This document shows, in pieces, positions 1 to 64,000 of a stretch of DNA of 64,000 nucleotides. The position numbers and the translations under genes are program-made. Source of the stretch: Methylobacterium organophilum (GTDB lineage: Bacteria; Pseudomonadota; Alphaproteobacteria; Rhizobiales; Beijerinckiaceae); contig NZ_BPQV01000003.1 of assembly GCF_022179465.1 (NCBI RefSeq), positions 310,001 to 374,000 of the forward strand, given 5' to 3'. The notes below the pieces were generated by a model, which made no database searches, was not told the DNA's origin, and saw nothing but the letters and a program-made list of their open reading frames with translations. Numbering within the stretch: the stretch's first letter is position 1; the number at the start of each line of letters is the position of its first letter.

Positions 1-447
1 TTCTTCGATCACCTGAGGCCGTGCCTGGAACTGGCTGCGGACCGCCAGACCGCGCTCGCCGTGTCGGTGGCGCGTCGCGAGAGGTTTCTCGCCCGGACCC
101 GTGAGGCGCCCATCGGCCTCGACATGCGCATGCTGCGGACGCCGGCCGAGGGACGCTTCGTGGACCTTCGCCACGTCCCGGCCGATCTCGACGCGAAGGC
201 GTGCCGCGAGATCGGCGCCCGCGTATCCTCCGAGGCCGACGGGGTTCTCTACCACCCTCCCGAGCGCTCAAGCGCGACGTGCCTGGCCGTGCTCAGGGCA
301 AGCGTGCTCGGCCGCTCGATCCAGACGGTGCACTACCGGTACGTCTGGACCGGCCGCCGCATCGCCCTCCTCTACGCGTTCGACGACGAGGGGCGCGAGG
401 TCAGGCCAGAGACCCTGGGCGGCGAGGAGGACGTGCTCGCCGCCTGA
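1..447 (+). CDS. RES-domain protein, C-terminal part (cut by window start)
   Basis: The reading frame is open from the first base, so the true start lies outside the window. The visible 148 residues match the C-terminal half of the RES family: a 'LDMRML' segment, a 'DGVLYHP' segment, and the typical 'YRYVWTGRRI' near the end. RES proteins are usually toxins that degrade NAD+ and are paired with an Xre-type antitoxin, normally encoded just upstream; that partner would lie beyond the left edge. The conserved Arg, Tyr and Glu of the active site belong mostly to the missing N-terminal half and cannot be checked. The family call is fairly secure; the toxin role is inferred from the family. Confidence 0.7.
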   Translation, partial: FFDHLRPCLELAADRQTALAVSVARRERFLARTREAPIGLDMRMLRTPAEGRFVDLRHVPADLDAKACREIGARVSSEADGVLYHPPERSSATCLAVLRASVLGRSIQTVHYRYVWTGRRIALLYAFDDEGREVRPETLGGEEDVLAA

Positions 448-460
448 GCTCCGCCGCGCC

Positions 461-805
461 TCAGCGCAGCTCGCCTGCCGCCCAACCGTCCAGGCGGACG
501 AACTCGTGGAACGTGCAGCCGCGAGCCTGGCAGACGACGCTCGGCAGGACCCGGCCCTCCGCCGTGACCGTGTGGTCCTTCAGCACGAGCGCGTGACCCT
601 GCGAGCAGGTCATCTCGGCCTTGAAGCGCCTCACCGTCGACGGGTGGCAGGCCTTCCAGTGCAGCGGCGGCGGCCTGTCCCCACCGCCGTAGCGGCGGAT
701 CGTGACCTGTCGGTGCCGCGGTTCAACGGGACGTTCGGTTCGAGGCGCGTCGCCCGAACGGCCAAGCCAGAGACGGCGCAGGAGGGATCGGAGCCAGTCA
801 AACAT
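461..805 (-). CDS. small Cys/His protein of unknown function
   Basis: 114 residues. The first 15 residues are hydrophobic and basic ('MFDWLRSLLRRLW'), perhaps an amphipathic or membrane-associated helix. The C-terminal half has four Cys in a zinc-ribbon-like layout: 'KACHPS', 'TCSQGH' and 'VVCQARGC', followed by 'TFHEFVRLDGW'. A small metal-binding fold is plausible but no family is recognised. It converges on the RES gene, with only 13 bp between the two stop codons. The composed C-terminal half and coding-like base use support a real gene. Confidence 0.55.
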   Translation of the reverse strand: MFDWLRSLLRRLWLGRSGDAPRTERPVEPRHRQVTIRRYGGGDRPPPLHWKACHPSTVRRFKAEMTCSQGHALVLKDHTVTAEGRVLPSVVCQARGCTFHEFVRLDGWAAGELR

Positions 806-1289
806 GCGGTGTCACCAACATCCACAAGGGCCGTGATTTCGCGAGCGTATGCCGTGCCCTGAGACCGGCCGAACGGTCGGGCACGCCGTCATTACACCAT
901 GCCGGCGCCCCCGACATCGTGAGGAGCCTGAACGCGGCGCAAGCTGGGGGCCATCGGTCCATCGCCGACAAGCAGGAGAGCCGGCGCTGGGGGGCCGAGC
1001 CCGTTCCCCGGCTGTAGGAGCACAATGGGACGGACTTCGGCGCAGGACGCTTCCCGCGACGAGACCTCAAGCACGGGAGGGCTTCGGCGAGTATTGGGCC
1101 GGTCCCGCGATCTTGCAGCACGCTGCTGCGAAATTGCCTTGGGCCGCCATCCTCTTGCGTCTCTCGGGTTCCCGGGCGGCGGCCGCCGCGTCGCAGGACC
1201 CGGGCGCCCGGTGCGCCCGCCGCGGGCTCTCGGATGGGGCAGCCCCGCACGGTCCGCTCACGTATCCCGCCGCCGAGGCGCAACCTCCG
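806..1289. other. 484 bp without a recognised gene, downstream of tniQ
   Basis: No convincing gene on either strand; the open frames here are antisense or lack a ribosome site and have random-looking composition. If the transposition operon to the right belongs to a complete Tn7-like element, one end of that element would be expected here or further left. I looked for a terminal TGT with repeated 20-25 bp binding sites and could not define one. Confidence 0.5.
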
Positions 1290-3149
1290 TTAGAGCGGGC
1301 GCGCATGCGTCCTGGGAATGCGGCGCCGGAGGTCCCGCGGTACATCCTCCCGGGACCACACCGTCGTGACCTTACGGCCGGCGGTCGCGAAAACCGGCTT
1401 GATGCCGGCCCGGTCGAGGGCTTCCCGCACCCACCGAATGCCGGATCCGATGTCCCTGGCGAGGGCCCCCGTGGTTGCGTACTCGCTCTCGAAGGCCGCC
1501 AACGCATCCTCCGGGACGAGGATCTCCCCGCATGCGGTCGCGGTCCCGGTCAGCAGGCCTTGCCGGACGATCAGGCCGACGACGTCGGACGGCACCGTGA
1601 TGCGCCGGCCGACCTCTGCGAGGGTGAGGCCGCCGCCCCCGCGGGACCGGCGCGCGGCCCTGATGTCCTCCGGGTCGAGGAGGAACCCCGCGAGGCCGGG
1701 CGCGTCCCGCAGGACCGCCCTGACCCGGAGCTGTCCGGCCAAGATCATGGCGCAGGTGCCGCGCACGCCGTCGACCTTGCCGTGCTGGCTGGCGCGCGCG
1801 AGCGGCAGGAGGCCGGCGGGAGCGGCCTCGACGGTCGGCGCTGGGCCGCGGAGTCGGGCCAGCACGGCGTCGATGGCACCCCGGTCGAATACCTCGGCCT
1901 TGATGCCGGCGCGACGATGGATCTCGGCTGGCGGGACGATGCGGGCGGCCACCAGCATCCTGGCCTGTCGCTTGGCCAGCCCGAGCGCGGCGGGCAGGTC
2001 GTCCGCGCGGACCGCACGGTCGAGGAGCGCGCGGATCTCGGCGGCGGTCTCGCGGGTGATGCCGATGGGCGTGCCCCGCTTGGTCCGTTCCGGCCACGCA
2101 CCCAGGGCCTTGACGTAGCCGGCGACGAACTCCGGCCGGCGCCCGCACTGGGCCGCGATCTCGGCGAGGCTGACCAGGGGGACATCGGCATGCCGGATCA
2201 CCACCGAGGTCTTGTGGACCGGACCCCGTGCCGCGTGATGCGCGAAGAGGATCGCCCGCACCGCGTCACCGCTCCCTCCCGCCGGCAGTCGCTTCGCCCA
2301 CAGGTACAGGTAGCCATAGACCTGTTCGGCGCCCCAGGCCCCGAGGCCGACATGGTCGGCTCCGGCCATCCCGTCGAGCAGGGCCTCGAAGGCGCGCGGC
2401 CAGTCCCGCGCGATGGCGAGGCCGGCCGAAAGCACCTCGGGATGGCGTTCCGCCGGAAACTTCGACAAGGCCCCGTCGGCGCCCCCGTGCCGGGCGACGC
2501 CCAGCCGCTCCATGGCGTCGCAAGCCTCTGCGAGCGTCAGCCCGTCGAGAATGGGGACCTCCGTCCTCGGCATGCCGCCGAGGCGGCCGACCACGTAGGC
2601 GTCCGCCAGGGTCGTGCCGGGCGCGACCTCGACGCCCTCGCAGGCCAGCAGGGGGTGGCCGTTCCTGCACCGGGTCAGCGAGCCGGCTTCCCAGGTGACG
2701 TCCACGCCGCAGGTCGGGCAAGCCGCGGCCAGCAGGACGTGATGCACCGGGCAGGTGCGGACGGCAGCCACGTCCCACCAGAAGCGCCGGTGAACGTTCC
2801 AATGGGCGTGACGTCCGGACCGCGGCCGGCGGAGGTCGTCGTCCCAGCAGCGCGGGCACCAGCGACGCGCGTTCGTCGTCCAGTCGTCCCGGTGGATCTC
2901 CTCGCCGGCGATCACGACCCTCCGCTTGGTGACCTCCGCCGGGGTCCATCGCAGGAAGGGCTCACCGTCACGGCCGAGCCGGTCCGCGAGGGGCTTGGCG
3001 GCGCGCCCCTGCAGGATGTCGCTCAAGGCATGGCCGGCGCTCCTCAGGCGTTCCCGGCTCCACGGCTCGCCATTGACGTCGAAGGCGCGCAGCAGGTGCG
3101 CCGCTGCGGATTCGCCCTCGACGACGGGCGGGATGATGGTCAGTCGCAC
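1290..3149 (-). CDS. tniQ: TniQ/TnsD-family target-selection protein
   Basis: 619 residues, GTG start preceded by GGAGG at 6 nt. The N-terminal 200 residues are a TniQ domain: 'IIPPVVEGESAAAHLLR' at the start, then zinc-binding pairs 'CPRC', 'CPVHHVLLAAACPTC' and 'CRNGH'. The rest is helical and probably holds DNA-binding helix-turn-helix units ('LTLAEVGRRITV' near residue 490 looks like one). In Tn7-like systems TniQ/TnsD recognises the target site or bridges to a targeting complex and recruits the TnsC ATPase. The length is closer to TnsD than to the short TniQ of CRISPR-associated elements. It starts 10 bp after tnsC and is the last gene of the operon. Target unknown. Confidence 0.85.
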   Translation of the reverse strand: MRLTIIPPVVEGESAAAHLLRAFDVNGEPWSRERLRSAGHALSDILQGRAAKPLADRLGRDGEPFLRWTPAEVTKRRVVIAGEEIHRDDWTTNARRWCPRCWDDDLRRPRSGRHAHWNVHRRFWWDVAAVRTCPVHHVLLAAACPTCGVDVTWEAGSLTRCRNGHPLLACEGVEVAPGTTLADAYVVGRLGGMPRTEVPILDGLTLAEACDAMERLGVARHGGADGALSKFPAERHPEVLSAGLAIARDWPRAFEALLDGMAGADHVGLGAWGAEQVYGYLYLWAKRLPAGGSGDAVRAILFAHHAARGPVHKTSVVIRHADVPLVSLAEIAAQCGRRPEFVAGYVKALGAWPERTKRGTPIGITRETAAEIRALLDRAVRADDLPAALGLAKRQARMLVAARIVPPAEIHRRAGIKAEVFDRGAIDAVLARLRGPAPTVEAAPAGLLPLARASQHGKVDGVRGTCAMILAGQLRVRAVLRDAPGLAGFLLDPEDIRAARRSRGGGGLTLAEVGRRITVPSDVVGLIVRQGLLTGTATACGEILVPEDALAAFESEYATTGALARDIGSGIRWVREALDRAGIKPVFATAGRKVTTVWSREDVPRDLRRRIPRTHARPL

Positions 3150-3159
3150 CGACGTCCTC

Positions 3160-4281
3160 CTACGCGTCGTCCGGGTCGATGTCCGCTTGCGCGGTTCCCA
3201 TCAGTCGGGTGAGCTTGTCGAACTCGATCTCCTTCAGCTTCGGGCAGGTCGAGATGTCGGGCACCCTGAACGGGTTCCGGTGAGGGCCGAGCTCGAAGAT
3301 CTCGTCGAAGACGAATGCTAGGTGGTCGAGTTGGCTGATGCTCGGCGCGCCGCTTCGGATGGCGCGGAAGGCCGCCTTCTTGACGAGGTGCATCATCCGG
3401 CCGGTGTATCCCGCCGATGCCTTGAGCATGCGCTGGACCATGTCGTGCTCGGACAGGCCGGAGGGGGCCGGGAAGCCGAGCCGCGGCTCGATCAGCTCCA
3501 GGAACTTCGTCGCCTTCTTCACACAGGCCGCCGAGTGGCCGAGTGGCCTGATGGGCATGAAGATGCAGCGTCGGAGCAACTGGAAGTCCTCCTTGAGCAC
3601 CCGCCTCAGCCACGGCATGCCGGAGAGCACGAGCGAGATGGGGCGCATCTCCGCCCCCGGCGGCCGCAGGGGGTCGTTCGGGTCCGGGAGGACGAGGTTC
3701 TTCAGCGTCTCGACCAAGGCCCGCCGCTCGTCGCCGGTGCGCCCGCGGAGGGCGTGGTGGAATTCATCGACCATGACGACCGACACGAGTTGGGCGTGCA
3801 TCTGGTGGCGGACCCTGCGCCAGATGTCGTGCTCCTTCAGGGTGGCGCTGAGTTCCAGATCGGTCAGGGCGACGTACAGCGCGAGCCCCAGCGTCTTCAG
3901 GGTGCAGGGGCTGGGCGCCTTGATGAACACCAGCGGGCGCACGGGGCCGACCTCGTCACGGAACGGCACCAGGGACGGGCGCATCTGCAGCCGGGCGAGC
4001 AGATGCGACTTCCCGGCCCCGGAAGGAGCCGGAACGACAAGGCACTGGCCCTCGACGTCGTCGGCGAGGTCGGCCAGCATCTGGTCGAAGCGCGCGACCG
4101 CCTTGACGACGACGTCCGTGTTCACGTGGATCGTGTTCACGCGTCTCTTCCAGGCGCGCCGCTCCAGATCCTGGGGGCTCAGACGGGTGGCGAACCGCTC
4201 CCGGCGCGCGGGAACGGCCTCCTGCGGGGCGAGGACCGTGACGTCGGGGCGGAAGATGTCCGCTTCGTGGGCTTGCAGCAT
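3160..4281 (-). CDS. tnsC: TnsC/TniB-type AAA+ transposition ATPase
   Basis: 373 residues from the ATG at 4281, chosen because GAGG lies 8 nt upstream; an ATG at 4326 is possible but overlaps tnsB by 35 bp. Walker A is 'APSGAGKSH' (about residues 80-88 from this start) and Walker B is 'VVMVDEFHH'. A later 'LVLSGMPWLRR' fits sensor I of the TniB/TnsC group. The protein should form an ATP-dependent filament on target DNA, linking TniQ to the TnsA-TnsB transposase. It lies between tnsB and tniQ with short spacing, the usual Tn7/Tn5053-like order. Confidence 0.85.
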   Translation of the reverse strand: MLQAHEADIFRPDVTVLAPQEAVPARRERFATRLSPQDLERRAWKRRVNTIHVNTDVVVKAVARFDQMLADLADDVEGQCLVVPAPSGAGKSHLLARLQMRPSLVPFRDEVGPVRPLVFIKAPSPCTLKTLGLALYVALTDLELSATLKEHDIWRRVRHQMHAQLVSVVMVDEFHHALRGRTGDERRALVETLKNLVLPDPNDPLRPPGAEMRPISLVLSGMPWLRRVLKEDFQLLRRCIFMPIRPLGHSAACVKKATKFLELIEPRLGFPAPSGLSEHDMVQRMLKASAGYTGRMMHLVKKAAFRAIRSGAPSISQLDHLAFVFDEIFELGPHRNPFRVPDISTCPKLKEIEFDKLTRLMGTAQADIDPDDA

Positions 4282-4291
4282 GCGATGGTCC

Positions 4292-6538
4292 TCACTCGGC
4301 AGTCCAGTTATCGGGATCGTCTGCATCGAACCCGATGTCGTCGGCCGCCGCCGCCGGCATGGTCGCCGCCGGCACGGTCGCCGCCGCGGTGACGGGCGGT
4401 GATCGTGCCGGCTCGGCGGCGACCGAGTCGTCCTGCGCCGCGCGGACCGGGCGCCCGCCGGTCTTGCGGCCCCCCTGCCCGATGCGGGGCGCAGGCGCCG
4501 CCTGGCCGTCGGCCGCGGCCGACGGCGCGGCCTTCCTCGGGCGCCGGGTCCGCAGCCGCTCGGCCTCGTGGGCGTTCTCGTCAGCGACGTCCCAGGCCAC
4601 CTCGAACATCGGGTCGTCCGCGTGCTCGCGGAACCAGTCGACGTCGGTGCTGGCCAACCGCTGCGGCTTGACGCCGGCCTTGCGGCATTCGGCGCGAAGC
4701 AGCTCCATCGCGCGGACGAGGGTCGCGCGTGCGACGCGCTGGCCCTCCAGCGTCATGCGACGCGCCGTCCGGACCACGTCGCGCCACTCGGCAAGGGAGG
4801 TGCCGTCCGCCAAGGCGTCGTCGCAGGGAACCCTGATCCACCCGGCCTCCTCGTCCACCAGGACGAGGAGGTGGCCGAGATCGGACGCATCGACCTTGAC
4901 GAGGAACTCCTCGCCGAAGTGGAAGCCTTTCCTGCGGCGGACGCCCTTCAGCTCGTCCGACTGGAAGGTGAGCCCGAGGAAGGTGATCCCGTGCCGCTGG
5001 ATGGTCCTCGGGACCACGAGCGCGATGAGCGGGTCGAGGTCGTCGGCCGACGGCGGCAGGCGCGTGCCGTAGCCGATCAGGTCCTGCCAGCGCTGCAGGG
5101 GCGTGCGTCCCAGCAGCCCGCCATGCTTGCGGTTGTGATAGATGTCGACGACCCAGATCGTGAAGAATTCGATGAGCTGGGCGAGGGTCAGGGCGGCTTG
5201 CCCGACGCTGTCGTAGTCGCCCCGCTCGCGCACGTCCCGGAAGGTCCGGCCCGGCAGGTAGGCGCAGAAGTCGCGCGCGATCGTGCCGAGGGCCCGCTCG
5301 ACCTTGCCCTTCAGGTGGGGCTTGCGCCGGGGCATGTAGCGAAGCTCGAACCGCAGCTGCCCGGCGGCCGCCTTCATCGAGCGGGAGTGGAATTCCCGTC
5401 CGTTGTCGAGCTTGACCACCTCCGGCACGCCGAACACGGGCCAGGACGTCTCGACGCGGACGCGGGTCAGGTCCTTCGGCAGCACCGCCATGCGCAGGCA
5501 ATGCATCACCGAGGTCCAGGAGGGGCGCTCTTCGCTGAGATGGAACCCGACGATCATCCGGGTGGCCGCACAGATGGCGACCGTGAGCCAGACGCGCTTG
5601 GTGCGCTTGTCCTTCCGACGCCGGTTCCGCGCCGGGGTGCCGTCGCCTTCCAGAACCAGCACGTCGAGCGGCGTGTGGTCGATCTCGACGATTTCGAGCG
5701 GCCGCGTCGCCTGAGGAGCCTTCTTGACGTGCCGGAAGGCCTGCTCCGCCTCCGCGGGGCCCTGGCGGTGATAGATCTCGTCGAACCGACTGACGTTCGC
5801 CTTCACCCAGCGCCGGATGGTCATGGCGTCGGGCACATCGAGGGGCACGGCGCGCGTCTTGTTCTCGCGCTCGACCCGGCCCTGGATGAACAGGATGACG
5901 TGGCTGAGGGGGGGGCCGTTCCGGATGAGCCAGTCCTCGCGCACCCGCTCGGCGAGGATCACCTCGACTTCCGGGTCGAGGCGGAAACCCGCCCGCCCCT
6001 TCTGGTCGTGCAACGGGATCAGCGCCGCGAGGGCCCTGCCCCCCTTGCGCCAGCGCCCGTACCAACCCTTCAGCGAGGACCCGCTCACCCGTTCGAGCGG
6101 CACGTCGTCGGGATGGGAGCCCTCGTTCTCGATGACCCGTTGCCGACGCTCCGCCGCGACGAGCTTCGCGATCTCGGCGTAGCCCTTCAGGACCTTCTTG
6201 TGGGTCCGCTCGGCGAAGCACCGGTCGCAGGCCTGCATGTAGTCGAGGCGCATCAGCGCCGCGTCCTGCTGGCGGACATCGAACGTGTCGATGGTGCGGA
6301 GGAGGTTGTCCTGGACGCCTTGGGGCAGGCCCGCGGTCGTGTCCTCCACCAGTTGAAGGCGCCTCGGCTCGCCGAAGTAGAGGTCGGCCAGCTCGGCATG
6401 GCTCTTCGTGACCGAGACCGGCCTCGCCCCGAGCGTGCGCAGGGTGACGCCGCTCGCGTCGCGCGAGAGCACCTTGTGGTAGACGCCCTCGACGATGACG
6501 AGGGCGCCCTCCTGCAGGCGGATCTGGCAAGCGCCCAT
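4292..6538 (-). CDS. tnsB: TnsB/TniA-type DDE transposase (active copy)
   Basis: 748 residues from the ATG at 6538, five bases after the stop of the preceding small gene. Residues 1-60 form an N-terminal domain beginning 'MGACQIRLQEGALVIVEG'. Helical DNA-binding regions follow, then the RNase H-like core: first Asp in 'EIDHTPLD', second in 'KLDNGREF', and Glu in 'LKGKVERAL', with exactly 35 residues between the second Asp and the Glu (DD35E). 'GLLGRTPLQRW' and a beta-barrel-like region follow. The last 120 residues are Ala/Pro/Arg-rich and probably hold the TnsC-contacting tail. TnsB binds element ends and makes and joins the 3' strand cuts. The active site looks intact. Confidence 0.9.
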   Translation of the reverse strand: MGACQIRLQEGALVIVEGVYHKVLSRDASGVTLRTLGARPVSVTKSHAELADLYFGEPRRLQLVEDTTAGLPQGVQDNLLRTIDTFDVRQQDAALMRLDYMQACDRCFAERTHKKVLKGYAEIAKLVAAERRQRVIENEGSHPDDVPLERVSGSSLKGWYGRWRKGGRALAALIPLHDQKGRAGFRLDPEVEVILAERVREDWLIRNGPPLSHVILFIQGRVERENKTRAVPLDVPDAMTIRRWVKANVSRFDEIYHRQGPAEAEQAFRHVKKAPQATRPLEIVEIDHTPLDVLVLEGDGTPARNRRRKDKRTKRVWLTVAICAATRMIVGFHLSEERPSWTSVMHCLRMAVLPKDLTRVRVETSWPVFGVPEVVKLDNGREFHSRSMKAAAGQLRFELRYMPRRKPHLKGKVERALGTIARDFCAYLPGRTFRDVRERGDYDSVGQAALTLAQLIEFFTIWVVDIYHNRKHGGLLGRTPLQRWQDLIGYGTRLPPSADDLDPLIALVVPRTIQRHGITFLGLTFQSDELKGVRRRKGFHFGEEFLVKVDASDLGHLLVLVDEEAGWIRVPCDDALADGTSLAEWRDVVRTARRMTLEGQRVARATLVRAMELLRAECRKAGVKPQRLASTDVDWFREHADDPMFEVAWDVADENAHEAERLRTRRPRKAAPSAAADGQAAPAPRIGQGGRKTGGRPVRAAQDDSVAAEPARSPPVTAAATVPAATMPAAAADDIGFDADDPDNWTAE

Positions 6539-6540
6539 GT

Positions 6541-6753
6541 TCAACGCCGCCCCCTCCCGGGCTCGGACACGCGCAGCCGCCCGCTGCGGCAAAGGTCCAG
6601 CATCGCGGCCTCGCTCAGGAAAAGCGTGACGGGATCGGGCCCGAGCCGGCGCAAGAGGACGCCGGCCGCGGCGCGCGCGATGGCGTGGGGGATCCCGTCG
6701 ACGAGCGCGACCGCGCCGCGGTGCGTGCGGATCTGAGACCGATCTCCTGTCAT
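6541..6753 (-). CDS. free-standing copy of the TnsB N-terminal domain
   Basis: 70 residues, ATG with GGAGGT 6 nt upstream, so it is probably translated. The whole protein aligns with residues 1-60 of the adjacent TnsB. 'SQIRTHRGAVALVDGIPH' matches 'CQIRLQEGALVIVEGVYH', 'GVLLRRLGPDPV' matches 'GVTLRTLGARPV', and 'LDLCRSGRLRV' matches 'ADLYFGEPRRLQL'. It is therefore a duplicated domain without the integrase core. The degenerate integrase at 7444-8607 lacks just this domain, so the two may be parts of one split second TnsB copy. It sits between tnsA and tnsB. A structural or regulatory role in the transpososome is a guess. Confidence 0.75.
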   Translation of the reverse strand: MTGDRSQIRTHRGAVALVDGIPHAIARAAAGVLLRRLGPDPVTLFLSEAAMLDLCRSGRLRVSEPGRGRR

Positions 6754-6757
6754 GGGG

Positions 6758-7444
6758 CTACCTCCGGCTCGGGGAACGGCGGACAAGGGCGTGGTCGTCG
6801 AACGGTCGGCCGGGTTCGGTGAGCTCGGCTTCCCCGCGCGCGACCAGGGCGACGACGGCCCGGAAGGCGCGGGTCCCGAGGCCCGAGGCCGCTCGGAGCT
6901 CCCGGACGCGGGCCTCGCCGCCGAAGCGGTCCAGGACGACGCGGATGGTGTGCTGCTCCGCCTCGTCGACGACGAAGCTTCGCTCGCTCGCGACGAGCGC
7001 CGCGTTCGCGACCCGGAGCGCGTCGATCTCGACCTCGGTCCAGAGCTCGAAGCCGTAGTAGCCGGCCGCGATGGCGCCCGCCGCCAAGCGGGGCCGGATC
7101 TCGTCCCAGCCGAGCCTGATCACCCGCTTCAGCGGCTTGACCTCGACGCAGAGGCGCCGCCCGTCGTCGATCTCGACGGCGAAGTCCGGCGTGTAGGTGT
7201 GCCACCGGACGCCGTCGTGCCACCGGAACGGGACGGGCTCCTCCTGGTAGCGCAGGACGGCGTCGTCCTGCTCCAGGAGGAGGATGAAATCCCGCGCGAG
7301 GAGGCCCTCGTAGGCCACCATGCGGTGGCCCATGCCCGGCTTGCCGGAGGGGATCTCGCCCGTGATGCAGTCCCGCCGTCCGGTGACGATCCGGCGGGAC
7401 GGATTCGGCTTGCCGACATGCCGGCTTCGCAGGGTCCGGGACAT
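6758..7444 (-). CDS. tnsA: TnsA-type endonuclease of a Tn7-like transposon
   Basis: 228 residues. The start is the ATG at 7444, whose bases overlap the stop of the upstream gene (TGATG), implying translational coupling. The N-terminal part carries the restriction-endonuclease-like core: Glu in 'MVAYEGLLARDF', Asp in 'YTPDFAVEI', and 'CVEVKPLKR' supplying the Lys. 'QEEPVPFRW' between them is typical of TnsA. The C-terminal 90 residues resemble the winged-helix half that contacts TnsC. TnsA cuts the 5' strands so that, with TnsB, the element moves by cut-and-paste. Its presence separates this locus from Tn5053/Tn402-type elements, which lack it. Confidence 0.85.
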   Translation of the reverse strand: MSRTLRSRHVGKPNPSRRIVTGRRDCITGEIPSGKPGMGHRMVAYEGLLARDFILLLEQDDAVLRYQEEPVPFRWHDGVRWHTYTPDFAVEIDDGRRLCVEVKPLKRVIRLGWDEIRPRLAAGAIAAGYYGFELWTEVEIDALRVANAALVASERSFVVDEAEQHTIRVVLDRFGGEARVRELRAASGLGTRAFRAVVALVARGEAELTEPGRPFDDHALVRRSPSRR

Positions 7445-8607
7445 CAGGCCCCTGCCCCGGCGCCGGGCATCCGCGCGGGCGCGGCCGCCGCCCCCAGGCG
7501 GATTGGATACCGCGTCACCCCCTCCTGCCAGCGGTCCAGCGGGGTCCGCCCGTCCCGGCGCGAGCGGCCGAGGTCGTGCTGGCTGAGCCAATCCTGCACC
7601 GCGGCCATCAGGCCGTCGGCCGTCGCCACCGCGGCCCCGGTCGCGGCGAGCCATTGCCCCAGGCCCGCCGCCGGCGCGGCCCCGCCCGCGGAGGCCGCCG
7701 GGCCGAAGCGCAGCTCGATCCCGAGCGCCGCCGCGGACCGCAGGACCGATTCGCTGCGGAACCGGGGGGCGTGGTCGAGCAGGAGGGCGTCCGGGAGACC
7801 GAGGCAGAGGCGGGCGACGCCGAGCGGCTCCGGCGTGGCTGCGGCCGGCCGGGCACCGAAGAGCCCGAGGACGGCGTCGCCGTCGGGCTCCGTCGTGGAG
7901 AGCCTCGCCGCGACCGTCACGCCGCTGTAGGCGTCCCGCGCGGTCAGCAGGTGGACGCGATCCGTGTCGAGTTCCGGCAGCGCGATGTCGAGGGTCTCCT
8001 CGCCGACGACCACCTCGCCCAAGGGGTGCCCGCTCGACATGTGCAGGAACCGGAAGACCTGCCGGGCGGGCGCCGCGGATCCGCGCGCCGGCGGCCGCAT
8101 GCGGGCGCGGATCATCCGGCGAAGGGTGCCGGGCGCCGGCACCTGGTCGGGCGCGCACCCGCGGGCCAGGGCCTCTTCCCGGCACCGCTGCAGCGCCGCC
8201 TGCGTCAACAGGGAGAGCGAGGGCGCCGGCCGCAGGCGGGCCTGGGCGGCGGCCTCGTCGGCCACGGACCCGATCCAGGCGGCCCAGCGGGGCCGGGCCG
8301 GCACGGACCGCCGCCGGTCGGCGAGCGCGGCCACCTGCCCGCCGCTCGTGCGGAGCAGCCGCTGCCACCGCCTGACCTGCCGCAGCGACGGCCACTTGAC
8401 GTCGTCCACCTCACGGCCGACCGCCGCGAAGGCGGCCGGCACGGCATCGGCGCCGCACGCGCCGGCCGGCAGGCCTTCCAGGGCCTGCACATAGGCCAGG
8501 CGCCGTCCGGCGCGGGCGCGCTGCGCCTCCGTCAGCTCCGAGAGGGCCGGCGGATCCGCCGGGGCGAGGGAGTCGCTCTGGACGGGAAAAAGTTCGAGCT
8601 GCGTCAT
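7444..8607 (-). CDS. degenerate TnsB/integrase paralogue without DDE residues
   Basis: 387 residues, first of the transposition operon and coupled to tnsA. It aligns along its length with TnsB of the same operon minus the N-terminal domain. Helical part: 'WPSLRQVRRW' and 'APGTLRRMIRA'. Core: 'VVGEETLDIAL' (about 200-210) replaces 'EIDHTPLDVLV', 'LLDHAPRF' (277-283) replaces 'KLDNGREF', and 'GGAAPAAGLGQ' (308-318) replaces 'LKGKVERALG'. 'GRTPLDRW' near residue 353 matches 'GRTPLQRW'. Only the second Asp survives; the first Asp and the Glu are gone, so no strand-transfer chemistry is expected. The frame is intact and composition is coding-like, which argues for a retained non-catalytic role, for example end binding or complex assembly. 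Confidence 0.7.
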   Translation of the reverse strand: MTQLELFPVQSDSLAPADPPALSELTEAQRARAGRRLAYVQALEGLPAGACGADAVPAAFAAVGREVDDVKWPSLRQVRRWQRLLRTSGGQVAALADRRRSVPARPRWAAWIGSVADEAAAQARLRPAPSLSLLTQAALQRCREEALARGCAPDQVPAPGTLRRMIRARMRPPARGSAAPARQVFRFLHMSSGHPLGEVVVGEETLDIALPELDTDRVHLLTARDAYSGVTVAARLSTTEPDGDAVLGLFGARPAAATPEPLGVARLCLGLPDALLLDHAPRFRSESVLRSAAALGIELRFGPAASAGGAAPAAGLGQWLAATGAAVATADGLMAAVQDWLSQHDLGRSRRDGRTPLDRWQEGVTRYPIRLGAAAAPARMPGAGAGA

Positions 8608-8698
8608 GACCGCGGCGGTCCTCTGAAAGCCCGTGGCGGGCGTTGATGGAAGCTGGGCGAGGCGGCCCCGGCACTCGGGCCGGGGCCGGTCGTGCGGG

Positions 8699-8851
8699 CT
8701 AGTCCTCGGGCGCCTGGTCGTCCCAGGCCTCGGGCGTGAACTTGCCGGTGGGGTGGCCGAGAAGGAGGCCGAGGTCGTCGTCCCACGCGTCGAAGGCGGG
8801 ATCGACGAAGCGGTCGCCGGCGGGCGGCTCGCCGCCGTACTGATCGGTCAA
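8699..8851 (-). CDS. short acidic protein, TTG start
   Basis: 50 residues read from a TTG preceded by AGGAG at 7 nt; no ATG is available. The sequence is very acidic with repeated Asp ('DAWDDDLGLLLGH', 'EAWDDQAPED') and ends in TAG at 8699, 92 bp before the transposition operon. No family is recognised. The strong ribosome site and coherent composition suggest it is expressed, possibly as a leader gene of the operon. A chance open frame cannot be excluded at this length. Confidence 0.45.
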   Translation of the reverse strand: MTDQYGGEPPAGDRFVDPAFDAWDDDLGLLLGHPTGKFTPEAWDDQAPED

Positions 8852-9117
8852 GGGCGTTCTCCTGGGGTCGCGAGGTCGGTGGCCCGGTCGAGGGCGTCCG
8901 TCGGACGGCCCCGGCTCGGCGGCATCAGGCGGCCGGGACACCCCAAGGAGGCGACACGCGCAGGCCCTTGCTTTCACGCGCGGGAGCTGGCATACGTGTC
9001 GGGCCTCGGCGTGTGCCTCATCCGGTCGGTGCGGTAGTTTCACGGTCGCGGTCGAAAAGGCTCGGACGTCGCTTGGGCCGGGGATTCCACTCCCCTTCCC
9101 GGCGCGGTCGAGCGATA

Positions 9118-9220
9118 CACCTGCGGTGGCTTGGTGGTTAGACGCAGGTGATCTCAAGGCGTGCGGCCCTCGGGCCGTGCGCCTTTGTCATGACTCATGG
9201 GGCGCGACCGGAGCCGGTCG
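9118..9220. other. cluster of inverted repeats in a 459 bp intergenic stretch
   Basis: The gap from 8852 to 9310 has no gene. It contains three successive dyads. Perfect 8 bp arms CACCTGCG/CGCAGGTG occur at 9118-9125 and 9143-9150. A longer interrupted stem occurs at 9158-9183, with core CGGCCC-TC-GGGCCG, followed by TTTGT on the plus strand. A perfect 7 bp dyad CGACCGG-AG-CCGGTCG occurs at 9205-9220. The middle one could be an intrinsic terminator. The run could also be a small structured RNA or a protein-binding region at an element border. Confidence 0.4.
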
Positions 9221-9310
9221 CGGAGGGTCGCGCGACCGCCCACGGCGGACGCGAACCGGTCTGATCTGGCCGGGCATTGTTACTCTCCCTCGAAGTCCCG
9301 GGACGGGACT

Positions 9311-9808
9311 TTACTCGGTTTCGCCCTGAGACGGCTGCGCCCGGAACTGGCCGAGCGCGTACCACATCTTCGCCTTCCGGTCGTGGATTATTTTCCCATC
9401 GCGCTTAAGCTTGGTCTTGGACTTCTCCGAGGCGTCGAGCTGGTAGCCGGCTTTCCGGACGACCTCGTTCACCTCGGCGCCGGACATCCCCCGGGGGCCC
9501 GCCTTCGCCAACGCCGTGACGATCACCTTCGCGACCGGGCCGGTGACCGCGGGCAGTTGCAGGGGCTCCGCCCCCGGCCGATCCGCATCCGCGGCCGCCC
9601 GCGGGAGGGCCACGGCCGGCGCGAGGCCGGAGCGCTCCAACGTGCCGATCAGGTGGTCGATGCCGGCCAGTTCGGTGGCGATCTCGCGAAGCTTCGCGGC
9701 ACCGGCCAGCATCGCCGACCGCACGGCTTCGTGCATCTCCGCCTCGGCCTGCCGGGCCTGCTCGCGCAGCCTCTCCCGCGCCTGTTGCAGTTCGGTGAGC
9801 ACGACCAT
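9311..9808 (-). CDS. coiled-coil protein with C-terminal winged-helix-like domain
   Basis: 165 residues from the ATG at 9808, which has GGGGG just upstream; a TTG three codons earlier is less likely. Residues 1-65 are a charged coiled coil ('ELQQARERLREQARQAEAE', then a second helix up to 'HLIGTLERS'). A short Ala/Pro linker follows. The last 75 residues ('VAKVIVTALAKAGPRGMSG', 'EVNEVVRKAGYQLDAS', 'KLKRDGKIIHDRKAKMWY') look like a winged helix that would bind nucleic acid. Proteins of this design are common on accessory DNA of methylobacteria. Function unknown; a DNA-binding structural or regulatory role is inferred. Confidence 0.6.
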   Translation of the reverse strand: MVVLTELQQARERLREQARQAEAEMHEAVRSAMLAGAAKLREIATELAGIDHLIGTLERSGLAPAVALPRAAADADRPGAEPLQLPAVTGPVAKVIVTALAKAGPRGMSGAEVNEVVRKAGYQLDASEKSKTKLKRDGKIIHDRKAKMWYALGQFRAQPSQGETE

Positions 9809-10060
9809 CCCCCACAAGGCCCGCGGGCGGTCGCGCCCAGGCCGATTTTGAAATCCTACCCGGTCGCGGACCCCGTGGCAACCGGGTGAGACCCGGCCGC
9901 AAGGCGCCTGGTTAACGGGGTCCTGCCTGACCGACCCTGCTTCCGGCCGGGTGGCTTCCCGTCCGGACCGGCCGCGCAGACCTGGCCGGGCGCGCCCGCG
10001 GGCGGCGAGCCCGGGCCGGGCGTGCCGGCGCGCTCCGGCCGTTGGCCGGGTGACTCGGCG

Positions 10061-11437
10061 TCACCCCGCCCGGTAGGCCGCGGCCGGACCGACCGGCTCG
10101 CGCGACATGAAGGGCTGCCCCCTGCCCTCCGCCCAGGCGAAGCCAAGCGCGGCCAGCGCCGCCGTCAGCTGCGCGTCGTCGGCGGGAGCGATCCGCAGCC
10201 CGGCCCCCTCCGCGTCCGCGATCGCGACGAGCCGCTCCAGGAAGCCTGGGCGCGGCGCCCGCCCGGCCAGGCCGCCTACGACCAGGTCCCCCTCCCCCGA
10301 CAGGCCCAGCGGCAGGTCCGGCAGGTCGTCCCCCCGGGTCAGCCGGCGCATGACCCGGTGCGCGGCGGTGTCGAGCTCGGCCGGGACCGAGGCGTCCAGC
10401 AGGGTGTCGGCCGCCGCGTCGGAGACCCGCGCCGCGCCGCCGCCCGGCAGGACCGCCGCGACGGACAGCTCGATCCCGCCGGCCCGGAGGTCGAAGCGGG
10501 CCGACAGGACGAGGCGGACAGCGGTGCGCGTCACGGTGATCGCCACCGCCCCGTCGAGTCCCTCGCCCGCGGCGTAGGACGCCGGACCCACCGCCAGTCC
10601 CCGATGCCGGCGCAGCAGGCGACCCAGGGCGGGGCCGAGCTCCGCGTCGACGATGTCCCGCGCGAGCGCGTCGGCGAGGCGCCGCCGCCAAGCCGGGCCG
10701 TCGCGGTCGCTCCTCCGGGCGCCGGGGGCCGGCAGCGCCCGGAGGACCGCGGCGGCGTGGCGGAAGCGCTGCCCGGCACTCGCGCCCAGCGCCTCTCGGT
10801 AGAGCGCATCCGCGACGGCCTCGACCAGCGGCGGCAGCCCCTTGGCCAGGGCCGCCCGCAGCCGCCGGCCGGCCGAGGCGGCCTGCGCCGCCCGGCTTGC
10901 CTCGCCGGCATCCGCCATCAGCGCCGCGGCCTGCCGCGCCTCCGGCGCGACCGTGAACGCGAGCGCCTCCAGCTCGTCGGAGGCCCGGAGGACCGCCGGC
11001 AGGCAATCGAGGAAGCGGAGGGCGCGCTCGACATGCGCGCGGGCGGAGGCGCCATCCTCGGGGATCCAGCGGGCGGCCCTGAGCAGGGCATCCCGCACCT
11101 GCGCGTGATCCGCCGGCGCGAAGGCCCCGGGGAGCGCGCGCAGGAGCGCGCGGTCGGCCGCCGCGCGCGACCGCGCCAGGGGGAGGACGATCCCGTCGTC
11201 CCAGACCTGCCGGAGATCCTTCCGGATCGCCCGCCTCAGGGCCGCGATCCGGGTCGCCCGGATGCCGCCGGCCACGAACGCCGCGTGCAGGTTCTCCATC
11301 GTCGCGTCGACCGTGTGCCGGGTGGCCGGGTGCGAGAGCGTCGCGATGGTTCGCCACGCCGTCGCGAGCTCTCCCGCGTCCGTTTGCGTGGGGCTGCTTC
11401 CGGCGCGGGAGGCCGGGACGACGGGAGCGGGGTGCAT
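10061..11437 (-). CDS. hypothetical protein, mostly helical, Ala/Arg-rich
   Basis: 458 residues from the ATG at 11437. No signal peptide, membrane span or recognised motif. The first half is helical with many Ala, Leu and Arg ('RALRFLDCLPAVLRASDE'). The last 200 residues look more mixed, with beta strands ('AVAITVTRTAVRLVLSARF', 'IELSVAAVLPGG') and a C-terminal 'RIAPADDAQLTAALAALGF'. It follows two unknown genes and a ParA-like gene on the same strand, so these may share the promoter at 12993-13021. I do not recognise a family. Confidence 0.55.
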   Translation of the reverse strand: MHPAPVVPASRAGSSPTQTDAGELATAWRTIATLSHPATRHTVDATMENLHAAFVAGGIRATRIAALRRAIRKDLRQVWDDGIVLPLARSRAAADRALLRALPGAFAPADHAQVRDALLRAARWIPEDGASARAHVERALRFLDCLPAVLRASDELEALAFTVAPEARQAAALMADAGEASRAAQAASAGRRLRAALAKGLPPLVEAVADALYREALGASAGQRFRHAAAVLRALPAPGARRSDRDGPAWRRRLADALARDIVDAELGPALGRLLRRHRGLAVGPASYAAGEGLDGAVAITVTRTAVRLVLSARFDLRAGGIELSVAAVLPGGGAARVSDAAADTLLDASVPAELDTAAHRVMRRLTRGDDLPDLPLGLSGEGDLVVGGLAGRAPRPGFLERLVAIADAEGAGLRIAPADDAQLTAALAALGFAWAEGRGQPFMSREPVGPAAAYRAG

Positions 11438-11643
11438 GGCCGGAGGATGCCCAGGAACGCGAGCGTCCGGCCGGGCGATAGGCCGCGGGACCGCGCCAGG
11501 CCGGCGCGATGGATCCAGGGCGCTTCGATCCGGGCCGCGGACGGCGCCCGGGAATCGGGCGCACGCCCCATTGTGCGGGCCACGGAGCAAGCCACAATCG
11601 GCGCCGCCCGGGCCGTGCCGCATCCCCTGCACCGGCGCGCGCC

Positions 11644-12042
11644 TCAGGTCGCCTCGCCGGTGTCCCAGGACGCCCAGGAGCCCGGCAGCGACGCGGTCTC
11701 GCGGGCGAGCCGGACGAAGGTGGCGAGGTCCTCGTTGGCGTCGTCGAAGGCGCCGTCGAGCAGGGTCCACGCCTCCGGCGCGGCGAGCGCCGCGCCATCG
11801 GCGAAGCCGCGGTCGTCCGGCCCGGTCCGCCCGCGGTCCCGCGGCGAGGCCGGGTCGACGGCCGCGCCCGGGTCGCGGGCGAGACGGCCGGCGAGCCGCC
11901 CGGCGCGGCCCCGGGCGCGGTCCGGGCGGCCCCGGCCCGGCCCGGGCGAGCGCGCCGGCCCGGGCCGGCGGGGCCTGGGATTCGCCGCGCGCCCGGGCGT
12001 TGCCCTGGAGGGGGCGCCGCGGGTGTTCGCCAATGTCGTCAT
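11644..12042 (-). CDS. small hypothetical protein with acidic C-terminus
   Basis: 132 residues from an ATG at 12042. The N-terminal 75 residues are Pro/Arg/Gly-rich and probably disordered; the last 45 ('EAWTLLDGAFDDANEDLATF') look folded and acidic. It lies 57 bp after the ParA-like gene on the same strand. The low-complexity front half makes the start uncertain; a shorter product is possible. No family recognised. Confidence 0.4.
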   Translation of the reverse strand: MTTLANTRGAPSRATPGRAANPRPRRPGPARSPGPGRGRPDRARGRAGRLAGRLARDPGAAVDPASPRDRGRTGPDDRGFADGAALAAPEAWTLLDGAFDDANEDLATFVRLARETASLPGSWASWDTGEAT

Positions 12043-12099
12043 CGTCGTCTCCGTCGCAGCAGGATCGATGGGGTGGCGCAGGTCGGAGGGGTTGCCGGC

Positions 12100-12936
12100 T
12101 CACCGAGCCCCCGGCATCGCCGCGCAGGGCTGGCAGGCGGCGGGGCGTCGGCCGGGAACGCGGGGTCCGGGCCTGCGGCGCCTCGGCGGCGGCGCGCGGC
12201 GGGGCGCCCGCGCCGCTCGGGAGCCGTCGCCGCCGAGGCGCGCGAAGCTCTCGGCGAGGTCCCTGAGGCGCTCGGCGGTGGCCTGGTCCGCGGGGGAGCC
12301 GGCGGGGCTGAGCGCCTCCCCGAGGGCCGCGGCGTCGAGCCGCTGCGCGTCCGGGTCGGCCGCCGCGGCCTCCAGGACGGCCATGAGCAGGGTGCCCGAC
12401 CGCAGCAGGCTGGCGGCCGGCGTGCCGGCCGCGAGGGCGGCGAGGTCCGCGCGACCGGGCGGGGCGAGGCGGACCGGGAGCGTCCGCAGCCTGCCTTCGA
12501 GGCGCCGGCATCCGGAGAGCGCGGCGGACCAGGGCAGCAGCCAGGGGGGCGGCGGGCGCCGGCCGGCCGGGGCGGCCGCGTGCGCGACGGCCCGCAGGGC
12601 CCGGGCGGCGTGGAGCGGGCTCATGCCCGTCACGACCGCCACGCCGAGGCGGGCGCGGACCCGGTCCTCGTCCAGCGCGGCGAGCGGCAGCACGAGGAAG
12701 ACCTCGGACCCGCCCGCCAGGGCTGCCGCCGCGCGGTCGAGCAGGCCCTGGAGCTGCGCCGCCGCGCCGTGGGCGACCAGGGCGGGCGGGCGCCGGCCGG
12801 CCGGCGCGGCCGGGCCGGGCGCGTGCCCGGGGTAGGCCAGGACGGTGGCCGGGCGCTCGACGCGCGCGAGGGCGGCGGCGGCCAGCAACGCCGCGTGGTA
12901 TCCGGACGCATCGTCCGCGAAGAACCCATAGACCAT
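12100..12936 (-). CDS. ParA-like protein lacking a P-loop (copy 1)
   Basis: 278 residues, ATG with AAAGGA 7 nt upstream. It begins 'MVYGFFADDASGYHAALL', where ParA/MinD proteins have their nucleotide-binding loop, but there is no Gly-Lys-Thr/Ser. It is clearly paralogous to the protein at 35200-36240. Shared blocks are the N-terminal 'FFADD'/'FFGAD' strand, 'LGVAVVTGMSPLHAA' against 'LDAAVLPVGPTPLDE', a PPWLL/APVWLL strand, a long Ala-rich helix region, and 'ERLRDLAESFARLGG' against 'ERLRDLAEALEAIEE'. The last 40 residues are Pro/Arg-rich. The ParA-like fold is inferred from these strands; it cannot be a classical partition ATPase. The promoter with a dyad lies 57 bp upstream. Confidence 0.6.
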   Translation of the reverse strand: MVYGFFADDASGYHAALLAAAALARVERPATVLAYPGHAPGPAAPAGRRPPALVAHGAAAQLQGLLDRAAAALAGGSEVFLVLPLAALDEDRVRARLGVAVVTGMSPLHAARALRAVAHAAAPAGRRPPPPWLLPWSAALSGCRRLEGRLRTLPVRLAPPGRADLAALAAGTPAASLLRSGTLLMAVLEAAAADPDAQRLDAAALGEALSPAGSPADQATAERLRDLAESFARLGGDGSRAARAPRRAPPPRRRRPGPRVPGRRPAACQPCAAMPGAR

Positions 12937-12992
12937 GGCGGCATCCTTTCCGGTTGCGGGCCGCTGGAGCTTCCTTCTCTGAGGAAGGCTGA

Positions 12993-13021
12993 ATTATACC
13001 AATGGTAAAATAGACTGGCTA
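12993..13021 (-). promoter_or_regulatory. sigma70-like promoter overlapping a 17 bp dyad (copy 1)
   Basis: On the minus strand: TAGCCA at -35, a 17 bp spacer, and a perfect TATAAT at -10. The -10 and spacer overlap a near-palindrome, TTTTACCATTGGTATAA, at 12994-13010. The same arrangement, with 17 of 21 bases identical in the same orientation, precedes the second ParA-like gene at 35082-35110. In this GC-rich region such an AT-rich island stands out. The dyad is a likely operator, and the Xre protein at 34728-35015 is the obvious candidate to bind it. Confidence 0.65.
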
Positions 13022-13257
13022 GATTCGGTCTTGCCTGAAAGCAGTTCACCCCACCGCAATCTCTGGCCTTGGTTAACCGAAAGCAGTCTACGCGCCCCGA
13101 CGTGCGGGGATGCGGGCCGCACCACCGCCACGCTTCCGACGGCTCGGCGAGCGGGCCGCGCGGGGAGCCGCGAGCCCGGTCTTCGCCGGACGCCGATCCG
13201 TTGCCCGTCGCGTTCCCGGCGAGCCCGCCGCGCCGGCGACGGGGCGCGGGCGAGCGC

Positions 13258-14562
13258 TCAGGCGGTCCGGATCGACCGCCCCGGCGCGTCAGTGAGACGC
13301 GGCCCCTGGTCCGATCGGGGACGGCTCACCGCCTTGGTGACCTCCTCGAACCGCGCGCTCGCGTCGGACCAGTTCTGGGCGAAGTCGAACAGCTCGCGCA
13401 GGGCCGGCGCGATCTCCTTGTAGGCCGCCAGCGCCGCGACCAGGGCGCCGAGCGAGAGGCGGCCCTGGACGACGAGGTAGCCGCCGATCGCGAAGAAGAA
13501 GAACGGCGTGAGGTTGGAGGTGTAGTTGTAGAGCCCCTTCAGCCGGCCCTTGAGGTCGTTGATCTCGACCCGCACCCGCTCAAGCTCCTCCGCCAACCGC
13601 ATCTGCCGCAGCAGGGCCGACCCGCGTGCGGGGCCGGGCGCGGCCGCGGGCGCGCGGGCGGCCTCCTCCGTGGTCAGGAGGCCGCCGAGCGCCCGGGTCG
13701 CGTGGACCCGCGCGCGCACCCTGCCGTTCAGGCGCCGCTGGAGGCGGGGCAGGACGCTGAGCTGCACCGGCAGCATCATCAGCGCGGCCAGCGCGAGGGC
13801 GGCGTTCTGGAGGAGCAGGAAGGCGACGCTGGTCACCAGCGTGCCGCCCTGCACGAGCGGCACGGCCACGAGGCTGGCCCCGAAGTAGCCGATGGGCTCG
13901 ACCTCCTGGACGGCGACGGCCGCGAGCGCGGCCCGGCGCTCGGGCGAGCCTTCCCCGCGCGCCCGCCGGACGATGGCGAGGCGTAGCCGGCGCACGAGGC
14001 GCTCGTTGACGCGCCCGCGCGCCCGGTTGACCGCGTACTTGGCGAGCCCGCCCAGCGTCAGCACGGCAAGGTAGCTGGCGCACAGGGCGAACAGGAGTTC
14101 CACCTGCGAGAGGGTGAGGCCCAGGACGGTCATCTCCGGATGGCCGTCCCCGTCCGCGTCGGTGATGGCGCGGTTGATGATGTGCTTGGGGATCTCCAGG
14201 AGAAGCCACGCCGCCGGAAGGGTCAGCAGCGAGAGCAGCACGAGGCGCAGCTGGAAGCGCAGCGTCGCCCGGACGATGAAGCGCTCCAGGCGCCACCCCC
14301 GCTCGCCCTCGGACGCGCCGACCGCGGTCGGCGGCATCGGCCTCGGCCGGGCCCGCCGGCGCCGCCGCAGCCCCGCCCACCGCAGGCCGAACCGGACGAT
14401 CAGCCATCCTGTCCAGGCCGGCGCGACCACGAAGACGAGCACGGCCAGGAGGTCGATCCACCAGTGGCCGTGCGGGTAGTCGAGCCCCGTGATCCGGTGG
14501 GCCAGGGCGTGGATGAAGGCTGGCGTCACCACGGGGCGCTCCGATGCCGGGATCGATCCCAT
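13258..14562 (-). CDS. ABC-exporter transmembrane domain without an ATPase domain
   Basis: 434 residues. An extra N-terminal hydrophobic helix ('WIDLLAVLVFVVAPAWTGWL') is followed by the six-helix core of a type I ABC exporter, with 'IINRAI', 'LFALCASYLAVLTLGGLAKY', 'VEPIGYFGASLVAVPLVQGG' and the late 'FFFFAIGGYLVVQGRLSLGALVAALAAYKE' region (quoted in parts). The last lines 'LFDFAQNWSDASARFEEV' are where an ATPase domain normally begins, but the protein stops 30 residues later. No separate ATPase gene is adjacent. It may work with an ATPase encoded elsewhere, or have lost transport. A GTG near 14530 with GGAG upstream is an alternative start. Confidence 0.65.
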   Translation of the reverse strand: MGSIPASERPVVTPAFIHALAHRITGLDYPHGHWWIDLLAVLVFVVAPAWTGWLIVRFGLRWAGLRRRRRARPRPMPPTAVGASEGERGWRLERFIVRATLRFQLRLVLLSLLTLPAAWLLLEIPKHIINRAITDADGDGHPEMTVLGLTLSQVELLFALCASYLAVLTLGGLAKYAVNRARGRVNERLVRRLRLAIVRRARGEGSPERRAALAAVAVQEVEPIGYFGASLVAVPLVQGGTLVTSVAFLLLQNAALALAALMMLPVQLSVLPRLQRRLNGRVRARVHATRALGGLLTTEEAARAPAAAPGPARGSALLRQMRLAEELERVRVEINDLKGRLKGLYNYTSNLTPFFFFAIGGYLVVQGRLSLGALVAALAAYKEIAPALRELFDFAQNWSDASARFEEVTKAVSRPRSDQGPRLTDAPGRSIRTA

Positions 14563-14970
14563 CCCGTGGGGGCCGTCAGGCTTGCCCGCGCCGATGCGTG
14601 CGTGCCCGCGTCACGTCCCCGTTTCGCGTCCGGGCCTCGCCGGGGGCTCCGCCGGCCCGGCCCGGCCGGTGACGACCGGGGGATTCCCGTCCGCAGGCTC
14701 GGGCCGGGCGGCCAGGGCCGCCGCGCACGCGCCGCGGGACCGGGGCCTCCGGCAGCCGGGCGAAGCGATGCGGCGCCGCGCTCGCGCCCGGAGCTGCGCC
14801 AACCCCGGCCCGGGGGCGCGCGGCAGGCCCCGCGCGGCAGCGGGCGCGGTGCCGCCTTGACCTCCCGGCACGTGAGCGCGAACCGAGCCGCCGTCGCGCA
14901 TCCGTTTCCCGCGGCCGGAGCGAGACGGGGCAAGGGCTGACGGCACGGTCCCTCGGCGGCTCGCATCGGC
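14563..14970. other. 408 bp without a recognised gene
   Basis: Extremely GC-rich, with open frames on both strands that have Arg/Pro/Gly-rich, random-looking translations and no ribosome sites. It separates the ABC-like gene from the DUF6894 gene and may hold the promoter of the former. Confidence 0.5.
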
Positions 14971-15207
14971 CTAGGTGACCCACTCCACGACGAGCGACAG
15001 CGTTGCGATCAGCAGGACGCCCCCGGCCTCGTCGCGCACCCGCGCGATCAGCGTGGTCCGGTCCTCGCCGGGCGGCAGGTCCCTGGCGAGCTCGGAAAGG
15101 GTGGCGCTGACCTCCTCCCGCACGGCCTCTCGGTCGGCGAGGTCGAGGCCGTCCCGGTCGAAGACCTTTCCGTTGGCGTCGCTGAAATCAAAGAAGTACC
15201 GCGGCAT
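14971..15207 (-). CDS. DUF6894-family small protein
   Basis: 78 residues from the ATG at 15207, with GAGGAT 7 nt upstream. The start 'MPRYFFDFSDANGKVFDRD' followed by 'DLADREAVREEVSATLSEL' is the signature of a small domain family abundant in Methylobacterium and Rhizobiales. The C-terminus gives beta strands ('TTLIARVRDEAGGVLLIATLSLVV'). The family has no established biochemical role; members are often many per genome and stress-linked by context only. Confidence 0.8.
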   Translation of the reverse strand: MPRYFFDFSDANGKVFDRDGLDLADREAVREEVSATLSELARDLPPGEDRTTLIARVRDEAGGVLLIATLSLVVEWVT

Positions 15208-15574
15208 CGGCTGGATCCTCGCTCTCCGACAATGACGCCGCCTCGCGGACGAGGCGGTAACGGGCCGGCGCGGGCGTCCGGGCTCCCAATCCGGAGGCAC
15301 GGCGGTTGGCATCGCCCCACAGAGCTTGCCGACGGCGCCCCTGCCCGCGGCGGCCGATGACCGGTCCCGCCGCCGTCGACATCAGGGAGGTCCCGGACGG
15401 GGGCGGGCCTGCCGCGGAGCGGGGCTGGCGGGCATGGGAGGGACGGCGCGCCCGAGTTGCACCGGCGACGCGGAGGCGTCGACCAGGGCACGGCCGGCCG
15501 TCGGCCGGGATCAGCTCAGGATGACCGGCTCGGCGACGCGGTTTCGGGGCGGCCGCGTCCGGGCGCCGCCCGCG
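15208..15574. other. 367 bp without a recognised gene
   Basis: No frame on either strand combines a ribosome site with protein-like composition. It probably contains the promoter of the DUF6894 gene. Nothing else is visible. Confidence 0.45.
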
Positions 15575-16048
15575 TCAGGCGGTGCGTCTCGGCGGCCGCT
15601 CGATGCGCAGGAGGTGCGGGTCGGCGACGGCATCCTCCTGCAGCGCCCGGAGCCGCTCGGCCGGCCGAAGCCCCGATATGGCACCGGAGGCCGGCGGCGC
15701 GGGCACGGCGGCCTGGCATGCCAAGGGCGAACAGGTCGCCGGGCAGGAGGCGGCGCGCTTCTGCTGGGGCTGGTGCCGGTGGGAAGGCTTCGGCGCCACG
15801 TCGTCCGGAATGTCACCGGCCGCCTCGGCGGCCGCGGAGATCGCCTCGGCCCCCGCGCCGACGACGTCGCCATCGTCGGGCGCCGGCACGATGCCAACGC
15901 TCCATCCACCGTCGTGAGGATAGGCCGGGGGCTCCGCCACCGTCAGGTCAGCGAGGGAGGCGTGTCTCGGCGTCGTGCATTGCGCCGCCGGCGCGACGGC
16001 AATGGCCAACGCGAAAACGGACAGCACCAGGAAACGCGCGATCGCCAC
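15575..16048 (-). CDS. exported Cys-containing small protein
   Basis: 157 residues from a GTG at 16048 with GGGGGGAGG 11 nt upstream; an ATG at 16084 is an alternative. A signal peptide is visible: 'AIARFLVLSVFALAIAVAPA', cleaved near 'AQC'. The mature part is Ala/Pro-rich and acidic, followed by a His/Gln stretch ('KPSHRHQPQQKR') and 'CPATCSPLACQ'. It resembles, loosely, the C-x3-C small exported proteins at 16544, 25428 and 33885. It is divergent from the MerR-class promoter at 16272. A periplasmic metal-related role is inferred only from context. Confidence 0.5.
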   Translation of the reverse strand: MAIARFLVLSVFALAIAVAPAAQCTTPRHASLADLTVAEPPAYPHDGGWSVGIVPAPDDGDVVGAGAEAISAAAEAAGDIPDDVAPKPSHRHQPQQKRAASCPATCSPLACQAAVPAPPASGAISGLRPAERLRALQEDAVADPHLLRIERPPRRTA

Positions 16049-16271
16049 AGGTTCGCTGACCTCCCCCCGCCTCCCGCGGAGCATCGCACGAGCACGCAGC
16101 CCCGGCAATCCGGGACGAGCGTGCACCTCCCCCGGCCCGGAGGCGACGAACGATGGCCCGCGCTGGGTCCCGGTTGCGGTCGGCCGCATGACGCCTCGGC
16201 CGGGCCAACTGCGCCTCCCCGCGGCGCTGGCAAGACCGCCGACGGTCGGCGAAGGGACCCGCGATATGGCC

Positions 16272-16302
16272 TTGACCCTGTAGTGGCTACAGGGTGCATG
16301 AA
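16272..16302 (+). promoter_or_regulatory. MerR-class promoter with 19 bp spacer
   Basis: Plus strand: TTGACC at -35, 19 bp spacer, CATGAA as a weak -10. The spacer is centred on a perfect 9+3+9 palindrome at 16275-16295 whose core is CTGTAGTGGCTACAG. The overlong spacer carrying a dyad is characteristic of promoters activated by MerR-family metal sensors (CadR/PbrR/ZntR-like). It points toward the small genes at 16350 and 16544. No MerR-family gene is adjacent; the nearest is merR at 55642, whose own sites share the CTGTAG/CTACAG half-sites. Confidence 0.75.
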
Positions 16303-16349
16303 GGCGGCCCTCCGGCCTGGCCCCCGGTGCCGGGCAGAGGGAGCGCCTC

Positions 16350-16538
16350 ATGATCGCAGCGGCTCTTGCGGACCCGACGCCCGCGTCTCCCGCGGCCGCG
16401 AAGTCCCTTCGCTGCAGGACGAGGGGCATGGACAGGCCGCCCGGGACCGTTCCGGCCTGGGCCGCACCGTCCGGTCAGCCGGCGACGGCCGGGCGGATGC
16501 CCGAAACCACTTCGCGTGACCGGCGGCCCGATCCCTGA
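16350..16538 (+). CDS. possible small protein downstream of the MerR-type promoter
   Basis: 62 residues from an ATG with GAGGGAG 6 nt upstream. The sequence begins 'MIAAALADPTPASPAAAK' and has one Cys; no family and no clear signal peptide. Its position right after a metal-type promoter and the good ribosome site favour translation, but composition is close to random GC-rich sequence. Confidence 0.3.
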   Translation: MIAAALADPTPASPAAAKSLRCRTRGMDRPPGTVPAWAAPSGQPATAGRMPETTSRDRRPDP

Positions 16539-16543
16539 GAGCC

Positions 16544-17101
16544 ATGCGCAAAACCGGACGCATCTCCGTGCCGACCGCGATCCGCCCGCTCCGCCTGGGC
16601 GCGTGCATGATCGCGCTTGCGCTGATCCTGGGGCTGGTCGGTCTCGCGACCGCGGCCACGGGCGGACCGGCCGAGAGGCAGGCTACCATCGCTCTCGCGG
16701 ACCTGCCCGGCGTGCTGCGCGACGGAAGCCGCGAGCCTCCGGGCTGTTCCCAGGACTCCTTGCCTGGACCGGGCCTGTGCGGTGGCACCTGCGACTGCGG
16801 CTCGGGTCTCAGCCCGGCGCTCGAATGTCCCGGACGGCATCTGCTTGCCCGCCATCTTGGCGTTCCGCCGGATGCGGCGGCTTTGCCTTCGGCTGACCTG
16901 GATAAGCCGAGTAAACCACCACGACCTCGATACGTCGGTCTCTGCGGCATGCAGACGACAACCCGAACCGCTCAGCCAAATCATGGGTACGTATCGAGGT
17001 TCGCAATGGAGCGACGAGCGTTTGGCCGCCAATCAAGCCGGCGGCGAGCATCCGAACAGGTTCCATCCCGGCAGGGACACCCCATCCAAGTCCCGCTTCC
17101 G
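16544..17101 (+). CDS. exported Cys-rich protein, frame runs into the next gene
   Basis: From the ATG at 16544, residues 1-40 form a signal peptide ('RLGACMIALALILGLVGLAT', cleavage after 'ATA'). The mature part holds 'CSQDSLPG' and 'LCGGTCDCGSG', a C-x3-C-x-C motif like those at 25428 and 33885. After about residue 115 the sequence turns into low-complexity, lower-GC DNA that looks like an upstream region for the YkgJ-type gene, yet no stop occurs before that gene's start. So the original C-terminus may have been lost, or the product is fused to the next one. It lies under the MerR-type promoter at 16272. Confidence 0.4.
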
Positions 17102-17836
17102 ATGGGGATGCCGACGAATTTGGATCCACTGATCTATGGAGCTGCGACGAATATCGCTCGCGACGTCAGGGACGGCGGCCTGACGAGGTGCCGGTCCGCG
17201 GAAGGCAGCACCGCGGCGAAGATCGAAGCCCTTCTGAACTATCTGGAAGGCGTCGTCTTCAGGCATGGCGACGCTGCGGTCGACGGCCTGGTCGCGGACG
17301 CTCCGGGCGGACGCTTGCCGGTCGCCTGCAGGACGGGATGCGCCTGGTGCTGCCACCAGGATGTCGACGTGTCCATCCCGGAAGCGATCCTGATCGCGCG
17401 CAGGAGAGACGCGGCGCACGGCCCCGAAGGCCGGCCGTCGGGCGCACCCGCGCATCGACCGGCTCCCCTCCGCGTCGTCGGCCGGTCGCGCGCGGGCCTG
17501 CCGTGCCCGCTGTTGAGCGAGGAGAAAACCTGCTCGGTCTACGCGGTGCGACCGTTCGCATGTCGTACGTTGCTGTCCTCCGATGCCGTGCTGTGCGAAG
17601 ACGCCTTGAAATCGGCGGTTTCCGGAAAAGCCGACGTCTACATGAAGTCCTATGGCGTCCTCCAACTTGTCGGATGCGCCCATCGGGCGGGCATCAACGC
17701 GATCACGAGAGAACTCGGTCTTCAACACGACGACGTGAGCCTCGTGTCGGCCCTGTCCCAGATCAGCGACGACAAGGACACCGTTGAGCGCTGGATGGCG
17801 GGCGCGAGGGTGTTCACGCCGAGAGCCGGTCCTTGA
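17102..17836 (+). CDS. YkgJ-family cysteine cluster protein
   Basis: 244 residues if read from the ATG at 17102 (a second ATG follows two codons later). The family's Cys cluster is clear: 'CRTGCAWCCHQDVDV' near residue 75 and 'CPLLSEEKTCSVYAVRPFAC' near residue 140, followed by 'CRTLL'. This UPF0153/YkgJ group is thought to bind zinc or iron; its reaction is not established. The rest is helical, with a C-terminal 'ISDDKDTVERWM'. The same frame is open upstream into the exported protein at 16544. Confidence 0.75.
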   Translation: MGMPTNLDPLIYGAATNIARDVRDGGLTRCRSAEGSTAAKIEALLNYLEGVVFRHGDAAVDGLVADAPGGRLPVACRTGCAWCCHQDVDVSIPEAILIARRRDAAHGPEGRPSGAPAHRPAPLRVVGRSRAGLPCPLLSEEKTCSVYAVRPFACRTLLSSDAVLCEDALKSAVSGKADVYMKSYGVLQLVGCAHRAGINAITRELGLQHDDVSLVSALSQISDDKDTVERWMAGARVFTPRAGP

Positions 17837-18091
17837 CGGCAGCTCTGCCTCCCGAGCCCCGGCTTCCGGGCGTGGACGGCTTGGTGCCGCTGACTCGCCG
17901 GCCGAACGGCGCACGCATGACGGACAAGGGCCGAGATCTCCGCGCCGCGGCGGTCGGCCGTGCGGAACGGAGGTGTCCCGCGCCGGGCCGCCCGTTTTTG
18001 GGCGGAAATCCGGGACTCTCCGGGACGGCAACTCGGGTGACGGTCGGCGCCGCAAGGCCGAAGGGGAGGATGGTGTGACGGGGGATGAGGG

Positions 18092-19363
18092 ATGAGACGG
18101 TTCCTGATGCTGGTCGCACTCGCGGTGCTGGCAGCCCTGCCGGGTGTGGGGATCCGCCTGACCGGCCTGCAGGTCGGTCCCATCGGCGAGATGGTGGCGT
18201 TCGGCGCCGCGATCCTGTCGGCCGGGTTCCTGCTCTCGTGGGGCGCGGAGGCGGCCGAACGCCACGTCTCCTTGGGCCTGATCGTCGCCGTCGTGGCCCT
18301 GGTGACCGTGCTGCCCGAATACGCGGTCGATCTCTACTACGCCTACCAGGCCGGCAAGGCGGGCCCGGACTCCCAGTACGTCCACTACGCCGCGGCCAAC
18401 ATGACCGGCGCCAACCGCCTCCTGGTCGGGCTGGCGTGGCCGTTGCTGGTCGCGCTGCACTGGCTGAAGGGGGGCGGGCGCGCCATCGCGCTGACGCGGA
18501 GCAACGCGGTCGAGATCGTCGTCCTGCTCGTCGCCAGCCTCTACGCCTTCCTGATCGTGCTGAAGGACACGATCACGCTGCTCGACTTCGCCGTGCTCGT
18601 CGCGATCTTCGCGGCCTATGTCTGGCGCGTGCGCGGCGGGTCCGAGGCCGAGGAGGACGAGGGCGAGGAGCCCGGCCCGGCCGCCGCCCTCAACGCGCTG
18701 ACGCCCGCCGCCCAGTGGGCGTCCATGGCTGCGCTGACGGTGGTCGCCTGCGGGATCATCCTGGTCTCGGCCGAGCCCTTCGCGGAGGCGATGGTCGGCT
18801 CGGGCCGGCTGCTGGGCCTCAACGAGTTCCTGCTGATCCAGTGGCTGGCGCCGCTGGCGAGCGAGGCCCCGGCCGTCACCGTCGCGATCCTGTTCGTGGT
18901 CGCGGGGCGCGCCGCCAGCGGCCTCGCCGCCTTGGTGAGCGACAAGATCAACCAGTGGACGCTGCTCGTCGGCATGCTGCCCCTGGCGATGAGCGTCGGC
19001 GCGGGTTCGTTGACGGCCTTGCCGCTCGACGCGCGCCAGGCCGAGGAGTTCTTCCTGACCGCGGCGCAGTCGCTGTTCGCCCTGGCGCTGCTCCTGCGCC
19101 TGCGCCTGGGGCTCTGGTCCGCCCTCGCCCTGGCCGGCCTCTTCGGCATCCAGGTCGGACTGGCGTTCTGGTACCGGGAGGACGAGGCGCGCACCGTCGC
19201 GACGCTGACCGCCCTCGCCTGGGTCTATCTGGGGCTCGCCGCCGTCCTGTTCGTCCTGAACGGCCGCCGCCTGCTCGAAGTCGTGCGCGTCGCCGTCTCG
19301 GTGGCGCCGTCCGTCGGGCCACGCGCGCCCGGGGCGGCCGAGGCGACCGAGGGACGCCGGTGA
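18092..19363 (+). CDS. Na+/Ca2+ exchanger-family membrane antiporter
   Basis: 423 residues, ATG with a GGGGATGAGG ribosome site. About ten hydrophobic helices in two inverted halves, split by an acidic loop ('GSEAEEDEGEEPG'). Alpha-repeat one: 'VTVLPEYAVDLYYAYQAG' and 'NMTGANRLLVG'. Alpha-repeat two: 'LASEAPAVTVAILF' and 'SDKINQWTLLVGMLPLAMS'. Conserved Glu and Asn residues in both repeats fit cation binding by the CaCA superfamily. It likely exchanges Ca2+ or another divalent cation for H+ or Na+ at the inner membrane. Adjacent genes do not define the substrate. Confidence 0.8.
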   Translation: MRRFLMLVALAVLAALPGVGIRLTGLQVGPIGEMVAFGAAILSAGFLLSWGAEAAERHVSLGLIVAVVALVTVLPEYAVDLYYAYQAGKAGPDSQYVHYAAANMTGANRLLVGLAWPLLVALHWLKGGGRAIALTRSNAVEIVVLLVASLYAFLIVLKDTITLLDFAVLVAIFAAYVWRVRGGSEAEEDEGEEPGPAAALNALTPAAQWASMAALTVVACGIILVSAEPFAEAMVGSGRLLGLNEFLLIQWLAPLASEAPAVTVAILFVVAGRAASGLAALVSDKINQWTLLVGMLPLAMSVGAGSLTALPLDARQAEEFFLTAAQSLFALALLLRLRLGLWSALALAGLFGIQVGLAFWYREDEARTVATLTALAWVYLGLAAVLFVLNGRRLLEVVRVAVSVAPSVGPRAPGAAEATEGRR

Positions 19364-19747
19364 GGCCCGCCGCGCGTGCCGCGCCCGAAGCGGGCCGCGC
19401 CCTGCCCGCGGCACGCCGGCCCGGGGCGGATCGGGGCGGCAGGCCGTCCCCTCTTGCCCCTGCGCCCTGCGCGCCGTCCCGGGCCGGCGCCGCCGCGGCG
19501 GAGCCGGCCCACGCGCGCAACCGGCCTTCGCGGCCAGCCACGCCGCCCGGATCACCTCCCGCATCATGCTCTTCCCGGACGCGCTTGCCTTCGACGGCGC
19601 GGCGCGAGCCCTGGGAGGCGGCGGACGGCGGGCGCGCCGCGACATGGGGGCGACGGGAGACCGCCTCCCTCGGCCGACCGCGGCGCGGCTGCGCGCAGGG
19701 CGTCGGCATCGGGGGGCGCGACACCCAACCAAATCCGGAGGCCCGGG
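19364..19747. other. 384 bp without a recognised gene
   Basis: No coding-like frame. The end of this stretch carries the ribosome site of the small membrane protein at 19748. Nothing else recognisable. Confidence 0.45.
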
Positions 19748-19915
19748 ATGGGCAGCAAGAAGATGGCGCGGCAGACGGCGCGCTGGAGCACGGGAGCCCG
19801 TGGCGGTCGCCGCCGCGTGAGGCGGTGGGTTCGGGCCGCCGCGCGGCGCGATCTGATCCTGCTGATGGCGGCCATCCTCGCCGCGGCGACCCTCCTGCTG
19901 GTCGCCTCGGGATGA
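19748..19915 (+). CDS. small basic single-span membrane protein
   Basis: 55 residues, ATG with GGAGG 6 nt upstream. The N-terminal 35 residues are strongly basic ('ARGGRRRVRRWVRAAARRD') and the last 19 are a hydrophobic helix ('LILLMAAILAAATLLLVA'), so the protein should insert with its N-terminus in the cytoplasm. No family recognised. It is followed 61 bp later by the TPR-methyltransferase gene in the same direction. Confidence 0.6.
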   Translation: MGSKKMARQTARWSTGARGGRRRVRRWVRAAARRDLILLMAAILAAATLLLVASG

Positions 19916-19976
19916 GCGACGGTGGCGCGGGCCGGACGGGCGGCGGGGACTGGGTGCGAGCGGGCGGAGGACGGAC

Positions 19977-22271
19977 ATGCGGCAGCGTCGGAATCGGGCG
20001 GGTGACGGGACCTCGTCGGGCGCGGTCCCGTCGGCGGCGCTGCCGGCGCTGCGGCGGGCGGCCGAGGCCCTGAACGCCGGCCGTCTCGACGAGGCCGAGC
20101 ACCAGGCCCGGTCGGTGCTCGCGGCCCGCCCCCATGAGCCCACCGCCCTCGACGTGCTCGGCTGCGTCGCCTTGAACCGGGGCCGGCCCGAGGAGGCGCT
20201 GGCCCACTTCGAGCGGGTGCGTGCGACGCGGTCCAAGGATCCGCTGCTGCAGTTCAACCTCGGCGAGGCGCACCGGCAGACCGGCGCGCCGGGCTCGGCC
20301 CTGCGCCACTTCCGGAAGGCCGCCGAGCTCCGCCCCGATTTCGCCGAGGCGCATGGCCAGGCGGGCGAGATGCTGCGCGCGCTCGGGCGCTTCACGGAGG
20401 CCGCCAAGGCCTACCAGAGCGCCTTGATGCTGAAGCCGGAGCTCGCCCACTGCCTGGCGGGCTTCGCGCTCCTGCTGGTGCGGGAGGGCGAGTTCGGCCA
20501 AGCCGTGCCCTTCTTCGAGGCCGCGCTCCGGGCCACCCCCGTCACGATGGCGCCGGCGCGGGCGCCGCTCTGGGCCAATCTCGGGAGCGCCCGCCTCCGG
20601 GCCGGCGAGACGCTCGCGGGCCTCTCGGCCCTCGCGGAGGCCGTCGCCTGCGCGCCGGACCAGCCCGGCTTCCCGCGCCTGCTCGCCCGCGAGCTCCTGC
20701 ACCTCGGCGCGGTGCCGGCGGGACCACGTTTCCGGGCGGTGCTGATCGCCCTGTTCGGGCGGGCCGACGTCGACCCGCGCCTGCTCGCCACCGCGGCCGT
20801 CGCGGCGCTGCGGCAGGATGCGGCCGTCGACGGCCTGCTCGCCCGGTTGGCGGCCGATCCCCCGCGTGCCCGCGAGACCGTCGCCGAAGCCGATGCGGTC
20901 GTCCGCGCCCTGCTGGACGACGCGCTGTTCCGCGCGCTCCTCGCCGCCGCCCCCATTCCCGATCTCGGGCTTGAGCTCCTGCTGACGGAGGTGCGGCGAA
21001 GCCTGCTCCTGGCGGCGCGGGAGGGGGCGCCGCCCGCACCGGACCTCACCCTCGCCTGCGCCCTGGCGCGCCAGTGCTTCCTCAACGAGTACCTCTACTG
21101 CACCGACGAGCAGGAGGAGGTCGCCCTGGCGGCCCTGTGCGCGGGCTTCGGTCGAGCCGAGGCCGACGCGGGCGCGGCGGATTGGCGCCGGGTCGCCATC
21201 GCGGCCTGCTACCTGCCGCTGCATCGCACGGCCGCGGCCCGCCTCGACCTCGCCAAGGCCCCGCCCGCCCTGCGCGCCCTCGTGCGCGAGCAGGTCGAGG
21301 AGCCGGCCCAGGAGCGCGCCCTCGCGGACAGCCTGGTCCCGCTCAGGCCGGTGCGCGACGCCGTGTCCCTCCTGGTCCAGGCCCAGTACGAGGAGAACCC
21401 CTATCCGCGCTGGTCGCGCGCCCTGCTCGGGACCCCGCGTCCCTTGCGCGAGCGGGTCCACCTCGCGCTGCCGCACCTCGGCGCGGACGAGATGCCGGCG
21501 GTCGAGCGGCCACGCGTCCTCGTCGCGGGGTGCGGGACCGGCATCCAGACCATGCGGCTCGTGCAGTCGGTCGCGGACGCCTCGGTGCTCGCGGTCGACC
21601 TGAGCCGCAGCAGCCTGGCCTACGGCATGCGCAAGCTGGCGGAATACGGGATCGGGTCGGTCCGGCACCTGCAGGCCGACATCCTCGACCTCGCCAACCT
21701 GGGCGAGCGCTTCGACCTGATCGAGAGCTTCGGCGTGCTCCACCACATGCGCGAGCCCTTGCAGGGCTTGCGCGTCCTCTCGGGGCTGCTCGCGCCGGGC
21801 GGCCTGCTCTTCCTCGGGCTCTACAGCGAGATCGCGCGCGCCAGCGTCGTCGCGGGGCGCGCCCTGGTCGCGGAGCGCGCGCTCGCGCCGACCCCGGCCG
21901 GCGTGCGGGCGGGCCGGCGTGCCGTCATGGCCGGGGCCGTGGCGCAGCCGGACCTCGGCATGCTGCTCAGCCCCGCCTCCGACTTCTGGACCCTGTCGGA
22001 ATGCCGCGACCTCATCTTCCACGTCGAGGAGCACCGTTTCACGCTGCCCGGGATCGGCGCGATGCTGGAGGCCTGCGGGCTGGAATTTTTGGGCCTGGAG
22101 CCCGAACGCCCGTCGGACCGGACCCGGTTCGCGGCCGAGCATCCGGACCCGGCCGCGGCGCGCTCGCCGGCGGCGTGGCACGGTTTCGAGACCCGCCATC
22201 CCGACACCTTCGGCGGCACCTATCGGATCTGGGCGCGGCAGGCGCGCCAGGGCCGGACCGGTTCGCGCTGA
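19977..22271 (+). CDS. TPR-repeat protein with C-terminal SAM methyltransferase domain
   Basis: 764 residues, ATG with GGAGG upstream. Residues 20-190 contain at least four tetratricopeptide repeats ('AEALNAGRLDEAEHQARSVL', 'GCVALNRGRPEEALAHFE', 'GEAHRQTGAPGSALRHF', 'GEMLRALGRFTEAAKAY'). A helical middle follows. From about residue 510 there is a class I methyltransferase: 'VLVAGCGTGIQTM' (motif I), 'VLAVDLSRSSLAYG', 'FDLIESFGVLHHM', 'LAPGGLLFLGLYS'. This architecture is common in Alphaproteobacteria; substrates are unknown, with small-molecule or protein methylation possible. Soluble, no signal peptide. Confidence 0.85.
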   Translation: MRQRRNRAGDGTSSGAVPSAALPALRRAAEALNAGRLDEAEHQARSVLAARPHEPTALDVLGCVALNRGRPEEALAHFERVRATRSKDPLLQFNLGEAHRQTGAPGSALRHFRKAAELRPDFAEAHGQAGEMLRALGRFTEAAKAYQSALMLKPELAHCLAGFALLLVREGEFGQAVPFFEAALRATPVTMAPARAPLWANLGSARLRAGETLAGLSALAEAVACAPDQPGFPRLLARELLHLGAVPAGPRFRAVLIALFGRADVDPRLLATAAVAALRQDAAVDGLLARLAADPPRARETVAEADAVVRALLDDALFRALLAAAPIPDLGLELLLTEVRRSLLLAAREGAPPAPDLTLACALARQCFLNEYLYCTDEQEEVALAALCAGFGRAEADAGAADWRRVAIAACYLPLHRTAAARLDLAKAPPALRALVREQVEEPAQERALADSLVPLRPVRDAVSLLVQAQYEENPYPRWSRALLGTPRPLRERVHLALPHLGADEMPAVERPRVLVAGCGTGIQTMRLVQSVADASVLAVDLSRSSLAYGMRKLAEYGIGSVRHLQADILDLANLGERFDLIESFGVLHHMREPLQGLRVLSGLLAPGGLLFLGLYSEIARASVVAGRALVAERALAPTPAGVRAGRRAVMAGAVAQPDLGMLLSPASDFWTLSECRDLIFHVEEHRFTLPGIGAMLEACGLEFLGLEPERPSDRTRFAAEHPDPAAARSPAAWHGFETRHPDTFGGTYRIWARQARQGRTGSR

Positions 22272-22290
22272 CTTCCGATCCCGGGGGGCA

Positions 22291-22806
22291 TCATTCGCTG
22301 TGCCCGGCCCCGCCCGTGCCGGCCGGCCCTCCCCCCGGCTCGGTGCCGGCGCCCCGGTCCTGCGACGCGGCGGTCCGCGGCTTGCGCTTCAAGGGCGTCA
22401 GGAGGGCGAGGACCAGGAAGTTGGACAGGGCCGGGATGAGGCCAAGGTCGTAGTAGCCGAAGCCGACGGCCGCCCCGATCACGCCCACGTTCCACAGGCT
22501 CGCCGCGGTCGCGGTGCCGTGCACGTTGTCGCCCCCCTTCAGGATGGCGCCACCGCCGATGAAGCCGATGCCGGTGATGAGTCCCTGGAGGATGCGCGCC
22601 TGCTCCGGCGTGCGCGCGCCGAGGAGCTCGCTGGCGAGCAGGATGAAGCCGCAGCTGGCGATGGCGACGATGGGGAAGGTGCGCAATCCGGCGCTGCGCG
22701 CCTCGCGCTCGCGGTTCCAGCCGAGCGGGAATGCGAACGCGAAGGCGAGGCCCAGCCGCACCAAGTGGTTGGGAAGGTCTCCCCAGATGCCCCAGTACGA
22801 ACCCAT
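22291..22806 (-). CDS. MgtC/SapB-family membrane protein
   Basis: 171 residues. Hydrophobic segments from residue 12 to 135 match the MgtC transmembrane domain: 'LVRLGLAFAFAFPLGWNRE', 'AGLRTFPIVAIASCGFILLAS', 'RILQGLITGIGFIGGGAILK' and 'GTATAASLWNVGVIGAAVG' (in parts). The conserved 'ATAASLW' and 'GIGFIGGGAI' motifs are present. The soluble C-terminal domain of true MgtC is absent; only a Gly/Pro-rich tail of 35 residues remains, as in many short SapB-type members. Role in magnesium stress or F-type ATPase modulation is known for MgtC and only inferred here. Confidence 0.85.
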   Translation of the reverse strand: MGSYWGIWGDLPNHLVRLGLAFAFAFPLGWNREREARSAGLRTFPIVAIASCGFILLASELLGARTPEQARILQGLITGIGFIGGGAILKGGDNVHGTATAASLWNVGVIGAAVGFGYYDLGLIPALSNFLVLALLTPLKRKPRTAASQDRGAGTEPGGGPAGTGGAGHSE

Positions 22807-22935
22807 GATTCCTCGCCGGTGTGAGAACGCCCCGATGGTCCGTCCGCGCGTCGTGCCGCCGTTCCGAGGCGGGCCGCCAGCGGCGCGCCGACGGTGATCC
22901 TCGCGCCTGACGGAACCTTCCCGGAGCGGCCCGCA

Positions 22936-23448
22936 TCAGGGCGAGCGGGGTCCGGTCGGCTCGGCGTCGCGCCTCGTTACGCCCTGACGGTCCGGCGCGC
23001 TGCTCCCGGGGTCGAGTTCCGTCACCTCCCAGTCGTCGCCGACGTTCTGGCAGGCCGTGCCGCGGATCCTGGCGGTGCGCTGCGCCTCTTCCACGGTGGC
23101 CAGGAAGGCGCGGCAGATCCGCCCCGCGCGTACGACCGGCGCGGCGGTCGGCACGACGCTGCCCTTCCGCCCGCTCGCCGGGTTGTCCCACCGGATGCGC
23201 AGGCCGTTCCCGCTGGGTTCCAACGCGAGGCCGAGGATGCCGCGCGCCCGGCGCCAATCCTCCGGGTCGAGCCCCGGGAACGCCAGGGGCGCCGTGCGCT
23301 TCGGGTCCTGCCCCGGCACGCCGGGAGAACCGTCGGCAGGCCGGGAGATCGGCAGCGAGATCGCGCAGGCCGGCAGCGCCAGGATCAGGAGCGCGGCGCC
23401 GGCGCGGGACAGGGGACGTGCGGTTGGCCGGAGCCGGGGATGGGACAT
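22936..23448 (-). CDS. outer-membrane surface lipoprotein-like protein
   Basis: 170 residues from the ATG at 23448. A lipoprotein signal is visible: 'AGAALLILALPAC' with Cys as the likely lipidated residue near position 28. The C-terminal part 'ICRAFLATVEEAQRTARIRG', 'TACQNVGDDWEVTELDP' matches the rickettsial-type 17 kDa/RT0821 surface antigen group common in Rhizobiales. No enzymatic role is known. It lies 140 bp after the TolC-type gene on the same strand. Confidence 0.7.
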   Translation of the reverse strand: MSHPRLRPTARPLSRAGAALLILALPACAISLPISRPADGSPGVPGQDPKRTAPLAFPGLDPEDWRRARGILGLALEPSGNGLRIRWDNPASGRKGSVVPTAAPVVRAGRICRAFLATVEEAQRTARIRGTACQNVGDDWEVTELDPGSSAPDRQGVTRRDAEPTGPRSP

Positions 23449-23588
23449 GACGGTGCGCTCGGCGGTGTCTGGCGAAGGCGGGGGCGGGTCGGGGCGCGCC
23501 GGCGGTCCCGGACCGCCCGGCAGCCCCGGCCAGGGATGAGCGGGCGGCCCCGGGGCGCGGACCTGGCGGCGGAAGGTCTTCCGTCCCA

Positions 23589-25286
23589 TCAGCGGCCATC
23601 CGGTGTGCGCACGCCGGACCAGAGGTCCTTGACCTGATCGAAGTGCGTCTTCGGGCTGTAGGCCGCCACCGGCACCGCGATGAAGCGGGCGGTCAGGCGC
23701 CCGATCTGCTGCACGACGCCGTAGGAGAACACCACGCGGTTGCGCTGGGCCTGGATCAGCTGCACGCGGGCGTTCAGGAGCTCCTGCTGCGCGTTCAGCA
23801 CGTCGAGGGTGGTGCGCTGGCCGACGCGGGCCTCCTCGCGCACCCCGTCGAGCGCGACCTCGTTCGCCTGGACCTGCGCCTGCGAGGCGATGACCTGGGC
23901 CTTGGCGGCCTCCAGCTGGCCCCAGGCCGAGACCACGGCGGCGCGGATCTGGTCGCGCAGGAACTCGACCTGCAGGCGCGTCTGGCCCACGAGCTCCTTG
24001 GCCTGCCGGATCTGCGCGTATTCCGATCCGCCTTGATAGATCGGGACCGTGATGCGGCCCACGATCGAGGCGGTGCGGCCGTTGTCGCCGGGCTGCTCCT
24101 GGTCGTAGCGCTGGGCGACCTGGCCGGTCAGGCCGACCTGCGGGTAGAGCCGGCCCTCCAGCACCTTCACCTGCGCCTCGGCGGCATCGACCGCGTGCAG
24201 CGCCGAGGCGATCTGCGGGTTTTCCTTGAGGCCGATCTCGACCGCGGCGTCGAGGTTGCCCGGCACGGGGCGGTCAAGCGGGCGGCCCGGCGAGAGCTGG
24301 CGCGGCTCCACGCCGATGACCCGGCGATAGATGCCGATGCTGGCGCCCAGCTGCGACTCCGCCGCGCTCACCTGCGAGCGGGCGAGCGCGAGGCGCGCCT
24401 CCGCCTGGGCGACGTCGGTCCGGGTCAACGCGCCGACCTGGAAGCGGAAGGCCGTCTGGCGGAGCTGCTCCTGCAGGACGGCGACGTTGTTGCGGTTCAG
24501 CTCCAGCGTCGCGGTATTCTGAAGCACGTCCATGTAGGACTGGACCGCACTGAACAGGGTCGTCGTCTCGGTGAGGCGCAGGCTCTCGCGCTGGCCGAGC
24601 ACGGTCGATTCCGCGCGCCGGGTGTTGTTGTCGGTCTGGAAACCGTTGAACAGCGTCTGGTTGACGGTCAGGCCGGCGCCGCCCGGCAGGGCGGTCCGCG
24701 CGAAGCGTTCCCCGCCCTCGACGCCCTTCTGTCGCTCGACCCCGATGTCGGCGTCGAGGCGGATCGTGGGGCGGTAGCCCGCCCGGGCCTGCACGATCTC
24801 CTCGTCCGTCGCGCGCAGGCCCGCCCGGGCGGCGTTCAGCTCCGGGTTCGCGCGGAAGGCGCGCGCGAGGGCACCCTCCAGGGTCTCGGCCCGCGCGCCC
24901 CCGGTGGCGCCGGCCAGAAGGAGCGCGGCGCACAGGCTGCAGGCCGCGCGGGTCCGCCGCGATCGGGCGCTCGGCGACGGGGAGGAAGGCCGGCGGGCAC
25001 CGTGCGCCCCTGGCCGGGCGGAGGTTTCGGCGCCGGCACGACCCGGTGAACCTGCGGGTCTGGGCGCCCGGGCGGGGCGGACCGCCGCGGCGGACCATGG
25101 CCCGGCCGGATCCGACCCGCGCGACGGCTCCGGCGTACCGCCCTGCCGAGGCTCGGCTGCGCGGCGTCCCCGACCCGCGGCGAGCGCCGAGGCCTGGCCC
25201 GCACGAGCGAGCGGGAACGCGCCGGCACGCGGCGCCGCGCCCGGGAAGACCGCCGGTTCGGGGTCGATGATGAGGGGAACGGGCAT
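23589..25286 (-). CDS. TolC-family outer membrane efflux protein
   Basis: 565 residues if read from the ATG at 25286; the start is uncertain. The TolC core begins at 'AETLEGALARAFRANPELN' and shows both halves of the duplicated helical barrel: 'NQTLFNGFQTDNNTRRAE', 'VAQAEARLALARSQVSAAES', 'GRITVPIYQGGSEYAQIRQA' and 'TLDVLNAQQELLNARVQL'. It ends at about 'LTARFIAVPVAAYSP'. The signal-like segment 'CSLCAALLLAGATGGARA' lies about 120 residues in, preceded by Pro/Arg-rich sequence without alternative start codons. It may serve the RND pump at 29126-33750 or another exporter; it is not adjacent to either. Confidence 0.8.
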   Translation of the reverse strand: MPVPLIIDPEPAVFPGAAPRAGAFPLARAGQASALAAGRGRRAAEPRQGGTPEPSRGSDPAGPWSAAAVRPARAPRPAGSPGRAGAETSARPGAHGARRPSSPSPSARSRRTRAACSLCAALLLAGATGGARAETLEGALARAFRANPELNAARAGLRATDEEIVQARAGYRPTIRLDADIGVERQKGVEGGERFARTALPGGAGLTVNQTLFNGFQTDNNTRRAESTVLGQRESLRLTETTTLFSAVQSYMDVLQNTATLELNRNNVAVLQEQLRQTAFRFQVGALTRTDVAQAEARLALARSQVSAAESQLGASIGIYRRVIGVEPRQLSPGRPLDRPVPGNLDAAVEIGLKENPQIASALHAVDAAEAQVKVLEGRLYPQVGLTGQVAQRYDQEQPGDNGRTASIVGRITVPIYQGGSEYAQIRQAKELVGQTRLQVEFLRDQIRAAVVSAWGQLEAAKAQVIASQAQVQANEVALDGVREEARVGQRTTLDVLNAQQELLNARVQLIQAQRNRVVFSYGVVQQIGRLTARFIAVPVAAYSPKTHFDQVKDLWSGVRTPDGR

Positions 25287-25427
25287 CGCCCACCCTGCGA
25301 GATGCTGCCACATGCCGCCCCGTCGCATCGACGGGACCCGCGCCGCGCAGGGCGGGCGCCTTCCCTTCCGGGCCTGGGGATGACCATGCAACCCGGGTTG
25401 CCGCCGCGGCATGCGGCGGCCGGCGGG

Positions 25428-25814
25428 TCAGGCGCGCGGGGGCTCGCTCGGGGGCGTCGATGCCACGGAGGAGAGGCGGGCGGTGCCGAGGGTGAATTCG
25501 GGCGGCCTGGCGATGCGCAGGGGCGTCACGACCGGGCTCTCCGGCCGGATGACGGCATGGCAGGGGCAGTGCGCGCTGCAACGGCCAGGCCCCGCAAGGC
25601 CGCGGTCCGCCGGCTCGTCCGCGGCGGGCGCCCCGGAGATGGCATCGAGCACGATGACGATGCCGGGCCCGCCGGCTTCCTCGTCCGGCGACGCGGGCGC
25701 GGTCAGGGCCGGGTCCACCAGGGAGACGGTCAGGGCGATGGCGAGCAGGCAAACCAGGGCGCGGCGCCAAACGCCGGACGCGTACCCGTCCCACCGCTGC
25801 CGAAGCCTGACCAT
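25428..25814 (-). CDS. exported Cys/His small protein, C-x3-C-x-C-H type
   Basis: 128 residues. The N-terminus is basic followed by a hydrophobic signal ('ALVCLLAIALTVSLVDPAL'). The mature protein carries 'CSAHCPCHAVI' around residue 80. This motif matches 'CHVHCSCHQAI' in the protein at 33885-34259 in front of the RND pump, so the two are probably one family. The three Cys and two His would suit copper or zinc binding in the periplasm. Its ribosome site is weak. It lies between the TolC gene and the Crp/Fnr regulator. Confidence 0.6.
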   Translation of the reverse strand: MVRLRQRWDGYASGVWRRALVCLLAIALTVSLVDPALTAPASPDEEAGGPGIVIVLDAISGAPAADEPADRGLAGPGRCSAHCPCHAVIRPESPVVTPLRIARPPEFTLGTARLSSVASTPPSEPPRA

Positions 25815-25976
25815 ACGCCATGCTTACGGGGGCGCGCCGCCCGGCGCAAGGTCTCGCGGAGGTGGGGGAGGCCAGCGTCCGAGGAGCCCGATCGTTCCCG
25901 CGCGCCGGCGGCGCGACCCGTCGCAGGACCCTCCTCGCGCGGAGGGTTTCGCGCTTCGCCGGGGTCCGGCCTGGCC

Positions 25977-26654
25977 TCAGGGGCGGAGCCGATGTCCGGC
26001 CAGGGCGATGCGGTCGCGGATCTCGACCTGCCCGCGCAGGACCCGGATCCATCCCGCGCGCTCCCAGCCGGCGAGATGCCGGCTGACGACCTCGCGCACG
26101 GTGCCGAGGTCGGCCGCGATCTGCCGGTGCGTCGCGGTCACCCTTCCGTGCTGGTCCGCTTGGGCGAGCAGGTGCCGGGCGAGGCGCTCCTCAAGGGGCG
26201 TGAAGGCGATCTCGTCGAGGAGCCCGAACAGGACGGCCATGAGCTTGGCGTAATCGTCGAGGACGAAGGCGCGGAACGCGGCCGAGGCCGCCATGAGGTG
26301 CCGGAAGGTCTCCGCCGGAAGCGCCGCCAGCACCGTGCGCTGCTCCGCGACGCTCTCGGCCGGGAAGGTGCCGCCGGCGAGCAGGCACTGGGTCGTGAGG
26401 ACGCAGGTCCCCCGGGGACCCACCCGGTAGATCAGCATCTCGCGGCCGCCCGCGGAGATCCGGAAGACGCGTGTCCGGCCCTCGATGCACATCAGGTAGT
26501 TCGCGCACTCGCCTCCCAGCTCGTAGGCGGTCGCTCCCGCCTCCAGCACGGGAAAGCGCACGGCGCCGCGCAGGATGTGCCGGTGGTCGGCCGGAAGCGT
26601 CCCGAGCACGGGAAACTGCTCGAACCAGCGCTCGACGCGGTCGGCGTGAGACAT
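25977..26654 (-). CDS. Crp/Fnr-family transcriptional regulator
   Basis: 225 residues. Residues 15-125 form a cyclic-nucleotide-binding-type beta barrel ('LEAGATAYELGGECANYLM', 'GRTRVFRISAGGREMLIYRV'). Then a dimer helix and a C-terminal winged helix: 'LARHLLAQADQHGRVTATH', 'QIAADLGTVREVVSRHL', with 'REVVSRHLAGWERAGWI' as recognition helix and wing. The Cys residues 'GEC', 'LMC', 'GTC' and 'TQC' do not follow the Fnr iron-sulfur pattern, so oxygen sensing is doubtful. It most resembles the small Crp-like group with 'HRQIAADLGTVREVVSR'. Target genes unknown. Confidence 0.85.
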   Translation of the reverse strand: MSHADRVERWFEQFPVLGTLPADHRHILRGAVRFPVLEAGATAYELGGECANYLMCIEGRTRVFRISAGGREMLIYRVGPRGTCVLTTQCLLAGGTFPAESVAEQRTVLAALPAETFRHLMAASAAFRAFVLDDYAKLMAVLFGLLDEIAFTPLEERLARHLLAQADQHGRVTATHRQIAADLGTVREVVSRHLAGWERAGWIRVLRGQVEIRDRIALAGHRLRP

Positions 26655-26940
26655 GCGCGATGACCTTCAGCTCCGCGGCGCGCCGGTCGGGCGCCGGGGA
26701 CGTTCCGGGACAGGCCGGCGTCGATGAGCGCGGGCACAAACGACCGATGCCGCCCGCGTTCGGATTGAGCCGCGCGGGCGCGCGGCGGTGCCGGTTCCGG
26801 CGGTGCGCGGGGCCCGAGCCCGTTCGCCGGGAACCGCGGGGACACCCATACGCAGGCACGCGGCCCTCCCGTTCTCGGCCGTCGTCGCCCGGGGTCCGGC
26901 GTCGGCCGCGGGCGACCTGCTCCGCCCCCTCGGCCGGACG

Positions 26941-27340
26941 ATGCCGGACATGACGCAGGCGGGGACGGCCCGCGCCGCTATCGAGGCGACGATCGCCCGG
27001 GCGGCCGGCAAGCCGCTCAGCCTCTCGGACGGGCGCCTGTCCGGCCTGGACCTCAGGCGCGCGAACCTGCGCCCGTCCCGCTTGAACAGGGTCCTGCCGC
27101 GGGGGGGCGGTCTCCGCGTCGCGGCCCCCGACCAGGCCGGGCTCAAGACGGCCGACCTGGGCGGGGCGAAGCTCGTCGGCGCGCGTTTCTTCGGTCCGCA
27201 GGTCCGGGGGCGAACCCGCGCGGAGCCGACCGGAGCGGGGCCAGGACCGGCCGCGACTTCGGCGGGGCGAGCGCCGGCGGCGCGCTCCGCGCCGGCCCGC
27301 GCGGCGACGCCGCCGTCCGGAACGCTGACGCGAGCGGGGC
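26941..27340 (+). pseudogene. degraded pentapeptide-repeat gene
   Basis: From the ATG at 26941 a plausible N-terminus ('ARAAIEATIARAAGKPLSLS') runs into pentapeptide-like sequence: 'LSGLDLRRANLRPSRL' and 'GLKTADLGGAKLVGARF'. Beyond about 27200 this frame becomes Arg/Pro/Ala noise, while another frame gives repeat-like 'DFGGASAGGALRAG' and 'NADASGAGLRRRKGWD'. A frameshift near 27200 would join them. The gene therefore looks broken; original function unknown. Confidence 0.4.
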
Positions 27341-27538
27341 CGGCCTGCGCCGGCGCAAGGGCTGGGACGCGACCCCGGATTGCGACGCGCTCGTCGCGAA
27401 CCGCGCCGGGACCGACCCGGCCCACCGGACCGCCCCGGCGGATCGGTCCGACGCCTCTCCGAACGCCCGTCCCGCGCGGGCGCGAGGCCGCGTCGGCGTC
27501 CGTGCGTTCCGGGGGCAGGGCTCCGATCCCGCGGGCCG

Positions 27539-27916
27539 TTACCCTCCCTGGATCGCCTCTCCGTACCGGAACGTGGCGGAGCCGCCGTCCATCCTCAGCG
27601 TTCCGGACCCGGCGAACGAGCTCGTCCCGTCGGCCGACCCGGTGCCGCGCTGGCCATTGGAGCAATTTGCCCCGACGGATGCCGGCAGCCCCGCCCCGGA
27701 CGGATGAAACAGGCCGCTGCAGGTCGTCCGCCCGTCGGTCGCGTAGAACTCGCGCCGCAGCAGCCGGGTGGTCACGCTGCCCGTGAGGCGCTCCCCCGAC
27801 GGGAGATGCAGGGTGAACGGGACCGTCGCGTAGCCCGGAACATCGGGCACGTGCAGGCAGCCCGTCACGCCGGTGGCCAGCCCCCAGGCACACGCGAACC
27901 TCCTCCAGCCGATCAT
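27539..27916 (-). CDS. small lipoprotein of unknown function
   Basis: 125 residues from the ATG at 27916, with GGGAGGG 6 nt upstream. The signal 'RRFACAWGLATGVTGC' ends in a lipobox-like Cys near residue 20. The mature part is beta-rich ('YATVPFTLHLPSGERLTGSV', 'TRLLRREFYATDG', 'SGTLRMDGGSATFRYGEAI') with two further Cys ('TTCSGLF', 'ANCSNGQ') that could pair. Similar small secreted proteins exist in methylobacteria; no function known. Confidence 0.65.
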   Translation of the reverse strand: MIGWRRFACAWGLATGVTGCLHVPDVPGYATVPFTLHLPSGERLTGSVTTRLLRREFYATDGRTTCSGLFHPSGAGLPASVGANCSNGQRGTGSADGTSSFAGSGTLRMDGGSATFRYGEAIQGG

Positions 27917-28080
27917 CACGATCCCTCCCCGCCCGTGCCGGTCCGACCGACGCCCGCGCATGGCCCGGCCGCGGATGGGCGCCGGCCGTTGCGCTCGCCG
28001 CCTTCGGCGGCCCGGATCCCCGGATTGCCCGCAGCGGCGTGGCCGCTGCACCGCCCCGACCGGCCCGGTGCCGAACCCGG

Positions 28081-28434
28081 CTAGATCCCGGGGCCGCGCA
28101 GTCGATGGTAGAGAGCCCTGACGGCATCCATGTAGTCCTGACCCGGGTTCTTGGCGCAGAAGGTGCGCAGGAAATGGACTTGGGCCTGAAGCGGGACGGA
28201 CGGCGGTGTCAGGTCCAGGTCTTCATCGATTCCTGCCGGCGCACGAATCAGCGCTCCGCTCATGAAACCTTGCGCCCAGGCGAAGAAGTACAGCTCGGCA
28301 GCTTGGTTCGCGGAGATCTCCTGGTTGAACGCTGCGCAGGTCTGGGCGCCGATGCCGACGATCTTGGCCGTCGATCCTGCCTGCGCGGACATCACGACCA
28401 TGACGCCGAGGGCCACCATCACTGTTCGTCGCAT
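28081..28434 (-). CDS. exported small protein with two conserved Cys (HdeA/Rap1a-like)
   Basis: 117 residues. Signal peptide 'MVALGVMVVMSAQAG' cleaved near residue 20. The mature domain has 'TCAAFNQEI', then 'YFFAWAQGFMSGAL', then 'FLRTFCAKNPGQDYMDAV'. Two Cys with this spacing and a central aromatic helix recall small periplasmic HdeA- or Rap1a-type folds held by a disulfide. The family is a guess from layout. It is on the same strand as, and downstream of, the exported protein at 28507. Confidence 0.6.
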   Translation of the reverse strand: MRRTVMVALGVMVVMSAQAGSTAKIVGIGAQTCAAFNQEISANQAAELYFFAWAQGFMSGALIRAPAGIDEDLDLTPPSVPLQAQVHFLRTFCAKNPGQDYMDAVRALYHRLRGPGI

Positions 28435-28506
28435 CGATGCTCCCCGTCGCTCCAGTTTCGTAGGATGAGCCGGAGCCAGCGCCGTCGAACGCCGGCCGGT
28501 GGGTGG

Positions 28507-29061
28507 TCATGGCGCCATCCGGCGGTCCCGGGATTCGAGCAGGTCGGAGGTATGGCGGGCGGCGGGGTGGCCGGTCGCCGCCTCGTGCGCCGACGAGCAT
28601 TTCTCGTAGAGCTCGCCCGCGGCGACCATGACGATGCGTTTTCCGCCGCCTTCGGCGGGGCGGACCGCCAGGAGCGTGCGCCCCGCCGGCCACGTCACGG
28701 CGTTCGGCAGCCCGGCCTCCTGCGGCTCGCCGTAGCGCCGCACCCCCTCCCGGTAGATCGCCGCGTAGGCCGGCACGAGCTCGGCCTCCGCGAAGGGGCG
28801 GCTGAACCAGATGACCTGCTGCAGACCCTCGTCCCCGCAGACCTCCAGGACGACCTGCTCGGTATCGGGCCCGGAGGCCGGCGCCCGGCCCTGGAAATAG
28901 AACAGGGCCGTGACGTTCCCCTCCCGATCCGCCATGGACGGTTTCGGCACGGACGTCAGCGGACCCCAACGCAGGCCGAAGGGTGCCTCCCCGGCAAGCG
29001 CCCCCGGGATGCCGGCCGCCCCCAGGAACGCGGTGGCGAGCGCACGACGAAACGTCCGCAT
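28507..29061 (-). CDS. exported protein of unknown function
   Basis: 184 residues from the ATG at 29061, with GGGGAG upstream. Signal peptide 'RRALATAFLGAAGIPGALA', mature start 'GEAPFGLRWG'. The body alternates strands and helices ('EGNVTALFYFQG', 'DTEQVVLEVCGDEGLQQVIW', 'YREGVRRYGEPQE', 'GKRIVMVAAGEL') and has two Cys. The 'FGLRWG' opening is seen in secreted proteins of Rhizobiales. It follows the RND gene by 65 bp in the same direction and may be co-transcribed. Confidence 0.6.
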   Translation of the reverse strand: MRTFRRALATAFLGAAGIPGALAGEAPFGLRWGPLTSVPKPSMADREGNVTALFYFQGRAPASGPDTEQVVLEVCGDEGLQQVIWFSRPFAEAELVPAYAAIYREGVRRYGEPQEAGLPNAVTWPAGRTLLAVRPAEGGGKRIVMVAAGELYEKCSSAHEAATGHPAARHTSDLLESRDRRMAP

Positions 29062-29125
29062 CACGGGGCTCCCCCTCGGGTCCGTCGCGACCGCGCCTCG
29101 CCGGTCCGGGGATGCATGGCCCGGG

Positions 29126-32100
29126 TCACTCGGCCGCCTGCCGGAGCCGCGCCCGCGCGCCGGCCGAAGCCTCCTCGGCCCGGCGCGGGGAGCGCGCGAC
29201 CTCCTCGCCGCCGAAGCGCGCGTACAGGGCCGGCAGGACGACCAGGGTCAGCAAGGTGGCGCTGATCAGGCCGCCGATGACCACGGTCGCGAGCGGCCGC
29301 TGCACCTCGGCTCCGGTCTCGGTCGCGAGCGCCATCGGCACGAACCCGAGCGAGGCGACCAGCGCCGTCATCGCCACCGGCCGCAGCCGGGTCATGGCGC
29401 CCTCCAGGATCGCCTCGCGCCGCGGCCGCCCTTCCGCGACGAGCTGCTTGATGAAGGTCAGCATCACCAAGCCGTTCAGGACCGCCACGCCCGAGAGCGC
29501 GATGAAGCCCACCGCCGCCGGCACCGAGAACGGCATGCCCCGCAGCCACAGGGCCGCGATGCCGCCGGTCAGCGCCAGCGGCACGGCGCTGAACACCAGC
29601 AGCGCGTCCCGGGGCGAGCCCAGCGCCGAGTAGAGCAGCAGGAAGATCAGGGCGAAGCAGACCGGCACCACGATCATCAGGCGCTTGCGGGCCGAGGCGA
29701 GGTTCTCGAACTGGCCGCCCCAGGTCACGTCGTAGCCCGAGGGCAGCCGCACCTGGCTCGCGACCTTGGCCTGCGCCTCGGCGACGAGCGAGCCGATGTC
29801 GCGCCCGCGGACGTTCGCGGTCACGACCACCCGGCGCCGGCCGTTCTCGCGCGAGACCTGGTTCGGCCCTTCCGCGACGGAAAAACTCGCGACCTGCTTC
29901 AGGAGGACCGACGCGGCGCGCCCGTTCGGGCCGGGCGGCAGCGGCACCGGGATGTTCTCCAACGCCTCCCGGTTCTCGCGCACCTTGTCGCTGAGGCGCA
30001 CGACGATGGGAAAGCGGCGGTCGCCCTCGAACACCAGCCCGGCGTCCTTGCCGCCGATGGCCGCCCCGATGACCTCCTGGACGGCGCCGGTGCTGAGCCC
30101 CAGCCGCGCCGCTTCCGCCTTGTTGATCTTGATCTCCAGGAAGGGCAGGCCCGCCGTCTGCTCGACCTTGACGTCCTCGGCCCCGTCGATGCCCCGCAGG
30201 ATCTCGGCGATCTGGTCGGCCGCCTTCGTCATCGGCCCGAACTCCTCGCCGAACACCTTCACGGCGAGGTCGCCGCGGGCGCCCGCCAGCAGCTCGTTGA
30301 AGCGCAGCTGGATCGGCTGGGAGAACTCGAACACGTTCCCGGCCAGGGCGCCGACCGCCTTCTCGATCTTCTCCTGGAGCTCGGCCTTGGACAGGTCCGG
30401 GTCCGGCCACTCCTCCTGGGGCTTCAGGATCACGAAGGTGTCCGAGGAGTTCTGCGGCATCGGGTCGGACGCGACCTCGGCGGTGCCGGTCTTCGAGAAG
30501 ACGTAGGCGACCTGCGGGAAGCGGCGGATCGCCTGCTCGATCTTGAGCTGCATCGCCTGCGACTGCGACAGCGAAGTCGAGGGGATGCGCAGCGCGTTCA
30601 TGGCGATGCTCTTCTCGTCGAGCGTCGGGATGAACTCGGCGCCGAGCCGGGTGAAGAGCAGGCCGGCCCCGGCCAGCAGCAGCAACGCCGCGACGATGAA
30701 CACCATCGGCGCCCGCACCGCCCCGGCCAGCACGGGCCGATAGGCCCATTTGAGGGCGCGGATGATGACATTGTCCTTCTCGGTGACGCGCCCGGTGATC
30801 ACGATGGCGATCAGGGCCGGCACGAAGGTCAGCGACAGGACGAAGGCGGCGGCCAGCGCGATGATCACGGTCAGCGCCATCGGCTCGAACATCTTGCCCT
30901 CGACGCCCGTGAAGGTGAGGAGCGGCACGTAGACGAGGATGATGATCGCCTGCCCGTAGAGGGACGGCTTGATCATCTCCTCGGCCGAGGCCCGCACCGT
31001 GGCGAGGCGCTCCTCGGTGTCGAGGGTGCGACCGAGACCGTGCTGCTTCTCGGCGAGATGACGCAGGGCGTTCTCGGTGATGATGACCGCCCCGTCGACG
31101 ATGAGGCCGAAGTCGAGGGCGCCGAGGCTCATCAGGTTGGCCGAGATTTTCGCCTCGACCATGCCGGTCATGGTCATCAGCATGGCGACGGGGATGACCA
31201 GCGCCGTGATGATGGCGGCCCGGATGTTGCCGAGCAGCAGGAACAGGATGACGATGACGAGGGCCGCGCCCTCCGCGAGGTTCTTGGCCACGGTCCTGAT
31301 GGTGGCCTCGACCAGGAGCGTCCGGTTGAGGACCGTCTGGACCTCGACGCCGGGCGGAAGCGACTTGCGGATCTCCGTCATCTTGGCGTCGACCGCGGCC
31401 GCGACCGTGCGGCTGTTCTCGCCGATCAGCATCAGCGCGGTGCCGACGACGACCTCCTGCCCGTCCTCGCTGGCCGAGCCCGTGCGCAGGTCGCGCCCGA
31501 TCCGGACCTCGGCGATGTCCTTGATCCGCACCGGCACGCCGCCGCGGGTGGTGACGAGGACGTTCTCGATCTCCCCCATGCTCTCCAGGCGCCCGGCCGC
31601 GCGCACGACGTAGCCCTCGCCGTTGTCCTCCAGGTAGCGGGCGCCCTGGTTGGCGTTGTTGGCCTCCAAGGCCCGCGCCACGTCGGAGAAGGAGAGGTCG
31701 AGGGCGGTGAGCTTCGTCGGGTCCGGCTGGACGTGGTACTGCTTCTCGAAGCCGCCGATGCCGTCGACGCCGGCCACGCCCGGCACGGTCTTGATCTGGG
31801 GCCGGATGATCCAGTCCTGCACCGTGCGCAGGTACGCGGCCCGCTCCAGCTCCGTCCTGAGCCGCTGGCCTTCCGGGGTCAGGTAGCTGCCGTCCGGTTG
31901 CCAGCCCGGCTTGCCCGCAGGCGACACCGTCCGCTCGTCCGGCTTCGCGTAGTGGATCGACCACATGTAGATCTCGCCGAGGCCCGTCGAGATCGGGCCC
32001 ATGCGGGGCTCGGCGTCGGGCGGCAGGTCCTGCTTGACCTGGGACAGGCGCTCGGCGACCTGCTGGCGGGCGAAGTAGATGTCGAGCTTCTCCGCGAAGA

Positions 32101-32386
32101 CCGCGGTGACCTGCGAGAAGCCATTTCGCGATAAGGACCGGGTGTATTCGAGGCCCTTGATCCCGGCGAGCGCGGTCTCGACCGGGTAGGTGACCTGCTT
32201 CTCGATGTCGATTGGCGAGAGCGAGGGCGCGACCGTGTTGATCTGCACCTGGTTGTTGGTGATGTCGGGGACCGCGTCGATGGGCAGCTTGGTCAGGGCG
32301 TAGCCGCCGAAGCCGGCGGCCAGCAGCGACAGCAGCAGCACCAGCCAGCGCTGGTGGACCGAGAAGTCGAGGATGCGGGAGATCAT
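29126..32386 (-). CDS. czcA: HME-type RND heavy-metal efflux pump (CzcA/CusA family)
   Basis: 1086 residues, full RND length. Starts 'MISRILDFSVHQRWLVLLLS', with the first transmembrane helix and 'LPIDAVPDITNNQVQINT', which is diagnostic for the heavy-metal RND subfamily. The proton-relay helix 'SLGALDFGLIVDGAVII' is present. Twelve helices and two large periplasmic loops fit the family. It exports divalent or monovalent metal ions (Zn/Co/Cd/Ni or Cu/Ag) from periplasm or cytoplasm through a MFP and a TolC-type channel. The membrane fusion protein gene ends 14 bp upstream. No outer membrane partner is adjacent; the TolC-type protein at 23589 is a candidate. Metal specificity cannot be fixed from sequence alone. 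Confidence 0.92.
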   Translation of the reverse strand: MISRILDFSVHQRWLVLLLSLLAAGFGGYALTKLPIDAVPDITNNQVQINTVAPSLSPIDIEKQVTYPVETALAGIKGLEYTRSLSRNGFSQVTAVFAEKLDIYFARQQVAERLSQVKQDLPPDAEPRMGPISTGLGEIYMWSIHYAKPDERTVSPAGKPGWQPDGSYLTPEGQRLRTELERAAYLRTVQDWIIRPQIKTVPGVAGVDGIGGFEKQYHVQPDPTKLTALDLSFSDVARALEANNANQGARYLEDNGEGYVVRAAGRLESMGEIENVLVTTRGGVPVRIKDIAEVRIGRDLRTGSASEDGQEVVVGTALMLIGENSRTVAAAVDAKMTEIRKSLPPGVEVQTVLNRTLLVEATIRTVAKNLAEGAALVIVILFLLLGNIRAAIITALVIPVAMLMTMTGMVEAKISANLMSLGALDFGLIVDGAVIITENALRHLAEKQHGLGRTLDTEERLATVRASAEEMIKPSLYGQAIIILVYVPLLTFTGVEGKMFEPMALTVIIALAAAFVLSLTFVPALIAIVITGRVTEKDNVIIRALKWAYRPVLAGAVRAPMVFIVAALLLLAGAGLLFTRLGAEFIPTLDEKSIAMNALRIPSTSLSQSQAMQLKIEQAIRRFPQVAYVFSKTGTAEVASDPMPQNSSDTFVILKPQEEWPDPDLSKAELQEKIEKAVGALAGNVFEFSQPIQLRFNELLAGARGDLAVKVFGEEFGPMTKAADQIAEILRGIDGAEDVKVEQTAGLPFLEIKINKAEAARLGLSTGAVQEVIGAAIGGKDAGLVFEGDRRFPIVVRLSDKVRENREALENIPVPLPPGPNGRAASVLLKQVASFSVAEGPNQVSRENGRRRVVVTANVRGRDIGSLVAEAQAKVASQVRLPSGYDVTWGGQFENLASARKRLMIVVPVCFALIFLLLYSALGSPRDALLVFSAVPLALTGGIAALWLRGMPFSVPAAVGFIALSGVAVLNGLVMLTFIKQLVAEGRPRREAILEGAMTRLRPVAMTALVASLGFVPMALATETGAEVQRPLATVVIGGLISATLLTLVVLPALYARFGGEEVARSPRRAEEASAGARARLRQAAE

Positions 32387-32400
32387 GGGCGGGCTCTCGC

Positions 32401-33750
32401 TCAGTCGTTGTCGCCGGTCGCGGCCTTGCCGAGCTCAGCCTTGAGGAGGAAGGAGTTGGCGACCGCGATCTCGTCGCCCGGCCTCAGGCCCGAGACGACC
32501 TCGTAAGCATCGTCGTCGGAGCGCCCGAGCTCGATCTCGCGCTTCTCGAAACCGGTGGCCGTGCGCACGAAGACGACCTTCTCGCCGGCGACGGTCTGGA
32601 TCGCGGCCTTCGGAACCCGCACCTTGACCGCATCCTGGCCGACCTCGACCTCGGCGGTGACGAAGGTTCCGGGCCGCCAGGCCATGTCCCGGTTCGGCAG
32701 CCCGACGATGACGCGGGCGGAGCGTGTGTCCGGGTTCAGGATCGGGCTGACGAAGATCACCTTGCCTTCGGCCTGCTTGTCGGCGTCGCCCTGGCTCGGG
32801 GTGACCAGGACCCGCGCGCCTTCCTTGACCTTGGCCAGTTCGGTGGTTGGCACCGCCAGTTCGATCCAGACGGTGGACAGGTCTGCGACCGTATACAGGT
32901 CGTCCGGGTCGCCCTGACCGCCGACGTCGGTGCCGAGGTCGACCTTGCGCTCAACCACGCGCCCGCTCAGCGGTGAGCGCAATTCGTAGCGGCGCAGCGT
33001 CGAGGTGTTGGGCGTGGTCTCGTCCCGTTTGGCCGCGCTCGCCACCTCGGCGGCGTTGAGGCCGAGGGCGGAGAGCTTCTGCCGGGCGAGGTCGACGCGA
33101 AGCTGCGCCTCCGAATAGACGGCCTTGGCATTGAGGAAGGCCGATTCGGCCGAGATGCGCTTTTCCCAAAGCGCCTGCTGCCGATCGAAATTGGTCTTCT
33201 CAAGCTCTGCCTTCACTGAGGCGGTGAGATACTCGCTCTTGGCGTCCGCGACCTCGCGGCTGTCGAGCACCGCGACGACCTCACCCTTCACAACCTCCTC
33301 GCCCAGGCGCTTGCGCATCTCGGCCACAATCCCGACCACGCGCGCGGGCACCCGGGCGATCCGGTCGGCGTCCGGCGCGATGGTGCCGGGAACGAGAAGG
33401 TGGCGCGCGAGCGTGCCCCCCTCCACCGTCACGACCGTGATGTCCTGCCCGGAAACCTGCTCGGGCTGCATCTTGATCACGGTCGGCTCGGCCTCTCCCC
33501 CACCCTCCCCGTGCGGATGCTTGGCGGTCGCAGGCCCGGTCTCCGGCTTCGCCCCTCGCGGGCGGGGATGCTCGCCCGCGGGCTCCGGGACGTCGGTCTC
33601 GGAGGAGGGCTGACCGGCGGCGGGCGCCGGGTGGATCCTCGGGACCCCGACCGAGGCGAGGGCGTCCTGGACGAATTCGGACACGCGGGGAACGGCACCG
33701 CCGATGGCGATGCCGGTGGCCAGGATGACCACGGACAGGAGAATGCGCAT
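32401..33750 (-). CDS. czcB: RND membrane fusion protein (CzcB family)
   Basis: 449 residues from the ATG at 33750. N-terminal anchor or signal 'MRILLSVVILATGIAIGG', then a low-complexity part with 'KHPHGEGGGEAEP', a possible metal-binding stretch. The adaptor core follows: barrel-sandwich 'GTIAPDADRIARVPARVVG', lipoyl-like 'VVKGEVVAVLDSREVAD', a helical hairpin 'KTNFDRQQALWEKRI', then 'RYELRSPLSGRVVERKVDLG' and 'GQGDPDDLYTVADLSTVWIE', typical of CzcB. It links the RND pump to the outer membrane channel. Lies 134 bp downstream of the small Cys-rich gene at 33885. Confidence 0.9.
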   Translation of the reverse strand: MRILLSVVILATGIAIGGAVPRVSEFVQDALASVGVPRIHPAPAAGQPSSETDVPEPAGEHPRPRGAKPETGPATAKHPHGEGGGEAEPTVIKMQPEQVSGQDITVVTVEGGTLARHLLVPGTIAPDADRIARVPARVVGIVAEMRKRLGEEVVKGEVVAVLDSREVADAKSEYLTASVKAELEKTNFDRQQALWEKRISAESAFLNAKAVYSEAQLRVDLARQKLSALGLNAAEVASAAKRDETTPNTSTLRRYELRSPLSGRVVERKVDLGTDVGGQGDPDDLYTVADLSTVWIELAVPTTELAKVKEGARVLVTPSQGDADKQAEGKVIFVSPILNPDTRSARVIVGLPNRDMAWRPGTFVTAEVEVGQDAVKVRVPKAAIQTVAGEKVVFVRTATGFEKREIELGRSDDDAYEVVSGLRPGDEIAVANSFLLKAELGKAATGDND

Positions 33751-33884
33751 TGAGCCTGACTCGACCGGGACGCCGCTTGCCCGCCTGCGCGGCGGTGACG
33801 GTCGATCCCGCATGTTCACGTAAGGTGATCGACTGGCCCGGCGGATCGCCGGGCGGCCCGTGCCACCTCGGTGGCGCGGTCACC

Positions 33885-34259
33885 TCAGGCGCGAGGAGGC
33901 CTCGACAGCCGGTCCGGCCAGGTCGACGCGAGCGCGCCGACGGACCGGGACCGGTTGGGCTGGGCAGCCGCCGCGGGCGCCGTCGCGGGAGCGGCGTCCG
34001 CGGTGATGGCCTGGTGGCAGCTGCAATGCACGTGACAGGTCACGCCCGGATCGGACGTGTCGGTCGCGGAGCCGTCGGCCGGCGCGACCACCGAGAGTTC
34101 CGTCCCGGCAGGTGCCTTGCCGTGGTACGCGAAATCGGCTGCCAGGCCCAGGTCGGGAGCGGCGATGAGCAGGACGAGCACGAGCGCGAGCAGGCGCAGG
34201 GCGGTCACCGACCAGCCACGCCCGGCGTCGAAGCTCTTCTGCCGCATCCCGAGGGTCAT
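33885..34259 (-). CDS. exported Cys/His small protein preceding the RND pump
   Basis: 124 residues from the ATG at 34259 with AAGGA 5 nt upstream. A signal peptide is clear ('ALRLLALVLVLLIAAPDLGLA'). The mature part has 'VTCHVHCSCHQAITA', a C-x3-C-x-C-H motif shared with 25428-25814. The rest is Ala/Pro-rich. As the first gene before czcB and czcA on the same strand it is likely a periplasmic metal-binding accessory or sensor of the pump. That role is inferred from position and Cys/His content. Confidence 0.65.
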   Translation of the reverse strand: MTLGMRQKSFDAGRGWSVTALRLLALVLVLLIAAPDLGLAADFAYHGKAPAGTELSVVAPADGSATDTSDPGVTCHVHCSCHQAITADAAPATAPAAAAQPNRSRSVGALASTWPDRLSRPPRA

Positions 34260-34267
34260 CCCCGTCC

Positions 34268-34417
34268 TTATGGCGATTCGAGGCCGCGGATACAATCGGG
34301 TTCGTCGCGGTGCGGCGTCGGATCCCAGGCGGTGTCTCCGTACGCCGCCCGCCAATCGTCGTCGCGACGATGAGAGACGTGGTGCCCGCGGCGGCCCTGG
34401 CCGCCGTCCGGCATCAT
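34268..34417 (-). CDS. possible 49-residue protein before the metal efflux genes
   Basis: Two adjacent ATGs (34417, 34414), stop TAA at 34268, eight bases before the next start. The product is charged and His/Asp-rich ('GHHVSHRRDDDWRAAYGD'), unlike the Arg/Pro noise of neighbouring frames. The ribosome site is weak. It could be a small metal-binding or leader protein of the pump operon. Evidence is thin. Confidence 0.35.
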   Translation of the reverse strand: MMPDGGQGRRGHHVSHRRDDDWRAAYGDTAWDPTPHRDEPDCIRGLESP

Positions 34418-34727
34418 GGCGGTCCCGCGGCCCGCAGGGCGGGCGTCATGGTTTCGGGAGGCCGGGTTCGCCGCGGCCTCGAACGGAGGCACCGCCGGCC
34501 GTGGCGGCATGCCCCGCTCCCGGCGGTACCCTCACCGGCGGGCACCCCGGCGCCGGGCCGCGGGCGCACCGGCCGGACGCCGCCCCGGCTCGGGCCCGCG
34601 ATGCGCTCACCAGGGCCGCCGGCGGGACCCCGGGACGGATTGGCCGCGGGATGACCGAGGCGCGTCGACCGGACCCCGCCGGACGCCGCCCGTGGCCGAA
34701 GGGCGGAGGCGGCCCGGCCCCGGGGCC
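34418..34727. other. 310 bp without a recognised gene
   Basis: Open frames here are Pro/Arg/Gly-rich shadows. The stretch probably includes the promoter of the RND locus to its left and the terminator of the Xre gene to its right, but neither is clearly recognisable. Confidence 0.4.
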
Positions 34728-35015
34728 TCACGGGCGGTCGGAGGGCGCCTCGTTCTTGCGGGGCGAGCGCGACCTTCGGTCGAGCTCGGACCGCGCCATC
34801 CCCGTCACGACGCCCGTGGCCCCGTCCCCGTGCACGAAGCGGGCGCCCTGCCCTTCCAGGGCCTGCCGGAGCCGCAGGGCCAATCCCTCGCTGAGGTCGG
34901 AGAACGCGTTCTCGTAATCGTTGATGCTCTTCTTCGACACCATCGACAGCTCGCGCAGATCGGATTGCGAGAGCCCGAGGAGGGCGCGCGCCGCTTGGCA
35001 CAGGTACCCCGGCAC
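34728..35015 (-). CDS. Xre-family helix-turn-helix regulator
   Basis: 95 residues if read from the GTG at 35015, which has GGA 7 nt upstream; the family normally begins just before 'GYLCQAARALLGLSQ'. An ATG at 35201 would add 62 residues encoded across the promoter dyad and is judged less likely. 'LSQSDLRELSMVSKKSINDYE' (in parts) is the helix-turn-helix, and 'LRQALEGQGARFVHGDGATG' is the usual Methylobacterium-type C-terminus. It is divergent from the ParA-like gene at 35200. The 17 bp dyad at 35093-35109 lies between them and recurs at 12994-13010, so this protein is a candidate repressor of both loci. Confidence 0.7.
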   Translation of the reverse strand: MPGYLCQAARALLGLSQSDLRELSMVSKKSINDYENAFSDLSEGLALRLRQALEGQGARFVHGDGATGVVTGMARSELDRRSRSPRKNEAPSDRP

Positions 35016-35081
35016 CGGTTTTTCCGGTGGATAAGCATTAACCTTCGGGAACAGCAGCAGGTCATGGTACGGCTCTCCGCA

Positions 35082-35110
35082 TTGAAAAAGCTTTATACCA
35101 ATGATATAAT
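35082..35110 (+). promoter_or_regulatory. consensus sigma70 promoter overlapping a 17 bp dyad (copy 2)
   Basis: TTGAAA, 17 bp, TATAAT: an almost perfect housekeeping promoter on the plus strand, 90 bp before the ParA-like gene. The spacer and -10 overlap TTATACCAATGATATAA at 35093-35109. The equivalent element at 12993-13021 has the same register of dyad to -10 box. Binding of a repressor here would block RNA polymerase directly. Confidence 0.75.
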
Positions 35111-35199
35111 TCCATTCGATTTCAGACGAGACGGTTTCGTGGCTGTCGGTGGACTTGGTGTCCGCGGACGGCTTCGGGCGTGCATGCTGGGGGTCTGCC

Positions 35200-36240
35200 A
35201 TGATCGCTGCGTTCTTCGGTGCCGACGGACGTTCCGTGAGTGCCCATGCTGTCCTCGTGGCGACGCTCGCCGCCGCCGCCGGGCGGCCGGCGACGCTGGC
35301 GCGGATCACCCGGCCGGCCGAGCCGCGGCTGCCTCGCGGCACGAGGTTGCCGGACGCCGTCCGCGTTGTCGAGCTTCAGGCCGCCTCGGCCGAGGCGGCG
35401 GTGCAGGCCGCCTGCGAGGCCGCGACGGCCCGGGACCGCGAAGGCTGGCTGATCCTCGACCTGCCCGCCGAGTGCCTCGCCGCGCCGTCCCTGCGCGCGC
35501 ATCTCGACGCGGCCGTTCTGCCGGTCGGCCCCACGCCGCTCGACGAACACTTCGCGGCCGCCGTGCTGGGCGACCCGCGCCTCGTGCCCCCCGTTCAGGC
35601 CGGGCCCCCGGCCCCGGTCTGGCTGCTCGGCTGCGGCCGCTCCGGCGGCGAGCCCGCCGTGGCGCGCTTCGAGCGCTCGATGCGCGCGGCGGTCCGAACC
35701 GGCGCTCCCGACGCGGCCGATGCGATCCGGGCCTTGCCGGTCGCGCTGCCGCGCCTCGGCCCGTCCGACGCCGCCGGCCTCGTCGTGGGCACCCTCACGT
35801 CCCGGCTCCTCTGCCAGGGCCTCCACCTCATCGCCGCCATCGAGGCCGCCGCCCGGCACCCCTCCGCCGCCCCGTTGCGACGGCAGGACCTGGCCGAGAG
35901 CCTCGGCCCGGCGCCGTCCGCCGGCGGCGGCGCGGACCACCGCGACACGGGCGAGCGCCTCCGCGACCTCGCCGAGGCGCTGGAGGCCATCGAAGAGGGC
36001 GCGGGGCCGTCGCCGCAGGACCTGGCGGACGCGCCCCTGCTGGAGGATTGGGACGTCGGGCTCCGGGCCGTGAGGGCCTTGACCGGCGTCGTCTCGGGGC
36101 ACCCCGACTTCCCCCGGCCGTGCCGGATCAGGACCTCCGAGGTCTACGCCTCGGACGGGCGGACCTGGGTCCGGACCTATTCCCGCTGGTACAGGCTCGG
36201 GAGAGCGGTCGGCGACACGGCGCCCACGACCCTGCAATAG
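35200..36240 (+). CDS. ParA-like protein lacking a P-loop (copy 2)
   Basis: 346 residues from the ATG at 35200, with GGGGG 7 nt upstream. The front 'MIAAFFGADGRSVSAHAVLV' stands where ParA proteins have their Walker A motif, but the Lys and Gly pattern is missing. 'EGWLILDLPAECLAA' and 'LDAAVLPVGPTPLDEHFAAA' look like the Walker B strand and the following strand of ParA/MinD folds. It is paralogous to 12100-12936 over most of its length. A C-terminal extension ('RIRTSEVYASDGRTWVRTY') is unique to this copy. Cytoplasmic, function unknown; classical ATPase-driven partition is unlikely. Confidence 0.65.
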   Translation: MIAAFFGADGRSVSAHAVLVATLAAAAGRPATLARITRPAEPRLPRGTRLPDAVRVVELQAASAEAAVQAACEAATARDREGWLILDLPAECLAAPSLRAHLDAAVLPVGPTPLDEHFAAAVLGDPRLVPPVQAGPPAPVWLLGCGRSGGEPAVARFERSMRAAVRTGAPDAADAIRALPVALPRLGPSDAAGLVVGTLTSRLLCQGLHLIAAIEAAARHPSAAPLRRQDLAESLGPAPSAGGGADHRDTGERLRDLAEALEAIEEGAGPSPQDLADAPLLEDWDVGLRAVRALTGVVSGHPDFPRPCRIRTSEVYASDGRTWVRTYSRWYRLGRAVGDTAPTTLQ

Positions 36241-36466
36241 GCCGGCCCCGGCCGACGGCGCGACGCCGCGGCAGACCGGGCTGCGGATCACCCCCGCCTG
36301 ACGGCGGGAGGCACCGCCCTCCCCCGGACCGTGCGCCGTCGGCCTCGCTGTCGGCCGGGAGCCGGCCGGCGTGGCCACGCCCGGTCGCGGCCGGCGCGCC
36401 AGCGTCCGCCGCCCACCCCCGCCGTGCGCCGGAGGCGCACCCTCCCCTCGCCTGGAGCCGCCGCCC

Positions 36467-37801
36467 ATGACGGAGTCCCCGACTTGCCCCGCCGGACAGG
36501 GGCACGCCGCCCCTGCCGGCGCCCGCCGCGCCACCGGCCCGGACGTCCGGGCGCGGCAAGGCCCGGCCATCCTCCGCCTCTGGCGCGTGGTGCCCGCGAC
36601 CGGGCTCCGGCCGGCCACGGCCGAGGCGCTGCTGGCCACGCTCCGGACCTGCGCGCCGCCCACCCGCCATCGCTCCTGGGGCGAGGCCCTCGACGGCGAC
36701 GCCGCCGCCCTGACCCGCGTCGCGGTCACGGTCCTGCGGGTCTGCGGCCCGGAGAGCCGCCTGACGGACCTCGTCGCGAGCGCGCTCCTCGCGCAGGCGC
36801 TGCGGGGCGAGCCGGCCGCCGCGGCGCTGCTCGCGCACGCCCTGCGCCGGCTCGGCGAGCGTCGCCCGGGCGAGCCCCACCTCGCCCGGCTCGCCGCGTC
36901 CTGGGACGCCTGGGCGCCCCCGCCCGGGGACCGAGCACCGGGGGCCGCCGCGGGCGCTCCCGCCCGCGCCGCGCCGGAAGGGCGCGGCGACCGGTCCCGT
37001 CCCCCCGCCGGAAAGGAACGCGGCTTGCGCCTCTGGATCCTGTCTGACCTGCACCGCGACGTCGGCCTGCCCTGGACGCCCGCCGAGATCCCGGACGCCG
37101 ACGTGGCGGTCGTGGCCGGCGACGTTCGGGAGGGCCTGGTCGAGAGCGTCACCTGGCTCGCGCACGTCATCCGCCCGCACATGCCGGTGGTGTGCGTGGC
37201 CGGGAACCATGAATTCTATCGGCGGACCTTCGTCGAGGAGCTCGCGCGCGGGCGGGCGGTCGCCGCGAACCTCGGCGTGCACCTGCTGGAGGACGACACC
37301 GTCGTGATCGGCGGCGTCCCCTTCTCGGGATGCACGCTCTGGACCGACTACGACCTCGACGGCCCCGACCTGCGCGCCGCCTCCATGGAGGATGCCCGCC
37401 GGGGCATGAACGACCATCGGCTGATCAGCTTCCAGACCAAGCCCCGGTGGATGCGCTTCCGGCCGGAGGAGGCGCTCGCCGTCCACCGGGTCTCGCGGGC
37501 CTACCTGGAGGGCGCACTGGCCGCTCCCGCGGCCGCGCCGCGTCGGCCGCACGTCGTGGTGACCCACCACGCGCCGAGCGCCCGCTCCGTCGCGCCCGCC
37601 TTCCGAGGCAAGCCCCTCAACCCGGCTTTCGCCTCGCGGCTCGACGCCTTCGTCGAGCAAGCCGGCCCGACCCTCTGGGTGCACGGCCACACCCACGCGT
37701 CGATGGACTACCGGCTCGGCGAGACGCGGGTGCTCTGCAATCCGAAGGGCTACGGCGGCGAGAATCCCGCCTTCGACCCGGCCCTGGTCGTGGAGGTCTG
37801 A
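36467..37801 (+). CDS. calcineurin-like metallophosphoesterase with N-terminal extension
   Basis: 444 residues from the ATG at 36467. Residues 1-185 are an Ala/Arg-rich helical extension of unknown role. The phosphoesterase domain follows with all metal-ligand motifs: 'LWILSDLHRD', 'VAGDV', 'VAGNHEFYRR', 'VVTHHAPSAR' and 'LWVHGHTHASMDYR'. The dinuclear-metal active site thus looks complete; substrates for this short family can be nucleotides, phosphodiesters or phosphoproteins. A shorter product starting near 37024 (TTG) would be just the catalytic domain. The next gene is a degenerate paralogue. Confidence 0.85.
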   Translation: MTESPTCPAGQGHAAPAGARRATGPDVRARQGPAILRLWRVVPATGLRPATAEALLATLRTCAPPTRHRSWGEALDGDAAALTRVAVTVLRVCGPESRLTDLVASALLAQALRGEPAAAALLAHALRRLGERRPGEPHLARLAASWDAWAPPPGDRAPGAAAGAPARAAPEGRGDRSRPPAGKERGLRLWILSDLHRDVGLPWTPAEIPDADVAVVAGDVREGLVESVTWLAHVIRPHMPVVCVAGNHEFYRRTFVEELARGRAVAANLGVHLLEDDTVVIGGVPFSGCTLWTDYDLDGPDLRAASMEDARRGMNDHRLISFQTKPRWMRFRPEEALAVHRVSRAYLEGALAAPAAAPRRPHVVVTHHAPSARSVAPAFRGKPLNPAFASRLDAFVEQAGPTLWVHGHTHASMDYRLGETRVLCNPKGYGGENPAFDPALVVEV

Positions 37802-37904
37802 CGCCGCCAAGCCCGCGGATCGACGGCGGTTCCGCATGCCCCGCGTCCGGCGGGCGCGCCGCCCTGCCCCCGCGCGTCCTTCACCCCCTTTCCCCGGGAG
37901 CCCG

Positions 37905-39284
37905 ATGACGAAGATCCCGCCCAACCTCGCGCGCCCGGTCGTCCCGAGGCGGCTTCCGCGCGGCCTGTGCGCGGGACCTGTCCCGGAGGGGCGCGACGCT
38001 GCCTCGCCGCGCCGGCTCGCGGCCGATGCGGCGGCCGCGTCGGCGCTCGGCACGGTCGGCACGGCGCGGGCCTCGAACCCCGAGGCCCCGGAATTCCCGC
38101 GGCCGGCGCCGGTTCTGCCGCCCCCGGACGGCGTCGCGATCCAGGCGTTGCGCCGACGCGGCGGCTTGGTCCGCCGGTCGCGCCCGGCTGCCGAGGCCGT
38201 GCCGCGCGTGCGGGAGCGCGGCCGGGGGTCGCTCGGGACGAGCCCGCTGACGGCGCCGCCCCCTGCGCCCGCGCTGGAAACGCCCCCGCGGGGCCGGCCG
38301 GGCCCGCTCCCCGCGCGCCCGCCGTTGCCGGTGGGCCCCGGGCACGCCGGTCGGGCGCCGGAGACCGCGCGCGGGCCCGGCGGCGGCGGGACGCCCGCGG
38401 GGATGCGCCTGTGGATCCTCTCGGACCTGCGGGTCGATCGGGCGCCCTACGAGCTTCCGCACCCTCTGCCGGAGTTCGACGCGCTGCTCGTCGCCGGCGA
38501 CGTCTGCACCGGCATCGAGGCCGCGTTGGCTTGGCTCGCCCGGGCGCTGGACGGGCGCCAGGGAAGCCGGCCCGTGGTGATGGTGCCGGGCAACGCGGAG
38601 TACTGGTCCGACGTCCCCATGGTCGAGGCGCTCGCCCGGGGCCGCGCCCTGGCGCGGGAGCTCGGTCTCCATCTCCTCTCGGACGCCTGCGTACGCCTCG
38701 ACGACGGCCACGGCCGCGGCGTGCACGTGGTCGGCGCAACCTTGTGGACGGACTGGGCCCTGCATGGGCCGGCCCGCGCCCGCCTCGCGCGAGGGTATGC
38801 CCGGCATCACTGGCCGGATGCCCGCCGCATCCGCCTGCGCGCCGGCCGTGACTGGTCGCCACCGGACGCCGCCGGGGCCCACGCCCGCTCGCGCGCCTAC
38901 CTGGAGGACGCGCTCGGCTCCATCGCCTACCAGGAGGTCGGCTTCCGGGCGACCGCGACGTCCGTCGTCACCGGCGTCGCGCGCGGGGACCGCGCCGTGG
39001 TGTTGACCCACCATGCCCCGTCGCGCCGCTCCCTGGCCGCGGATTGGCCCGGCTGGCTCGGCGACGAGTGGGTCGCCGCCGCCCTCGTCTCCGACCTCGA
39101 ACCGCTGATGAGCGGCTGGGGCGCCCCGAGCCTCTGGGTCCACGGTCACGTCCCGAGCCGCGCCGACTACAGGCTGGGCCGGACCCGCGTCGTGGCGAAC
39201 CCCACACCGGGGCGGTACCGGGGCCCATCAGCACGGCCTGACGGCCGCGGTTGCCATGCGGGCCCCACCCGAGCTCCCACGTGA
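37905..39284 (+). CDS. metallophosphoesterase paralogue with broken metal motifs
   Basis: 459 residues from the ATG at 37905. After a 165-residue low-complexity front, the domain parallels its neighbour but with changed ligands. 'LWILSDLRVD' has Arg for the metal-binding His, 'VPGNAEYWSD' has Ala for the catalytic His of GNH, and 'LWVHGHVPSRADYR' replaces GHTH. 'VVLTHHAPSRRS' and 'LVAGDV' remain. At least three key residues are lost, so catalysis is doubtful although the frame is intact. It may bind a partner or substrate of the active copy. Tandem position, 104 bp apart, indicates a duplication. Confidence 0.7.
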   Translation: MTKIPPNLARPVVPRRLPRGLCAGPVPEGRDAASPRRLAADAAAASALGTVGTARASNPEAPEFPRPAPVLPPPDGVAIQALRRRGGLVRRSRPAAEAVPRVRERGRGSLGTSPLTAPPPAPALETPPRGRPGPLPARPPLPVGPGHAGRAPETARGPGGGGTPAGMRLWILSDLRVDRAPYELPHPLPEFDALLVAGDVCTGIEAALAWLARALDGRQGSRPVVMVPGNAEYWSDVPMVEALARGRALARELGLHLLSDACVRLDDGHGRGVHVVGATLWTDWALHGPARARLARGYARHHWPDARRIRLRAGRDWSPPDAAGAHARSRAYLEDALGSIAYQEVGFRATATSVVTGVARGDRAVVLTHHAPSRRSLAADWPGWLGDEWVAAALVSDLEPLMSGWGAPSLWVHGHVPSRADYRLGRTRVVANPTPGRYRGPSARPDGRGCHAGPTRAPT

Positions 39285-39447
39285 GCCCGGCTCCCCTACA
39301 CCGGTTCCGGCGCCATCGGCCGACAGGATCCGGCGTGGTCACCCGATGACGGGACGGGCGCCCGCCCGGGCCGGAACCGCGGCGCCCGGGTTCCGGGTTG
39401 CGGCCCGGGACCCGCCACGTGGGCCCATGCCCGGTCGGTGGCTACGG

Positions 39448-39849
39448 CTAGCAAGAGCCGCCGCCGCACCCGATCTCCGTGCAGGCCACCACGCCCCGGG
39501 CGGTGTCGGCCACGAGCTCCTCGGTGAGGCGTAGCAGGCTCTCGACGCGCGGGTCGCTGAGGCGGTAGCGCACGAAGCGCCCCTCCTGCTCGCGCAGGAC
39601 CAGCCCGCAATCGTACAGGCAGCCCAGGTGGTTCGAGACGTTCGACTGCGTCAGCCCCGTGGCCTGCACGATCTCCGACACGCTCAGCGCCCCGGGGCGC
39701 AGCGCCTCCAGGATGACGAGGCGCGAGGGATCGGACAGGCCGCGGCAGAGCTTGGCCATGTGTTCGGCCTTCCGGCGCAGGGCCGCCGGCGCAGCGCTGC
39801 GCTGGGGTCGAGCACGCCGCCCGGGCAGGAGGGTCTGGTCTTCAGCCAT
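39448..39849 (-). CDS. ArsR/SmtB-family metal-type repressor
   Basis: 133 residues. Winged helix with 'LSDPSRLVILEALRPGALSV', 'EIVQATGLTQSNVSNHLGCL' and 'GLVLREQEGRFVRYRLSD'. The last residues 'VVACTEIGCGGGSC' supply three Cys, as in CadC/CmtR-like sensors where Cys ligands sit at the N- or C-terminus. An additional Cys in 'HLGCLYDCGLV' matches the CmtR-type recognition helix site. It probably senses a thiophilic metal (Cd, Pb, Zn or Hg). It is the last gene of the redox/transport locus, and a dyad lies just upstream (39855-39876). Confidence 0.85.
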   Translation of the reverse strand: MAEDQTLLPGRRARPQRSAAPAALRRKAEHMAKLCRGLSDPSRLVILEALRPGALSVSEIVQATGLTQSNVSNHLGCLYDCGLVLREQEGRFVRYRLSDPRVESLLRLTEELVADTARGVVACTEIGCGGGSC

Positions 39850-39854
39850 GCTTG

Positions 39855-39876
39855 GACATCGTCATTCGCTGATATG
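39855..39876. promoter_or_regulatory. candidate ArsR operator at its own gene
   Basis: Imperfect dyad whose minus-strand left half is CATATCAGCG, six bases upstream of the ArsR start. The half-site recurs as CATATCAGCA in the dyad at 47483-47504 ahead of the first gene of the locus; the 15 bp ACATATCAGC[AG][CA]ATG are shared. AT-rich dyads of this size are typical ArsR/SmtB operators. Confidence 0.5.
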
Positions 39877-39968
39877 TGGCGCGACGCCTCTCGATCCCCA
39901 GCCCGGCCAGCCCGTGCGGCGCGTCGATGCCGGGTCTCCACCATGTGGAGCCGCACAAGCGCGCCTCG

Positions 39969-40709
39969 TCAGCCGATCCGGCCGAGGGCTGGCCAGGTTT
40001 CCAGCAGCCAGGAGCCGATCTCGGTCAGGCGGCCCGTCATCATGGCGAGCCCCATGCCGATCATCACCCCTCCGGCCGCGAGATTGAGGAGCCGCCCGAA
40101 CCGGCCGAGGCCCCGCCCGAGGCCGAGCAGCCGGTCGGTGAACAGCGTGGCCAGCAGGAACGGCAGCCCGAGCCCGAGCGAGTAGGCGGCGAGCAACACC
40201 AGGCCGCCCGCGCCGGCGGTGACGGTGGTCACGGCGAGGATCGACCCGAGCACGGGTCCGATGCAGGGTGTCCAGCCGAAGGCGAAGGCCAGGCCGAGGA
40301 GGTAGGCCCCGCCGGGCCCGCCGCCGGCAAGCGCCCCGTGGTAGCGCAGGTCGCGTTGCAGGGCCGGGAGCCGCAGGACGCCCGTCGTCACCAGGCCGAA
40401 GAGGAGGATGACGGCGCCGCCGATGATGCCGGCCTCAGACCGGTAGGACAGGACGAGCCGGCCCAGCGCCGTGGCGCCGGCGCCCAGAAGGACGAACACG
40501 GTCGAGAAGCCGAGCACGAAACACAGCCCGAGGGGGAGCGCGCGGACGGCCGGACCGGCTCGCGCGCCGCTCCTGGCTTGGCCGGCGAGTGACCGGCCAG
40601 CCACGAAGGAAACGTAACCCGGCACCAGCGGCAGCACGCACGGGGACAGGAACGAGACCGCGCCGCCGGCAAAAGCGGTCAGCAGACCCGCCGTCGAGAC
40701 CTCAGGCAC
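39969..40709 (-). CDS. ccdA: CcdA-family thiol-disulfide transmembrane protein
   Basis: 246 residues with six hydrophobic helices. 'FAGGAVSFLSPCVLPLVPGY' holds the first redox Cys and 'FAFGWTPCIGPVLGSIL' the second, both in helices as in CcdA/DsbD-beta. It transfers electrons from cytoplasmic thioredoxin to periplasmic thiol proteins. The TlpA protein of the same operon (43070) is the natural recipient. Its start overlaps the end of the ABC ATPase gene by 8 bp. Confidence 0.9.
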   Translation of the reverse strand: MPEVSTAGLLTAFAGGAVSFLSPCVLPLVPGYVSFVAGRSLAGQARSGARAGPAVRALPLGLCFVLGFSTVFVLLGAGATALGRLVLSYRSEAGIIGGAVILLFGLVTTGVLRLPALQRDLRYHGALAGGGPGGAYLLGLAFAFGWTPCIGPVLGSILAVTTVTAGAGGLVLLAAYSLGLGLPFLLATLFTDRLLGLGRGLGRFGRLLNLAAGGVMIGMGLAMMTGRLTEIGSWLLETWPALGRIG

Positions 40710-41409
40710 CGGCGCGCTCCACGGCCGCGTCCGACGCGATCCGGCCGTCGCGGACGTTGACGAGCCGCTGCGCCCTCGCGGCCACGGCCGGGCTGTGGGT
40801 CACCATGACGAGGGTCCGTCCGTGGCGGTGAAGCGCGGCCAGCCGGTCGAGGACGTCCGCCTCGGCGGTCGAGTCCAGGTTCCCGGTCGGTTCGTCGAGA
40901 AGCAGGAGATCCGGGTCGTTGGCGAGCGCCCGGGCCAGGGCGACGCGTTGTTGCTGGCCCCCGGAGAGCTGGCCCGGCAGATGGCCGGCCCGGTCGGCGA
41001 GCCCCACTTGGTCCAGGAGGTCGAGCCCCTTGCCGCGTGCCCGGGACGCGGGCCAGCCGCCGAACCAGAGGGCGGTCTGAACGTTTTCGAGCGCGGTCAG
41101 GTGCGGCAGCAGATTGAAGAACTGGAACACGAAGCCGATCTTGCGCGCTCTCACCGCGGCGAGGCGGCGTGCGCTCAGGCGGGACAACTCCTCCCCATCG
41201 AGATGGACCTTCCCGCTCGTCGAGCGGTCGAGGCCGCCCATCAGGTGCAGCAGCGTGCTCTTGCCATGGCCGGAGGGCCCGACGACCGCGACCCAACTGC
41301 GCCGCTTGATCGCGAGCGACGCCTCGTCCAGGGCCACCGCCGCCGCCTCGCCGCGGCCGTAGACCCGGGAGACCTTCTCCAAGCGGACCAGCGCATCTGC
41401 CTCAGACAT
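40702..41409 (-). CDS. ABC transporter ATPase, LolD/MacB type
   Basis: 235 residues from the ATG at 41409, which overlaps the permease gene by 8 bp. Walker A '[18 protein letters not shown]', Q-loop region '[18 protein letters not shown]', signature '[15 protein letters not shown]', Walker B '[13 protein letters not shown]' and H-loop 'VMVTHS'. All catalytic motifs are present. The type couples with FtsX/MacB-like permeases that move substrates such as lipoproteins or peptides from the outer face of the inner membrane. Partner is the next gene upstream. Confidence 0.9.
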
Positions 41410-42565
41410 GTCGGATCGCATCCATCGGTGTGAGCCGCGCCGCGCGCCAAGCCGGATAGAACCCGGCGAGCAGCGCCAAGGCGACGGAGAACGCCAGCAC
41501 GCCCGCCATCGTCCCGGGGTCGAGCGCCGGCGTGGGCGATTGGCGCAGGGCCGCCGTGAAGGGATTGTCGGCAAGGGACGGCCCGATCCGGTAGGCCGCC
41601 AGCACGCCGAGGCCGAGGCCGATCAGCCCTCCGAGCCCGCCGTAGAGACCGGATTCCAGGAGGAAGCCGATGAACAGCGTGCGCCGGGTTCCCCCGATGG
41701 CCTGCAGGATGCCGATCTCGCGCCGCCGCTCGTAGACGGCCGTCATGAGCGTGTTGGCGATGCCGAAGGCGGCGGCCACCACGCCGACGATGGCGACCGC
41801 CTGCATCGCCGCGCCGACGGTGCCGACGATGGAGAGGACCGAGCTCACGAGCTGCTTGTCCGACACCACGGCGACGTTGGCCGCCTCCTGGATGCGCAGG
41901 CTGATCTCGTCCGCCCGCTCCAGGTCGTCGACCTGCACGGCGACGAAGGAGACCTTGCCCTCGGTCTCGTAGATGCGCTGGACGACGGCGAGCGGCGCGA
42001 AGGCGGCGACGTCGTCCTTGGTTCCGGTCGTGTCCAGGACGCCGACGACCGGGAGCGGGCGGCCGCGGACGGTGAAGGTCTCCCCCGGCCGCAGCCCGAA
42101 CTGCTGGGCGATGGCCGCGCCGATGACCACGCCTGCCTCGTCGGGTCCCTGGAAGTAGCGTCCCTGGCCCACGCGCCAGCCTTGGAGCGCCCGCATCGCC
42201 GTCGGCTGGATGCCGATCAGCGGCACCGGGCGGTTCCGGAAGGCCGTGCGCTGGTTCAGGTAGGGCACGGCCGTCCGCACCCCCGGCACCGCCGCGATCT
42301 TGGCGAGTTCCGTCATCGCGATGGCTTCCGGCAACTGCTCGCCGGTGAGAACCGAGATCTGCTCGTAGGCGCACCAGCCCTTCGGGGTGACGACGAGGTT
42401 CGCCCCCAGCCCCTGCGCCTGGCGCCGGATCTCCTGGGTCAGGCCCTGGCCGAGCGTGAGAAGGGCCACGAAAGCCGCGATGCCGACGGCCACGCCCGCC
42501 AGCGTGAACGCGAAGCGGCCGGGCCGGCGGACGAGATTGCGCCAGACAAGGGTTCCGAGATTCAC
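41402..42565 (-). CDS. MacB/FtsX-type ABC permease
   Basis: 387 residues, GTG start with GGGAG 7 nt upstream. Topology of the family: helix 1 at 'FAFTLAGVAVGIAAFVALL', then a large periplasmic domain of about 210 residues ('LVVTPKGWCAYEQISVL', 'RVGQGRYFQGPDEAGVV', 'RPLPVVGVLDTTGTKDDV'), then three helices near the end ('VAIVGVVAAAFGIANTL', 'GLYGGLGGLIGLGLGVLA', 'VLAFSVALALLAGFYPAW'). A Cys in 'KGWCAYEQ' stands in the periplasmic domain, noteworthy given the thiol enzymes around. It forms a mechanotransmitter-type transporter with the adjacent ATPase. Confidence 0.88.
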   Translation of the reverse strand: MNLGTLVWRNLVRRPGRFAFTLAGVAVGIAAFVALLTLGQGLTQEIRRQAQGLGANLVVTPKGWCAYEQISVLTGEQLPEAIAMTELAKIAAVPGVRTAVPYLNQRTAFRNRPVPLIGIQPTAMRALQGWRVGQGRYFQGPDEAGVVIGAAIAQQFGLRPGETFTVRGRPLPVVGVLDTTGTKDDVAAFAPLAVVQRIYETEGKVSFVAVQVDDLERADEISLRIQEAANVAVVSDKQLVSSVLSIVGTVGAAMQAVAIVGVVAAAFGIANTLMTAVYERRREIGILQAIGGTRRTLFIGFLLESGLYGGLGGLIGLGLGVLAAYRIGPSLADNPFTAALRQSPTPALDPGTMAGVLAFSVALALLAGFYPAWRAARLTPMDAIRHV

Positions 42566-42608
42566 GCTGCGTCTCCCGCCGAGCCTGCCGTCGTGCCGCC
42601 AGGGCGCG

Positions 42609-43073
42609 TCATTGGAACTGACCGTGGTTCTTCAGGCCGGTCACCCGGAAATACGGGTGCCGGTCGCCCTGGACGAGCTCGCCTTCCAGGTCGACCTCGT
42701 CCCAGCGCGCAACCGGCATCGCGGTCTCCGCGCTGACCGGCAGGTAGAACTTCGCGCAGTTCGTCGATTTGCAGATCTTGGCCTCGCGGGCATCCACAAC
42801 CACGAACTTGCGGGGGCTGGTGCCCTCGGCTCTGGCGACGACCGCGCGCAGCGTGATGCCGCCCTTATAGTTGAAGGGATCCGCGGCGATGTCATCGACC
42901 TGGAGCGCGCCGGGCGGGAGCGGCCGGGGCGTGCCGCCCAGCCCAGCGAGGACGTTTCCGGTCGCGCCCCGGGTGTTGGCCCAGAGGGCTCCTCCCAGGA
43001 CGGCGATGCCGACGGCCGTGAGCGTCGCGAGCGCGAGCCGGGACGTGCGCGAGGGGGGTGTTGCCGCGTTCAT
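42609..43073 (-). CDS. membrane-anchored OB-like periplasmic protein
   Basis: 154 residues from the ATG at 43073, overlapping the TlpA gene by 4 bp (ATGA). Anchor 'LALATLTAVGIAVLGGALWA' at residues 13-32. The soluble part 'DPFNYKGGITLRAVVARAEG', 'KFVVVDAREAKICKSTNCA', 'RWDEVDLEGELVQG', 'YFRVTGLKNHG' looks like a small five-strand OB barrel. 'ICKSTNCAKFYLP' has a C-x5-C pair that could be oxidised and reduced by TlpA/CcdA or bind metal. No named family recognised. Confidence 0.6.
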   Translation of the reverse strand: MNAATPPSRTSRLALATLTAVGIAVLGGALWANTRGATGNVLAGLGGTPRPLPPGALQVDDIAADPFNYKGGITLRAVVARAEGTSPRKFVVVDAREAKICKSTNCAKFYLPVSAETAMPVARWDEVDLEGELVQGDRHPYFRVTGLKNHGQFQ

Positions 43074-43623
43074 GAGGTCCTTCCTCTCTGTTGGGCGATG
43101 GCATTTCTCAGGATGGCCTCGATCCGCGGCCCGTCCCATTCCGCCGGCCCGACGAAGCGGCCGATCTCATGGCCGTCCCGGTCGAACAGGAGGGTGGTCG
43201 GCAGCCCCGCGGCCCCGACCTGCGGCAGGACGGCTCCCGCGCTGTCGAGGAACACCGACAGGTGCCGCACGCCGGCGGTTTCGTAGAACCGGCGCACGAC
43301 CGCGGCGCCGCCCCGGTCCACGGACAGGGCGACGACCTGGAAGTCCGGCCCGCCGAGCTTGGCTTGCAGACGGTCCAGCGCCGGCATCTCGTGGCGGCAG
43401 GGCAGGCACCAAGTCGCCCAGAGATTGACGAGAACGACCTGGCCGCGGAAATCCGCCAGGCGAGCCGGATGTCCCTCGCCGTCCACGAACGCCAGCAAGG
43501 CGGGGGAACCGGGGCCGGCGACCTTCGACCAGAGCGCCCCGCCGGCGAGGAGCAGGACAGCGGGGACCAGCCACGCCAGGCGCCGGGTTGCCGGCCGCTT
43601 CAGGCTCTCCATGCGGGTCTGGC

Positions 43624-43627
<4 letters not shown>
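43070..43627 (-). CDS. tlpA: TlpA/ResA-type periplasmic thioredoxin
   Basis: 185 residues, N-terminal anchor 'RLAWLVPAVLLLAGGALWS'. Thioredoxin fold with active site 'WATWCLPCRHEMP' (Cys at about 74 and 77), then 'VVALSVDRGGAAVVRRFYE' and the cis-Pro region 'GLPTTLLFDRDGHEIGRF'. It should be a reductant in the periplasm, kept reduced by CcdA of the same operon. Its start overlaps the P-type ATPase gene (ATGA) and its stop overlaps the next start, so translation is coupled. Confidence 0.88.
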
Positions 43628-45687
<2,060 letters not shown>

Positions 45688-45945
45688 GGCTCGGCCTCCG
45701 CGCGCGGGGCCGGTATCGGGGCGACACCCCGTGCGGTGCCGGCCGGCCCTGCTTCCGGCAAGCGCAGCGCGACCGCGCCGCCCGGGTCGCGCAGGTCCCG
45801 CGGCCGGGCGCTCGGATCCGGTGTCGCCGTGCGGTGCGTCACACCCGCGTGTTTCTGGGCGCCGATGCGGCGGGCAGGGGTATTCGGGGCCATTCACGAA
45901 ACCGTGCGGAGGGGTGGGGACGAGCGCCCGGACGGGTTCGCCCCC

Positions 45946-46572
45946 TCAGGAACCGAGCATGGGGGCGATGATTTTTTCGATGTCCTCCATCGAAAGGTTC
46001 CCAGCGTACCTTTGTCCGTTGATGAAAAAAGTCGGCGTTGAACTCACCTTGAAGGTCTCGGTGGCGCGCCGCCTCACGGCGCTGACCGACGCGTATAACT
46101 TCTGATCTTTGAGGCAGGACTCGAATTTTTCTTGTTGAAACCCAGCTTGCCGCAGGATCGCCTGCAGATCGTCCAGGGGCTTGGCAGTGAAAGCCCAGTC
46201 CTTCTGATGATCGAAGAGTAGATCGGTGACCGGGTAATAGCTTGCATGGCCCTTGCAGCGGGCCAGCATGAATCCGGCGGTCGCCAGGGGGTCCAGCGGA
46301 AACTCGCGCAGGATGAAGCGCACCTTCCCCGTGTCGATGTAGCGCCGCTTCAGCTCCGGGTACGTCTCTCGGTGAAATGCCGCACAATGGCCGCATGTCA
46401 GGGACGCGTATTCGACAATCGTCACCCTGGCGTCCGGCGACCCGAGCACGACATCCCCGAGCGGCCCCGCCTCGGCGAGTTCCCGGGCCGATACGTTTTG
46501 TGCAAGGGCCGGCTTCACGGTTGCCGAGGCCGAGGCTATCAACAGCAGCCGAAGTGCTCCGCGTCGGTTCAT
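45946..46572 (-). CDS. DsbA-family thiol oxidoreductase
   Basis: 208 residues. Signal 'ALRLLLIASASATVKPALA'. Thioredoxin-like fold with 'EYASLTCGHCAAFHRETYP' (CGHC active site), a helical insertion with an extra pair of Cys ('ARCKGHASY', 'FESCLKDQKLY'), cis-Pro 'VSSTPTFFINGQRYAG'. Related to the DsbA group with a C-G-H-C centre common in Alphaproteobacteria. Likely periplasmic, oxidising or isomerising thiols. It follows the ScsC-like gene by 85 bp and precedes the P-type ATPase by 258 bp. Confidence 0.88.
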   Translation of the reverse strand: MNRRGALRLLLIASASATVKPALAQNVSARELAEAGPLGDVVLGSPDARVTIVEYASLTCGHCAAFHRETYPELKRRYIDTGKVRFILREFPLDPLATAGFMLARCKGHASYYPVTDLLFDHQKDWAFTAKPLDDLQAILRQAGFQQEKFESCLKDQKLYASVSAVRRRATETFKVSSTPTFFINGQRYAGNLSMEDIEKIIAPMLGS

Positions 46573-46657
46573 CGCAATTCGCTTCCTCGGCAGATGCTTG
46601 GATGCGGCTCGCCCGGTCTGCGGAATGGGGCCTGGCGGGCGCTGGGATGCATGACGG

Positions 46658-47419
46658 TCAGCACGAAGCCCTGTCGCATTCGCGGATGTTCGCGATGGCC
46701 CGCTGCAGCGCTTCGACGCCCACCGCGCCCGCGATGATGCCGTCGTTGAGGACGAACGCCGGGGTCCCCGTTATGCCGAGCTGGTCGGCCAGGGCGGCAT
46801 TCTCCCGGAGCACGGTCGCGACCGCCTCGTCCTGCATGTCCTTCCGCAGCTTCCCGGGATCGAGCCCGAAGTCCTTGGCGACCGCGAGGGCGCGTTCCCC
46901 ATCGGCGCGGCCTCGCGTTTCCATCAGCTTGTCATGGAACTCTCGGAGCTTGCCTGCGGGCAGTCCCCGCTTCGCGGCGATTGCGACGCGGCTGGCGTCG
47001 GTCGAGGCCGCCCCGAGAACCGGGAACTCCTTGAGGACCACCCGCAGCTTCGGATCGCTCTTGACCAGGGCGTCCACATCGCTTCTCGCCTTTCGACAGT
47101 ACGGGCAATTGTAATCGAAAAACTCCACGAGCGTGACGTCGCCGGCCGGATTGCCGATAACGTAATCGTTTGCGGAGTTGACCAGCTTACCGCGCGCTTC
47201 GCGCAGTGCGACAGCTTGTGTCGCCTTCTGCGCCTCCTGCTGGCGGCGCTCAAGCTCGGTCAAGGCCTCCTGAACCACGTCCGGGTTCTTCAGCAGATAC
47301 TCCCTGATGACCGCTTCGATGGCCGGCCGCTGCTCCGCGCTCAGGATGCCGGACTGACCCTGAGCGACGGCCGGAGCGGAGGCGAGCAACCCGATGAGGG
47401 CGAGGCGAAACGGGATCAT
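46658..47419 (-). CDS. ScsC/DsbG-like thiol oxidoreductase with N-terminal helical domain
   Basis: 253 residues. Signal 'RLALIGLLASAPAVA'. Residues 27-75 are a charged helical segment ('RPAIEAVIREYLLKNPDVV', 'EALTELERRQQEAQ') like the trimerisation stalk of ScsC and related disulfide isomerases. Active site 'FFDYNCPYCRKARSDV', cis-Pro 'GITGTPAFVLNDGIIAG'. In ScsC the stalk assembles a trimer with isomerase activity that protects against copper. First gene of the locus, with a candidate ArsR operator 64 bp upstream. Confidence 0.88.
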   Translation of the reverse strand: MIPFRLALIGLLASAPAVAQGQSGILSAEQRPAIEAVIREYLLKNPDVVQEALTELERRQQEAQKATQAVALREARGKLVNSANDYVIGNPAGDVTLVEFFDYNCPYCRKARSDVDALVKSDPKLRVVLKEFPVLGAASTDASRVAIAAKRGLPAGKLREFHDKLMETRGRADGERALAVAKDFGLDPGKLRKDMQDEAVATVLRENAALADQLGITGTPAFVLNDGIIAGAVGVEALQRAIANIRECDRASC

Positions 47420-47482
47420 GAGTGCCGAATGGCTCCTTCCGACCGGCCCCGACCGAGGGGCTTGCGGTACCGATCATCTCAT

Positions 47483-47504
47483 CATATTGCCATGTGCTGA
47501 TATG
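47483..47504. promoter_or_regulatory. candidate ArsR operator ahead of the thiol/metal locus
   Basis: A 10+2+10 imperfect palindrome: plus-strand halves CATATTGCCA and TGCTGATATG, 7 of 10 positions symmetric. The half CATATCAGCA (minus strand) matches the dyad at the ArsR gene (39855-39876). It sits 64 bp before the ScsC-like start, a position suitable for repression. It is unusually AT-rich for the region. Confidence 0.55.
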
Positions 47505-47754
47505 TCTGGCAAGCGCCTGGCTCGGGCGGCGCGCCGGCACACCCCGGCCGCGCGATCCTGGGGTGTCAGGCCGTCCTATGCGGAGATCCCGAAACGCGAT
47601 GTCACGTTCAACGACGGCGACGGTGATACCGCAGGGGCGGCGCCGTTCACGCGGACGGAAGCACCGGAGCCATGGAGCGGTACCCTCGCGCCCGACCAGC
47701 GGCTCGCCTGCGTGACGAGGCTCTGCCGCACCTGAAGTTTGGAGACGGCCTCTC

Positions 47755-47882
47755 ATGACCCCATCGGCCCGCCCGGCGCGGATCGGCATTCTGACGGTCT
47801 CGGACCGTGCGAGCTCAGGCGGCTACGCGGACGCGAGCGGGCCGGCCATGCATGCCGTCCTGGCGGAAATCCTCGCCTCTCC
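47755..47882 (+). pseudogene. mog: mog/moaB-type gene, 5' fragment (split by IS21-like element)
   Basis: Encodes 'RIGILTVSDRASSGGYADAS' and 'GPAMHAVLAEILASP', the N-terminus of the molybdopterin adenylyltransferase (MogA/MoaB) family that activates molybdopterin with ATP before molybdate insertion. The frame is interrupted at 47882/47883 by a complete insertion sequence. Removing the element and one copy of the 7 bp duplication restores a 179-residue protein continuing at 50488. As it stands the gene is inactive. Confidence 0.85.
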
Positions 47883-47975
47883 TGCGTATTCCGACGAAGC
47901 CGGCCGGGGATTCCGATTTGAAGCCGGCCGTCATTCCGAGGCGAAGCCGGCCACCGTTCCGATCTGAAGCCGGCC
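47883..47975. repeat. left end of the IS: terminal repeat and four tandem-like subrepeats
   Basis: The unit ATTCCGA followed by GAAGCCGGCC occurs four times, at about 47888, 47910, 47934 and 47955. IS21 elements typically carry multiple internal copies of their end sequence as transposase-binding sites. Confidence 0.85.
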
Positions 47976-48032
47976 GGTGGCGGAGGCGCTCCCGCGGGTC
48001 TGGGTGGAAGATCACGAGGTTGGTTCAGGCGG

Positions 48033-48776
48033 TCAAGCGGCTTGCTCGGCCGCCTTTCGTTTGCGCAGGCTCTCGCCGGCGAGCTCGATCCGGTGCGCGT
48101 TGTGAAGCAGCCGGTCGAGGACGGCATCGGCGAGCGTCGGAATGCCGATGATCTCGTACCAGCGGTCGACCGGTACCTGGCTGGTGATCAGGGTCGCGCC
48201 AGTGTCGTAGCGATCCTCGATGATCTCGAGGAGGTCCCGCGCCTGCTCGGGTAGGAGCGGTTCGGGGCCCCAGTCGTCGAGGATCAGCAGGTTCACACGG
48301 GCGATCTGGCGCAGCAGCCTGCCGTATCGGCCATCGCCGCGGGCGAGGCTCAAGGCCGCAAACAGGCGCGGGACCCGATAGTACAGAACCGAGAGGTCGT
48401 CCCGGCAAGCCTTGTGTCCCAGCGCGCAGGCCAGCCAACTCTTTCCGACGCCGCAGGGGCCGGTGATGACGAGGTTGCGCCGGGTCCGGATCCAGTCGCC
48501 GGTGGCGAGCTTGAGGAACAGCGCGCGGTCGAGGCCACGATGGCTGCGGTAGTCGACATCCTCGATGCTGGCAGGGTGGCGCAGGCGGGCGGCCCGTGCG
48601 CGGGTCTCGAAGCGCTTCTGCCGGCGGGCGGTGGCCTCGTGTTCGAGCAGGAGCCCGAGCCACTCGGCGTGCGAGAGCGCGCCGGCTTCCGGGTTGGCGT
48701 CGAGCGCTCTGTAGCCAGAGGCCATGCCGGTCAGGCCGAGTTCGCGCAGGAGATCGAGGGTGGGATGAGTGAGCAT
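48033..48776 (-). CDS. istB: IstB, ATP-binding helper of IS21 transposition
   Basis: 247 residues from the ATG at 48776. DnaC/IstB-type AAA+ domain with Walker A 'ITGPCGVGKSWLACAL', Walker B 'NLLILDDWGPEPL' and sensor 'ATLITSQVPVDRW'. N-terminal helical domain 'LLRELGLTGMASGYRALD' is typical. It forms decamers on target DNA and stimulates IstA. It follows istA by 11 bp. Confidence 0.93.
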   Translation of the reverse strand: MLTHPTLDLLRELGLTGMASGYRALDANPEAGALSHAEWLGLLLEHEATARRQKRFETRARAARLRHPASIEDVDYRSHRGLDRALFLKLATGDWIRTRRNLVITGPCGVGKSWLACALGHKACRDDLSVLYYRVPRLFAALSLARGDGRYGRLLRQIARVNLLILDDWGPEPLLPEQARDLLEIIEDRYDTGATLITSQVPVDRWYEIIGIPTLADAVLDRLLHNAHRIELAGESLRKRKAAEQAA

Positions 48777-48787
48777 CGTCGTCTCCG

Positions 48788-50326
48788 TCAGTGGAAGTAG
48801 CGCGGGCCGCGCAGGTTGGGGTGGAGCAGGACGGGAGCGGCCTCGGCAGACGGCGCGGTGCGGTCGAGGCCCAGGCTGAGGATCGAGGCGATGCTCTTGT
48901 AGGTGAGTGCGCCGATGGCGACCGCGCGGGCCGAGGCGGCCTCCGCCCGGCCGGGGTCGAGCCCGCGATAGAGGCGCAGGATGCCTAAGCAGGTACGGAA
49001 GCCCTGCTCTGGATGCGGACGGTCGTGGAGGATGGCGACGACGAGCCCCTCGGTCTCCGGGCCGATACCGCGTGCCCAGCGCCGGAAGCGCTCGGGGCTC
49101 CACTCGGCGTAGCGCCGATGCGCGCTCGGCATGTGCTCGGGATCGGTGCCGTGTCGCCGGCCGGCATAACGGCGCTCATGGGCGGCGACGCGCTGACCGC
49201 GGTGGAACACCTCGATGGTGCGCGCCGTGATGCGGAGGTCGACCTGCTCGCGGATCAGGGCGTGGGGCACCGAGTACAGGAAGCCGGCCGCCTCGACGTG
49301 GTAGTCGAGGTTGACCCGGGCCAGCCGCCATTCGGAGAAGGCGTAGTCCTCCGCCGGCAGGGGACGGAGCGCCGCTCGCTCGATCGCCTCGAACAGGGCG
49401 CGTCGGGTCGTGCCGAGCCTGCGCATCGGGTGGGCATTGATACGCTCGACCATCGTGGCGATGGCGGCGTTGCATTCGGCGAGCGAGAAGAACGTCTGTC
49501 GCCGAAGCCGCCCCAGGATGTAGGTTTGGGCCAAGCGCACGCCGGCCTCGACCTTGGCCTTGTCGCGGGGCTTGCGTGGCCGGGCCGGCAGGATGCCGAC
49601 GCCGTAATGGTCGGCCATCATCCCATAGGAGCGGTTGATCTCTGGATCGTAGAACGAGGCTTTGTGAACGGCGCTCTTGAGGTTGTCGGGCACGACGAGG
49701 CGGGGGACGCCGCCGAGGAAGCGGAACAGGCGGACATGCGCGCCGATCCAGTCGGGCAGCGTCTGGGTCCAGGTCGCCTCGGCGTAGGTCAGGCTCGACG
49801 CGCCCAGCACCGCCACGAAGATCTCGGCCTCGCGCACGATGCCAGTGGTGGGATCGACGATCTCGATCTTCTTGCCGGAGTAATCGACGAAGACCTTGTC
49901 GCCGGCGGCATGGTGCTGGCGCATCACCGGGGTGAGCCGGCGCTCGAACTCCCTGTAGAGATCGCAGAACCGGGAGTAGCCGTAGCCGTCTGGATGGGTC
50001 TCCCGGTACTCCTCCCAGAGCACGGTCAGGTTGACCCCGGACCGGCGCATCTCCCGGATGACGCAGGGCCAGTCCGGCTCGGGCAGGCGGCGCATGCCCT
50101 GCTTCACGCCGGCCCGGGCGAACAGGCGCTGCTCCAGCACCGCGTCCGTGACCTCGGCGTCGAGCGGCCAGGTCAGGCCGGCGGCGGTGGCTCGGCCGAG
50201 GTTGTCCTGCACGGTCGAGCGGGCGATGCCCAGCGTTCGCCCGATCTCACGCGCGCTCACCCCGTCGTGGGCGAGCCGCAGCATCTGTTTGATCTGTCGC
50301 ATGGTCAGCTCTCTCCTGGCCGGCAT
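48788..50326 (-). CDS. istA: IstA, DDE transposase of IS21
   Basis: 512 residues from the ATG at 50326, preceded by GGAGGA 4 nt upstream. N-terminal helix-turn-helix 'VSAREIGRTLGIARSTVQ', then the core: 'DKVFVDYSGKKIEIVD' (first Asp), 'RLVVPDNLKSAV' (second Asp), 'PRDKAKVEAGVRLAQTY' (Glu). C-terminal beta domain follows. The protein appears full length and intact, so the element may still move. Confidence 0.93.
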   Translation of the reverse strand: MPARRELTMRQIKQMLRLAHDGVSAREIGRTLGIARSTVQDNLGRATAAGLTWPLDAEVTDAVLEQRLFARAGVKQGMRRLPEPDWPCVIREMRRSGVNLTVLWEEYRETHPDGYGYSRFCDLYREFERRLTPVMRQHHAAGDKVFVDYSGKKIEIVDPTTGIVREAEIFVAVLGASSLTYAEATWTQTLPDWIGAHVRLFRFLGGVPRLVVPDNLKSAVHKASFYDPEINRSYGMMADHYGVGILPARPRKPRDKAKVEAGVRLAQTYILGRLRRQTFFSLAECNAAIATMVERINAHPMRRLGTTRRALFEAIERAALRPLPAEDYAFSEWRLARVNLDYHVEAAGFLYSVPHALIREQVDLRITARTIEVFHRGQRVAAHERRYAGRRHGTDPEHMPSAHRRYAEWSPERFRRWARGIGPETEGLVVAILHDRPHPEQGFRTCLGILRLYRGLDPGRAEAASARAVAIGALTYKSIASILSLGLDRTAPSAEAAPVLLHPNLRGPRYFH

Positions 50327-50411
50327 CCCATCCTCCTCGTGGTCGAGGACTGGGATGCCGCGGTTGCTGACCCGCGGGGATGCGCCATAGCCGATGCCGG
50401 CTACCGAGTGG

Positions 50412-50480
50412 CCGACATCAAATCGGAACGTTGGCCGGCTTCGCGTCGGAATGGGTGGCCGGCTTCCGTCGGAATCCGCA
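50412..50480. repeat. right end of the IS: terminal repeat and subrepeats
   Basis: Three inverted copies of the same unit (GGCCGGCTTC...TCGGAAT), the outermost at 50457-50480 being the terminal repeat; the innermost copy, at about 50412, is diverged. Partner of the left end at 47883. Confidence 0.8.
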
Positions 50481-50487
50481 CCTCTCC

Positions 50488-50899
50488 CTGGGAGGCGGTC
50501 GCGCGCACCGTGCCGGACGGCGTCGAGAGCGTGCGTGACGCCCTGATCCGGCTCGTGGACGACGCGCACTGTGACCTGGTCCTGACCACCGGCGGGACGG
50601 GGCCGGCGCCCCGCGACCTCACCCCCGAGGGTACCGAGGCCGCCTGCGACAGGATGATGCCCGGCTTCGGCGAACTGATGCGGCGGCGCGGCCTGGATCA
50701 GGTGCCGACCGCCATCCTGTCGCGGCAGACGGCGGGCCTGCGCGGCAAGGCGCTGATCGTGAACTGTCCCGGGCGTCCCTCGTCCATCCGCGTCAGCCTG
50801 CTCGCCGTATTCCCGGCCATCCCGTATTGCCTGGACCTGATCGGGGCAGCGCGTATCGAGACGGATCCGGCCGTGGTGCAGGCGTTCCGGCCGACTTAA
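50488..50899 (+). pseudogene. mog: mog/moaB-type gene, 3' fragment
   Basis: Continues the split gene: 'WEAVARTVPDGVESVRDAL', 'LVLTTGGTGPAPRDLTPEGT' (the GGTG substrate loop), 'LSRQTAGLRGKALIVNCPG' and 'YCLDLIGAARIE'. The order and motifs match MogA/MoaB. Joined to 47755-47882 it gives a full-length family member. No start of its own. Confidence 0.85.
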
Positions 50900-51237
50900 C
50901 CCGCCGGAGACCGCCCGGTCTGCCACGGTTCTCCCCTCTCCTTGCGATGGCGGCATCGATGGCGCAGAGGGCATTGAGGGACTGCCCACCGAGCAAGGCC
51001 CGGTGGCCTGTCGCGACGCGTGAGAACGGGTACGCGTACCGGATGACCGCCGTCGCGGGCTCCAGGCCGATCAGGTCCCGCCGCCGCAAGCGTCCCAGGC
51101 GGGCTCGCGCATGATCCTCGGCGACGCCCACCGTGGCGGCGATGGCGCCAGGGTGGACGTCCCCGTGCCGCGTAGAGGCGGCGGACGGCGCGCCAGAGCC
51201 GATCCTCATCGGCCTCCAGCGGACGCGCTTACGCCTC
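50900..51237 (-). pseudogene. merB-like (organomercurial lyase) relic, frameshifted and truncated
   Basis: On the minus strand one frame reads 'DEDRLWRAVRRLYAARGRP'. The next frame continues 'VHPGAIAATVGVAEDHARA', 'LEPATAVIRYAYPFSRVAT' and 'GHRALLGGQSLNALCAIDA'. These match the N-terminal winged helix and the AYPFS/CAID segments of the MerB family, joined by one frameshift near 51165. After 'CAIDA' the similarity ends and the catalytic C-terminal half is missing. It lies next to merA, as merB often does. Non-functional as read. Confidence 0.5.
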
Positions 51238-51406
51238 GATCAAGCTGGACCGCGCAGCCGTCGCCGGGCGAGCGCGGCCCGCGCGCCAGGCGAGACAGCG
51301 GCCGACCATTCCGGGCGGAGCACGCCCGGCCTGATCTCGACGGCAGAACGCTGCGGTCTCGCCTGCAGGTCGGAAGACATCCCCCTGCGGATCCTGGGCA
51401 TCCCGG

Positions 51407-52846
51407 TTAACCGGCGCAGCAGGACAATTTCCTGACGTCCCTGTCGAAGGTCTGGGCCGCGAGCTTGAGACCCTCGACGGTGGTCAGGTATGGGAAGATC
51501 GTCTCCGCGAGCGCGTCGATGGTCAGCCCGCCGCGGATGGCCATCGCCGCCGTCTGGATGCTGTCCGCGCCCTCGGGGGCCAGGATATGCGCTCCCAACA
51601 GCTGCCGGGTCGCGCGATCCGCCACGAGCTTGATCAGCCCGCGCGTGTCGCGCGCCGCGAGCGCGCGGGGCACGTTGTCGAGCGTGAGCACCGAGGTGCG
51701 CACGTCGTACCCGGCCGCCCGGGCCTGCACCTCGGTGAGGCCGACGCTTCCGACCTGAGGGTCGGTGAACACCACGGCCGGCATCGCCCTGTTGTCGTAG
51801 CGCAGGCTGTCGCCGTTGAGGGCGTTCTTGGCGGCCAGTTTCGCGCCGTAGGCCGCCATGTAGACGAACTGGTCCTTCCCGGTGACGTCGCCGGCAGCGT
51901 AGATGCCCGGCTTCGAGGTGCGCATGCGGTCGTCGACCACGATGGCGCCCGTCGGCGTCTGGGCGACACCCGCGTCGGCGAGACCGAGGTCCTCGGTATT
52001 CGCGGTGCGCCCGGTCGCCGCCAGGATCCGCTCGGCCGTGACGGTCTCCCGGCGGCCGTCCCGCCAGAACGTAAGGCTCACGCCACCCTCCGTCCTGTCC
52101 ACGGCCTCGTAGGACAGGCCGCCCAGAACGGCGATGCCTTCGCCGGCCAGATAGCCGGCGAGGGCCTCCCCGATCTCCGGCTCCGCCGCGGGCAGGAGCC
52201 GGCTGCGGCAGACGAGCGTCACGGCGACCCCGACCCGCGCGAAGGTCTGCGCAAGCTCCGCGCCGATGTAGCCGCCGCCGAGGACGATCATCGAGCGCGG
52301 AAGTTCGGTGAGGGCAAGCGCCGCGGTGCTGTCGAGGGGCGAGGCGTCGGCAAGGCCGGGAATGTTCGGCATGGCCGGGCGCGTGCCCGTGGCGATGAGG
52401 ATGCGATTCGCCGCGAAATGCCGGCCCCCTGCCTCGACCCCGCCGGCGACGAGGCGCGCGCGACCCTCGTGGTAGGACACGTTGTTGTAGGCCGGCAGGA
52501 GGTCCGCGTACTTCGCCTGGCGCAGGCCCTGCACCAGGGCGTCCTTCTGGGCGACCTGGGCGCGCCAGTCGGTCACCCGAGCCTGGGCCTGGATGCCCGC
52601 GAACCGGCCGCCCGCGGTGTTGGCATGGTGCACGGTCTCCGCGGCCCGGATCAGGGCCTTCGAGGGGACGCAGCCCACGTTCACGCAGCTGCCGCCCAAC
52701 GTGCCGTGCCCGATGAGGGCGACCTGTGCGCCCTGCTCGGCGGCCGTGATCGCGGCCGAGAACCCGGCCGAACCGGCGCCGACGACGACGAGGTCGTAGG
52801 GGCCGCTGCCGTTGTTCCCGCGCGGGGTGCTGCAGCAATCGCTCAT
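51407..52846 (-). CDS. merA: mercuric reductase, short form without HMA domain
   Basis: 479 residues from the ATG at 52846. FAD motif 'DLVVVGAGSAGFSAAITAAE', redox-active pair 'GGSCVNVGCVPSKALIRA', NADPH-binding 'MIVLGGGYIGAELAQTFAR', FAD motif 'GIYAAGDVTGKDQFVYMAA', and the C-terminal vicinal Cys pair in 'KLSCCAG' that hands Hg2+ to the active site. It reduces Hg2+ to volatile Hg0 with NADPH in the cytosol. The N-terminal HMA domain of many MerA proteins is absent; only 'MSDCCST' offers a Cys pair there. Confidence 0.95.
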   Translation of the reverse strand: MSDCCSTPRGNNGSGPYDLVVVGAGSAGFSAAITAAEQGAQVALIGHGTLGGSCVNVGCVPSKALIRAAETVHHANTAGGRFAGIQAQARVTDWRAQVAQKDALVQGLRQAKYADLLPAYNNVSYHEGRARLVAGGVEAGGRHFAANRILIATGTRPAMPNIPGLADASPLDSTAALALTELPRSMIVLGGGYIGAELAQTFARVGVAVTLVCRSRLLPAAEPEIGEALAGYLAGEGIAVLGGLSYEAVDRTEGGVSLTFWRDGRRETVTAERILAATGRTANTEDLGLADAGVAQTPTGAIVVDDRMRTSKPGIYAAGDVTGKDQFVYMAAYGAKLAAKNALNGDSLRYDNRAMPAVVFTDPQVGSVGLTEVQARAAGYDVRTSVLTLDNVPRALAARDTRGLIKLVADRATRQLLGAHILAPEGADSIQTAAMAIRGGLTIDALAETIFPYLTTVEGLKLAAQTFDRDVRKLSCCAG

Positions 52847-53115
52847 GATCTCAGCTTCCGTGTGTGTTCGTCCGCGCCGCGGCACTCGGATGCCGCCGGA
52901 CGCGTGGAGGTGTTGAACCGATCGGGCTTGATCCCGGCTGAGCTGCCCAGGACGAGGATTGGCGGGACCGGGACACCGTCGGCCCCGGTGGCCCCGGCCG
53001 CGAGACCGCCCGATCCTGGGACGGCCACCGGGATGGGCGTCGCGCGCCAGGGCGCGGCCGGGCAGGCGCCGGCTCGAAGGAGATGGCGGTCGCCAGAATG
53101 ATGTCCCGGGCCTCG

Positions 53116-53454
53116 TCAGCGCGCCTGAGCGGGGCTGCCGGTGATGTCGGCGGCCGCGTTCCTCACCTCCTTCACGGAGGACGGGTACCCGGCGTTGGTG
53201 GCCGCCCCGGACAGGGCCTCGGCCGTGACCTTGTCGTCGTCGAAGGTCACGGTGGCCGTGGCCGTGCCGCCACGTTCGACGACCGTGACCTGGGTCACCC
53301 CGTCGAGGCGCGACAACGTCTTCTTGACGATGGGCGCGCAGGTGACGCAGCTCACGTTCTGGACGTCGAGAATGGCCGTGCGCGGGGCGGCGAAGGCGCC
53401 ACCGGCCGGCGCCAGAACCGATCCGGCGATGAGGGCGCGAAGCAAGATCTTCAT
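53116..53454 (-). CDS. merP: MerP periplasmic mercury-binding protein
   Basis: 112 residues, ATG with AGGAG 6 nt upstream. Signal 'LLRALIAGSVLAPAGGAFA'. HMA fold with 'NVSCVTCAPIVKKTLSRLDG', the two Cys that bind Hg2+, then 'TVTFDDDKVTAEAL'. It scavenges Hg2+ in the periplasm and passes it to MerT. Located 29 bp after merT; a short Ala-rich tail follows the domain. Confidence 0.92.
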   Translation of the reverse strand: MKILLRALIAGSVLAPAGGAFAAPRTAILDVQNVSCVTCAPIVKKTLSRLDGVTQVTVVERGGTATATVTFDDDKVTAEALSGAATNAGYPSSVKEVRNAAADITGSPAQAR

Positions 53455-53483
53455 AGTGATCTCCTGGGTAAGGACGGTGAGGG

Positions 53484-53888
53484 TCAGACGAACAGGGGGG
53501 CGGTGTAGGGGAAGGTCACGGCCGCCAGGACGAGTGCGGCGGCAATCCACAGCCCGATCCTGGCGAGACGGCCCGAGCCGGGCCGCGCGCACGCGCCGGC
53601 ATCCGCGCAGGCCGCCGGCCGGCGGTAGGCCCGCCAGAACCCGAAGCCAAGGAACGCCACCGCCGCGGCGATGAAGACGGGCTGGTAGCGCGCGAGCGCG
53701 GTCAGGTTGCCGATCCAGGCCCCGCTGACGCCGAGGCTGAAGAGTGCGAGGGGCAGGATGCAGCAGGAGGAGGCTCCGAGCGCGGCGAGGATGCCGCCGA
53801 CGGCAGCGATCCTCTGCCCGTCCCCTTCGGCCTCGCTGCGCGGTGCGACCGTGCTCTCGCATGGAGCCGTGCCAACCAACTTGTCCAT
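53484..53888 (-). CDS. merT: MerT mercuric transport membrane protein
   Basis: 134 residues from the ATG at 53888. Three transmembrane helices; the first carries 'LGASSCCILPLALFSLG' with the vicinal Cys pair, and the cytoplasmic loop has 'ACADAGACARPG', the second pair. It imports Hg2+ received from MerP for delivery to MerA. The frame is open upstream, without a stop, into the hisI-like gene across the mer promoter. Confidence 0.92.
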   Translation of the reverse strand: MDKLVGTAPCESTVAPRSEAEGDGQRIAAVGGILAALGASSCCILPLALFSLGVSGAWIGNLTALARYQPVFIAAAVAFLGFGFWRAYRRPAACADAGACARPGSGRLARIGLWIAAALVLAAVTFPYTAPLFV

Positions 53889-54407
53889 GTGGGATCCTTT
53901 CGATGTCCGGATTGTGCAACCTGTAGCGACTACAGGTGCAAGCGCTGATTTGGGCCGTTCACGTGTTCCTCGCTCCGGCCTCGGGACGGCTCTGCGGGCT
54001 GCCCCGGTGGGATCGGGTCCAGGATGAGGGATCGGCCCGTCCGGCCCGGTCACCACGCGACGGTAGAAGCAGCTGGAGCGGCCGGTGTGACAGGACCCTG
54101 CTCGACCGGCCAGGCGAACCCTCAGCCAGATCGCGTCCTGGCCGCAGTCCACCCGGATCTCCTGGACGTGTTGGACCTGCCCGCTCGTCGCGCCCCTGTG
54201 CCAGAGGCGCTGCCGGGACCGGCTCCAGAACCACGCCTCACCGGTCTCGATGCTCCTGTGGAGCGCGGCGGCCTTCATCCAGGCCAGCATCAGGACGGCG
54301 CCGGAGCCCGCGTCGGTGGCAACGGCCGGAAGCAGCCCGGCGCCGCCGAAGCGTGGCAATAGCGCGGCGCATTCCTCGCGGGCGATGGTCTCGCCAGAGT
54401 GGAACAT
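53889..54407 (-). CDS. HisI-like phosphoribosyl-AMP cyclohydrolase, no stop before merT
   Basis: From the ATG at 54407, residues 1-118 match HisI: 'SGAVLMLAWMKAAALHRSI', 'TGEAWFWSRSRQRLWHRG', 'VRVDCGQD'-type zinc Cys ('IRVDCGQDAIWLRV') and 'AGSCHTGRSSCFYRRVV'. HisI opens the ring of phosphoribosyl-AMP in histidine synthesis and needs zinc. Beyond residue 118 the frame stays open through the mer promoter palindrome and into merT in frame. So the original end seems lost, or a HisI-MerT fusion can be made. Extra HisI copies are known in metal-stress regulons, where they back up a metal-sensitive enzyme; that is the likely role here. Confidence 0.65.
53911..53941 (-). promoter_or_regulatory. MerR-class promoter of merT-merP-merA
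   Basis: Minus strand: TTGCAC, 19 bp spacer, CACAAT. The spacer holds the palindrome ACCTGTAGTCGCTACAGGT (53919-53937). Same core as the site at 55601-55631 and same half-sites as 16272. MerR would repress without mercury and activate with it by untwisting the long spacer. Confidence 0.85.
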
Positions 54408-54492
54408 GCGTCGCCCTCGGTCTTGCCCGTGCCGGGTCGCCGCCGGCGGACCTGCGGCCCCGTCCACGACCCGGCGAAGACCCGAGAGTCGC

Positions 54493-55578
54493 TCACCGGT
54501 TGCCGCCCTCGGGCCGGTGACGCCCGATCCCGTTCGAGCGGGCGAGGGCGAACCAGACGGCGCCGTCCGGATCGACTGCGATCCCGTTCGGTGCCTTGAG
54601 GCCGCCCAGACCGATCTCGCTGAGCCGTCCGCCCGGGGACAGACGGCTGAGCCGTCCGCCACAATGCTGCGTCACCCACAGCGCGTCGCTGCTGGCCGCG
54701 ATGCCGCAGGGAGACCTCGTGCCCGTACAACGGGCAGGGTGGCCGTCCTCGGAAACGGAACCAGGCGCGCACGATGCGAGCGTAAACTCGGTCACGCTGC
54801 CGTCTGTCGTGATCCGACCGATGGCATCCGCCGCAGCCTCGGTGAACCACAGGGCGCCGTCCGGACCGGAAACGATATTTTGCGGGGCGCTATCTGGGGT
54901 CGGCAGCGGGAACTCCGCAACCTGGCCGGCCGGTGTGATCCGGCCGACCGTGTTGCTGTTGAAGCCCGTGAACCAGAGATTGCCGTCGGGCCCGAGCGTG
55001 ATGCCGTAAGGCGTCAGGGTCTTGGCGAGGCTGAACTCGCTCATCCTCCCCTCGGCCGTGATGCGGCCGATCCGGTTCGTGCCCGACAGCGTGAACCACA
55101 GGGCACCGTCGGGCCCCGTCGTGAGGCCGAACGGGTAGCTCTCGGGCGTCGGGACCGGATATTCCGTGATCACGCCCGCAGGCGTGATGCGCCCGATCTT
55201 GTTGCCGCGGTTCTGCGTGAACCACAGGGCGCCGTCCGGACCGGCCACGATCGCCTGTGGGCGGCTGTCTTGGGTCGGGATGGGGTATTCGGTCAGTTCG
55301 CCGTCGGGAGCGAGCCGCCCGATCCTGTTGCCCTGCTTCTCCGTGAACCAGATGGTGCCACCGGGTCCGACGGCCACGCTTTCCGGGTAGCTGTCGGGGA
55401 TCGGGAGCGCGAAGAGCCCCACGTCGCCGGCGTGCGCCGGGCCGGTCAGGGCCAGGACGACCGGAAGGCTCCCGAGGCGCAGCGGCCGGAGGCGGAAGCG
55501 CGAGATTTCGTCGATCACACTCCGGGCATGCCTGCGCAAGGCCTGGGGGACGCGGGCAATCAAGGAGAATTTCAACAC
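54493..55578 (-). CDS. virginiamycin B lyase-like exported beta-propeller
   Basis: 361 residues from a GTG at 55578, with GGAGG 7 nt upstream. Signal-like segment 'LRLGSLPVVLALTGPAHAG' near residue 50. Seven repeats of the form 'GPDGALWFTxxxGNxIGRIT' (for example 'GPDGALWFTQNRGNKIGRIT', 'GPDGNLWFTGFNSNTVGRI'), the streptogramin lyase (Vgb) fold. True Vgb linearises streptogramin B; many exported propellers share only the fold. It is transcribed from the MerR-class promoter at 55601-55631, divergent from merR, which is unexpected for an antibiotic lyase. Confidence 0.8.
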   Translation of the reverse strand: MLKFSLIARVPQALRRHARSVIDEISRFRLRPLRLGSLPVVLALTGPAHAGDVGLFALPIPDSYPESVAVGPGGTIWFTEKQGNRIGRLAPDGELTEYPIPTQDSRPQAIVAGPDGALWFTQNRGNKIGRITPAGVITEYPVPTPESYPFGLTTGPDGALWFTLSGTNRIGRITAEGRMSEFSLAKTLTPYGITLGPDGNLWFTGFNSNTVGRITPAGQVAEFPLPTPDSAPQNIVSGPDGALWFTEAAADAIGRITTDGSVTEFTLASCAPGSVSEDGHPARCTGTRSPCGIAASSDALWVTQHCGGRLSRLSPGGRLSEIGLGGLKAPNGIAVDPDGAVWFALARSNGIGRHRPEGGNR

Positions 55579-55600
55579 GGCTTTCCCTCCCACCTTGGAG

Positions 55601-55631
55601 GGGCTAGCATCTGTAGCGACTACAGGTTCAA
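55601..55631 (-). promoter_or_regulatory. MerR-class promoter between merR and the propeller gene
   Basis: Minus strand: TTGAAC, 19 bp, TAGCCC, with the dyad CTGTAGTCGCTACAG inside the spacer. The dyad is 14 bp upstream of the merR start, so MerR would control both its own gene and the minus-strand operon. Confidence 0.8.
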
Positions 55632-55641
55632 GGAGATTTGC

Positions 55642-56076
55642 ATGGGCATCGTTCCTGCGTCGCGCGGACGCGCTGCCCTGACCATCGGGGCGCTTTCTGA
55701 GGGAACCGGCGTCAACATCGAGACGATCCGGTATTACGAGAAGGTCAAGCTCCTGCCGGCACCGCCCCGGACGGCCGGGAACCAGCGGATCTACGATCGA
55801 GCTCACCGGCAGAGGTTGACCTTCATCCGCCGGGCCCGCGAGCTCGGGTTCAGCGTCGAGGACATCCGGGCGCTGCTGACGCTCGTCGACCGCCACGCGG
55901 TCACCTGCGGGGAAGTCCAGGGCGTCGCCGACCGCCAACTGATCGCGGTGCGGGCGAAGATCGCCGACCTCCGGCGGATGGAGCGCGTCCTGAAGGACAT
56001 GACCGCGGCCTGTATCGGCGGCCTCGTACCCGACTGTCCGATCATGGAGACGCTGTTCCAGGACGAGGACTCGTGA
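55642..56076 (+). CDS. merR: MerR mercury-responsive regulator
   Basis: 144 residues, ATG with AAGGAG 6 nt upstream. Winged helix 'LTIGALSEGTGVNIETIRYY' and 'EKVKLLPAPPRTAGNQRIYD', dimerisation helix, and the three Hg2+-binding Cys: 'AVTCGEVQG', 'TAACIGGL' and 'VPDCPIME'. The last two are eight residues apart, one fewer than in Tn501-type MerR as I recall it. The two sites at 53911 and 55601 are its probable targets; the similar site at 16272 might be a third. Confidence 0.93.
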   Translation: MGIVPASRGRAALTIGALSEGTGVNIETIRYYEKVKLLPAPPRTAGNQRIYDRAHRQRLTFIRRARELGFSVEDIRALLTLVDRHAVTCGEVQGVADRQLIAVRAKIADLRRMERVLKDMTAACIGGLVPDCPIMETLFQDEDS

Positions 56077-56808
56077 CGCCTGCATCCGCCGGCCGTATGC
56101 TTCGGGCACGCGGCCGGCGGCTTCCCGCCGCCTCAGGTGGCCGACGGCCTGCTCCACACGTGACCGCCAGCAGCGAGCGCGCTCAAACCGGCACCCTCCG
56201 AGGCCGGCCGATAGGTTCGCGGGCAGACGCCGCCGAGCCTGTTCGACAATCCAGACCGAACTTCGCATTCACCTCTGGCCGATACGGAACCGAAGAAACT
56301 TCCGGCCCGGCGGAAACCTGAAGCTGCTCCAGGTTTGTTGACCATCGTGCGTGCGGCCATCGGCCCATCTTCTGTCGCCGGTCGGGTCAGACGCGGGCTC
56401 GTCCGAGGCACCAAGCCGAGCCGGGGCCCGCTTGCGCCTGTCTGGCTGCCGACCTGTTCGGGGAGGTTCCATGCTGTCCGCTCGCGGCCCTTCGCGTGAG
56501 GTGGGCAATATCCCGGAACCGGCGCGAGCGCGGGAGTCGCCACCTTCCTCGCCTTCGCCGCGCTTGCCCTCGTCCGCTGTGGCTTGCCCATCCATCCATC
56601 TTCCGTCCGACGTGCCACTGGCCTCCGTGGCTCCGTACGAACCGGCGGCCGCAGGTGCCCTTGCAGCGCTCGGGCGGGTCGGCTTCGGCTGACACCTCCG
56701 ACGGTGCTGCGCCACCTGCGCGCGCAATGCGGGCCGTCCCGGCAGGGCTCGCGACCGAAGAGGAGCTGCCGGTGAGCAGGACATCCCTCGCAAGTCTGGG
56801 TGAACGAG
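56077..56808. other. 732 bp without a recognised gene
   Basis: Several open frames on both strands are Arg/Pro/Ser-rich and lack ribosome sites. One minus frame (56387-56695) is Cys/His-containing at its start but has no recognisable similarity. Probably decayed DNA plus the promoter of the flavin reductase gene. Confidence 0.45.
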
Positions 56809-58167
56809 ATGGCTGGAAGCTACGACTTGATCATCATCGGCAGTGGCACGGCGGCCATGGTCGCGAGCAATCGGGCCTCGGCCGCCGGCCGTAAGGTCGC
56901 AGTGACCGACTTCCGGCCCTTCGGCGGCACCTGCGCCCTGCGCGGATGCGACCCCAAGAAGATGCTGGTGACCGGCGCCCAGGTGATGGACGACATCCGC
57001 CGCATGCGCACCCGCGGGGTGGTCGCGCCCGAGGCTCGGATGTCCTGGCCGGAGCTCATGGCGTTCAAGCGCACCTTCACGGCCCCGATCCCGGAGAAGC
57101 AGGCGAGGAACTACGCCGGGAAGGGCATCGACGCCTTTCACGGCCAAGCCCGCTTCGTGGGTCGGAACGCGGTCGCGATCGCGGGCGAGGGCGTTTGCGA
57201 GGCGCGGCACATCCTGATCGCGGCCGGAGCCCGCCCAGCGCCGCTCCCCTTTCCCGGCGCCGAGCACCTCGTCACCAACGAGGAGTTCCTGGAGCTTGAG
57301 GAGCTCCCGCCTCGTATCATCCTGGTCGGGGGTGGCTACATCGCGGCCGAGTTCTCGCACATCGCGGCCCGGGCGGGCGCGAGCGTCGCGATCCTGCAGC
57401 GTGGCGAGCGCCTCCTGACCCAGTTCGACCCCGAGCTCGTCGGTTGGCTCATGGAGAGCTTCCACGAGGCGGGGATCGACGTGCGGACGCGGCGCGCCGT
57501 CGTGCGGGTCGAGAAGGCGGGGCACGGGTACACGGTCCTGACGCGGTCCGAGACCGGCGCCGAGGAGGCGATGGAGGCCGACCTCGTGGTCCACGCCGCG
57601 GGCCGAATCCCGGATCTGGAGCCGCTGCAGCTCGATGCCGCCGGCGTCGCGCGGGACGAGCGCGGGCATCTCAGGCTCAACGCGTTCCTGCAGAGCCCAT
57701 CGAACCCTGCCGTCTACGCCGCAGGCGACGCCGCCCGGACGGGGCCGCCCCTCACGCCGGTATCGAGCCACGACGCCAAGGTTGCCGTGCGGAACATGAT
57801 CGAGGGCAATCAGTACCGGCCTGACTATCGCGGCGTCCCGAGCGTCGCCTTCACTATCCCCCCGATCGCGAGCGTCGGGCTGAGCGAGGCAGAGGCGCGG
57901 CAGAGGAACTTGAGGTTCCGCCTGCGGAGCCAGAGGGTGTCCGGCTGGTACACGGCCCGGCGCGTCGCCGAGCCCACCTACGGCTTCAAGGTTCTGGTCG
58001 ACGAGGACACCGACCGCGTGCTCGGTGCGCACTTGGTCGGCCCCCACGTCGATGAGGTCATCAACATCTTCGGCCTGGCGATCCGGCATGGTCTCACGGC
58101 CGAAGACCTGAAAACGACGATGTTCGCCTACCCAACCGGAGCATCCGACATCGGATACATGCTCTGA
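56809..58167 (+). CDS. flavin disulfide reductase, glutathione-reductase/MerA-like
   Basis: 452 residues from the ATG at 56809 (a GTG three codons earlier is possible). FAD motif 'YDLIIIGSGTAAMVASNRA', redox site 'FGGTCALRGCDPKKMLVTG', NAD(P)H site 'IILVGGGYIAAEFSHIAARA', FAD motif 'PAVYAAGDAARTGPPLTPV', dimer domain 'AFTIPPIASVGLSEAEA'. The C-terminus is 'FAYPTGASDIGYML', without the His-Pro-Thr pair of classical members and without MerA's Cys-Cys. The redox pair C-A-L-R-G-C differs from 'CVNVGC'. Substrate unknown; a metal, thiol or quinone reductase in the cytosol is plausible. Confidence 0.85.
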   Translation: MAGSYDLIIIGSGTAAMVASNRASAAGRKVAVTDFRPFGGTCALRGCDPKKMLVTGAQVMDDIRRMRTRGVVAPEARMSWPELMAFKRTFTAPIPEKQARNYAGKGIDAFHGQARFVGRNAVAIAGEGVCEARHILIAAGARPAPLPFPGAEHLVTNEEFLELEELPPRIILVGGGYIAAEFSHIAARAGASVAILQRGERLLTQFDPELVGWLMESFHEAGIDVRTRRAVVRVEKAGHGYTVLTRSETGAEEAMEADLVVHAAGRIPDLEPLQLDAAGVARDERGHLRLNAFLQSPSNPAVYAAGDAARTGPPLTPVSSHDAKVAVRNMIEGNQYRPDYRGVPSVAFTIPPIASVGLSEAEARQRNLRFRLRSQRVSGWYTARRVAEPTYGFKVLVDEDTDRVLGAHLVGPHVDEVINIFGLAIRHGLTAEDLKTTMFAYPTGASDIGYML

Positions 58168-58682
58168 ACGGCTGCGTTCTCGACGAGCAGGTGAAGGCAG
58201 GCGGCCTCGGAGAGCGGGGGCGTGGCTTGCACCCGGCTGCGCCGTCGCAGCCGGACGGAGTCCCGCGGCGCCGCCTTCGTGACAGGCACGTCCACGTCGC
58301 TGATCGTCGACGAGGCCGCGACACCCGCCCCTGGGGCTTCGCCTCGCCCGGCCGAGAGTCCCCGACGCTCGCGCAGGTCCGCGGCTTGGCAAACCAGCGC
58401 GTGTACGGCGCAGCGGCAGCGAGGATGGCGGAGCCGCTCCAGCGCTTCCAGGGGCTCTGCACCGGGGCCCTCCTGCACGGTACGCTCCTGCTCCGCTTGC
58501 GCAGCGGGACTCGGTGCACCCGAGCGGCCCGCCGGCGCCGGTTGGGCCGTCCGCGGTCACCTCAAACTGGGCTGGTGGGCCGTCCCGGCCTTAAGAGGTG
58601 TCGAATGCGGGGCACGGCTCCGCTCCGACGCGTTCCGCCTCAGAGACCCTGCCGCCCCGGGACGAGAACGGACCGTCGAGGC
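58168..58682. other. 515 bp without a recognised gene
   Basis: A minus-strand frame (58128-58478, 116 codons) has a somewhat protein-like end ('LSEAACLHLLVENAAVQS') but no ribosome site, and it overlaps the flavin reductase gene. I could not identify it. Nothing else stands out. Confidence 0.4.
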
Positions 58683-58937
58683 TCAATGCGGCTGCCTCGA
58701 TCGACTTCCATACGTCGGGGAAGCGCGTCCCGTGCCCTGCTCGTCCGCGAAGCCAAGGCATGCCTCGGCCACGCAGGCCGATGCCGACGACGGGTCGGCC
58801 GCGCCGGCGAGGGCCTCCAGGGCGCGCATGAGGTGCTCGGCCGCGTCGCGATGTCCCTCGCGGCGCGCCTGCCGGAATGCGGAGAGGATGACGGTGTCGA
58901 GGGTATCCTCCTCGAATTCGGGTGTTGGCGTGCTCAG
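58683..58937 (-). CDS. small helical protein with probable CTG start
   Basis: 84 residues. AGGAGG lies 6 nt upstream of a CTG whose last two bases overlap the TGA stop of the MFS gene (CTGA), so re-initiation is likely; no ATG or GTG is available nearby in frame. The protein is clearly composed: 'PTPEFEEDTLDTVILSAFRQ', 'ARREGHRDAAEHLMRALEAL', 'SACVAEACLGFADEQ', mostly amphipathic helix with two Cys. No family recognised; last gene of the metal module. Confidence 0.55.
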   Translation of the reverse strand: MSTPTPEFEEDTLDTVILSAFRQARREGHRDAAEHLMRALEALAGAADPSSASACVAEACLGFADEQGTGRASPTYGSRSRQPH

Positions 58938-60145
58938 GGGCGTCCTCCTTCGACGGACGGCGTCTCGGGCCTGAAGAGACGCACGGCAGTTGCGGCCAGC
59001 GCCAGTTCCGCCGCCGCGAACAGCGCGAGCGTCGTCCCGAACCCGAAGCGGAGCAATCCGCCGAAGAGCAGGCTTCCCAGCCCGAACCCGGTGAACAGCA
59101 GGCAGACGTTGAGCCCCATGGCCTGCCCCGGACGTTGGCCCCCGAGCGCGGTGACGACGCCGGCGAGCAGCGGCTGGGTCATGTCGTAGCCGAGCGACAG
59201 GACCGTTACCGCCGCCGCAGCCAGGAGAAGCGGCGCGTCGAGGGTCAGAGCTGCCGCCGCGAAGGCCCCCAGGAGCAGCCCGACCGGGAGCAGGCGGCCG
59301 CGCCCTCGCCGGTCCGCGATGCGGCCGATGACAGGCCCCAGGAGGAAGCCCGGGATGCCGTAGCCGAGGAGCGCAAGGCCGACCCCGACGGGACCGAGCC
59401 CGTATCGCTGCTCGAAGTACAGGCCGAGCCAGGTGAACACGCCGGAGTGGAACATCGAGTTGAGCAGGACGAAGCTATAGGTGCGGCGTCCGCGTGGGAT
59501 GAGCAGGAGGTCGCGATAGCCGCGGAACAGGTCGGGCAGCCGTGTCCCGATCGCCGTGGCGCCCGGGATGATCCCCCGTGACGGCGCAAGGACGAGCAGG
59601 AGCGCGCCCCCGGCGGCGCCGACGGTCAGGAAGAGGCCGCGCCATCCGGCGACCGGTTCGAGCAGGGCGCCGAAGGTCGACCCGAAAGCCATGCCGCCGG
59701 CCATGGCGCCGAACAGCCATCCCAAGGGGCGCCCGCGTCGTTCGTAGGGGAAGAGCCGGCCCACGAGAACGAGGCCGAGGGGGACGACCCCGCTCGCCCC
59801 CAGGCCGGTCAGGAAGCGCCACGTGGCGAGTTGCCCGACCGAGCTCGCCGTGGCTGTCAGGGCCGTCAGCGCAGCGAAGGCGGCCAGGGAACCCGCCATG
59901 ACGCGCCAGACGCCGAGGCGGTCCGCCAGCAGCCCGTAGACCAGCGTCGCCGCGCCGTACGGAATCAAATAGGCCGGAACGATGAGCCCGACACGCTCGG
60001 GCAAGACGCCGAACCCCTGCGCCAACTGCGGCAGGACCGGCGCGACCATGAACGCCTGAAAGAAGATCACGAACGCCGCTGCCGCGAGCACGCGGAGGAG
60101 GCGCTCGCGGTCAGCCTCCGCGGGTTCCGCCGTTCCGGGGATCAT
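58934..60145 (-). CDS. major facilitator superfamily efflux transporter
   Basis: 403 residues, twelve hydrophobic helices. Motif-A-like loop 'YGLLADRLGVWRVM' between helices 2 and 3 and a second copy 'GPVIGRIADRRGRGRLL' after helix 8, typical of the drug:H+ antiporter group. Its start overlaps the HMA gene (ATGA) and the operon gives it a likely role in metal or metal-complex export, but MFS substrates cannot be read from sequence. Helix 1 'RVLAAAAFVIFFQAFMVAPV' and 'TWRFLTGLGASGVVPLGLVL' fit the family. Confidence 0.85.
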   Translation of the reverse strand: MIPGTAEPAEADRERLLRVLAAAAFVIFFQAFMVAPVLPQLAQGFGVLPERVGLIVPAYLIPYGAATLVYGLLADRLGVWRVMAGSLAAFAALTALTATASSVGQLATWRFLTGLGASGVVPLGLVLVGRLFPYERRGRPLGWLFGAMAGGMAFGSTFGALLEPVAGWRGLFLTVGAAGGALLLVLAPSRGIIPGATAIGTRLPDLFRGYRDLLLIPRGRRTYSFVLLNSMFHSGVFTWLGLYFEQRYGLGPVGVGLALLGYGIPGFLLGPVIGRIADRRGRGRLLPVGLLLGAFAAAALTLDAPLLLAAAAVTVLSLGYDMTQPLLAGVVTALGGQRPGQAMGLNVCLLFTGFGLGSLLFGGLLRFGFGTTLALFAAAELALAATAVRLFRPETPSVEGGRP

Positions 60146-60381
60146 GCCTGTACCTCGGCGCCGTCGAACCCGCCATTGGCGAGCGCCGACCGGATCTCCG
60201 CGGGTCCGACGCGGGACGGCTCGAAGCGAACGGCGACGTGCTTACGCCAGGCGCTGGCCCTCGCCTGCCGGACACCCGGAATGGCCATCAGCAGGTCACG
60301 GACCGTCTCGGCGCAGCCGTCGCATAACATGGTTGGCACGGAGAGGGTGACCTCCGTCAGAAAGGCGGTTTCGTCGCTCAT
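60142..60381 (-). CDS. cytosolic HMA-domain metallochaperone-like protein
   Basis: 79 residues, ATG with GGAG 5 nt upstream. Heavy-metal-associated fold: 'VTLSVPTMLCDGCAETVRDL' with the C-x2-C pair, 'VAVRFEPSRVGPAEIRSAL', ending 'GFDGAEV'. No signal peptide, so it acts in the cytoplasm, perhaps feeding the MFS or P-type pump. It lies 14 bp after the CcdA-like gene. Confidence 0.85.
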   Translation of the reverse strand: MSDETAFLTEVTLSVPTMLCDGCAETVRDLLMAIPGVRQARASAWRKHVAVRFEPSRVGPAEIRSALANGGFDGAEVQA

Positions 60382-60395
60382 GAGGTCTCCGGGGT

Positions 60396-61076
60396 TCAGA
60401 GCAGGTCCGCGTAGACCCGCGCGTAGTAGGCGCTGACCAGTAGGAGGGCGGCGCCGCTGAGGAGCTGCAGGGCTCGGCCCCAGACGCCGAGGCGGGCCAG
60501 GCGGGTGACCGCGCTCCCGGCCGCACCGGCGGCGAGGAAGGGCAGGCCCCGACCGAGGCCGAAGGCGAGGGCGAGGACGACGCCGCGCCCGTCCCGACCC
60601 TCCGCGGCCGCCACCGTGAGCAGCAGCAACAGCGGCGCGGCCGAGGTGCCGACGCTGAACACCACGCCGTAGGCGAAGGCGCCGAGCAGGCCGGGGTGGC
60701 GCCAGGCCGTCAGCGCTCGGGTGCGCAGGCGCGGCCACCAGAAGGCGAGCAGCGCCGCCGCGAGCGAGACGCCGGCCATGAGCAGGGCCCAGCTCCGGCC
60801 GAACGCCTCCGTCGCGAGCGCGCCGAGATGTCCCACCGCGGAGCCGAGGGCGGCGAGGCTCAGGACGATTCCGGCGAAGAAGGACCCGGCCACCTGCAGG
60901 CCGGCGCGGCGGGACCCCGCCTCCGAGGCCCCGGCGACGCTGGCCAGGCCGAGCCCGACCGGCAGGGTGCAGGGGCAGACCGCGCTGGCCAGGACCCCGG
61001 CAAGGAACGCGATCCAGAGGGCGGCCGGCCCGCCGGCGCCGGTCGCCAGGGGCCGGACGAGATGTTCGAGCGTCAC
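60396..61076 (-). CDS. CcdA/DsbD-beta-like membrane protein, CPC variant
   Basis: 226 residues, GTG start overlapping the previous stop (GTGA). Six helices. The first carries 'GVLASAVCPCTLPVGLGLAS', with two Cys around the Pro where CcdA has one. The fourth, 'GAFAYGVVFSVGTSAAPLLL', has no Cys where CcdA has 'TPCIGP'. So the usual two-helix disulfide is replaced by a C-P-C in one helix. Either the redox chemistry differs or the protein moves metal. It is flanked by HMA proteins on both sides. Confidence 0.75.
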   Translation of the reverse strand: MTLEHLVRPLATGAGGPAALWIAFLAGVLASAVCPCTLPVGLGLASVAGASEAGSRRAGLQVAGSFFAGIVLSLAALGSAVGHLGALATEAFGRSWALLMAGVSLAAALLAFWWPRLRTRALTAWRHPGLLGAFAYGVVFSVGTSAAPLLLLLTVAAAEGRDGRGVVLALAFGLGRGLPFLAAGAAGSAVTRLARLGVWGRALQLLSGAALLLVSAYYARVYADLL

Positions 61077-61417
61077 GGCGCCACCACGGGAGGACCGGGG
61101 GTGTAGCCGAGGCCCGCGACGGCCGTCCGCACGCGACCGAGCAGGAGGGGTCGGCCGGCGGCGTAGGTGACGCGGAGCGTGCGGCCGACGAAATCGATCT
61201 CCGCGTCGGTCACCCCGTCCACCTTCCGGACCGCACGCTTGATCGAGGCGGCGCAGGAGAGGCAGACCATGCCTTCCACCGGGAGGGTCGCGACCTTCAG
61301 ATCGGAGCCGCGGCGTGACGTGGCCGGCGTGTCCTCTTGGGCCCGAACAGGCCCCACCGGTCCCAGGAGGAGAGCTGCCAGTGCGGCCGCCCCGCTCGAA
61401 GAAATCAGGAACCTCAT
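61073..61417 (-). CDS. exported HMA-domain protein (MerP-like)
   Basis: 114 residues. Signal 'SSSGAAALAALLLGPVGPVRA' then a linker and an HMA domain: 'LPVEGMVCLSCAASIKRAV', 'IDFVGRTLRVTYAAG', ending 'VAGLGYTPGP'. Periplasmic metal binding like MerP, though the motif and context differ from the merP at 53116. Overlaps the P-type ATPase gene by 4 bp and the CcdA-like gene by 4 bp. Confidence 0.85.
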   Translation of the reverse strand: MRFLISSSGAAALAALLLGPVGPVRAQEDTPATSRRGSDLKVATLPVEGMVCLSCAASIKRAVRKVDGVTDAEIDFVGRTLRVTYAAGRPLLLGRVRTAVAGLGYTPGPPVVAP

Positions 61418-63876
61418 CGCCGACCTCCTTCGATGGCGAGCCCGTTCGTCCCGGGCAGGCTGCCGACGCTCGTGATCGCCCCCAGGAACAGTCCGGGCTG
61501 GCCCCAGAGGGAATTGAGGAAGATCGCGGTGACGCTCACCGCCATGGCGACCATGGCCCAGATCGGGTTGATGAGGCCGGTCGCGGCGATCGGGATGCCG
61601 AGGCCGTTGAAGGCGAAGGCGAGCCAGACGTTCTGGAGCATCTTGGCGTAGCTGCGCCGGCTGATGCGGCGGGCGAGCGGCAGCGCGGCCAGGCGGTTCG
61701 ACAGGATGATGATGTCGGCGGCCTCGATGGCGATGTCGGTGCCCCCGCCCATGGCGATGCCGACATCGGCCTGCATCAGGGCGGGCGCGTCGTTGATGCC
61801 GTCGCCGACCATCGCGACCTTGGCCGTCGCCTGGAGGCGCCGCACGGTCTCCGCCTTGCCGTCGGGCATCACCCCCGCGTGGACCTCGTCGATGCCCGCC
61901 TCGGCGGCAATCCGGCGGGCGGCCCGCTCGTTGTCACCGGTGAGCAGGACCGTCCTCACGCCCTCAGCCCGCAAGGCCGCGACCGCCTGCGCCGCGTCGG
62001 ACCGCAGGCTGTCGTCGAGCGCGAGCAGACCCAGCAGGCGATGGTCCCGGCTGACCACGATGACGGTGCGCCCGGCCCCCTCCAGGGTCAGGATGCGCGC
62101 TGAAGCGGGCGCGAGATCGATGCCGTGGCCGGCGAGGAAGGCCGGGCTGCCGACCAGGACGTTGCCCGCCTCGGTCTGGGCGACGATGCCCTTGCCCGGG
62201 ACGGCCTCGAACGAGGTCACGTCCGGGGGCACGGCGCCGCGAGCGAACGCGGCCTTGACCACCGCCTGCGCGAGCGGGTGCTCGGACGAGGCCTCGGCCG
62301 CGGCGGCAACGGCGACGAGATCGGCCTCGCTCCCGGAGAACGCCTCGACCTCGCGGACCGCGGGCCGGCCCTCGGTGAGGGTCCCGGTCTTATCGAAGAC
62401 GACGGTGTCAACGAGGCGATAGCCCTGGAAGGCCTCGCCGGTCCGCATCAGGATGCCGTGCTCGGCGGCTTCGCCGGACCCCCGCACGATGGAGAGCGGT
62501 GCCGAGATCCCGACGGCGCAGGGATAGCCCATGACCAGGACGCTCAAGCCCGCGAACACGGCCCGCTCGATGTCGGGTTCGCCGCCCGCCAACCACGAAC
62601 CGGCGAGCCAGCCGACGAAGGCCAGCGCGGCCACCGCGAGCACGGTCGGGGTGTAGACCTGCAGGACGCGGTCGACGAGGTGGAGCAGGCCAGGCTTGAG
62701 GGCGCGGGCGTCCTCGACCTCGCGCACCACCTTCTGCAGGAAGCTGCCGGCCCCCACCGCGGTTACCCGCACCAGCAGGGTGCCGGTGCCGTTGATCGAG
62801 CCGCCGATGACGGCGTCGCCCTCCGCGCGCTCGACCGGGATCGGCTCGCCGGTGACGAGGGCCTGGTCGACGGCGGAGCGGCCGCCCGCGACCGTGCCGT
62901 CGACGGGCACGCGCTCCCCGGGGCGGATGCGGACGAGGTCGCCGACTGCGACCGCGTCCAGCGGCACATCCCGCTCCTGGCCGTCCCGGACCACGCGGGC
63001 GGTCTCCGGCTGGAGGTCGAGGAGCCGCTTCACGGCCTGGGAGCTGCGCGTCTTGACGATGAGGGACAGCCACTCGGAGAAGATGTGGTAGGTCGCGACC
63101 ATGACCGAGACGGCGAAGAACGGGGCCGTCGGGTAGTCCGGCCGGTCGAGAACCAGCCCGATGACGCCGCCGAGCATGCCCGCGAAGGCGCCGATTTCCA
63201 GCAGCACGTGCTGGTTCAGGATGCCGCGGCGGAGGGCCTGGACGGCCATGTGCAGGATGTGGCGCCCAACCCCGAAGACGAGCACGACCGCGAGCGCGGC
63301 GACGAGCCAGGGAGCGGAGGCCGTTAGGTAGCCCTGGAGGTTCAGGTAGAGCAGGCCGAGTGCCAGGACTGCGAGACCGGTGGTGCTGGCGGCCGCGGCG
63401 AGGAGGCTGGTCTTCCGCAGGACGAGGAAGACCATCGCGCCGAGGCTGAGGCAGACCAGGGCGGGTAGGAAGCCGATCCAGCCGAGGGTGGGATCCGCGA
63501 TGATGGGAATGGAGGCGACGCTCAGGGCGACCGCCACGACGAAGCGGCGGCTCTCGCGCACGAGATCGCGCTCCTCCTCCTCGTAGGGCCGGACCTTGCG
63601 CGGGTCGGAGATGGTGTAGCCGATGTCGCGCAGGATCCCCAGCAGCGCCGCCGGCCGCGCGACCGCCGGGTCGTACTCGACGAGGGCCTGCTCGTGGGTC
63701 AGGCTGACCGCCACCTTGTCGACGCCGGGCTGGCTGCCCAGAGCCTTCTCGATGGTTCCGGTGCAGAGCGAGCAGTGCAGGCCGCCGATCCGGGCACGGA
63801 TGCGCGCCCGGTCGGGCCGGCTCGCCGGCTCCTCGCTCCACAGGGAAAAGTCGGTGTCGAGGGTTGCTGCGGCCAT
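61414..63876 (-). CDS. P1B-type ATPase with YPC membrane motif and N-terminal HMA domain
   Basis: 820 residues. HMA domain with 'IGGLHCSLCTGTIEKALGSQ' at about residues 30-50. Eight membrane helices, with actuator 'LVTGEPIPVERAEG', metal helix 'VLVMGYPCAVGISAPLSIV', phosphorylation 'VFDKTGTLTEGRP', 'SSEHPLAQAV' and 'MVGDGINDAPALM'. The first Cys of CPC is Tyr. The last helices 'FAFNGLGIPIAATGLINP' and 'MAVSVTAIFLNSL' lack the full Cu+ signature. Substrate is therefore open. Overlaps the next gene by 4 bp; an HMA gene ends 33 bp upstream. Confidence 0.9.
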   Translation of the reverse strand: MAAATLDTDFSLWSEEPASRPDRARIRARIGGLHCSLCTGTIEKALGSQPGVDKVAVSLTHEQALVEYDPAVARPAALLGILRDIGYTISDPRKVRPYEEEERDLVRESRRFVVAVALSVASIPIIADPTLGWIGFLPALVCLSLGAMVFLVLRKTSLLAAAASTTGLAVLALGLLYLNLQGYLTASAPWLVAALAVVLVFGVGRHILHMAVQALRRGILNQHVLLEIGAFAGMLGGVIGLVLDRPDYPTAPFFAVSVMVATYHIFSEWLSLIVKTRSSQAVKRLLDLQPETARVVRDGQERDVPLDAVAVGDLVRIRPGERVPVDGTVAGGRSAVDQALVTGEPIPVERAEGDAVIGGSINGTGTLLVRVTAVGAGSFLQKVVREVEDARALKPGLLHLVDRVLQVYTPTVLAVAALAFVGWLAGSWLAGGEPDIERAVFAGLSVLVMGYPCAVGISAPLSIVRGSGEAAEHGILMRTGEAFQGYRLVDTVVFDKTGTLTEGRPAVREVEAFSGSEADLVAVAAAAEASSEHPLAQAVVKAAFARGAVPPDVTSFEAVPGKGIVAQTEAGNVLVGSPAFLAGHGIDLAPASARILTLEGAGRTVIVVSRDHRLLGLLALDDSLRSDAAQAVAALRAEGVRTVLLTGDNERAARRIAAEAGIDEVHAGVMPDGKAETVRRLQATAKVAMVGDGINDAPALMQADVGIAMGGGTDIAIEAADIIILSNRLAALPLARRISRRSYAKMLQNVWLAFAFNGLGIPIAATGLINPIWAMVAMAVSVTAIFLNSLWGQPGLFLGAITSVGSLPGTNGLAIEGGRR

Positions 63877-63909
63877 CGGTCCGTCTCCAGGAATGTCCAG
63901 CCGGCCGGA

Positions 63910-64000
63910 TCAGGCCGAAGTACGGGCCACGACCTGGAAGCCGCGCTTCTCGATCAGCTCGACGAGGCGGTCCTCGCTGGTGGTCGCCGGGTCGTAGAGG
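63910..64000 (-). CDS. HMA-domain protein, C-terminal part (cut by window end)
   Basis: The visible last 29 residues 'LYDPATTSEDRLVELIEKRG' and 'FQVVARTSA' match the end of an HMA domain ('YDP' followed by the second helix and last strand). The Cys pair lies outside the window. It precedes the P1B ATPase and is probably the chaperone of the module. Confidence 0.65.
   Translation of the reverse strand, partial: LYDPATTSEDRLVELIEKRGFQVVARTSA

Follow-up and report, generated by a model that had tools for sequence, protein, structure and literature searches.

A Tn7-like transposition operon in a 64,000-nucleotide stretch of Methylobacterium organophilum DNA (the window, by which we mean the whole stretch that was analysed) carries an intact gene for a TnsB-like protein that lacks a complete catalytic site, which raises the question of what such an element would keep it for. 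Tn7-like transposases are under development for DNA insertion at chosen sites, and a natural, separate non-catalytic TnsB would reveal either the means by which these elements are held in check or the way in which a non-catalytic protomer can turn into an independent protein. In ShTnsB, catalytic and non-catalytic protomers are the same protein (PMC9527255), and their roles are hard to separate genetically; a separate dead gene would make the non-catalytic role directly testable. A literature search revealed no second or dead TnsB, and none is mentioned in the accessible parts of three Tn7 papers and reviews (PMC10293859, PMC8649781, PMC11406308); subscription papers lay mostly beyond the scope of the search, so a printed precedent is possible.

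A catalytically dead TnsB-family protein coupled to tnsA

The gene in question (hereafter the dead gene) lies upstream of tnsA, tnsB, tnsC and tniQ, which stand in a single gene cluster as in Tn7-like elements, with all five genes on the same strand (Table 1). As the original prediction held, its frame is intact and coupled to tnsA: the stop codon overlaps the tnsA start through the sequence TGATG, an arrangement found at all 13 inspected junctions, one of which (G291) precedes only a tnsA remnant.

Table 1 Features of the operon, its neighbours and the short relative of the dead protein (positions are those of the window unless a locus is named)
Feature	Position	Strand	Description
tniQ	1290..3149	(-)	619 aa; Pfam TniQ 1.6e-9
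tnsC (TniB-type AAA ATPase)	3160..4326	(-)	388 aa; Pfam TniB 7.7e-14, AAA_22 1.6e-16
tnsB	4292..6592	(-)	766 aa; DDE intact (D305, D396, E432)
tnsA	6758..7444	(-)	228 aa; Pfam Tn7_TnsA-like_N 1.1e-6
Gene for catalytically dead TnsB-family protein	7444..8607	(-)	387 aa; ATG start, no internal stop
Small acidic ORF	8699..8851	(-)	50 aa; probable TTG start; immediately upstream of the dead gene
168-aa ORF	9311..9817	(-)	By eye, a coiled coil and a winged helix; conserved next to the dead gene
Conserved 458-aa core of 816-aa ORF	10061..11437	(-)	Conserved neighbour of the dead gene
Short dead-protein relative	L010 (G000:C1:28000-47000), 9315-10046		Also in L066, L067, L069, L070

The predicted homology to TnsB was confirmed by several lines of evidence. 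BLASTP alignment to the operon's own TnsB gave an E value of 1e-8 (as a single comparison) with 26% identity over residues 125-368, a separate alignment gave 30% identity across the aligned part, and PHROG 310 (transposase) matched at 5.5e-15. HMMs of the TnsB N-domain and the RNase H domain matched at 2.4e-12 and 4.4e-5 (4e-8 to 7e-15 and 1e-5 to 5e-4 in the orthologues), and a profile of six dead-type rows, built without any TnsB row, retrieved PseTnsAB (1.9e-7) and Tn6677 TnsB (5.3e-6) from the PDB sequences. The Pfam rve match was weak and under the Pfam cut-off (0.038), PADLOC returned a single weak match (0.023) that we disbelieve, and Rfam gave none. An AlphaFold2 model of moderate confidence (mean pLDDT 61.9; two of the five alignment rows were TnsB) had ShTnsB (2.2e-8), Tn7 TnsB (8.5e-6) and the MuA transposase of phage Mu (1.5e-5) as its best Foldseek matches, so that structure prediction, proposed as a check, returned the RNase H-like fold. 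MuA itself is catalytic and has further domains.

By HMMs, PDB profile and Foldseek, the dead protein thus combines TnsB-type helical domains with an RNase H-like fold, the helical N-terminal domains lying at about residues 20-180, the RNase H-like fold at about 190-345 and a conserved TPLDRWQEG segment at 355-363. This layout is shared with ShTnsB, Tn7 TnsB, PseTnsAB and Tn6677 TnsB, all of which have a TPLxRWQxG-like segment; unlike them, the dead protein is about half as long, forms a separate branch, and is without two of the three catalytic residues, the beta-barrel (middle) domain (the barrel HMM gave no match at E 0.05) and the C-terminal tail, since it stops 24 residues past TPLDRWQEG.

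Inspection of the DDE triad substantiated the predicted loss of two residues: the first Asp is replaced by Gly in the window and G291 and by Ala in the six G258-group orthologues, while all nine rows retain the second Asp and none has Glu at the Glu position. The site of the lost Glu is less sharply defined than first proposed, its column moving by a few residues from alignment to alignment, and in the G291 orthologue acidic residues lie near the site but outside the motif. TnsB proteins kept the complete triad in all 20 readable rows of 21 and also in L123, which was read in another alignment.

A probably older branch of the TnsB family

In a reduced tree of 24 rows, the dead proteins grouped with a second TnsB-family ORF of G258:C1 (support 94/95, not starred), and all 19 TnsB rows stood elsewhere. 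Union with the window-type TnsB in one clade, as expected for a recent copy of the neighbouring gene, was rejected (p-AU 0.005, with long branches and uneven composition), as were clades with the G291-type TnsB (0.0002) and the G258:C1 TnsB (0.0005). The proposed paralogy therefore stands as membership of the TnsB family and falls as descent from this operon's own TnsB. The dead protein is likely an older separate branch of that family, its age being inexact because branches are long and compositions uneven. In a tree that left out the TnsB of 32 further loci, the TnsB rows of the carriers fell into one nine-row group (support 86/89), which includes L115 and L123, both without a dead gene.

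Distribution in the genus

A first profile search of the genus matched 21 of 112 genomes at 1e-4, some weakly or only via TnsB. A search for TnsA in the same genomes yielded 56 places in 44 genomes, and the neighbourhood of each was inspected. When window-type cores were defined by a tnsA identity of at least 78% (13 loci), the dead gene was found in 12 of them, one, in G293 (the same contig as L008), being cut by a contig end; a search for homologues beside tnsA had been proposed as a check. Besides the window, the twelve carriers comprise five copies nearly identical to it and six G258-group loci, in which the dead protein is 49-52% and TnsA 83-85% identical to that of the window. The frame is unbroken in seven diverged orthologues of full length (48-52% identity), which all lack the same two catalytic residues and are not the stop-ridden sequences that would have spoken against a retained protein. 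Uninterrupted full-length frames thus occur in three diverged branches, namely the window, the G258 group and G291. The thirteenth window-type core (G264; tnsA 78%, tnsB 75%) has no dead gene in the 8.6 kb upstream of tnsA, and the gene is therefore probably dispensable.

Dead proteins of 99.7-100% identity are present in Methylorubrum zatmanii, M. podarium, M. rhodesianum and Methylobacterium hispanicum, and such near-identity across several named species points to a recent spread. The intact G291 orthologue (L064, G291:C6, 9557-11661), 48-50% identical to the other branches, is followed by 64 bases that appear to be left over from the start of a window-type tnsA (73%), then by a small piece of an RNase H domain (1.7e-3) and a different Tn7-like core with a TnsB of 32% identity, which is perhaps the result of a core swap. 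Samples of the family (199 genomes) and the order (397 genomes) confined dead-type matches to the genus of the window, apart from three weak order-level matches in G083 (falling in its TnsB), G557 and G553. The plasmid collection gave no match for the dead protein or its short relative, the viral contigs gave none, and no TnsB-derived gene was found upstream in the eight loci fetched from 17 class-level TnsB places outside the genus, two of which (L080 and L082) had no detected tnsA.

Loose selection on the frame

In five close pairs, NG86 dN/dS of the dead gene was 0.46-0.59 in four and 0.11 in the fifth, compared with 0.42-0.55 and once 0.06 for tnsA and 0.03-0.19 for tnsB; in distant pairs, values were 0.69-0.76 (four pairs), 0.41-0.48 and 0.19-0.20, respectively. 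Between the window and G258, 183 amino-acid changes were observed in the dead gene against 221 (sd 6.5) expected under neutral placement, in which the same base changes were put at random positions in 400 simulated runs. The ratio of observed to expected changes was 0.83 for the dead gene, 0.68 for tnsA and 0.50 for tnsB. The simulated dead genes acquired 3.1 stops on average and were stop-free in only 13 of the 400 runs. Close pairs gave ratios of 0.82, 0.85 and 0.32, with a deficit of about two sd or small in number. The shortage of amino-acid changes and the absence of stops therefore indicate a measurable but loose purifying selection on the frame, far weaker than on tnsB; the dN/dS comparison suggested with the original prediction speaks for some purifying selection and against a strong one, distant pairs lying at about 0.7.

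Comparison of the three branches gave identities of 52-65% for the RNase H region, 62-67% for the TPLDRWQEG region and 45-53% and 39-53% for the pair of helical regions; in two of the three comparisons, the RNase H region is more conserved than the helical domains. The window and the G258 group differ far more in the genes lying upstream of tnsA than in the tns genes, which could reflect fast evolution or an exchange of the upstream part.

Other second TnsB genes and remnants

Counting the twelve carriers and G291, a TnsB-derived gene or remnant was found upstream of tnsA at 21 of the 56 loci of the genus, and the domains kept differ. The other 35 showed none, the upstream sequence being short in some (L132, L135, L148). 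The second ORF of G258:C1 has 328 residues from its likely ATG and retains the second Asp and a Glu-like motif, and G294:C1 has a broken copy. Remnants of the N-terminal part in G224 and G212 were recognized by eye and lie under the HMM cut-off; that of G224 showed 31% identity over 84 residues and a profile score of 14.9, compared with at most 8.2 in 500 shuffles. In G209, G300:C48, G208 and G230, the upstream ORF matches only the TnsB barrel (3.7e-9 to 3e-5); these barrel-only ORFs (L120, L124, L156, L157) belong to a related group of Tn7-like elements. At L122 (G130:C44), a TnsB-type RNase H fragment (5724-6011, 1.6e-6) lies downstream of tnsA and just upstream of tnsB. A 261-residue ORF upstream of tnsA at the same locus, taken by eye for a TnsB helical part, was left uncounted, as the HMMs gave no confirmation.

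Short relatives of the dead protein without helical domains adjoin relatives of the 168- and 816-residue ORFs, with no tnsABC. Those of L010, L067, L069 and L070 have matching flanks and thus share a single chromosomal location across these four genomes, that of G209 lies at a different place, and that of G208 (L067) is frameshifted; they look like fixed remnants or domesticated pieces. At L065, an ORF similar to the ParA-like pair of the window described below stands near a short relative.

What the dead protein may do

Judged from sequence, end binding or regulation would be the best reading of the dead protein, and among regulators of TnsA and TnsB a transposition brake appears more likely than a structural subunit. 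We give a probability of about 0.45 to an old, truncated, non-catalytic TnsB-family protein that acts as a brake "made from a transposase". The model for this reading are truncated-transposase inhibitors such as Inh of Tn5, non-catalytic transposase relatives made by the element itself that lower transposition by blocking the ends or by pairing with the transposase. Inh arises from the transposase gene itself, whereas the dead gene is separate and diverged. The dead protein would be produced together with TnsA, and either its helical domains might bind DNA at the ends of the element or at the promoter of the operon itself, or its RNase H fold might pair with TnsB or TnsA, or both; because it cannot cut and lacks the later TnsB domains, it may repress transposition or set the balance of TnsA and TnsB. 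Against a brake stand the identity of 30% to the neighbouring TnsB, by which binding to the same sites is not a given, the weak selection, the G264 core without a dead gene, and a motif scan near the operon start that found no repeat resembling those of the element's end.

The dead protein could alternatively fill the non-catalytic places in a mixed, asymmetric TnsB transpososome and perhaps recruit TnsA, which we consider unlikely. The ShTnsB strand-transfer complex does contain two catalytic and two structural protomers, the latter with ordered oligomerization and middle domains and no visible N-terminal domains (PMC9527255), and both the coupling to tnsA and the better conserved RNase H region would suit such a subunit. 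However, the dead protein has the opposite domain set, with the helical domains unseen in these protomers and without the parts they contribute, which is why the brake is preferred, and the G264 core does without it; the originally suggested asymmetric transpososome is therefore a possible but not a favored arrangement. Similarly doubtful is a broader version with two kinds of TnsB, in which an active TnsB would work with a dedicated, dead and old second TnsB made with TnsA, present in the transpososome in an asymmetric or gating role, and cut to different shapes in related elements that keep other pieces (in some just the barrel, in others the helical and RNase H regions together with a Glu-like motif). 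No more probable is a relic, that is, a once-active second tnsB upstream of tnsA that decays at varied speeds, with intact frames as short-lived survivors: fast evolution in distant pairs, the broken G294:C1 copy, the remnants in G224 and G212, the frameshifted short form of G208 and the loss of different domains in different lineages would fit, but full-length uninterrupted frames in three branches at 48-52% identity, a significant deficit of amino-acid changes between them and the retained TGATG overlap argue against it. Least probable of all, and in our view very unlikely, is re-use in the choice of the insertion site, for which TnsF of Tn6022, an inactive tyrosine recombinase serving as target selector (Faure et al. 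2023, PMC10293859), provides the precedent. Both are dead recombination enzymes retained as accessories of a Tn7-like element, but they come from unrelated enzyme families, the dead protein matching RNase H-like TnsB in sequence and fold; moreover, a TniQ is already encoded by the element, and the three left flanks seen differ in sequence with no fixed site apparent.

The surrounding element

The dead gene travels with the small acidic ORF, the 168-residue ORF and the 458-residue core of the 816-residue ORF. ORFs similar to the small acidic one occupy the same place in other copies, and its selection signal is indistinguishable from neutral. None of the three matches a known family: the 168-residue ORF has no significant Pfam family, and a model of the 816-residue ORF core (pLDDT 69.4) gave only Foldseek E values of 0.56 or worse. 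A second (right) element end and a target duplication were not found by motif or by CCGCC duplication, and BLAST boundaries of the G258 group gave no recognizable end. One element end (TGTAATTCC... / TGTAATTCCTCAACGAAG..., C3:300855) was located, which carries repeats, is common to three different flanks and starts 10.4 kb past tniQ, beyond the window. The 43 kb that follow this end recur in another genome at 99.97% identity.

Several further features of the window were noted. A near-identical stretch in common with G236 breaks at about 39204 inside an apparent ORF, and one of the two copies is therefore rearranged. Two ORFs with similar starts, at 12100-12936 (-) and 35149-36240 (+), are ParA-like by eye, and the last part of the latter matches DUF6634. 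Metal-resistance-like genes are also present: an AcrB-family efflux pump and a membrane-fusion protein (29126-33819) lie inside the stretch common to other genomes, 51407-52885 encodes a pyridine nucleotide-disulphide oxidoreductase, mercuric-reductase-like by eye, and 61414-63876 a heavy-metal P-type ATPase.
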